A DNA stretch of 31,234 nucleotides from a virus. The notes below the pieces were generated by a model. That model did no database searches. It was not told the origin of the DNA and saw only the letters and a program-made list of their open reading frames with translations. Both the position numbers and the translations under genes were made by a program. Positions 1 to 31,234 of this stretch are shown piece after piece. The stretch spans positions 1-31,234 of IMG/VR virus record IMGVR_UViG_3300024343_000068; one strand, given 5' to 3'. The stretch's first letter is position 1. The number at the start of each line of letters is the position of its first letter.

Positions 1-2
1 CT

Positions 3-3000
3 AGAACCTTGGGCAATGACATCAATAGTCCTGTAAGTTTAGTTACACAATACGTTGAAGATGGTGTAGGGATATCCTCTATAGGTGAACAATACGCTAA
101 GAGTAGTTCTGCCACGACTACCCCCACATCTTGGGGCACGTATGCGGCTGCACTTCCATTAAGTGATGCATCCCCATATTTGTGGAATAAAACTACTACT
201 ACCTATACTGATTCTACTACAACTAGTACTTCTACTATTATAGCAATCAAAGGTATTGACGCAGACGCACTAACTGTATCTACTAGTACATCAAATGGTG
301 TGACCACGCTAACATTCAGTGATGGTACAACTGCTTCTGTTAACGATGGCGCAACTGGTACAGCTTCTGGCGTTAAAGTGATATACGCTACAAATGCTTC
401 TGGAACTAGTGCTTCATTTACTAAAGGTTCTCGGACATACGTTAACTATTATGAGTGGACAGGTTCTGCTCCTACATCTGTACCCTCTGGTCTTACCTAT
501 ACTTTATTCGTAGGGGAAGATGGTGATAATGCTGGTGTGTTAGCTATATATGCTGATGATGCAACAGGGACTGGTGCTTCTCTCACTGACAGCACTAAAG
601 ATTACGTAAACTTCTATGAGTGGACAGTCACTGCACCAACAACTATACCTACGGGTTTAACATATGTTAAGTTCATAGGTACTGATGGTGTTAGTTATAC
701 AGGTACTGTGGAGTATTACAAACTAACAAATACCAGCACAGCTCCGAACAGATACTCCAGTGGTACTGTTATAGATACAGGTTGGTCTACAACACCGTCC
801 TACCCTACATCTACTAACAAGTACCTGTGGAACTTTAACAGAAACAGTAGGTCTAATAGTACTTTTGACGACAGTGCTGTTTCATTGATAACACAGTATG
901 TTGTAGATGGTACTGCAGGACGTGGTATCTCAGGCATCACTGAGAAATACCAATTAGGTACTAGTGCAAGCACAGCGCCTACAGGTACTTGGCAAACAAC
1001 GTTATCTGGTGCTGGGGCTATCTCAGCGGCTAACCCGTACCTTTGGAACCAGACAACGATTGCGTACTCTGATAGCTCCACGTCTACGGTAGTAGTAACA
1101 TTAATCGCTGCTAAAGGTGATGAAGGCTATACCCCTGTCAAGGGTACTGATTATAATGATGGTAAAGGTACATATATTAGCTATATATTCAAAACCGTCA
1201 CAACAGGTACAACTGCACCCGGTGCCCCCACAACAGGTAGTTACAACGGGACAGCAGAGACTTTCCCAACTGGCTGGCAGGGTGACCCACTTATCACTAC
1301 GGGTAGTGTGACCTATGTCAGTAAGCGTACTTATAGTCAGACACTTGTTAACGGTATTGCTAGTACAACGTGGACAGCTTCTACATGGTCAACACCTTCA
1401 AATTTCTATAAGGAAGGTTATACACCTGTTAAGAACCTTGATTACTTCGATGGTACAAGTTCATATCTGCATATTAAGTATTCGGATGATGGAACCTCTT
1501 TCACTGCCAATGGTGGTGAAGATGTAGGTTCTTGGATTGGTACACTATCTGATTCTACTATAGCCGATTCTACAACATTTAGTGATTATACTTGGAAGGA
1601 AATTGTTGGTGATACACCCACTTATGAAAAGGAATACACGGTTACACCGGGGCTACTCTCCGAGATAGGTGATCCAGATACGGCAGTATCAGGTGTTACA
1701 TGGGTTTCCTTCACAGGTTCAGCACCATCCACTGCATATTGGATTGCAGAGCAATTCACTATAGATGGAGTAGCTAAGGGTTGGGATATATTTCCTGTAC
1801 AAGCTAAAGACGGTGGTTTACCATTCGTTACAGGTACTAGGACAGGTAATAGGCCTGCTGGTGCTACTAACACTATACGTATGGCAACTACTCAATGGAC
1901 TAATGATGTTGTAGCTGTAGTGTCAATATTCACAGGTAGAACCTATACCACACCTAAAGAATTCGGTTATGGCACAGTAGTTGTAATCACTTATGCTGAT
2001 GGTAAGTTGACAGGTAAGTATACAAGAGGTTCAGGTGGAGCAGATACATGGGTAGAACCGGGTACAATTATAGACGGTGATCTTGTTGTAGATGGTACTA
2101 TAGCTGCCTCGCATATACAGGCTGCATCTATTGATTCCAATAAGTTAGTAATCACAGGCACTAACCCTGTCAGCGGTGTATTAACACCAGCATACCTTGG
2201 TGCTGCAACTACAGCTGAGAATGCTACAGCTGCAACCACAGCTAACTGGTCAACAGTTACTGATGATAATAGTAACATGCCAGCTGATAATGCTACTGTA
2301 GGTGCAACATGGGGTACTGACCTGAGTGGACAACCCTCTGATACAGACCTACTTAACGCTAATACAACCCCATCAGACATAGGTTATACAGGTGATTTAG
2401 CAGCAACAGCAGGTGCAACATGGGGTATTGACCTGAGTGGACAACCCTCTGATACTGCTTTGCTTAACGTCAATACAACCCCCGCTGATATAGGCTACAC
2501 AGGTGACCTAGATGCTAACAATATTACCAACACTAGTGACCTTACAGACGGCGCTAACCTAGGTGGTACTGCTGCATGGGCGAATGTGACTGGTACCTCT
2601 GGTGTAGAGACAACTTTAGGCGCAGCAGCTAAGGTAGCTGTAGTAACGGATAATATTTACACTACAAACACTACAACTATTGATGGCAGCAACATCACAA
2701 CAGGTTCCATAACTGCTAACACTATAGCCGCAGGTAGTATAACCGCAGATAAGATCGAAGCAGACTCTATAACTGCTAATGAAATCAAGTCTGTAGACGG
2801 TTCCGCTATTATATCTAGAACTTATAAGTTAAATGGTAATAATGGCCGAGTAGACGCTACAGTAGGTATAGATAGAGAAACAGCTTCTCCCGACAGGTAC
2901 TATTGGCTAGATACCGATGACACGGATGGTGGAGATAACTTCCAGTTCCCCGAAGAACTTATGTTCGGAGACAGATTAAACAGACTGTTTACTCCCAATA

Positions 3001-3512
3001 TAGTGAACGATGGTGTGACTGTATCTTTCGACGAATACAAGTGGGAGTGGCAGAGTCTGGGGAAAAGTGCTTTTGTATACACGTCTGGTGGAAGCTCTTC
3101 TGCAAGTACGATGTATGCTGACGGAGGCTCTACGAGTTTCTATGCTGCACAGAGCTTGGACAGTGACTCTTGGCAACCTATCTCTTCTAAATCTTACACA
3201 GCAAACGAGCTGACGTACTTCCGAGTAGTTCCTACTTCTGCAACTTCTATAGTAGCAGCGAGTTCAGGAGATGTGAAGTTTAATCTAGTTGTATTTGCAT
3301 CAGGCAAGGAAGACATAAACACAATAACTCTATCAGGCAGCTCTGGAACATACACTATGGAGGAAGTTGCAGAAAACTTAGAAAACGTCCAGTTGACACC
3401 CAGAGCTAACGCTAATGTTTGGTGGGACGAAACACTTTCAACAACATCAACCGTATCAATCCACAGTAGCGTGGACGATATAACAATAGATCTAGTAGCA
3501 AGATATTACTAA
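3..3512 (+). CDS. Tail fibre / tail-tip receptor-binding protein, 5'-truncated by the window edge
   Basis: The reading frame is open to the first base of the window. The first possible start (TTG at 9) lies inside a repeat whose second copy has further sequence in front of it, so I treat the gene as partial. Visible modules: a unit with the pattern VSLxTQYVxDG...PYLWN at about residues 9-80 and again at about 291-365; two 55-residue copies containing YEWT and GLTY; two segments YTPVKxxDYxDG; a tandem 37-residue repeat near residue 765; and a GSITAxxI / ADKI / ANEI segment of the kind found near the end of phage tail-tip (J-like) proteins. It is rich in Thr, Ser and Gly, with no membrane segment. 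The likely role is host recognition at the tail tip, in the virion. From about nt 2816 codon choice changes (GAC and GGA instead of GAT and GGT), suggesting a swapped C-terminal tip. Family assignment rests on architecture, not on a specific homologue. Confidence 0.8.
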   Translation, partial: RTLGNDINSPVSLVTQYVEDGVGISSIGEQYAKSSSATTTPTSWGTYAAALPLSDASPYLWNKTTTTYTDSTTTSTSTIIAIKGIDADALTVSTSTSNGVTTLTFSDGTTASVNDGATGTASGVKVIYATNASGTSASFTKGSRTYVNYYEWTGSAPTSVPSGLTYTLFVGEDGDNAGVLAIYADDATGTGASLTDSTKDYVNFYEWTVTAPTTIPTGLTYVKFIGTDGVSYTGTVEYYKLTNTSTAPNRYSSGTVIDTGWSTTPSYPTSTNKYLWNFNRNSRSNSTFDDSAVSLITQYVVDGTAGRGISGITEKYQLGTSASTAPTGTWQTTLSGAGAISAANPYLWNQTTIAYSDSSTSTVVVTLIAAKGDEGYTPVKGTDYNDGKGTYISYIFKTVTTGTTAPGAPTTGSYNGTAETFPTGWQGDPLITTGSVTYVSKRTYSQTLVNGIASTTWTASTWSTPSNFYKEGYTPVKNLDYFDGTSSYLHIKYSDDGTSFTANGGEDVGSWIGTLSDSTIADSTTFSDYTWKEIVGDTPTYEKEYTVTPGLLSEIGDPDTAVSGVTWVSFTGSAPSTAYWIAEQFTIDGVAKGWDIFPVQAKDGGLPFVTGTRTGNRPAGATNTIRMATTQWTNDVVAVVSIFTGRTYTTPKEFGYGTVVVITYADGKLTGKYTRGSGGADTWVEPGTIIDGDLVVDGTIAASHIQAASIDSNKLVITGTNPVSGVLTPAYLGAATTAENATAATTANWSTVTDDNSNMPADNATVGATWGTDLSGQPSDTDLLNANTTPSDIGYTGDLAATAGATWGIDLSGQPSDTALLNVNTTPADIGYTGDLDANNITNTSDLTDGANLGGTAAWANVTGTSGVETTLGAAAKVAVVTDNIYTTNTTTIDGSNITTGSITANTIAAGSITADKIEADSITANEIKSVDGSAIISRTYKLNGNNGRVDATVGIDRETASPDRYYWLDTDDTDGGDNFQFPEELMFGDRLNRLFTPNIVNDGVTVSFDEYKWEWQSLGKSAFVYTSGGSSSASTMYADGGSTSFYAAQSLDSDSWQPISSKSYTANELTYFRVVPTSATSIVAASSGDVKFNLVVFASGKEDINTITLSGSSGTYTMEEVAENLENVQLTPRANANVWWDETLSTTSTVSIHSSVDDITIDLVARYY
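378..692 (+). repeat. Two tandem copies of a ~165-nt (55-residue) unit in the tail fibre gene
   Basis: The encoded copies begin IYATNASGT and IYADDATGT. Both run through a YEWT motif, a PxGLTY motif and end near F(V/I)GxDG. Spacing between equivalent codons is 165 nt (384 versus 549). Protein similarity is clear and DNA identity is partial, so this is an old, diverged duplication of a small beta-rich domain. Confidence 0.75.
2301..2515 (+). repeat. Tandem 111-nt direct repeat in the tail fibre gene
   Basis: Copy 1 starts at 2301 and copy 2 at 2412, exactly 111 nt (37 codons) apart. Both encode GATWGxDLSGQPSDT, then LLNxNTTPxDIGYTGDL. DNA identity is high, including a shared run around the DLSGQPSD codons, so the duplication is recent or kept similar by recombination. 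It could change copy number by slippage or recombination and so alter fibre length. Confidence 0.85.
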
Positions 3513-3522
3513 TATAGGGAGA
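3506..3522 (+). promoter_or_regulatory. Candidate phage RNA polymerase promoter before the oxygenase gene
   Basis: TTACTAATATAGGGAGA spans the end of the tail fibre gene and lies just upstream of the oxygenase start. The part TATAGGGAGA equals positions -4 to +6 of the classical T7 promoter. A second site at 30642-30658 on the other strand matches in 15 of 17 positions. The GGGAG is also the Shine-Dalgarno of the next gene, so part of the match may be a ribosome-site coincidence. No start site can be proven from sequence. Confidence 0.35.
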
Positions 3523-3528
3523 TGACCT

Positions 3529-4185
3529 ATGGGCGATATAATTGCCCCACGAATGATGCAGGATTCACTAATCAGAGTTTATAAGAACACCTTTACAGAC
3601 GAGTTCTGTGACAAGGCTATAGACACTTGGGAGATCATTACCAAGTCTGTCGAGGAGAAGGACAACCACGATTGGTCTCAGATTGGGTTCCGTAGAGATA
3701 AAGCTATCTTTATGGACTCTTGGGGTGACGAAACTCCAGAGGACGAGATAGCTCTTAGGAGAGAATTTACAGAAGGGGTAGGCTTCGGTCTGATGCCGAG
3801 AGTAGACGCCTACCTAAAGGATGTAGGAGTGTTCGAGGAAGTATACTGCGTACCCCACAATGTGAAGGTGCAGAAGTACGACCACACTCGCGGTGGTGGC
3901 TACTACCAGTTCCATTCGGAACAGGGTGGTAAGAGCGACCATTACCTTCGACGCTTGTTAACTTATACAATATACCTAAACGATGTCCCAGAGGGCGAGG
4001 GCGAAACTGAATTCTTAAATCAAGGATTCCGTTATCAACCGTGCAAGGGAGACTTAGTAATATTCCCTGCATTCTTTACTCATACTCATAGGGGCAATCC
4101 TGTGTATACAACAGACAAATATATCGCTACTGGTTGGATGCTTTGGGCAGACCCACCAGAGGTGGATACTAAGAAAGGAGACTGA
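3529..4185 (+). CDS. 2-oxoglutarate / Fe(II)-dependent oxygenase (prolyl-4-hydroxylase-like)
   Basis: Length 218 residues; start ATG preceded by GGGAG. The C-terminal half has the prolyl-4-hydroxylase-type double-stranded beta-helix pattern: FHSE (His129, Glu131) as the proximal iron ligands, YTIYLND with a Gly/Glu loop, CKGDLVIFPAFFTHTHRG with distal His187, and PVxTxxKY with Lys197 as the likely 2-oxoglutarate contact. The family reaction couples decarboxylation of 2-oxoglutarate to hydroxylation of a substrate. The acidic iron ligand is Glu rather than the usual Asp, which is less common but compatible with metal binding. It sits between tail fibre and adhesin-like genes, so a virion protein or a host surface component are possible substrates; this is inference. 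Relatives are known in several tailed phages, mostly without a proven substrate. Confidence 0.85.
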   Translation: MGDIIAPRMMQDSLIRVYKNTFTDEFCDKAIDTWEIITKSVEEKDNHDWSQIGFRRDKAIFMDSWGDETPEDEIALRREFTEGVGFGLMPRVDAYLKDVGVFEEVYCVPHNVKVQKYDHTRGGGYYQFHSEQGGKSDHYLRRLLTYTIYLNDVPEGEGETEFLNQGFRYQPCKGDLVIFPAFFTHTHRGNPVYTTDKYIATGWMLWADPPEVDTKKGD

Positions 4186-4187
4186 TT

Positions 4188-5099
4188 ATGGCAATCGGCA
4201 ATTATAATACATTATCTGCAGCACAGACTGCTGCTACGTCAGTTACTACTTCAGAGAACAGTTTCAGAACCATTATGGATCAGGCTCTCGAGAAGTTGAT
4301 CGTAGGAGAAGACTTCCAAGTCTTGTCAGGAACTGTAGACGTACCTGTGCCAGACGGTGCAACGCATATGCAAGTAACTGCCTGTGGTGCTGGTGGCGGA
4401 GGCGGCGGTGGTAGTGGTACTGCCAATGGCGCACAAAACCAAGATCACGGATTCTCTGGAAGCGGTGGCGGTGGTGGTGGTGGTATCACCGGAGTACTTC
4501 TTGCTGTTACCTCTGGAGAGACTATAAGAATAGCAGTAGGTGCAGGCGGCACTGGGTCGTCGGGAAATAGACAGAGTGTGAGCCAAAATCCACAGTTGAA
4601 CCACGCAGCAAGTAACGCTGGGGGAGCTACTACAGCAACCAACCAATCAGGATCCGGTAACGTACTACTGTCCTTAGGTGGTGGTGGTGGCACTGCTCCA
4701 GCTTCTGGCGGTTACAACCTTAGCTCAGGTTCTGCTGGTACTGGGGGTGCTGTAAACGTAGGAGCTGCTACGACAAACACCTTCGGCGGTGTTGCTGGAA
4801 CAAGTGGCGGTGGTGGCAGTAACAGTGCACAAACAAACACTAACAACGCGCAGGTTGGATCAGCTGGAGCTGGAGGCATAGCATCTGGCGGAGGTTTCGA
4901 AGGACTGGTATTAACACCTGTCACAGGACAGAGATTCTCCTTATCGCAAACCTCTACCGTAGAAGCTCGATCAGGAGTAGATGGCGGATTTGGGTCTGGA
5001 GGTGCTGGAGGCGCTGCGGCATACAGACTCCAGCGGCTCGCAGGTGACGGAGCTGACGGCGGTGACGGAGTATTCTTCGGCAGATTCGTAAAGATATAA
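4188..5099 (+). CDS. Glycine-rich tail adhesin-like protein
   Basis: Length 303 residues, start two bases after the previous stop, with AAGGAGA upstream. The N-terminus (about residues 1-45) is a short helical/linker section. From about residue 50 there is a V(D/P)VPxGAxxMQVTACGAGG segment followed by many polyglycine runs and a GETIRIAVGAGG strand, as in the glycine-rich domain of phage tail proteins. Polyglycine sandwiches of this kind form receptor-binding tips in T-even-type adhesins; the link here is by composition and context. The protein ends in DGADGGDGVFFGRFVKI-type residues, a closing beta strand. It lies between the oxygenase and a tail-fibre chaperone, which supports a role at the fibre tip. 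The long open frames on the opposite strand are proline-rich mirror images of the glycine codons and are not genes. Confidence 0.75.
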   Translation: MAIGNYNTLSAAQTAATSVTTSENSFRTIMDQALEKLIVGEDFQVLSGTVDVPVPDGATHMQVTACGAGGGGGGGSGTANGAQNQDHGFSGSGGGGGGGITGVLLAVTSGETIRIAVGAGGTGSSGNRQSVSQNPQLNHAASNAGGATTATNQSGSGNVLLSLGGGGGTAPASGGYNLSSGSAGTGGAVNVGAATTNTFGGVAGTSGGGGSNSAQTNTNNAQVGSAGAGGIASGGGFEGLVLTPVTGQRFSLSQTSTVEARSGVDGGFGSGGAGGAAAYRLQRLAGDGADGGDGVFFGRFVKI

Positions 5100-5109
5100 G
5101 GAGACAATT

Positions 5110-5466
5110 ATGGCTAGATATATCCTAGTAGACGATACTACCAGATTAGTAGAGAACGTCGTTAAATCAAGCGTTACTCCTTTAGCGTACGTAGGCAAAA
5201 CTTGGTACATAGCACCAATAGATGCTGGTCCAGGAGACACTTACACCGTTGAAGGTGTGTGCGTGAAACCTTTAGTAGAGGCCGTAGAGGTTTCTCTTGA
5301 AGAGATTCGTTTACAGCGGGACAAACTCTTGGTCGAGTCCGATTGGACTCAGTGTCGAGATGTGGTGCTGTCTAACGACACAGAGTGGGCAACATACAGA
5401 CAAGCGTTGCGAGACATGACAGAAGATTATGTCCTAACGGCAGACCCTGTTTGGCCAACTCTTTAA
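5110..5466 (+). CDS. Phage tail fibre assembly chaperone-like protein
   Basis: Length 118 residues; AAGGAGA precedes the ATG. The C-terminal 60 residues carry the pattern of phage tail assembly chaperones (Phage_tail_APC / DUF4376 type): a basic helix with RDKLLxESDWTQ, then EWATYRQALRDM. The N-terminal half is a short beta-rich section ending in a linker (VEAVEVSLEEI). Such proteins help fold or attach the fibre tip and are usually encoded directly downstream of it, as here. Its codon preference (GAC, GGA) matches the two genes before it and differs from the genes after 5.5 kb, so the three appear to travel together. Confidence 0.75.
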   Translation: MARYILVDDTTRLVENVVKSSVTPLAYVGKTWYIAPIDAGPGDTYTVEGVCVKPLVEAVEVSLEEIRLQRDKLLVESDWTQCRDVVLSNDTEWATYRQALRDMTEDYVLTADPVWPTL

Positions 5467-5497
5467 AATAAATACAGACAACATAGGCACCTTTATA

Positions 5498-5941
5498 ATG
5501 CAAGGACAACTATTACTACCTGAGGAAGTGCTGGCCCAGTGGCCTGAGATAGCCCCCTTAGTAGCCTCATTCTTAGATAAAGGTGAAGGTGAATCCACAG
5601 TATTCGATATCGCACAGAAATGTATTAGTATGCGCTATCAATGTTGGACTGTGAGAGAGGAAGGTAAGCTCATCTGTTTATGTATAACTAAGATAGACAC
5701 GTACCCTACCTTCAAGGCATTACATATTATAGGGATTGCTGGTAAAGCTATGAGATCATGGCAACACTTCCATCCTGAGTTAGAAAACTTTGCCAAGTTT
5801 AATGACTGTAAAAGAATTACACAATGGGGGCGTACTGGTTGGACTAAGAGATTAGAACAACTAGAAGGTCAACATGGTGAAAAATATAAGGTAATCCATA
5901 CCGTTATGGCTATGGAATTAATAACAGACAAGGGGATTTAA
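5498..5941 (+). CDS. Conserved-looking phage protein, weak GNAT-acetyltransferase-like character
   Basis: Length 147 residues. The central strand-helix pattern (GKLICLCITKI, then LHIIGIAGKAMRSW) and the later CKRITQWGRTGW segment are reminiscent of small GNAT-like proteins found between head/tail and internal-protein genes in podoviruses. I do not see a clear acetyl-CoA P-loop (QxxGxG/A), so catalytic activity is doubtful and no function is claimed. The start has almost no Shine-Dalgarno: the 31-nt gap before it contains only A/T-rich sequence and TTTATAATG. Codon preference returns here to GAT/GGT, so this gene marks the right edge of the tail-tip cassette. Confidence 0.6.
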   Translation: MQGQLLLPEEVLAQWPEIAPLVASFLDKGEGESTVFDIAQKCISMRYQCWTVREEGKLICLCITKIDTYPTFKALHIIGIAGKAMRSWQHFHPELENFAKFNDCKRITQWGRTGWTKRLEQLEGQHGEKYKVIHTVMAMELITDKGI

Positions 5942-5942
5942 C

Positions 5943-6614
5943 ATGGGCGGAAGTTCACCAACATCAATTGAAACAATACCAGAATGGTTACAACCATACC
6001 TAGAGAACACATTAAAAGAAGGTGAAGACCTATATAGTGCTGATGCATTTAGTCATGTTGAAGGTCTAACTGACGAACAGAAAGAAGGTATGGCACTCAC
6101 TAAGGGTGGTGTGCTAGGCCAGACTGATACTGCTGAGAAGTCGGCTATGGGTCGCGATGTACTACTTAATGCAGCCCAAGGTGGTAATGTTGTTGATTAT
6201 GACAACACTAACACACAAGCTATTAAAGATGCAGCAATACGTAAGAGTCAACAGGCCTTCGGTGATACTGCAGGGGCTATGGCATCTGGAGGCTTAGTAG
6301 GTGGTCGCCGTGCTGAATTGGTTAAGTCTCAACGTGATGCTGAACTAGCTTCCAGTTTAGCTGATATTGACTATAACGACTACAATACTAGGCGTAGCCA
6401 AGCATTATCTTCTGCTGGTAGTGTCATTAGTTCTGGTTCAGATATACAGAATCAGTATAGTAAGCCGGGTGATACATTATCTGGTGTGGGTGCAGGTATT
6501 CAGGAACAGAATCAACGAGAAGCTGATGCACCTTATCAGGGCTTTCAACGATGGTTAGGCACTTTACAAGGTGTACCATCCTCACCTAATGCAACTGGCA
6601 CTGGAGGTAAATAG
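5943..6614 (+). CDS. Putative internal / DNA-ejection protein
   Basis: Length 223 residues, starting MGGSSP after GGGGA, one base after the previous stop. It is predicted mostly helical, with Ala/Gly/Gln/Ser richness and a central segment (about residues 105-165) of GGxVGGRRAELVKSQRDAELAxxLADIDYxDYxxRRxQAL. A C-terminal YQGFQRWLGTLQG precedes a Gly-rich tail. Short helical proteins of this composition sit ahead of the large ejection proteins in many podoviruses. No enzymatic motif is seen. Function is inferred from position and composition. Confidence 0.55.
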   Translation: MGGSSPTSIETIPEWLQPYLENTLKEGEDLYSADAFSHVEGLTDEQKEGMALTKGGVLGQTDTAEKSAMGRDVLLNAAQGGNVVDYDNTNTQAIKDAAIRKSQQAFGDTAGAMASGGLVGGRRAELVKSQRDAELASSLADIDYNDYNTRRSQALSSAGSVISSGSDIQNQYSKPGDTLSGVGAGIQEQNQREADAPYQGFQRWLGTLQGVPSSPNATGTGGK

Positions 6615-6616
6615 TT

Positions 6617-7300
6617 ATGGGTTATCCATGGGAAAGAAAGGAAGAACCAACACCATCTAGTGTTTACTCTGCACCTGTAGTTGTAGCCCCACTAGGTGAC
6701 TACCGTACTAACAGTTATGGTGAGGCTGGACGTGGTGGTGCTAATTTAGATAATGAGACGAGCCGTATAGAGAGCGTAGTTAATGGTGTACCTGTTACAG
6801 ACATATCTACTGGTGCGAGTAGTGCTGTATATGAGAACCAACCCTCAATATGGGATGCAATAATAGGTTCAGACCTAAGTCCTGAGACCCCTTCACAAGA
6901 AGAGCTAATGGCAGACCCTTCATTAATGACTGATGACATGTGGGGATGGCAACATAGTCAAGGTGTTGGTTCAACTGGTGGTAATAATGAGAATAGCGGT
7001 AGTGTAGCTGCTACTGTATCTCCACCTCGTGTTCATGGCACCTTAGGTGATCTTGGTAATAATAATAATAATATTAGCACTAACACCTACGCTGATAATT
7101 ATTTCCGTGCTGTACCTGACTCTGTATTCGCAAGTGTTGTAACTGCACCTAATGCAGGTGGCATTTCTAGCCCTAGTTTAACTGGTGTACCAATTAGTTA
7201 TGGCAACAGCCGTAATGGTGGGCGTCAGTGGAACTCTGGTGTATTCGGTCAACAAGCAGGTGGTAGTATGGCCACAGCTGCTACATCAGGAGAAGGTTAA
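6617..7300 (+). CDS. Hypothetical low-complexity virion-module protein
   Basis: Length 227 residues; GGAGG in the end of the previous gene serves the ATG. It is rich in Ser, Gly, Asn and Thr, low in Lys, and has an NNNN run near residue 150 encoded by an AAT repeat. I find no domain, signal peptide or membrane segment. It shares the coupled layout of its neighbours (its TAA overlaps the next ATG), so it is co-translated with them and probably a structural or packaged protein. It is not recognised. Confidence 0.55.
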   Translation: MGYPWERKEEPTPSSVYSAPVVVAPLGDYRTNSYGEAGRGGANLDNETSRIESVVNGVPVTDISTGASSAVYENQPSIWDAIIGSDLSPETPSQEELMADPSLMTDDMWGWQHSQGVGSTGGNNENSGSVAATVSPPRVHGTLGDLGNNNNNISTNTYADNYFRAVPDSVFASVVTAPNAGGISSPSLTGVPISYGNSRNGGRQWNSGVFGQQAGGSMATAATSGEG

Positions 7301-8055
7301 TGGAAAATGAACAGGGTAGTAAATATTTAGGTATGAACCCGCTACAAGCACTTCAAATACAACCTATGGCTCTTCAAGGTGGTGGTCAGATGTTTAGTAC
7401 GCCAGACCCTCTCATGGACATAGGGAAGGCATTGGCTATGAAAACTATGGGGTTGTATAATGGTACCGTTGGAGTTGAAGGTCAACGTACAGGTCAAGAC
7501 ACAGTGCCTGCAATGTTATCTCCCGGTGAAGCCGTAATCCCTGCATCAGCTGCACAAGATCCTGCTAATCAGGAAGCTATTCAGGGCATGGTTAATGAAG
7601 GTCAACAAGATCAAGGTATGGCTGCACAGATATTGCAATCCCTAGGGCTACCTATGGATCCCCAGCTTATTGCTATGATTGAAGACATGTTAGCACAAGG
7701 TGTTCCACCTGAACAGATAGTGCAACAATTACAAGAGCGCATAGGGCAGACACAGGGTGGCCAAGAAGGTGTTATAGAAGCTCCACAACAAGCTCCTATG
7801 GAAGCTCAAGGCGCACCTATGGCACCTATGGAGGAAGGTATGGGTGTACCTCAGGGTCTATATAGTGGTACAACGGGTGTACAATCTCCATTATCAGCTA
7901 AGGGTCAACGTGAACAACAGAAGTTCCAAGCTGAAGAATCCCGTAAAGATGCTGCATTCCAAGCTGACCAACGCCGTAAAAACGATGCACATAATGTATC
8001 TATGAAACAGAAATCCGAAAGTGCTATGTATGCACGTAGTATGAGTGGAGAATAA
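7300..8055 (+). CDS. Putative virion protein with DTVPAMLSPGE motif
   Basis: Length 251 residues, TAATG-coupled to the gene before. At about residues 66-83 it has GQDTVPAMLSPGEAVIPASA, a sequence pattern I know from phage tail and tape-measure-like proteins (TVPxMLTPGE). Residues 95-165 are Gln/Met-rich helices (MVNEGQQDQGMAAQIL, EDMLAQGVPPEQIVQQL). The last 60 residues form a highly charged helix with FQAEESRKDAAFQADQRRK, a likely coiled coil. There are no membrane segments. The probable role is as an internal or tail component; the exact role is unknown. Confidence 0.55.
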   Translation: MENEQGSKYLGMNPLQALQIQPMALQGGGQMFSTPDPLMDIGKALAMKTMGLYNGTVGVEGQRTGQDTVPAMLSPGEAVIPASAAQDPANQEAIQGMVNEGQQDQGMAAQILQSLGLPMDPQLIAMIEDMLAQGVPPEQIVQQLQERIGQTQGGQEGVIEAPQQAPMEAQGAPMAPMEEGMGVPQGLYSGTTGVQSPLSAKGQREQQKFQAEESRKDAAFQADQRRKNDAHNVSMKQKSESAMYARSMSGE

Positions 8056-8057
8056 TC

Positions 8058-9287
8058 ATGGCAGCAACTACTAAAGCGCAACGTATGCAGGCTATTAGAG
8101 AGGCAGCTGAAAGGGAAAGAGCTGAAATGGCTGAGGCTATGCGCCAGTCCGAACTACTTAATGAAGAGATCAATAAACAAATTGCAAAACGTAATCGGCA
8201 GAGGTATTTAAAGGCCAACAGCACAGTCGTACCTTCTATGAGTCCTGATGAAGAGGATGTGATTGATAGGGATATTAGAGCGAAGAGAATAGCTGATATT
8301 GAAAATGACCTAGGTCGCTTGGGTGAAACCCATACCATGAAGGACGGTACGGCAAAATTTGGAACACCTGAATATCTAGAGGAACCCGGTATTAACCCAG
8401 AGTTTGCTTACAGAGCTATGTTGGCTGCAAATGCTAATGGTGATAACAGGGTGACCCCACAGACGCTTGCCGGAACTCCTTCTATATTAGATCGTATGTT
8501 CCAGTGGGGTGATGATATATGGGAAGGGTTCTTTAATGATGAGAGTGGTGAGACTTTAGCACGAGCTAAACAGGACATCTCAGGGCCATCATTCGGTGAA
8601 GAAGGTTATAACTACCCTGAATACACAGGGCCTGAGGATGAAGGGTTAAGGGATGTTACAGTAGTACCATTCTTAAAAACACCTAGGCTTATGCAGACGG
8701 CTTGGAATGCAGGCCAACAAGTCCTTAAGGATTTCAAAGCACCAACAGTACCTGGTCCTTCTCAAATAGCAGCCGCCTCTAGGGGTGCAGCTGGCAGTAG
8801 ATCTAGTGCTAGGCAGAATCCAAATATAGCCCCCGTGAATACCCAAGCTACAGGTCAACAAATAGTACCGCGTAATATGCAGCAGGTTGGCCCGCGGGTT
8901 AACCGTCAAGTAGCAGTACGTGACAACACTAGGCAGGGTGTACCGATGCCTGGAGCTAATTGGAAACCACCACATTTCAGCACACCTATCAAGACTTCTG
9001 ATGTGCTAGCAAGTACAGTGCTAAATAATCAACCCCCGATAGAAACAGTAGTTGTTACACCACCTTTAGGGCCTAAGCCTGAAGCCAAACCCACACCTAA
9101 GGATATACCACAGAATGGCGGCCATGACAAGGGTGGATACCCTGACAAACCTAAGGTAAGTGGAAAAACTCTACCGCAGCGACAGGGTTATAAGGTTGTG
9201 AAAACTACCGATGGTAGCCCTGTAAAATCAGGTAATGGTTATATGTGGACTAAAGATTATCAACATGAAATGTGGGGAGACAGCTGA
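8058..9287 (+). CDS. Hypothetical virion-module protein with N-terminal coiled coil and proline-rich C-terminus
   Basis: Length 409 residues; GGAG seven bases before the ATG. Residues 1-50 are strongly helical and charged (coiled coil likely). Residues 60-200 are mixed, with acidic patches (PEEDVIDRD-type). From about residue 215 it becomes disordered, rich in Pro, Gln, Asn and Arg (ASRGAAGSRSSARQNPN, TPPLGPKPEAKPTPK). I see no catalytic signature. Its TGA overlaps the next ATG. Long disordered, Pro/Gln-rich proteins are common among ejected internal proteins, so the placement fits, but this is inference. Confidence 0.55.
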   Translation: MAATTKAQRMQAIREAAERERAEMAEAMRQSELLNEEINKQIAKRNRQRYLKANSTVVPSMSPDEEDVIDRDIRAKRIADIENDLGRLGETHTMKDGTAKFGTPEYLEEPGINPEFAYRAMLAANANGDNRVTPQTLAGTPSILDRMFQWGDDIWEGFFNDESGETLARAKQDISGPSFGEEGYNYPEYTGPEDEGLRDVTVVPFLKTPRLMQTAWNAGQQVLKDFKAPTVPGPSQIAAASRGAAGSRSSARQNPNIAPVNTQATGQQIVPRNMQQVGPRVNRQVAVRDNTRQGVPMPGANWKPPHFSTPIKTSDVLASTVLNNQPPIETVVVTPPLGPKPEAKPTPKDIPQNGGHDKGGYPDKPKVSGKTLPQRQGYKVVKTTDGSPVKSGNGYMWTKDYQHEMWGDS

Positions 9288-10639
9288 TGGGAGCTTTAGA
9301 TAAAGACGAAAAAAATACAGGTATCTTTGGAAGACCTCTACCTGACAGAGATTCATATATTCGCCCTACCATGGAATCTGTCAACCCTCTTACAGGTATA
9401 GGTGCAGCTGCTAAATCGGTAGCAGGAGCAGTAGGTACGGGTATCGAAGCCATAGCAAATACAGGTGAAACTCTCTACAACGTGGCCGATAATTCTATTG
9501 AAGATATATCCGCAGGTTATACTGGGGAGGAATCTAAATCAGATTGGAGTTTGGACGGATTGGTCCCTGATTGGGATGATACCGTACGAGGGGATGGAGT
9601 AGTACCCCCAGTCACAGGGCAAGAAGACGATAGCACAGACACAGGGTTGGATGATGGTACTAAGTTTGATATCGTCACTGGTGACGCTACTGATGCTAAC
9701 GGGAAGGATATAGGTGACCCCCCTACCAATCTCAGTATTTTCGATAAAGCCTCTAGTCTATTTGGTGACATCTTAAGTGCATCTGAGTTGAAACGTATGA
9801 CACTGTACACCATTGGTGGCCTTATGACTGGTGGTTCTTTCGGTGGCTCATTTAAATGGGCTGGTACGCAGATTCTTAATGAGCAACAAGCTACCTTGAA
9901 GAACAACGCCACCCTTGCATCTGCCGCAGGTAAAATGAAACCTGTACAACTTAAGGTTAGCAATAAAGACACGCCTGTTAATGGTTATTGGAGTGCAGCT
10001 AAAGGTGGTTATGTAGATGCAGTAACACAGGAACTATTACCTAATGCTGAAAAGTATCAAGAAAGGCATTCACCCACATCGCTTGCCTCTCACTATAAGG
10101 ATATAGCAAGTGGTATAATAGCTAAGGAAGGTAAAGATGGTCCTGTATTACTAGGCGACACAGCTAATAATAGCTACAATAAGTTTAGGATTAAGGTAGA
10201 GCAGTGGCAAAGAGAAGGTGCTGATATTAGCCTATCTGACGCAACTACAATAGCAGCGTATGAAAGTGCAGTCACCTCAGCCATTGCGGCTAACAGAAGT
10301 GGTGATGTACAAGTTACACCTGAAAGCTTCTTTGATAATCTACTTATCAAGGGCCAGATGTCTAATACAGCTTGGGGTGCTGGGGCCTTTAAAGATAGTG
10401 ATGGTAATGATATAGATGTAGCTGCTAACAATACCCTTATGACTGGGCTAGGTGCAGCTCTTAGTTACTACAAGAGTAAGAACCCTAAAGTTACCTCATC
10501 TGCGGTTAATGCTGGCATAATCAATAAGTGGAAATCGATGGGGCCAGATGCACGAGCTAAGTTTGATAATAAATCAAGAGACGGTAGCTCTGGGTTCGTT
10601 ACATATGTGGACGAATTACTCAAACAAACTAAGCAATAA
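9287..10639 (+). CDS. Putative internal / ejection protein with small-residue hydrophobic segments
   Basis: I chose the ATG at 9287 (450 residues) over the in-frame GTG at 9272, because GGGGAG lies seven bases upstream of it and it forms a TGATG overlap with the previous stop. Residues 30-50 (GIGAAAKSVAGAVGTGIEAIAN) and about 170-190 (YTIGGLMTGGSFGGSF) are Gly/Ala-rich hydrophobic stretches of the kind that could insert into membranes. The section between is acidic. The C-terminal 200 residues are helical, with no motif I recognise. Position before two very large proteins suggests part of an ejectosome-like set. Confidence 0.55.
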   Translation: MGALDKDEKNTGIFGRPLPDRDSYIRPTMESVNPLTGIGAAAKSVAGAVGTGIEAIANTGETLYNVADNSIEDISAGYTGEESKSDWSLDGLVPDWDDTVRGDGVVPPVTGQEDDSTDTGLDDGTKFDIVTGDATDANGKDIGDPPTNLSIFDKASSLFGDILSASELKRMTLYTIGGLMTGGSFGGSFKWAGTQILNEQQATLKNNATLASAAGKMKPVQLKVSNKDTPVNGYWSAAKGGYVDAVTQELLPNAEKYQERHSPTSLASHYKDIASGIIAKEGKDGPVLLGDTANNSYNKFRIKVEQWQREGADISLSDATTIAAYESAVTSAIAANRSGDVQVTPESFFDNLLIKGQMSNTAWGAGAFKDSDGNDIDVAANNTLMTGLGAALSYYKSKNPKVTSSAVNAGIINKWKSMGPDARAKFDNKSRDGSSGFVTYVDELLKQTKQ

Positions 10640-10651
10640 ATGAGGTGAGTA

Positions 10652-13600
10652 ATGGGTTTAGATGATATAGATGTAACCTCCAATACTATTAATGTGACTG
10701 ATGAGGACGGTAGTAACGAGAGAGAAGCCAGCTTTATTGACTTTGATACGATGAAAGATGTTAGGGGCCAGAAGTACAGGTTAAGTGACATCAATGCGGG
10801 AGAAGTAGCTGGTGATTTCTTAGGTATATTATCTATGGGCGAGGTAGGTTCTAGCGAGCTGACTGAGCAGGGAGCTATACTTGCTAATCATTACGGTTTT
10901 AGTCGCATAAAGCATAAAGGTTCTGACAGCTATGACCGTGGAGTTATAGATTTGGTTAATGAGCAGGGTCAGAACTTGTCAGATTTTGGTATAGAGGAGA
11001 GGTTAGTAGGTGCAAATCGAAACACTTCTCAAGAGGTTCTAACCAATCGTATGCTGAATAGGTTTGTGGATAGCCTAGGTGAAGTTATGTCACCTGCTTC
11101 TGTTGCAGATAGGTCTAGGGGTATTATCAATGCTGCCATTAAGGATGCTGATGTAGCGCCTATATGGGCTAAGAATGCTGTCAACGAAGAACAGTTTGCA
11201 TTAGCAAAGAGGATGTTTAGTCATGAGGAATTAGCAGCTCTATCAGAGGCTTATAAAGTAGAGACTGACCCTGCGAAGAAGCAACGTATACAGAATGCAC
11301 TATATGAAGCCAAGAATAACTCAAACCCTTTTATAAGTGTAGAGAATCGCCAACGAGGCAGATCTATAGATAATCAATCTTATAGTCAATTCACTACATC
11401 ATTGGAGCTAGGTCTAGAGAATACGGCAGAAGCCATGTATGGTATTGCCGACATGGTAGGCCAAAAAACAGGTTGGGAGTGGTTAGAAGAAGAAGGGGAG
11501 GCAGGTATATCCCGTAGTAAACAAGATGCAGCCCTATTACCTGAAACATTAACAAGCTATAACCAGATAAAAGATACTGGTGATGCCTTCCGCTGGGTGA
11601 CAAACAATGTAGCTATGTCATTACCCTTTATGGGTGCAGTGGTTGCAGGTAGTGTAGTCACAGGTGGGCTAGGTGGGGCAGCTACTCTAGGTACTGCAGG
11701 TTCTATGGTAGTAGGTTCATTACCTTCTGCTATCCTAACCACAGGTGGTATATGGAATTCTATGCCTGAGGGTGAGAAGAGTGCATCTATCGCCGTAGCA
11801 GGTGGTTTTGCAGTAGGTCTATTGGATAGATTTGGTTTCACAGGTATGCCTAAGGCTGTGACAAATGCAGCAGCAGTCAAAAGTGGCTCTATGAAAGATC
11901 TATTTAAGAGTATACAAGAAGAAGTTGCTCAAGCATTAGTTAAAAAAGAGGGTAATACGTTTACCATAGAGCAAGCTAGAAAGAAGGTAGTACTAGCATC
12001 TCGTGCTCAATTATTGTTAATGGCAGATCAGTTCGGTAAACAAGCATCTAAGCAATTACGTGACCTGAAGTTAGTTAAAGATACTGTGCGTCAAATAGCT
12101 CGTGCCACTACCCGAGAGGCTGCTACTGAGACAATACAGACTGCAATCGAAGAGGTCGCAGCAGTTACAGGTAACAGTGCAGAGCTAGATCCTGCCACAT
12201 TCAAAGAGGCATTGATTACATCCGCAGTCATTGGTGGTGTATTTGGTTCTACATTTGCAATGCCCAGTGTTGCTAAACAATACTCTGATAGAAGGACTAT
12301 CCTAGCTCAATTAGAAAACTCGACCAAAGCAGAGAGTCAACTCGATGAAATGGCGAGGGATGATCAGGCAGAGGCCTTAGGTTCAGGTAAGATCGACAGA
12401 TCTAATGATGATAACTTGGCTGATATTGATAGTCTAAAAGAAGCCGACGAAGAATACTTCAACAACAGGGTACTTAGTGGTCGAGCCAAAAGATCAGAAA
12501 CTAGTACCGCGAGTAGACTCGCCAAGGCATTCGCCAAGAGACCTAGTGGTGCCTTCGTTCCACACCTAGTAAATATGATAAATAAGATAGGCTTCTATAA
12601 AGAGAATGGTGACAGAAGAATACTACTATCAAGATTAGGTAGTGTATTAGGTGAGTTGAATATTAACTCAGGGCCTTCCCATCAACAGTACACACAATTG
12701 TTAAGGGGTGATTTGACTTCTATATTACCTGACCCTTCATACGTAGCACAGAAGTTAGGCACTAATGTACGTAATGCTAATACTCTCATAAGACGAGCCA
12801 TGGAAGACATTGATAACGGTGTCAGATATACTGGACCTAAGGCAGTTGAAGTGAATGCTATCATAGAGGGTTATAGGGAGAGCCAAGCTAATTTAAAAGA
12901 GAAGCTTTTTGAGTTAGGTCTAAATGAAGAAGCAACAAAGCTAAAGGATGGTGGATTAGAAATACTGAACCTACGACAGTTGGATCAGCGTAGAATCCAA
13001 AATGATAGAGATGGCTTCTTAACGCAATTAGAAGGGATGGGCATGAGTCCTACCCATGCTAAAGCTACGTTAGATAGTCTGTTATCAGCCAATTCCTCAG
13101 AGGCAGCAGAGGCTTTTAATAACAATTATAGTAAAGAAATAGCCGATGGTAGGCTACGTGACTATATGACTAATGACATACTAGGTGCCTATCGCGCAGG
13201 ATTCGGCAGTATAGCTAAACGTGTGAGTGATGAGAAGTATCTAGGCCAAGGTCAGTCTAAGTTGAATAAAGTTTTTAAGGCTATGGTAGATACTAAGGAA
13301 ATAACCGAGGCCGAAGCTGATGAGCTTGCAGCAGATATACAGGATTACTTAGAGATAGCTAATGGTGATTACGGTAAATGGGAAAGCCCTTGGATTAAGT
13401 CTGTTCAGGATAACCTAATCCTACTCACCTTCCTAAGAGGTATGGGTTTCTCTGCTATTGCCTCATTCCCAGAGGTACCCTTAACACAACTAGGAGTGCC
13501 ACAGGATATCGCATTCAGATACATGCGTGACCATGCTAAAGAGGGGGCTAAGAATCTTGCTGAATACTTAAACCACATGGCATCAGCCGCTCCCGGCTCT

Positions 13601-14665
13601 CCAATACCTAGGAAAGTATTTAGCAAGTCTGATCGTGAGAAAGGTGGCTCTATCCGTGAACAGTTGACTAAGCTAGGTTATGGTGGTAGTGAGGGTAGTG
13701 CTGTTAAGCAGTACGGTATTGAAGTTGGTAAATGGCAACAGAAGATTGCTGAACACTATGCTAAAGCGGTAGGCCTAACTAATATTACTGATTACACAAG
13801 AGGTATAAGGGCTGGTATGGCAGCGGATGTTATAAATCACTATGCATCTATCCTAGCACTAGATCCTACTGCAACAACTAAGATGGGAAGGGAAGCCTAT
13901 ACAGAGCTTCGTGAATTAGGTGTTAATGTTGAGTTCATGACTAGACTACACACTAGATGGGCTAAGGGCGGTGATGTAGACTCGAAGGGCACTGGATCGT
14001 TTGAAAGTGAGGCTGAAGAGAAACAATTTAGAGACAACCTAGATATTGGTACATTAAACTTTGTGGACCAAGCTATTGTTAACCCTCTACCCGGGCGAGT
14101 CCCTAAAGGTTATAAGCATCAGAAGTTAGCTTTCTTCAACCAATTTCAAGGCTTCATAGCACATTTTCAATCTAAGATATTACCTAAATTATATGGTAAG
14201 ATTACAAATGGAGCACCAGGTGCAGCCTCCAACGCAGTTACAGTAGCCCTAACCATGACCATGGCAGCAATGCTTGGTACAATGCTAAGGGATGAAATCA
14301 AATACGGAGAGACCACACCTTACTTAGATGACTGGGATAAGTTCCGTAGAGTAATGTTCTCTACTGGATTGTTAGGTACTGGTGAGCGACTATGGACAGG
14401 TATAGACCCTCTATATGGTAGCTCATCCTTACTGCCAACAAGTGGTAACTCCATCGGTGCCTCATTATCACGTACTGCTGAAGGTGTATTAGGTGAAGCA
14501 GCTGCTTATGGTACTGTGAAAGACGTAGCAAATAGTGTATATGAGTTAGGTTTTGGTGATAATAGGAAGGCTACAAAGAGTGCCTTGAAGCTTGTGCCTG
14601 TTTTTGGTTCAGTGAATCAAGCCAGAGATAATATATTAGATAGAATACATGGGAAGGAACTTTAA
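10652..14665 (+). CDS. Large internal virion / DNA-ejection-type protein (1337 aa)
   Basis: GAGGTG precedes the ATG. The N-terminal 300 residues are mixed alpha helical. Residues about 320-380 hold two or three Gly/Ala/Val-rich hydrophobic segments (LPFMGAVVAGSVVTGGLGGAATLG and onward), with further ones near 382-400, 525-540 and 1185-1205 (NAVTVALTMTMAAMLGTML). The remainder is long, helical and charged. The end (LLPTSGNSIGASL, then LVPVFGSVNQARDNIL) resembles the C-terminus of very large podovirus virion proteins that are ejected into the host. I see no lysozyme or transglycosylase signature. Its size is similar to T7 gp16 (about 1318 residues), which forms part of the DNA translocation channel, but I cannot show homology. 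It is directly followed by the polymerase-like protein, so both may be packaged and ejected. Confidence 0.65.
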   Translation: MGLDDIDVTSNTINVTDEDGSNEREASFIDFDTMKDVRGQKYRLSDINAGEVAGDFLGILSMGEVGSSELTEQGAILANHYGFSRIKHKGSDSYDRGVIDLVNEQGQNLSDFGIEERLVGANRNTSQEVLTNRMLNRFVDSLGEVMSPASVADRSRGIINAAIKDADVAPIWAKNAVNEEQFALAKRMFSHEELAALSEAYKVETDPAKKQRIQNALYEAKNNSNPFISVENRQRGRSIDNQSYSQFTTSLELGLENTAEAMYGIADMVGQKTGWEWLEEEGEAGISRSKQDAALLPETLTSYNQIKDTGDAFRWVTNNVAMSLPFMGAVVAGSVVTGGLGGAATLGTAGSMVVGSLPSAILTTGGIWNSMPEGEKSASIAVAGGFAVGLLDRFGFTGMPKAVTNAAAVKSGSMKDLFKSIQEEVAQALVKKEGNTFTIEQARKKVVLASRAQLLLMADQFGKQASKQLRDLKLVKDTVRQIARATTREAATETIQTAIEEVAAVTGNSAELDPATFKEALITSAVIGGVFGSTFAMPSVAKQYSDRRTILAQLENSTKAESQLDEMARDDQAEALGSGKIDRSNDDNLADIDSLKEADEEYFNNRVLSGRAKRSETSTASRLAKAFAKRPSGAFVPHLVNMINKIGFYKENGDRRILLSRLGSVLGELNINSGPSHQQYTQLLRGDLTSILPDPSYVAQKLGTNVRNANTLIRRAMEDIDNGVRYTGPKAVEVNAIIEGYRESQANLKEKLFELGLNEEATKLKDGGLEILNLRQLDQRRIQNDRDGFLTQLEGMGMSPTHAKATLDSLLSANSSEAAEAFNNNYSKEIADGRLRDYMTNDILGAYRAGFGSIAKRVSDEKYLGQGQSKLNKVFKAMVDTKEITEAEADELAADIQDYLEIANGDYGKWESPWIKSVQDNLILLTFLRGMGFSAIASFPEVPLTQLGVPQDIAFRYMRDHAKEGAKNLAEYLNHMASAAPGSPIPRKVFSKSDREKGGSIREQLTKLGYGGSEGSAVKQYGIEVGKWQQKIAEHYAKAVGLTNITDYTRGIRAGMAADVINHYASILALDPTATTKMGREAYTELRELGVNVEFMTRLHTRWAKGGDVDSKGTGSFESEAEEKQFRDNLDIGTLNFVDQAIVNPLPGRVPKGYKHQKLAFFNQFQGFIAHFQSKILPKLYGKITNGAPGAASNAVTVALTMTMAAMLGTMLRDEIKYGETTPYLDDWDKFRRVMFSTGLLGTGERLWTGIDPLYGSSSLLPTSGNSIGASLSRTAEGVLGEAAAYGTVKDVANSVYELGFGDNRKATKSALKLVPVFGSVNQARDNILDRIHGKEL

Positions 14666-14667
14666 TT

Positions 14668-17600
14668 ATGGCTTTAAATATTAATGTAAAGAGTCAAGAC
14701 GCAGGTAGCAGGTTAGATGAGCAGGCAATCAAAAGGCAGGCTATTATTGAGCAGGCACAATCAGGTAAAAGCCAAATTCAAAGCCAGTTAGAGGCCAACG
14801 GAATTGTACCTACCATTGCCCCTTCTCAAGTGACCGATAACCTAACCCCCGTACCCTCCATAGCCCCTACACCTGCAAGGACAGAGGGTGTACCAGAGCT
14901 AAATGCTTATACACAGAGTGTTGGTAATACTGTTGCTGAACGTGGGTTAACCCTTGATGATATGAACAAGAGGGTAAACGATCAAAGCTTTGAAAGCTAC
15001 CAGAAGGGGGATCGAGACAGATTCTCTCACATGGATCCAGATACTGGACAGCCTGTGTTTACCAGTGTAACAGAAGAGGATTTCACAAAGGATGCTGATA
15101 AGTTAGCACTACCTTCTCCTGATGCTATTTTAGATGTGAATCAATTTAAAGACACAAGCAAGTATAAATCTGCTTACCAGCACAGTGAACGAGACGGCCA
15201 AGAGGTGTTTGATAGATTAGAACACTTCGAGGACTGGGTGATACCTCATTATGAAAATGATGTAGAATTTAAAAGGATATTGGATAACACAGGTGTAGCT
15301 GACTTAGGTCAATTCGCTAGTCTAGCCAGTTTAGCTAATGCAGGTATACTGAATGCCCAATCATCATATGTAGCAGGTAAGAATGTATCGGATATCGGGT
15401 CTATCTTTGAGGCTGAAGGTGCTAGCTACACAGCAGATGCAGTAGATCATCCTGCACAGTTAGGTGTTACTGAGAAAGGCTACGTCATGGCAGCGCAACG
15501 TAGGTTTAAGGACTTAGCTAGGAGGGCTAAGGTAACCTCAAACCTTACGCCAAGGGACTACCAACTTCTAGGCACCAAGCTATTAGAGTATAGTTTAGAT
15601 AGTGGTCAAATTAAAACCACCAAAATAGGTGGCAAGAAGTTCTATATACCCAATGGTAATCATACAGGTACTAAGTTAGGTACACAGAGTGATCATCTTA
15701 TTGGTGCAGAATTACAAAACCCAGTGTCTGATAGCCCAACAACAGGTGGTGACGCTATTCAGAAGGGTAGAGCTTTAAAGAAATCAAGAAAGACTCAAGG
15801 TAACAATATAATTGAGCAGGCAACTGTAGAGTTGGCAAAGGATACTATGGGCCATATGGCTTATGGTATGGATAAAATGGTGTCTACTGCTATCATGGTT
15901 CAGATTATAGATGTAATTACTAATCTAAAATTCACTGACCCAAATACAACAGGTGACCCTAAAGAAGCGTTAACCTATAGTACTAGTGAATTCGCAAAGA
16001 TGTTCAAACTAGATAGTGCTACAGCTGAGGCATCTTACAACACTAAACTTTTCAATTCTATTAGTGACACATTAGAGCAAAAGAAAAGTATAGCTATAGC
16101 TGTAAATAGGATTACTGCCACCCGCCAAGATGAGATACTTAACAATCTAAACAAACAGTTGATGCTCATCAAGAAGTCTAAGAGCGGTGAAGAAGGCTAC
16201 GCCGAAGCCAATAGAGCCTTCTACTATGCATTCAGTAGTAGTGATATTAACGGGCGTATAGCTAACGCTTCCCACAACGGTAACTATACCTTAGACAAGG
16301 TGGTTGCACGTCAGACGCAGGGTGCTAAGATTAACCCACGTATAAACGTCACTAAGAGTAGCTTCCTCTCAAAAAATGAGAGTATTAACAGTAAAGCTAA
16401 ATCCTTGTTCCAACATGAAGGTAACCCTACTGCCTTTGATAAAGCCTTAAATAGTCTAGATGCTGCTACTGAAGCTGAGATCTCCTTCCGTGTTGTTCTT
16501 GTAAAGAATTTATTACACGATGCCAGTGAAGGTTTTAAGAAAGCAGGCCTATCCGGTGCAGAGAGTATTACCCAGTCCCAAAGTGATGCTATGGCTTTTG
16601 TACAAGAGGCTGGCTTAAAATCTTTATCTAACGTATCTAATAAGGCTTTATATGAGACTTATGTAAAGATAAACAGTGCATCACCTACTACTCTTATTCA
16701 GCATTTCGCAGTTCAAGGTAGAGCTTTAAAGACTCAATTAAGTGGTACAAGTAACTTCATAGAAGACTTACCTGTAATTGAATTTGACCCACTAGAAAGA
16801 GTTAGTGAACGTGCGGATAAGGCAGTCGATGCTTGGGGTGATTTCACCATACCAGACATGAGTGCATTAAAAGAGTTTGCTAATGTTCGTGGTGAGACTC
16901 GTGCTAAAATGTCTATAAGAGCTGATGCCCTTAAGTACATGGACGCTATGAACGGTCAAGGCCCTTCTAACTTTGAATTAGAGTTTGAAGTGGAATTAGA
17001 CGCTACCCAATCAGGTGCATTTCTACAGGCACTGATTGCACCTAGTGAGAAATCCCAAAAGATATTGAATAGCCTAGGTTTTGAAACAAATGTCACGGGA
17101 GGTGACCTACGTGATGTTGCAAAGGAAATTCTACTGGAAGGTAATGTCAACCTAAAGGATACTACAGACCCTGAAGTTACTGCTGCTTGGGATGGGTTTA
17201 TATCCAATGCCCTAACAGGTGAAAAGTCTGGTATTGCCCGGGAGTTCCTATTAAAGCAACCTATCATGCAGTTCTTCTATGGCAAACCCGCCAGTATGTT
17301 TGGAGACTTATCTAATGAATTGCTCGGTTGGTTTAGTGATGAAATAAATAATTCACCTATATTAAGTGGTATATCCCCTGCGGATAGATCTGTAGCAGTC
17401 AAGGGTATCATTGAGAAGATGTTAAGTAGTCCTCAATTTGATGCATCCTATGCACAGATAATGAAGAAGGTAGGTAGATTCTTAGCTGTAACTGATTCTG
17501 ACTTAATCATAGAAGGGCCTATGGGTAATATAAATTTATCTGTAGAGAGTGTTGTGGCAAGCATGAAAGAGATAGCAGGCCAAGACCCTAATGCAGATCT

Positions 17601-18507
17601 TAAACAATTAGAGCTTGACATATTAGATATCTTCGACAGAGATGGTGAGAAAATTGAATACTTAGTAACAAGTAATTCAACTACAACAGGTGGACCTAAG
17701 CAAGGTCGTCATTATGATTCAAGTAAACCAGCAGAGGGTAACAACTTTAGAACTGGCCCGGGTAAACGCCTTACTGACTCTTTGGGTGTTCTAGTTATTC
17801 ATCAGTTAGATAATGCGATTATGAACCACACAGTCAACGTGGTTAATAAGGACAGGCCTAGGAATAACCCATATCCTGCCAAGATTATTTATGATGCAAT
17901 CATACCTAACGCAGCAGGTTATCTAAGATACTCTCACGTTTATAATAACGAGTCAATACCTCTTGCCCAGAAGTTTAATATATATCGATCTATTCAGAAG
18001 GCAGCAGCTAAAGGCCTTGCAAAGACCCAGAGGGATGTCGCTAAATCTGGTCATGTGAATATCAGTGTTATAGAAAGCCCTGATGGTAATGTAAGGGGTG
18101 TTGAGCGTCATGCTGTCTTAACACAGTACCTAGATGACTATGAGATCAATAAACCTAAACGTGTTGATTACCCTAATCAAGCCTCTTGGAATAGGGCAAT
18201 GTCTAAATATGATTCTAGGAAAACCATAACCCCCCTTAAGCTAGAGGTTAATACTGCTAAGAGTATGGGTTATATCCCACCTATAATTAACGAACAATTC
18301 TTAGAGTTTGGGGTTATATCAGACGAGCAGCCCATGGTCACCAATGCAAGGGAACGGGCCAATATGTTTATAAAATCTGTAGACTACATTAGCTTAGTTA
18401 ATCGCTGGCATAGGAGAATGGAGGTTGAATTAGATTCTATGGCAGAAGTTTCTGAGAGAGAGAAGAAGGAAATAAAAATTAAAGGAACAATAGCCCATTT
18501 GACTTAA
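14668..18507 (+). CDS. Candidate virion RNA polymerase: 1279-aa protein with T7/N4-family polymerase motifs
   Basis: Start ATG two bases after the previous stop, with AAGGA upstream. Four signatures of single-subunit RNA polymerases occur in order. FYYAFSSSDINGRI at 518-531 contains DxxGR (D526-R530). ELDATQSGAFLQAL has motif A Asp778 and the SG at +4/+5. R858 EFLL K863 QPIMQFF Y871 G has the exact K-x7-YG spacing of T7 motif B and the same Met four after Lys. IHQLDNAIM (H1045, D1048) parallels T7 VHSQDGSH, followed 28 residues later by YDA (Asp1076) where T7 has HDS (Asp812, 25 residues later). A-to-B is 85 residues (T7 94) and B-to-C 205 (T7 173). Both catalytic Asp residues, the Lys and the Tyr are present. 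Odd points: Tyr replaces the motif C His, and the DxxGR-to-A stretch is about 252 residues (T7 116). The N-terminal 500 residues are Gln-rich and unassigned. As last gene of the virion module it is probably packaged and ejected. T7-family membership is a motif-based reading; transcriptional activity is inferred. Confidence 0.8.
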   Translation: MALNINVKSQDAGSRLDEQAIKRQAIIEQAQSGKSQIQSQLEANGIVPTIAPSQVTDNLTPVPSIAPTPARTEGVPELNAYTQSVGNTVAERGLTLDDMNKRVNDQSFESYQKGDRDRFSHMDPDTGQPVFTSVTEEDFTKDADKLALPSPDAILDVNQFKDTSKYKSAYQHSERDGQEVFDRLEHFEDWVIPHYENDVEFKRILDNTGVADLGQFASLASLANAGILNAQSSYVAGKNVSDIGSIFEAEGASYTADAVDHPAQLGVTEKGYVMAAQRRFKDLARRAKVTSNLTPRDYQLLGTKLLEYSLDSGQIKTTKIGGKKFYIPNGNHTGTKLGTQSDHLIGAELQNPVSDSPTTGGDAIQKGRALKKSRKTQGNNIIEQATVELAKDTMGHMAYGMDKMVSTAIMVQIIDVITNLKFTDPNTTGDPKEALTYSTSEFAKMFKLDSATAEASYNTKLFNSISDTLEQKKSIAIAVNRITATRQDEILNNLNKQLMLIKKSKSGEEGYAEANRAFYYAFSSSDINGRIANASHNGNYTLDKVVARQTQGAKINPRINVTKSSFLSKNESINSKAKSLFQHEGNPTAFDKALNSLDAATEAEISFRVVLVKNLLHDASEGFKKAGLSGAESITQSQSDAMAFVQEAGLKSLSNVSNKALYETYVKINSASPTTLIQHFAVQGRALKTQLSGTSNFIEDLPVIEFDPLERVSERADKAVDAWGDFTIPDMSALKEFANVRGETRAKMSIRADALKYMDAMNGQGPSNFELEFEVELDATQSGAFLQALIAPSEKSQKILNSLGFETNVTGGDLRDVAKEILLEGNVNLKDTTDPEVTAAWDGFISNALTGEKSGIAREFLLKQPIMQFFYGKPASMFGDLSNELLGWFSDEINNSPILSGISPADRSVAVKGIIEKMLSSPQFDASYAQIMKKVGRFLAVTDSDLIIEGPMGNINLSVESVVASMKEIAGQDPNADLKQLELDILDIFDRDGEKIEYLVTSNSTTTGGPKQGRHYDSSKPAEGNNFRTGPGKRLTDSLGVLVIHQLDNAIMNHTVNVVNKDRPRNNPYPAKIIYDAIIPNAAGYLRYSHVYNNESIPLAQKFNIYRSIQKAAAKGLAKTQRDVAKSGHVNISVIESPDGNVRGVERHAVLTQYLDDYEINKPKRVDYPNQASWNRAMSKYDSRKTITPLKLEVNTAKSMGYIPPIINEQFLEFGVISDEQPMVTNARERANMFIKSVDYISLVNRWHRRMEVELDSMAEVSEREKKEIKIKGTIAHLT

Positions 18508-18515
18508 TATAAGTT

Positions 18516-18571
18516 AAAAAAAAATACCCCCACAGGGATACGTTATGTATCTCTGAGGGGGTTTTTTTATT
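18516..18571. terminator. Bidirectional intrinsic terminator between convergent operons
   Basis: A run of nine A's (18516-18524) precedes a stem of CCCCC/GGGGG, CAG/CTG and GATAC/GTATC (arms 18527-18541 and 18547-18561) with one A-A mismatch, one G-T pair and a 5-nt loop. Seven T's follow (18562-18568). Read from either strand it is a GC-rich hairpin with a U-tract. It starts 9 bases after the last + strand stop and ends 3 bases before the last - strand stop, so it insulates both transcription blocks. Confidence 0.95.
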
Positions 18572-18573
18572 TA

Positions 18574-18855
18574 CTATTCTCGTGACTTACGTTCCTTAAT
18601 ACTTCTAGACACTCGTTGATGTGCATCACTCCTTGCAGAGTTAGCTATCTTCATAGCTTCAGCATCAGGTACACCTTGATTACGTAACTCATTAAGTGTC
18701 ATCTTATGCTGGGATTCTACTATAGCCGAGTTGATTTGTGGTGTGTAAGCTAATTCGGGGTTTAATTTATATTGACGTACCATTTCAGAGTCATCGATAT
18801 CTTTACTGAAGATATTATAACTCTTACCTTTCTCTATTGGTTCACCGTTAAACAT
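18574..18855 (-). CDS. Hypothetical small protein, last gene of the leftward operon
   Basis: Length 93 residues from the ATG at 18855 (MFNGEPIEKGK), chosen because GGAG lies seven bases upstream; the longer frame from 18900 has no such site. It is hydrophilic and largely helical, with Ser/Arg/Lys-rich C-terminus (SARSDAHQRVSRSIKERKSRE). It overlaps the end of the preceding gene by 8 bases, so the two are probably translationally coupled. There are no recognised motifs. It directly abuts the terminator. Confidence 0.7.
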   Translation of the reverse strand: MFNGEPIEKGKSYNIFSKDIDDSEMVRQYKLNPELAYTPQINSAIVESQHKMTLNELRNQGVPDAEAMKIANSARSDAHQRVSRSIKERKSRE

Positions 18856-19078
18856 TTGTATTCTCCATCCTCCAACTATTAAGTAAACCTTGGTCTGCAA
18901 GCAACAGTTGGATATGCTTCAGGGCTTTAATGGGGTTCTCATGTGTAGAAATATACACATTATTGATATCCCTACTATACATTAATTCAGGGGGTAGCCC
19001 CTCCTTAGTACAGTAGGTCTCGTCATCTATATTCGTGAACCCACGAAGGTACAGATGATTATAATTTTGCTTGATCAT
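18848..19078 (-). CDS. Hypothetical small protein downstream of the RNA polymerase
   Basis: Length 76 residues; AAGGAGG is placed seven bases before the ATG, one of the strongest ribosome sites in the window. The sequence has a beta-like first half (HLYLRGFTNIDDETYC) and a helical second half (NPIKALKHIQLLLADQG). It is not recognised. It follows the RNA polymerase gene by nine bases. Small proteins next to phage polymerases are sometimes modulators of transcription, but nothing in the sequence shows this here. Confidence 0.7.
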   Translation of the reverse strand: MIKQNYNHLYLRGFTNIDDETYCTKEGLPPELMYSRDINNVYISTHENPIKALKHIQLLLADQGLLNSWRMENTNV

Positions 19079-19087
19079 AACACCTCC

Positions 19088-21499
19088 TTAACAGAAGAAG
19101 TAATCCGAGTCTAGGACTTCTGCTACATCTAATGTACCCTCTTCAGGTAGTTTAATATTACCCATATCTGACTTAGATAGGACGTTGTCTCTGATATGTT
19201 CGAACTGACCTCTAGGGCCATACATATCTACGAATACTTCTTTGATTAGACCGGATAGTTCTTCCACATCACATGCATGAGTAGCAAATGAGTCATGTAC
19301 AGGTGCTATCTGTCCATCAAACTTATCCATGACTAGTGACATATGAGCAGCATCTTGTGAGTGGATATAATTAGGGGCTATACCCGATGCATACCCTTGC
19401 TTATCAGGGATTGTGGTCTCTACAGCTAGTACATGCTTCAATCTATTACGGCTACTAATGCCCTTTAATACTGAATCAATCTTCCATTCCTTCATAAGAT
19501 ATGACCTGTATTTCACAGGAAATCCTGAAGGGGAGGTCCAAGATAATTCCCTGGCTCCATTACCCTTAGCAATATAACTAGAGATCATATTGAACTGTTG
19601 GCTTAATCTATCTAGCTCCAGTATATCCTCGTTAGTCTTTAACTTCTTACGTTGGATAACTTTCTTAGCAGCTATAATCTTACTACGATCATGCTTAGTT
19701 ACAGATTCACCAGTTAACTTGTGTAGATAACCTGTTTCACCCAATTCATAAGACGCGAGCTGTTGTAGGAAATCTTTAATAGTGTCTGCGCTAGGGCATA
19801 CCTTATTGATAGCTTGTATAACAGACCTACTAAGTAGAGTGCAATCAAACATATCAATATCGTATTTACTAGTGAAACCCTCGGTATAACAATCTTCATA
19901 CATGTTATCCGCTATACGTGATGTTCCGGCTGCATACTGACGTACCATAGTAGCACGTTTAGTAATACCCTTTCTAATGTGTTTCATAGGTATCTTACGG
20001 GGGTTAAACCAATCAGGGAGGTTATCCACTAATTCCTTAGCCACCTTAATATACAGATCACATGGTACATCTGTCTTAGTAAGCCCTACCATAGCTCCTG
20101 TTGTAGCATCTTTGCTCATAGCAGCACTATGTTGTATACCATTACACATACCATCAATAGGTATGGGTAGGTATGAGATAACTTCTTCACCCTCTTCACA
20201 TGAGTTCCATGCCAACCACTCACAGGCACATGCATAAAAGACTATAGGTTTCTCACACTTAATAAATTTACCATTAAGGGCAGTAGTTAGAACCATATCA
20301 TAGTTATTTTCTAACCACCTAACTCTATCATTAAGGTTCATCTTGTCTACAGAGATGGTCTCTAACCCTTCCGATTCTAGCAGTGCTTTGTAATCATACT
20401 CACACCAAGAAGGGATAGATCCCACTGCATACGATTCATTGAAGCTATTAGCCGTGTGTATGGCTAACCATGTAATTCCCTTAGGGGTCAGGGGCTTTCC
20501 TTCTCCGAATTGTAGCAGACCTCTAGCTAGGTCACCTCCTTGATAGTTAAGGAACTGCTCCCGAATATAGTATCTTCCTCTATAGTCAGTATCCACTAAC
20601 TGAAAGAAAGGTTTACCATATCCTTTAAGGGTGCTAGCCTTTTCTTTAATGATTTGGAACTCATAGTTTTTACTACGAGCTTTTAATACTTTCTTCTTCT
20701 TGTTCCAGAGATCTACCTCTACTGCATATACCTCTTTAGTTTCCAAAGTCTCATTCTTCTTCAGGTTATTGTAAGCCTTACGTACAGCTAACATAGAACC
20801 AGCCTCGGGTAAAGCTGTTTCTTCATGTAAGAAGTAATCAGTATTAGCTATCATAGCCTCATAAACACTTTCGTTGATAGCCCATTTCATTTTATTAAGA
20901 GAGTTTAGTGATCGTAGCCAAGGTGCATCGATATACTGAGGGAATTCCCTTTCATCCTGCATACCCCAACGCTTAATTGCAGGATAGCTTAATGTATTTA
21001 GCTCAGTAATGCTCTCTGGCTTATGTAGAACAGTGTTAGGTAGCAATGATCCAACTATAGCTATGGGTACATCACTAATAAAGCCCCACAGAGGGCCTGG
21101 AGTGACCACGTAGGGTGCTGTTATCGCTCTATCAGAAAATCCTTCTTCACGGAATGTAGTTATACAATCTTTAGCTTTAAATGCCTCTATAAATAAGTCA
21201 CCAAGACGTATGGCCTTATCCTTAGGTAGTGGTTCACCCCCCATGTAAGCACTCAGGGATTCCCCTATTGCTACAGATACAGACGTTAACTTAGCCATAC
21301 CCGCTATGTCACCATTAGCATCACGAGAGAATTTTAACTGGATCTTCTCAGATGCTAGGTATACCATAGTGGGTAATTTAAGTTTGTAGTCAGGGTGAAA
21401 GGCTAATACTATGCAACCAGTATTACCTCTAGGGCTATTGATGTTAGCCTTTTCTACACGTTCAATCAGATACTCAGCTATTTGTTCGATTAAGTTCAT
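19088..21499 (-). CDS. T7-like single-subunit DNA-directed RNA polymerase
   Basis: Length 803 residues (T7 883). All family signatures are present: DTDYRGRYY (DxxGR, about residue 305), PIDGMCNGIQHSAAM (motif A, Asp near 448), KGITKRATMVRQYA (motif B, Lys near 514), PNYIHSQDAAHM, and APVHDSFATH (motif C, Asp near 736). The C-terminus DSDYFFC matches the aromatic foot of T7 polymerase (FAFA). It would transcribe phage promoters. The region before DxxGR is about 115 residues shorter than in T7, so the N-terminal promoter-binding and melting part is reduced. Motif B has YA where T7 has YG. The start follows GGAG at a 10-base distance. The gene is near the distal end of the replication operon rather than first among early genes as in T7, so it is likely made after another polymerase has acted. 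Confidence 0.97.
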   Translation of the reverse strand: MNLIEQIAEYLIERVEKANINSPRGNTGCIVLAFHPDYKLKLPTMVYLASEKIQLKFSRDANGDIAGMAKLTSVSVAIGESLSAYMGGEPLPKDKAIRLGDLFIEAFKAKDCITTFREEGFSDRAITAPYVVTPGPLWGFISDVPIAIVGSLLPNTVLHKPESITELNTLSYPAIKRWGMQDEREFPQYIDAPWLRSLNSLNKMKWAINESVYEAMIANTDYFLHEETALPEAGSMLAVRKAYNNLKKNETLETKEVYAVEVDLWNKKKKVLKARSKNYEFQIIKEKASTLKGYGKPFFQLVDTDYRGRYYIREQFLNYQGGDLARGLLQFGEGKPLTPKGITWLAIHTANSFNESYAVGSIPSWCEYDYKALLESEGLETISVDKMNLNDRVRWLENNYDMVLTTALNGKFIKCEKPIVFYACACEWLAWNSCEEGEEVISYLPIPIDGMCNGIQHSAAMSKDATTGAMVGLTKTDVPCDLYIKVAKELVDNLPDWFNPRKIPMKHIRKGITKRATMVRQYAAGTSRIADNMYEDCYTEGFTSKYDIDMFDCTLLSRSVIQAINKVCPSADTIKDFLQQLASYELGETGYLHKLTGESVTKHDRSKIIAAKKVIQRKKLKTNEDILELDRLSQQFNMISSYIAKGNGARELSWTSPSGFPVKYRSYLMKEWKIDSVLKGISSRNRLKHVLAVETTIPDKQGYASGIAPNYIHSQDAAHMSLVMDKFDGQIAPVHDSFATHACDVEELSGLIKEVFVDMYGPRGQFEHIRDNVLSKSDMGNIKLPEEGTLDVAEVLDSDYFFC

Positions 21500-21514
21500 C
21501 GCTAGGCTGCTCCG

Positions 21515-21802
21515 TTAGAGTGAAGTTAAGTGTTCGTGGGTACTACTACCTTCCCCGTAAGTTTTCTTCAGTTCAGGTCGTAACATTATAGCATCTAATA
21601 CATCCCTTTTGGGAATTTTACTGTCTATTATCCTATCTATTACCTCTTCTTCATTCATATTCCTTCCATCTTTCTGGTTGAATGCAGATGTCTTCATATA
21701 ACTCATTTCGTATAACAAGTTATCCAATGGGGATAGCAGCAGTCCCGCATCATCTACCACGTTACTCTCATAACGTAGTGGTTCATTCGTTAATTCATCC
21801 AT
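21515..21802 (-). CDS. Hypothetical small acidic protein coupled to the primase-helicase
   Basis: Length 95 residues; its ATG overlaps the primase-helicase stop (TAATG), with GGAGG upstream inside that gene. It is acidic and helical (NMNEEEVIDRIIDSKIPKRDVLDAIMLRPELKKTYG). There is no recognised domain. Coupling suggests stoichiometric production with the helicase; an accessory role in replication is possible but unsupported. Confidence 0.7.
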   Translation of the reverse strand: MDELTNEPLRYESNVVDDAGLLLSPLDNLLYEMSYMKTSAFNQKDGRNMNEEEVIDRIIDSKIPKRDVLDAIMLRPELKKTYGEGSSTHEHLTSL

Positions 21803-23433
21803 TAGAAATCCTCCGTTATTACATCTACACTGGTTAAACGACCTGTATCTATATCATAAGATGCAGACCCTGCACTACCTGTTACACCTGAGAAACGATT
21901 CTTTAGTACAGAGAAGTTTACTGTACTACGTTTGATTGGATCATCAGATGTTAAGTCCCTAGAGAACCCAATGATATCAAAGGATACTTGCTTAACACTA
22001 CCTGAACCTTTAATATCATCCAATGAGGGCATCTTACCCTCCTCAAATGACTTCCCTTGTAACCCTGTTTTACGTAGGTGGCTAATCAGACCTATCCATA
22101 CATGATGCTTATTACAGATACGTAACAATTCATTCATCATCTTGTCAGTAGCCTCATTACCTGTCAGCTTCTCTACACCCTCACTTACTGCGATAGTTAA
22201 GTGGTCAAGAATAAGATACTTACAACCCATGAGTGCTAAGTATTCTATCTTGTCTACTAGACTACCATCTGATACAGCGCCTTGGTGGTCCAGTAATATC
22301 AGTCTCCCGTCTCCAAATACTTCATCGAAGGCTTTTCTTTCTTCCTCCCTTGTAGTATCCCCCATAGACATATCTTTTTTCAGGTGCATACCAATAAACT
22401 TACCAGCAGTGTAACCTACCGACTCTTCTAACGATATCATACCAACTTTCTCTTCAGTTGTAGCTAGTATGTGTAGTACAGTCTCTTTGATGATACTACT
22501 CTTACCGATAGAAGTACCTGAGGTAAATAAGGTGATCTCACCCTGCCTAATACCTTTCAGCTTATCTTGTACAACAGCTAAACAAGGTGGATAGGGTATA
22601 GTGGGGATTTCCTTCTTATCACGATAGGCTTCCCATATAGATTCACCTGACATTATGCCAGCGGGGTTGTAGGGTTGAGCATTCCAGATAGCTCTATTGA
22701 CTTCCATATACCCATGCTTAGTATACTCATCAGAGGCATCTTTCTCTTTACCCTTAACTATCTTAACCTTATCATAGCCACATATCTTAGCTAACTTTAA
22801 GATCGCTTCCTCGCCAGCTTTATCCGCATCCATCCATAGATATATTTCATCAAATGACCTTAGCCACTCTCGTTGAGCTAGGGGTGCTTTCATATTACTA
22901 GCAGAAGCTAATGATACTACAGGATAAACCACACCTTTCTGTTCATAGGATTCAGCTATGGCTAGGGTATCTTCTTCACCTTCAGTGATAACTAAACGCT
23001 TACCACCAGCAGGGAAGTTTTGTTGACCGAAGAGCTGATCACCCATATCACCTTGGAACCTAAAGGTCTTAGGCATGTTCCTTACCTTGGAACCTAGTTC
23101 CTCTCTATCCTTATGATAGGGGTAGTAGACTATATCTACTTGACCATTAGAATCATAGGAACTTCTGACCCCAAACATCTCGGCTATCTTCTTACTTATC
23201 TTTCGTTTAGCAGCGGTACCATAGGGTAACCCACTGACAGGTATGACTGCTTCTGGTTCTACTTGCACATAAGACTCCTTAGGCTTCTCACCTTCTTCAT
23301 AATTATAATAATTAGTGGAGCAGCTAAAGCAGTACCCAGATAACCTGCCATCATCCTCCAAGTACACTGCCACTGCGTCTGAACTGTCACATTTTGCACA
23401 ACTGCTATGCTTTTGAAATTGACCGCTTCCCAT
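21802..23433 (-). CDS. T7 gp4-like DNA primase-helicase
   Basis: Length 543 residues (T7 gp4 566). Domains in order: a zinc-binding primase head with Cys12, Cys15, Cys35, Cys38; a TOPRIM fold with LVITEGEEDTLAIAE (near 150) and LWMDADKAGEEA; then a RecA-type hexameric helicase with Walker A GTSIGKS (Gly306-Ser312) and Walker B KYLILDHLTI, followed by the GLISHLRK motif. It synthesises RNA primers for the lagging strand and unwinds DNA 5' to 3' at the fork, partnering the family A polymerase and the ssDNA-binding protein of this operon. GGGAG lies before the ATG. The start overlaps the end of the RusA gene by 29 bases. Confidence 0.97.
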   Translation of the reverse strand: MGSGQFQKHSSCAKCDSSDAVAVYLEDDGRLSGYCFSCSTNYYNYEEGEKPKESYVQVEPEAVIPVSGLPYGTAAKRKISKKIAEMFGVRSSYDSNGQVDIVYYPYHKDREELGSKVRNMPKTFRFQGDMGDQLFGQQNFPAGGKRLVITEGEEDTLAIAESYEQKGVVYPVVSLASASNMKAPLAQREWLRSFDEIYLWMDADKAGEEAILKLAKICGYDKVKIVKGKEKDASDEYTKHGYMEVNRAIWNAQPYNPAGIMSGESIWEAYRDKKEIPTIPYPPCLAVVQDKLKGIRQGEITLFTSGTSIGKSSIIKETVLHILATTEEKVGMISLEESVGYTAGKFIGMHLKKDMSMGDTTREEERKAFDEVFGDGRLILLDHQGAVSDGSLVDKIEYLALMGCKYLILDHLTIAVSEGVEKLTGNEATDKMMNELLRICNKHHVWIGLISHLRKTGLQGKSFEEGKMPSLDDIKGSGSVKQVSFDIIGFSRDLTSDDPIKRSTVNFSVLKNRFSGVTGSAGSASYDIDTGRLTSVDVITEDF

Positions 23434-23833
23434 GACGTACTCCCTTATCTTCTGTGAATTGAATTTCTGTTAGTGTAAAGTTGATGAACTCCTTCCCCTT
23501 ACCTACTACAGTTTTGCTGGCTGCGATATGCATAATCTGCTTATCATCAAACCCGAACCATCTTTGTAGGACATCTAACAGAGTTTTAATAGGATTATCC
23601 ACATCACTAAGTGACGTAGCAAAGCCCCAATGGATATCAAGCTTGAACCTCATGGCTTTAACATCCTTCCCTCTAGGTATTTCATATCCAAATAATTCCA
23701 ATGCCATCAACTCTTCAAATCTCTTATACTTGGCACTCTTCTTGCGCTTCAGAGTATAAGCAGCATTGATTGACAGAGGTTTTACGGAACAATCCATATG
23801 TAGTTCCCATAATTCCCTACTGTAATTAGGCAT
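23405..23833 (-). CDS. rusA: RusA-family Holliday junction resolvase
   Basis: Length 142 residues, somewhat longer than E. coli RusA (120). It has the family pattern: KPLSINAAY near the start, then SDVDNPIKTLLDVLQ with the catalytic Asp pair (DxDN) and the conserved Lys, and FGFDDKQIMHI with the second acidic pair. RusA dimers cut four-way junctions; in phages they resolve recombination intermediates and branched replication DNA before packaging. T7 uses an unrelated endonuclease I (gp3) for this, so this is a replacement in an otherwise T7-like replication set. It overlaps the nuclease gene upstream by 8 bases and the primase-helicase downstream by 29. Confidence 0.92.
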   Translation of the reverse strand: MPNYSRELWELHMDCSVKPLSINAAYTLKRKKSAKYKRFEELMALELFGYEIPRGKDVKAMRFKLDIHWGFATSLSDVDNPIKTLLDVLQRWFGFDDKQIMHIAASKTVVGKGKEFINFTLTEIQFTEDKGVRHGKRSISKA

Positions 23834-24536
23834 TTAGAATCTCCTTCTCACCTGTACGTATGTTATACCTTTCATTAGGTCTTTGACGTATATAGATAAG
23901 ATCAGTCATAAGTTGACAATAACTCATATAGTCTGTGCCTTTATGAAGGTCACGGTAGGCTTGCTTCACTATATCCAAACGCTTACCCATAGGGGATAAC
24001 AACAGTAACTTCTCAGCACCTTTGATACCAACACCTTTGATACCCGGAATACCGTCTGTACTATCACCCATGATCATTTGCACATGTAGCATCATATCAG
24101 CCGCATCAGCATCAGCAGGATAGTGCTCATCCTTCTGAGGGTTGTAGATAGGTACTGCTACAGTACGTAGATCTTTATCAGGGCTAATTATTGTACCTCC
24201 ATTCTCTATCGCTAGGTAGGCCACCACATCATCAGCTTCTTCACCGTCAGATTGGATAGCCTTGTAATGCCCCACTAATCGAGCATACACAGCGTCCATG
24301 ATAGCCTTCTTTTCAGGGTCTTCCTCAGACTTACGATGAGATTTATAACCATCATAGAGATCATGCCTAAAGTTACCCTTACCCTTAACTACAAATACTA
24401 CATCATCTATATGTGCCCATAGACTTGCTAGGACTGCCTCTATAGAGTGATCTAACTTTTCTAATGCTTCTTCGAGTGTCTTATCACCCCAAGAAGCTAC
24501 ATATACTAATGAATCAGCATCATAATAATATTTCAT
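23826..24536 (-). CDS. 5'-3' exonuclease (FEN / T7 gp6-like)
   Basis: Length 236 residues. Conserved metal-binding segments are visible: YYDADSLVY at the start, SDGEEADDVVAYLA, IISPDKDLR, and MGDSTDGIPGIKGVGIKGAEKLL, the last being the helix-3-turn-helix DNA-binding motif of flap-type nucleases. Expected roles are removal of RNA primers and host DNA breakdown, as for T7 gp6. Its ATG overlaps the stop of the 25-residue peptide (TAATG). The missing central arch basic patch and short C-terminus are typical of phage members. Confidence 0.93.
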   Translation of the reverse strand: MKYYYDADSLVYVASWGDKTLEEALEKLDHSIEAVLASLWAHIDDVVFVVKGKGNFRHDLYDGYKSHRKSEEDPEKKAIMDAVYARLVGHYKAIQSDGEEADDVVAYLAIENGGTIISPDKDLRTVAVPIYNPQKDEHYPADADAADMMLHVQMIMGDSTDGIPGIKGVGIKGAEKLLLLSPMGKRLDIVKQAYRDLHKGTDYMSYCQLMTDLIYIRQRPNERYNIRTGEKEILNA

Positions 24537-24613
24537 TATTTATCACCCCATGTGCTATTGATCACAACTGCATAAACCCATACTGCCCATACCAATACTA
24601 TAGCTACTAACAT
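24536..24613 (-). CDS. 25-residue single-pass membrane peptide coupled at both ends
   Basis: A 26-codon frame exactly fills the space between the DNA polymerase stop and the nuclease start. Its ATG overlaps the polymerase stop (TAATG), its own stop overlaps the nuclease ATG (TAATG), and GGAGG sits seven bases upstream of the start. The peptide begins MLVAIVLVWAVWVYAVVI, one hydrophobic helix of about 18 residues, and ends NSTWGDK. It is too short for usual gene finders. No homologue comes to mind. It could be a membrane anchor or host-directed micro-protein, or a translational relay that carries ribosomes from the polymerase to the nuclease. Confidence 0.7.
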   Translation of the reverse strand: MLVAIVLVWAVWVYAVVINSTWGDK

Positions 24614-26433
24614 TAGTGAACCTCCAAGTAATCATTTCCACATTTAACATCACCCGCACACATGAGGGTAATACCGAACTTCTTAGGTGTTTCTGCAAAG
24701 CAATGACGGATAATAACTTCAGCTGCCTCTTTATCTTTAGGATTTATTTCCCAACTACACTCATCGTGATATGCAAGTAGCTGTAAGAACTCTATGTCAG
24801 CAGCTTCAAATGCTTCATTGATGTCTACGATGGTATGTTTAAAGATAATAGCCTCTGTACCCTGAATAAGATAACAGAAGGCCTTATAACTCTCTTCTAC
24901 GATAATCTTTCGACCATCAACACCCATTAAATATCCTCTCTGTGCAGCAACTTGTGATTTCTGAGTTAACTCACGTAGGGCAGGCCAACGGTTAAGAAAC
25001 TTATTCTTAGCTTTATTACCCGCTGCCTCAGGTATCTCTAGTATTCTGGCTAACTTACGTCCACCAGCACCAAAGGCCCATGCAAAGAAGAAAGGTTTAG
25101 CTTGGTTACGAGTACAACCTATAGCATCAGCATTTTTCTGGTGTATATCACCACTCATTATTTCATTGATAAACTCTTTATCCTTAGAGAAATGAGCCAT
25201 GATACGAGCTTGATAAGCTGCACCGTCTGCTGATATAATAGTCTTACCCTCAGGTACTTGGAATAGCTTACGGATTTGTGAACCATAAGCGGCTTTAGGT
25301 GAAGGTATATTAGCTATACCAATATGGGTTTGCCTACCTGTTGCAGCACCTATATCAATTACATCACCATGTAGTCGTCCATCCCAATACATTTTCTCCC
25401 AACCTTTAAGAACAGCCTGTCTTGCCCTTAGTGTAAAGAATCTATCTATCATAACACCAATTGGCCCTATTCGAGTTAGAGCAGTGGTGGTTAGTTTAGG
25501 TGAGGTCTTTACAAATGAGCCATCGACTCTTTTAAAGTTCCAATCATCCCATACAACACCATTACGTTCTAGGTAGTCTTTCAAGTGATCCTGATTACCT
25601 ATACGTGCAGGTGTTAGTACACTACGTTGGAATTGAGTACCAGCCTCCATTGGCGGGGGTACTTTGAGGGCATCTGAAGGATCTACATAGACTCCCAGAA
25701 ATTCCCCCAAGACCCTAGCAGATACTGAAGTGTATTCCCCGTTTTTCTTATATTTAGGTGTCTTGGGTTCTTTATCAATCATTATTGTGATTGAACCAAG
25801 TAGGGGTTCTACGGTCTCTTCAATAGTGGTTAGCTCTTCCTGAATTAAATCCATTAGAGCAATCTTACCTTCTTGATCGAACTGCCAACCATTAATACAT
25901 TGCATGGATGTGTAATGTGACATCCTATGTTCAATATCAATAGCCTGTTGGTACTTACCAGCAGTTCTCTCCAGTATGATAGCAGCCTCCCTTACTACTC
26001 TTTCATAGATAGCTTCGTTAACCGTTACATCTTGAATACAATACGCCATCATTTCGGGTGTATACTTAGACCAGTCTTCATACGCACCCTTGGGGAAACT
26101 AAGGTTCTCACCCCAAGACTTCATGCTATGTTTACCTATTCTATTGAACTGATTCAGCCTAGACATAATCAACGTGTCATAGACTTTCTCATGAGGTACA
26201 TCATAACCTAGTACCTTGGCAATGGCAGGCCCATCAAACCTTATGAAGTTGTGACCTATAATACGATCAGCAGCTTCCATGTAAGGTATAGCGGCAGCAT
26301 TATCAGGTAGACTATCGTCATAGTCCGAGAATGATAATGTACCACCGCCTACTTCTTTGATTGCTATACACCAAATCGAGGTTAATTCCGTTAATAACCC
26401 ATCGGTTTCAATGTCTACAATTATATTCTTCAT
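24613..26433 (-). CDS. Family A DNA polymerase with 3'-5' exonuclease domain
   Basis: Length 606 residues (T7 gp5 704). Exonuclease: VDIETDG (Asp7, Glu9), IIGHNFIRFD, and YCIQDVTVN. Polymerase: motif A SADGAAYQARIMAHF with Asp403; motif B T R442 NQA K446 PFF F450 AWA F454 G; motif C YHDE (Asp557, Glu558). The C-terminus NDYLEVH aligns with the T7 end (His last). It replicates the phage genome with the gp4-like helicase. The polymerase is about 100 residues shorter than T7, so a thioredoxin-binding loop of T7 size is probably absent. Unusual: the steric-gate Glu of motif A (T7 Glu480, E. coli Glu710) is Gln408 here, and T7 Tyr530 is Phe454. Phe450 at the E. coli 762 position is a standard variant. 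AGGAG precedes the ATG. Confidence 0.97.
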   Translation of the reverse strand: MKNIIVDIETDGLLTELTSIWCIAIKEVGGGTLSFSDYDDSLPDNAAAIPYMEAADRIIGHNFIRFDGPAIAKVLGYDVPHEKVYDTLIMSRLNQFNRIGKHSMKSWGENLSFPKGAYEDWSKYTPEMMAYCIQDVTVNEAIYERVVREAAIILERTAGKYQQAIDIEHRMSHYTSMQCINGWQFDQEGKIALMDLIQEELTTIEETVEPLLGSITIMIDKEPKTPKYKKNGEYTSVSARVLGEFLGVYVDPSDALKVPPPMEAGTQFQRSVLTPARIGNQDHLKDYLERNGVVWDDWNFKRVDGSFVKTSPKLTTTALTRIGPIGVMIDRFFTLRARQAVLKGWEKMYWDGRLHGDVIDIGAATGRQTHIGIANIPSPKAAYGSQIRKLFQVPEGKTIISADGAAYQARIMAHFSKDKEFINEIMSGDIHQKNADAIGCTRNQAKPFFFAWAFGAGGRKLARILEIPEAAGNKAKNKFLNRWPALRELTQKSQVAAQRGYLMGVDGRKIIVEESYKAFCYLIQGTEAIIFKHTIVDINEAFEAADIEFLQLLAYHDECSWEINPKDKEAAEVIIRHCFAETPKKFGITLMCAGDVKCGNDYLEVH

Positions 26434-26441
26434 ATTAACTC

Positions 26442-26618
26442 CTATATATCTTGACCTTCTTCAGAGCCATTTAAACTAGGCTCCTCCGGGGTGATGTACC
26501 CGTCTTCGATAAGTACTTGCTCTAGCATATCTACGACATCCTTAGCAGCATAATGTCCTCGGGTGTATAGCTTTACTAGATCAATTACCTTAGTTGATAG
26601 TAATTCTACATCACCCAT
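26442..26618 (-). CDS. 58-residue acidic protein upstream of DNA polymerase
   Basis: A frame between the zinc-finger protein and the polymerase: ATG at 26618 with GGAG eight bases upstream, stop TAG at 26442 lying within the polymerase ribosome site. The protein begins MGDVELLSTKVIDLVKLY, is helical and becomes strongly acidic (EDGYITPEEPSLNGSEEGQDI). It overlaps the 3' end of the preceding gene by 13 bases in another frame. It is not recognised. Tight packing and a good ribosome site support translation. Confidence 0.65.
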   Translation of the reverse strand: MGDVELLSTKVIDLVKLYTRGHYAAKDVVDMLEQVLIEDGYITPEEPSLNGSEEGQDI

Positions 26619-26815
26619 TTAGACAACTCCTGCAAGATAACAATGGCGACTACACCCGCTGCAACTCCAGTGATACGATCAATCTTAGTTTTTTTAGTAA
26701 GATAAACAGGGCATCGATTGCCATGGTCTCTGCGATAGTTAGCACGGTTTTTACCTACTTTACCGCAATGCTCACATTCCCAAGGTTGTTGTGTTCCTTT
26801 AGTTTTACTTGACAT
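26606..26815 (-). CDS. 69-residue zinc-finger / membrane mini-protein
   Basis: AGAGGA precedes the ATG. Residues 12-35 form a C2HC zinc site, Cys14-x2-Cys17-x13-His31-x3-Cys35, with a WECEHCGK start and RRDHGNRC end, similar to small phage zinc fingers. A basic linker (LTKKTKIDR) leads into a hydrophobic segment, ITGVAAGVVAIVIL (about 48-61). The layout of a cytoplasmic zinc head, basic linker and C-terminal membrane anchor suggests tethering of a nucleic acid or protein to the membrane, but no function is known to me. Confidence 0.7.
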   Translation of the reverse strand: MSSKTKGTQQPWECEHCGKVGKNRANYRRDHGNRCPVYLTKKTKIDRITGVAAGVVAIVILQELSKWVM

Positions 26816-26831
26816 AATTAATTCCTCTCAT

Positions 26832-26858
26832 TAAAATTAGGGGCCATCTCTGACCCCC
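26832..26858 (-). terminator. Weak hairpin after the ssDNA-binding protein gene
   Basis: Read leftward: a GGGG...CCCC stem (26854-26857 with 26840-26843) with a mismatch near the loop, then TAATTTT. It lies in the only spacing between the ssDNA-binding protein and the next gene. Stem and T-run are short, so at most partial termination, which could lower expression of genes downstream of this highly needed protein. Confidence 0.3.
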
Positions 26859-26863
26859 ATAGG

Positions 26864-27352
26864 TTAAAACTCTTCAGCTTCTACTGCATCACCTTCAACA
26901 CCGAAGTCATCACCACCAGACTTTGGCTCATACTTCACTAGATCAGTGATTTGAATGGCCAATAGCTGTACACCAGTCCCTTGCTTACCGTTAAAGTCAT
27001 ACTCGTAAGAGAACACTTTAACATGCCCTTTAGAGCCATGACCGATAGTACGGGGATCGATAGCTGTCTTAGACTTAGCAGCATCTAGTACTTCAGGAGC
27101 TTTGTTAACATCACCAGCCTTGTTGGTTGTTGGACGTTTAACATTACCGAAGAAGTAACCCTCCTTGTCATGTTTCTTAATACCTACACCTAGATCAGTC
27201 AACCGTTTAGCAGTATCTTGATCATTAGTACGTAACTGCACATCCCAAATATCAGACCCGAATGGGGCATGGGCAGTTGCTAGATGTGGATAGTGAAACT
27301 CTACATCACGTACTACTGCTACTTGGGTGGCTTTCTTTGCTTTTGCGTTCAT
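26864..27352 (-). CDS. Single-stranded DNA-binding protein (T7 gp2.5-like)
   Basis: Length 162 residues. The OB-fold-type body has alternating strands (VEFHYPHLATAHAPFGSDIWDVQL, GYFFGNVKR, GHVKVFSYEYD, TGVQLLAIQITDLVKYEP). The end (GGDDFGVEGDAVEAEEF) is an acidic tail finishing in Phe, as in T7 gp2.5, where the tail contacts polymerase and helicase. It protects template strands and coordinates replication with the polymerase and primase-helicase of the same operon. AAGGA is upstream. It is framed by hairpins and a longer leader than neighbours, consistent with separate control of its level. Confidence 0.85.
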   Translation of the reverse strand: MNAKAKKATQVAVVRDVEFHYPHLATAHAPFGSDIWDVQLRTNDQDTAKRLTDLGVGIKKHDKEGYFFGNVKRPTTNKAGDVNKAPEVLDAAKSKTAIDPRTIGHGSKGHVKVFSYEYDFNGKQGTGVQLLAIQITDLVKYEPKSGGDDFGVEGDAVEAEEF

Positions 27353-27398
27353 AATGATATTCCTTATTGATTAATTTTACTACGATCTATTCTTTTAG

Positions 27399-27410
27399 AG
27401 AGAATTCTCT
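27399..27410. other. Perfect 12-bp palindrome in the leader of the ssDNA-binding protein gene
   Basis: AGAGAATTCTCT reads the same on both strands and lies in the 66-bp gap between DUF3310 and the ssDNA-binding protein gene, one of the longest gaps in the right block. It has no loop, so as RNA it would not fold well; as DNA it resembles a dimeric operator. Function is unknown and chance is possible. Confidence 0.3.
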
Positions 27411-27418
27411 AGGTAGAA

Positions 27419-27718
27419 TCACCTTTTACCATTGTTCTCAAGATCCTTCTTAAGACGTTCTAGATACCACAATGACTTACCTAAGTCCTGTAATACCTCA
27501 TCCTTTTTACCTAACCTAAGCAGATACTTATAAGCATTAGCCAAAGCAGCTGCTTGAGATCCATTCCATCCTTTCAATACATGGTCCATGATATCGAAGT
27601 ACTCAAAGCCCGGCACTATCTCTTTATAGTGACTCGGATTAATAGCAGTTTCTCTAAGACTCGCTGCATGATCGTCAGGGAATGTAGGATCAAACTTGTC
27701 TATATAATCATCTTTCAT
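27419..27718 (-). CDS. DUF3310 family protein (T7 gp1.7-like domain)
   Basis: Length 99 residues. It shows the DUF3310 pattern: INPSHYKEIVPGFEYFDIMDHVLKG, then a small-residue helix leading to ANAYKYLLRLGKKDEVLQDLGKSLWYLERL. Such proteins occur widely in phage replication regions and the domain forms part of T7 gp1.7, reported as a nucleotide kinase. Whether this short form has activity cannot be told. GGAG precedes the ATG. It sits just upstream of the ssDNA-binding protein, in keeping with a nucleotide or replication role. Confidence 0.85.
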   Translation of the reverse strand: MKDDYIDKFDPTFPDDHAASLRETAINPSHYKEIVPGFEYFDIMDHVLKGWNGSQAAALANAYKYLLRLGKKDEVLQDLGKSLWYLERLKKDLENNGKR

Positions 27719-27731
27719 AATAATTTACTCC

Positions 27732-27754
27732 AATTAAACCCTTCTCTTTAAGGG
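27732..27754 (-). terminator. Weak terminator-like hairpin upstream of DUF3310
   Basis: Read leftward: CCCTT, loop AAAGAG, AAGGG, then TTTAATT. The 5-bp stem and short T-run make it a weak attenuator at best. It lies between the 286-residue gene and DUF3310. Confidence 0.3.
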
Positions 27755-27762
27755 GGCTATGG

Positions 27763-28623
27763 TTACACGCTCATTTTCCTTAGCATGATAGTTTTCATCC
27801 GACGTTTCAAGGTCGAAGCAGCCCAGTTGACGGTCGTACCTGTACATGACTTCCAACCATCAGTGGTCATAGTACGGACAACATACCGATTTTCGTAAAT
27901 TAAGAAAGCAGGGTGCTTAAAGTCATAGTGACGAACTAGGGTTCCTTGCCCCGGTATATTCTCTTCTTCCCACTTCGCAGCTACTTCCACCTGATTCGTC
28001 CTAGCGATAGGCCTGCGTACAGTAACTACCTTGGTTGCATAAGCCTCATAACCTTCTGGCGTGTCGGGTAGCTGCTCTGCATCAAGCACCATAGCTTCTC
28101 TTCCTGCGATATCCTGAATACTAAGGTTCTTACGAGCTACCTTACGCATCCATGAGGGTGATATCTTTATGCTATAGTGATCATAACGCATAAGATTACC
28201 TGAAGAGCTTACCTCTAAATCATGTAAGCCTCCACTCAGATGTACCTTAGGGTTATCATGCTGCGTCAAGATACCAGCAACTTTGGTGGCTGACTCCTTT
28301 AACTTACTCAAACCTCCAGCCTTCTCAGTACCATCAGGCATTAATCTTACAATTCTCCTAGCATCCTTTAAATCAGCCAATCTAGACATGATCAGAGCAT
28401 AAGCACGTCTTAGCAAGGACTCAGGGATAGGTATGGGATCACTTGATTTAATTTCTCCATTGTAACTATTCCAGCGATACTCACTAGGGTCTACCTGTGC
28501 TATATCGAATGGTTTTATTTGATAGAGGCGCATTGTGGCATCAATATCTTCACGATATCCGACCATCCTAACAATGGCATCATCTATATCTTTCTTATCA
28601 AGTCTACTCTTTTCGCTTCTCAT
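27763..28623 (-). CDS. Hypothetical 286-residue protein downstream of the VWA gene
   Basis: AGAGGA, inside the end of the VWA gene, lies seven bases before the ATG one base after its stop, so it is co-translated with VWA. The first half is helical and charged (RSEKSRLDKKDIDDAIVRMVGY; RAYALIMSRLADLKDARRIVRL). The second half contains a mixed alpha/beta domain with AAKWEEENIPGQGTLVRHYDFKHPAFLIYENRYVVRT and a very basic C-terminus (TLKRRMKTIMLRKMSV). I recognise no family. Being third in a MoxR-VWA cluster, it could be a partner or substrate of that pair; this is inference only. Confidence 0.75.
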   Translation of the reverse strand: MRSEKSRLDKKDIDDAIVRMVGYREDIDATMRLYQIKPFDIAQVDPSEYRWNSYNGEIKSSDPIPIPESLLRRAYALIMSRLADLKDARRIVRLMPDGTEKAGGLSKLKESATKVAGILTQHDNPKVHLSGGLHDLEVSSSGNLMRYDHYSIKISPSWMRKVARKNLSIQDIAGREAMVLDAEQLPDTPEGYEAYATKVVTVRRPIARTNQVEVAAKWEEENIPGQGTLVRHYDFKHPAFLIYENRYVVRTMTTDGWKSCTGTTVNWAASTLKRRMKTIMLRKMSV

Positions 28624-28624
28624 G

Positions 28625-29767
28625 TTAAATTCCTCTTAAGTCAAGTACTTTACCGAAGGGTGCCTGTTGAGCACCCGTTGAGCACCATAGAACGGGGTAG
28701 TATGGTGCCTGATCTGGGAAATTATAAGAACTTACCTCCATATCAGAGAAGTAAATCATCTGATCTATCTCTAGATCTTCCTTCTCTACATACTCGAATA
28801 CAGGCTTGAAGCAAGTACCACCCCTACCAGTGACATGCAACTCAGTGATATTATCACCGGGTACGAATGTCTTAGCACTACTAACACCTGAGTCATTATA
28901 CAGGATAGTAATAGTCTCAAAGGCAGTGGACTCACTAATACTGTTTAGCTCAGATAAGAAGGCCTCTAACTCTCTACTTGATACTGAACCAGATGTATCA
29001 AGACCTACAACTATATTGCCCATACCATGATATTGTGGTGAAGGCATGTATATGTCATAAGCACTTAACATTTTACGGTTAGGTCTAGCCCATGTTTGAT
29101 CATCAGGGTTATTACCGCGCAAGGTATTTTCCAAGACCTCCTTCCAATCTACCTTGGGCGCTCGTATCTTATCTACAAGCTCCTGTAGTTGACCGGGGAT
29201 TGTACCTTGCTTCTTAGCAGCCTCTTCAGCAGCTTGAGTAGCCATTTGTTCAATGTCTGCTTTTAAGTCTGCCTTCTCAGCATCTGATAGATCACCGTTC
29301 TCATCGATGTGGTCAAATAGATCACCAATAGTAGGATCAGCAGCCATATCCCGGTACTTCTCCTCTTGCTCAATGATAGCATAGACCTGTTGCCAAGTCA
29401 TATTCTTGAACCGTTTCTCTGGTACTATCCCTTCTTTAGGTAGTTGGTAGTTGCACTCATTCTGTACTACCTCGTTGATAACAAAGTCCATAGCTATATT
29501 AGCTAATGTTTTGTTCCTATCACCAAGAGGTGTGCAATGCATAAACAATACATGCAGTATCTCATGGCATACGAGGCCTACTGTCTCCGCTTCGGAGCAA
29601 CTATCTATGAAGTCAGGTGACCAGAGTATAGACTTACCATCTGTACAAGCGGTAGGTATACGTGGTTCAGGCCTTACATCCAATCTAAGGGCACATGACC
29701 CGAAGAAAGGATCTTCACACGCTAGCTTCGTAAGCGCTCGGCTTACCTTTAGTTTTGCTTCCATCAT
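28625..29767 (-). CDS. Metallopeptidase-like / VWA domain protein (DUF2201 type), MoxR partner
   Basis: I chose the ATG at 29767 (380 residues, MMEAKLKV; the second Met at 29764 is equally possible), because AAGGAGA lies directly upstream; the longer frame to 29830 has none. Residues 61-77 hold LVCHEILHVLFMH, a zinc-peptidase-like HExxH (His68, Glu69, His72) with a further His77. A helical charged linker follows. The C-terminal VWA-like domain starts at about 250 with IVVGLDTSGSVSS, a complete MIDAS (Asp257, Ser259, Ser261), which binds metal for protein contacts. This layout matches DUF2201-type proteins, which pair with MoxR AAA+ ATPases in chaperone-like systems that remodel or metallate targets. 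The ATPase is encoded four genes upstream. An N4 phage MoxR/VWA pair (gp24/gp25, from memory) is comparable. Confidence 0.88.
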   Translation of the reverse strand: MMEAKLKVSRALTKLACEDPFFGSCALRLDVRPEPRIPTACTDGKSILWSPDFIDSCSEAETVGLVCHEILHVLFMHCTPLGDRNKTLANIAMDFVINEVVQNECNYQLPKEGIVPEKRFKNMTWQQVYAIIEQEEKYRDMAADPTIGDLFDHIDENGDLSDAEKADLKADIEQMATQAAEEAAKKQGTIPGQLQELVDKIRAPKVDWKEVLENTLRGNNPDDQTWARPNRKMLSAYDIYMPSPQYHGMGNIVVGLDTSGSVSSRELEAFLSELNSISESTAFETITILYNDSGVSSAKTFVPGDNITELHVTGRGGTCFKPVFEYVEKEDLEIDQMIYFSDMEVSSYNFPDQAPYYPVLWCSTGAQQAPFGKVLDLRGI

Positions 29768-30173
29768 CGTTCTCCTTAAGTAATAACCATCCATCATTAC
29801 TACACCATGTATAAGGCGTACCCCATACATCTAACAATGTACCTGTTACAGTGAAGGCTACTTGCTCTGCATATAATAACAGAGCAACAGCATCACCGGG
29901 TGTAGTAAATTGAATACGTAACTCATCTTCATCACCACTCATAATAGCGTTGTGATCATTACGTGCATTCCATTTGGTAATGTAGTGGTGTTCGAAGTTA
30001 GTACCTGTAGGGCAGGGTCTAATTATAGACATCCACCAGAAACTAGATCGACCATCCTCATATTGCTTAGTTAAACGCATCTTAGACTGAACAGCTTTGA
30101 TCAGCATACGTTTTACCTTGCTCTTAGCTACAGTACCTCTAGGGGTTAAAGTTATGCTAATTCTTGCTTCCAT
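29715..30173 (-). CDS. Hypothetical 152-residue protein upstream of the VWA gene
   Basis: Start taken at the ATG at 30173 (MEARISITLT), six bases after AGGAG; the in-frame ATG at 30179 touches that site and is unlikely. The first 60 residues are basic (RGTVAKSKVKRMLIKAVQSK). The middle has aromatic beta-like strands (FWWMSIIRPC; ELRIQFTTPGDAVALLLYAEQ). It ends with a Trp/Gly-rich section and a charged tail. It overlaps the VWA start by about 50 bases. Not recognised. Confidence 0.7.
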   Translation of the reverse strand: MEARISITLTPRGTVAKSKVKRMLIKAVQSKMRLTKQYEDGRSSFWWMSIIRPCPTGTNFEHHYITKWNARNDHNAIMSGDEDELRIQFTTPGDAVALLLYAEQVAFTVTGTLLDVWGTPYTWCSNDGWLLLKENDDGSKTKGKPSAYEASV

Positions 30174-30381
30174 AAGCATCTCCTAGGATAGCCAGTCTAA
30201 TACCTCTCCAAGGCACTCCCATTTTATAGAGTACATCACGCTTATCTCTAACAGTCTGCTTCATATCCTCAGGCAATCTAGCTATATGATCTTGCACTTG
30301 CTTACGTATTGCCATACTTGACATAAAGTCTGCATAGTGATCTTCTTCATTGTCGGTTAACAGATCTTTCATATAGGACAT
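30157..30381 (-). CDS. Hypothetical 74-residue protein
   Basis: AAAGGAGG is nine bases before the ATG. The protein is helical and charged (DNEEDHYADFMSSMAIRKQVQDHIARLPEDMKQTVRDKRDVLYKMG) with a short C-terminal GIRLAILGDAYG. No motif or membrane segment. It overlaps the next gene by 17 bases. Not recognised. Confidence 0.7.
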   Translation of the reverse strand: MSYMKDLLTDNEEDHYADFMSSMAIRKQVQDHIARLPEDMKQTVRDKRDVLYKMGVPWRGIRLAILGDAYGSKN

Positions 30382-30385
30382 TTTA

Positions 30386-30637
30386 TTAATCCTCCTTTAG
30401 TTTAAGTTGATCTATGATATCAGTAATATTTACACCTAATCTGTGTAGAATTAATATCTCTTCAAACTTATTTATGAATTTATCAGGGGATAATTTATTA
30501 CTTGAGTTGGCGTTATGCTTACTGTAATAGCCCCTTCTCTCATTCCATAGATTGTGCAGTTTAATGGTATTGCGGATAGAACTTTCTGAAGGCATCGAAT
30601 GTTTCGACACCTCCATTAGGTTTTCTAGAGTATCCAT
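30386..30637 (-). CDS. Hypothetical 83-residue protein, possible HTH-like C-terminus
   Basis: The ATG at 30637 has only a weak AGGG upstream, inside a palindrome; a later Met (residue 15, SMPSESS) has GGAGG but too far away, so the exact start is uncertain. The last 25 residues (ILILHRLGVNITDIIDQLKL) could form a helix-turn-helix: helix, Gly turn, then a second helix. The middle is Asn/Lys/Ser-rich. If it binds DNA it could regulate this operon; no support beyond the pattern. Confidence 0.6.
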   Translation of the reverse strand: MDTLENLMEVSKHSMPSESSIRNTIKLHNLWNERRGYYSKHNANSSNKLSPDKFINKFEEILILHRLGVNITDIIDQLKLKED

Positions 30638-30641
30638 AGGG

Positions 30642-30658
30642 TTTCCCTATAGTAGTAG
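30642..30658 (-). promoter_or_regulatory. Candidate phage RNA polymerase promoter at the MoxR stop
   Basis: Read leftward: CTACTACTATAGGGAAA. The ACTATAGGGA core equals T7 promoter positions -6 to +4. It overlaps the MoxR stop codon (the TAG in CTATAG) and lies upstream of the small-gene series. The site at 3506-3522 shares 15 of 17 bases. It also forms part of the perfect inverted repeat ATAGGG-AAA-CCCTAT (30636-30650), a 6-bp stem with a 3-nt loop. Confidence 0.4.
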
Positions 30659-31234
30659 GTCTTTACCTGTAGTTAACAGCCATTCACTAATAGCTTTAGC
30701 GCGTACCAACTCAGGCTTACGCTTGATAGCAGTACGGACAGCCATAGCGGAGAATTCTTTCTTCTCTATACGGTCTATTAAGGTGGTGAAGTTCTTAGCT
30801 GAACCTTCAGTAACGTAGGCAGCTACAGCAGAGCAGAAAGCATACAGGATCTGAGGCTTCTCGGGGATAGTAGCATTCAGTGGATCAGCTAAAGACTTGA
30901 TAGGGTCTGGCAACTCTCTCATAATCTTAATGAATCCAAGGAAGTCAGCACTGGCAGCATTGCCAACTTGACCTGCTAATGTAGGTAGCTCTAAGTCTGC
31001 TGGTAGACCTAGACCTACAATTGTATTAGCTCTTTCCCAAGAACGTGGTGAGGGAGATACATTCACATTGGCATCAAACATAGATAGGTATTCAGGTCTA
31101 TGTAATAGAAATCCTGTAACCTCGGGAGTGAATCCCTTCTTGAAAGCATAATCTAAGAATGCCTCCGTATCTGGTTCAATATCAAAGTGGGTTAATCTAT
31201 CCTTCAGGTGACTAGGCATTGCATTAGTACCCGC
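30647..31234 (-). CDS. MoxR-type AAA+ ATPase, C-terminal part (cut by the window edge)
   Basis: The frame is open through the window edge; 195 residues are visible. They begin AGTNAMPSHLKDRLTHFDIEPD, which matches the end of a MoxR AAA+ core (sensor region, P-x-x-L-x-x-R-F-x-H-I, arginine-finger-like Arg). A helical lid follows: FLLHRPEYLSMFDANVNVSPSPRSWERANTIVGLG, including the SPRSWE segment common in MoxR-family sensor-2 areas. Walker motifs should lie outside the window. MoxR ATPases act as hexamers with VWA partners, such as the one encoded downstream (28625-29767). The last codons coincide with a promoter-like element. Confidence 0.88.
   Translation of the reverse strand, partial: AGTNAMPSHLKDRLTHFDIEPDTEAFLDYAFKKGFTPEVTGFLLHRPEYLSMFDANVNVSPSPRSWERANTIVGLGLPADLELPTLAGQVGNAASADFLGFIKIMRELPDPIKSLADPLNATIPEKPQILYAFCSAVAAYVTEGSAKNFTTLIDRIEKKEFSAMAVRTAIKRKPELVRAKAISEWLLTTGKDLLL

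What the first reader, a model, noticed from the sequence alone, without database searches (positions are those of the whole stretch)
14668..18507. Compact (1279 aa) candidate virion RNA polymerase at the end of the structural operon
Directly visible: DINGR at 526-530, ELDATQSG with Asp778, R858...K863-x7-Tyr871-Gly, IHQLDNAIM (His1045, Asp1048), and YDA with Asp1076. The K-x7-YG spacing and the distances A-B 85, B-C 205, and 28 residues between IHxxD and the motif C Asp closely follow T7 RNA polymerase (94, 173, 25). Established knowledge: N4-type phages carry a much larger (about 3500 aa) virion RNA polymerase with divergent T7-family motifs, and crAss-like phages carry a related one. Inference: this is a packaged, ejected polymerase of a smaller and apparently different lineage. 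An annotation pipeline would probably label it hypothetical or internal virion protein.
Basis: partly seen in the sequence, partly recalled or inferred. Interest (0 to 1): 0.92.

Follow-up and report, generated by a model that had tools for sequence, protein, structure and literature searches.

The report
Compact N4-type virion RNA polymerase
This marine phage gene encodes a small, stand-alone relative of the giant RNA polymerase that phage N4 carries in its particle and injects into bacteria; it suggests that this strategy exists, in stripped-down form, well outside the N4 family.

Summary
No single-sequence search finds a relative (Pfam, PHROGs, PDB), but following the neighbouring T7-like RNA polymerase gene through IMG/VR gave a 33-sequence family, mostly in the same genomic position. 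Across all 33 the few invariant residues include Arg530, Asp778, Tyr871-Gly872 and Asp1076. Lys863 is invariant in one subfamily but replaced in most of the other. An unguided profile comparison matches the 13-member N4 virion-RNAP family (97.0%, E 1e-10; decoys 0.1%), motifs in register. AlphaFold models of two subfamilies match single-subunit RNA polymerases (Z 19.9 and 23.6 to T7). So it is a single-subunit RNAP of the N4 virion type, about a third of N4's length, without N4's extra regions. Packaging and ejection are inferred: end of the virion operon, no cysteine, a separate T7-like RNAP with 14 cysteines, and exchange with the virion module while replication genes stay nearly identical. 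New variant of a known kind, not a wholly new enzyme. Activity, promoters and virion presence are untested; the related phage CRP-7 is cultured, so they can be tested.

The parts
14668..18507 (+). candidate compact virion RNA polymerase (1279 aa, 0 Cys)
   Evidence: translation; family; models
15460..18504 (+). region modelled as single-subunit RNAP core (residues 265-1279)
   Evidence: AlphaFold2 pLDDT 73.3, pTM 0.77; VIA Z 19.9 T7 RNAP, Z 15.2 over 581 residues to N4 mini-vRNAP 3c2p
16243..16257 (+). DxxGR-type motif, DINGR 526-530; Arg530 aligns with N4 Arg424
   Evidence: invariant Arg in 33 sequences; hhalign register
16297..16311 (+). K544-x3-R548, candidate counterparts of N4 K437 and R440 that hold the first nucleotide
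   Evidence: invariant in 14 group-1 sequences; N4 roles from PMC4496689
16993..17001 (+). motif A, E776-L-D778 (N4 E557-A-D559)
   Evidence: D778 invariant in 33; E776 invariant in group 1; N4 family alignment
17254..17283 (+). motif B, K863-x7-Y871-G872 (N4 K670NPLTITIY678G)
   Evidence: Tyr-Gly invariant in 33; Lys invariant in 19 group-2 sequences and in the window but Arg/Gly in the CRP-7-type branch
17800..17811 (+). H1045-x2-D1048; Asp conserved in group 1, Glu in group 2, His not conserved
17893..17895 (+). motif C Asp1076 in the turn of a beta hairpin
   Evidence: invariant in 33; hairpin strands 807-810 and 813-817 of the model
10652..14665 (+). 1337 aa internal/ejection-type virion protein, 0 Cys, co-conserved upstream neighbour
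   Evidence: PHROG 6958 virion structural protein 4.5e-23; homologue of CRP-7 gp34
5943..10639 (+). five Cys-free genes of the structural operon leading into the ejection-protein block
18515..18568 (.). bidirectional terminator between the virion and replication operons
   Evidence: A-tract, GC hairpin, T-tract in the sequence; minus-strand terminator
19088..21499 (-). ordinary T7-like RNA polymerase, 803 aa, 14 Cys
   Evidence: Pfam RNA_pol 1.7e-59; PHROG 414 6.5e-100; Cys count

Best explanation
The gene encodes a compact single-subunit RNA polymerase of the N4 virion type. Shown: homology to the N4 vRNAP catalytic domain, conserved active-site residues, predicted right-hand polymerase fold. 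Inferred: it is packaged as the last of a set of cysteine-free ejection proteins, passes through the tail largely unfolded at the start of infection, refolds in the cell and transcribes the early genes from the incoming genome. Those genes lead to the phage's own T7-like RNA polymerase, which transcribes the later genes. This is the N4 scheme of a virion polymerase followed by a second phage polymerase, with a stand-alone polymerase of about 1,150-1,500 residues instead of a 3,500-residue fusion protein.
For: Profile comparison with 13 Schitoviridae vRNAPs: group 1 (with the window) 91.6%, E 8e-7; group 2 97.0%, E 1.1e-10; R, E-x-D, K-x7-YG in register, and a second collinear but weak local match over motif C (E 0.026). 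Reversed and 15 column-shuffled N4 profiles give 0.1%, E 0.48 or worse. Group 1 and group 2 are homologous, E 5.7e-31. In 19 group-2 sequences only 12 residues are invariant and 6 are the catalytic set. Two models without templates match single-subunit RNAPs above everything else. Same position, next to the T7-like RNAP, wherever the flank of close RNAP relatives is long enough. 0 Cys, like N4 vRNAP (0 in 3500) and the neighbouring virion genes, against 14 in the T7-like RNAP. L047 and L048 share 97.8% DNA identity through the RNAP, then carry X genes of different subfamilies, so X belongs to the exchanged virion module.
Against: No virion proteomics or activity data. Motif-B Lys is Arg (Gly in L043) in the CRP-7-type branch, so that branch may be impaired or use another base. 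No N4-type hairpin promoters found in the window or CRP-7 by a simple scan. Exchange of the polymerase without exchange of the replication genes is hard to square with strict promoter specificity unless early promoters change too, which could not be checked. Model confidence is moderate, the distances between catalytic residues could not be measured, and residues 1-264 were not modelled.
Confidence: 0.8

Rival explanations
1. It is an RNA polymerase of the same fold but made late and used inside the cell, not packaged.
For: No direct evidence of packaging; the gene lies beside, though convergent to, the T7-like RNAP gene.
Against: It is in the virion operon, Cys-free as its virion neighbours, and exchanged with the virion module while the replication module stays almost identical. 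N4 vRNAP, its closest relative, is packaged.
Confidence: 0.1
2. A former polymerase kept as an internal ejection/structural protein, with catalysis lost in some or all members.
For: Motif-B Lys lost in the CRP-7-type branch; extreme sequence divergence.
Against: Both metal-binding Asp, the Tyr-Gly and the Arg are invariant in 33 sequences, most 12-18% identical to the window protein, and the window protein keeps the Lys; a structural relic would not be expected to hold exactly these residues.
Confidence: 0.07
3. An ordinary internal virion protein whose motifs are chance matches.
For: No useful Pfam, PHROG or PDB match by single sequence.
Against: Profile comparison, decoys, invariance and two structure models.
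Confidence: 0.02

Closest known systems
Phage N4 gp50 virion RNA polymerase (Schitoviridae), mini-vRNAP core 998-2103
   Same: Catalytic motifs including the E-x-D form of motif A and K-[NQ]-P in motif B, fold, no cysteine, last gene of the ejection-protein operon, a second phage RNAP in the same genome
   Different: 1279 aa against 3500; no room for N4's roughly 1000-residue N-terminal and 1400-residue C-terminal regions, no HExxH metallopeptidase motif; second RNAP is one 803 aa chain, not the split N4 RNAPII; the related isolate CRP-7 is not classified in Schitoviridae
T7 RNA polymerase (Autographivirales) and mitochondrial RNAPs
   Same: Right-hand single-subunit fold (Z 19.9-23.6), motif order and spacing
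   Different: No detectable profile similarity to the phage's own T7-like RNAP; virion operon; extra size
Roseobacter phage CRP-7 gp33 (MK613349, annotated hypothetical)
   Same: Homologue in the same position, 23% over 409 residues
   Different: Motif-B Lys replaced by Arg
Putative vRNAP of Stenotrophomonas phage StenR_269 and Zobellviridae large ORFs (PMC10747016)
   Same: Large Cys-free late protein suggested to be a vRNAP
   Different: That proposal rests on size, helices and no Cys only; sequence relation not tested here

Membership tests
Single-subunit (T7-type) RNA polymerases | DxxGR/TxxGR Arg, motif A Asp, motif B Lys and Tyr-Gly, motif C Asp in order | tested here: met
   all present in the window protein; R530, D778, Y871-G872, D1076 invariant in 33 sequences; Lys absent from the CRP-7-type branch
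Single-subunit (T7-type) RNA polymerases | right-hand palm/fingers/thumb fold | tested here: met
   predicted models of two subfamilies, VIA Z 19.9 and 23.6 to T7 RNAP over about 526 residues; predicted, not solved
N4-type virion RNA polymerases | sequence homology to the mini-vRNAP core beyond generic motifs | tested here: met
   hhalign 91.6% E 8e-7 and 97.0% E 1.1e-10, decoys 0.1%
N4-type virion RNA polymerases | giant multidomain polypeptide, core fused to metallopeptidase or other domains | tested here: not met
   1279 aa, no HExxH in any homologue
N4-type virion RNA polymerases | packaged in the virion and ejected | not testable with these tools
   context only
N4-type virion RNA polymerases | recognition of single-stranded hairpin promoters | tested here: inconclusive
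   no clear hairpins by a simple scan; window lacks the full early region
Schitoviridae | N4 core genome, 70-80 kb, split RNAPII | tested here: inconclusive
   window is a fragment; single-chain T7-like RNAP; CRP-7 genome 58 kb; CRP-7 head protein in a different PHROG but portal in the same PHROG 1216 as N4

The most novel reading that the evidence does not exclude
Phages outside Schitoviridae carry a compact, fast-evolving virion RNA polymerase that is swapped as part of the virion module between phages with nearly identical replication genes, so that early-transcription machinery travels with the particle module rather than with the genes it would transcribe.
Probability: 0.45. Interest if true: 0.82.

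Novelty: new variant of a known kind. Interest (0 to 1): 0.74.

Why it matters
N4-type virion RNAPs were described as confined to N4-like phages or prophages and almost always fused to a metallopeptidase (PMC5512222). A stand-alone core in a different group of marine phages gives a natural minimal version, helps separate what the polymerase needs from what the giant N4 fusion adds for ejection, and could explain how these phages start transcription without host RNAP. CRP-7 is in culture, so the claim is directly testable. The variable motif-B lysine is a natural experiment on a residue thought essential.

Tried and rejected
Single-sequence searches of Pfam, PHROGs and PDB gave nothing useful (weak DUF2092 hit below cut-off). 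Profile HMM against PDB sequences: nothing. Profile comparison with the phage's own T7-like RNAP: no signal, although N4 versus that family is itself only 20.7%. Genome-contig scan: no relatives. Known phages other than CRP-7: no tblastn match for several family members. Hairpin-promoter scan and repeats: nothing convincing. Sigma-70 promoter-like sites: 39 against 47.8 expected, uninformative. DNA polymerase A was considered because it shares K-x7-YG; the listed PDB matches of both models are single-subunit RNAPs, and in the viral library the first DNA polymerase is at rank 42 with E 0.07.

Full report
OBSERVATION. The window is a 31 kb virus record with two converging operons: structural genes on the plus strand from 3 to 18507 and replication genes on the minus strand down to 19088. 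The finding is the last structural gene, 14668-18507, 1279 aa; all named motifs and spacings are correct. The finding does not mention that the phage also has an ordinary T7-like RNA polymerase at 19088-21499 (Pfam RNA_pol 1.7e-59).

FAMILY. Single-sequence searches found nothing useful in Pfam, PHROGs or PDB. The T7-like RNAP led to Roseobacter phage CRP-7 (37%), whose gp33, annotated hypothetical, sits in the same place and is homologous at 23% over 409 residues. Scanning IMG/VR with the RNAP alignment gave 79 loci. Among the close RNAP relatives, wherever enough flank exists, the convergent neighbour is an ORF of about 1200-1500 aa, here called X. The X proteins form two BLAST groups that are homologous by profile comparison (E 8.9e-21, then 5.7e-31 with more members). 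A further scan added members from other contigs, several of which also carry RNR and T7-like RNAP genes.

POLYMERASE. In the 33-sequence alignment the other members are 12-18% (one 37%) identical to the window protein, and the few invariant residues include R530, D778, Y871, G872 and D1076. In 19 group-2 sequences the complete invariant list is R571, D771, G776, G794, R816, K876, Y884, G885, G976, E1047, D1073, D1157: half of it is the catalytic set of single-subunit RNAPs. N4 mini-vRNAP residues K437, R440 and E557 are given in PMC4496689; the other motif positions were recalled and then checked in the N4 sequence, and 12 other Schitoviridae vRNAPs were added. Unguided hhalign put R530, E776-D778 and K863-Y871-G opposite N4 R424, E557-D559 and K670-Y678-G, with E 8e-7 for group 1 and 1.1e-10 for group 2; motif C gives a second, weak, collinear match. 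Reversed and shuffled N4 profiles give 0.1%. N4 against the phage's T7-like RNAPs, a known true relation, gives only 20.7%, so the new family lies much nearer to N4.

STRUCTURE. AlphaFold2 on window residues 265-1279 with 33 sequences: pLDDT 73.3, pTM 0.77. On the group-2 member L142 with an alignment that excludes the window protein: 76.1 and 0.77. The best VIA matches are T7 RNAP (Z 19.9, 5.2 A over 527 residues; Z 23.6, 5.6 A over 526), then mitochondrial RNAPs; the N4 mini-vRNAP and gp50 structures are aligned over 561-589 residues, with Z 10.9-15.2 for the window model and 13.6-18.4 for L142. The structures alone thus place it among single-subunit RNAPs, somewhat nearer in Z to T7 than to N4; the N4 assignment rests on the sequence profiles. 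Motif-C Asp lies in the turn of a beta hairpin in both models.

VIRION ROLE (inferred). The gene ends the structural operon, after a protein with a virion-structural PHROG match. Seven consecutive genes, 5943-18504, about 4180 aa, contain no cysteine; the T7-like RNAP contains 14 in 803. N4 vRNAP has none in 3500. L047 and L048 are 97.8% identical in DNA over 5195 nt through the RNAP gene, then diverge completely before the end of X, and their X proteins belong to different groups; the window and L037 share 97% RNAP but 35% X. The gene therefore moves with the virion module.

WEAK POINTS. The motif-B Lys is Arg, or Gly in L043, in the CRP-7-type branch, with another Lys about one helical turn earlier. 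Whether that branch is active is unknown. No promoters were identified. If X is exchanged while the genes it would transcribe stay the same, either the early promoters change too or promoter recognition is loose; the contigs do not reach far enough to tell. Residues 1-264 were not modelled. Nothing here demonstrates packaging or catalysis.

KNOWN AND NEW. PMC5512222 states that N4-like virion RNAPs occur only in N4-like phages or prophages and are almost always fused to a metallopeptidase. PMC10747016 proposed vRNAPs in other podophages from size, helices and lack of Cys alone. The passages found in the CRP-7 paper describe only the T7-like RNAP of that phage (PMC6918029). I found no description of this compact family in the papers searched. 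It is a new variant of the N4 virion RNAP kind, not a new kind of polymerase.

Noticed in passing
L047:10686 and L048:5195: Clean recombination boundary between the replication and virion modules at the convergent junction; near-identical phages carry vRNAPs of different subfamilies.
   Followed up: partly
L043:5501-9994, L039:9354-13355, CRP-7 gp33 (L005:17859-21566): Motif-B catalytic Lys replaced by Gly or Arg, with a conserved Lys about four residues earlier; possible rearranged active site.
   Followed up: partly
window 28625-29830: DUF2201 metallopeptidase plus VWA-like protein in the early region; CRP-7 has a MoxR family ATPase in its early region, suggesting a MoxR-VWA pair in these phages.
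   Followed up: no
window 3529-4185: 2OG-Fe(II) oxygenase-like gene next to the tail fibre gene.
   Followed up: no
window 2292-2511: Two 109-nt direct repeats (83%) inside the tail fibre gene.
   Followed up: no
L131, L133-L139, L142: Homologues of the vRNAP in further contigs up to 62 kb, with T7-like RNAP and, in several, an RNR gene; apparently an undescribed phage group.
   Followed up: partly
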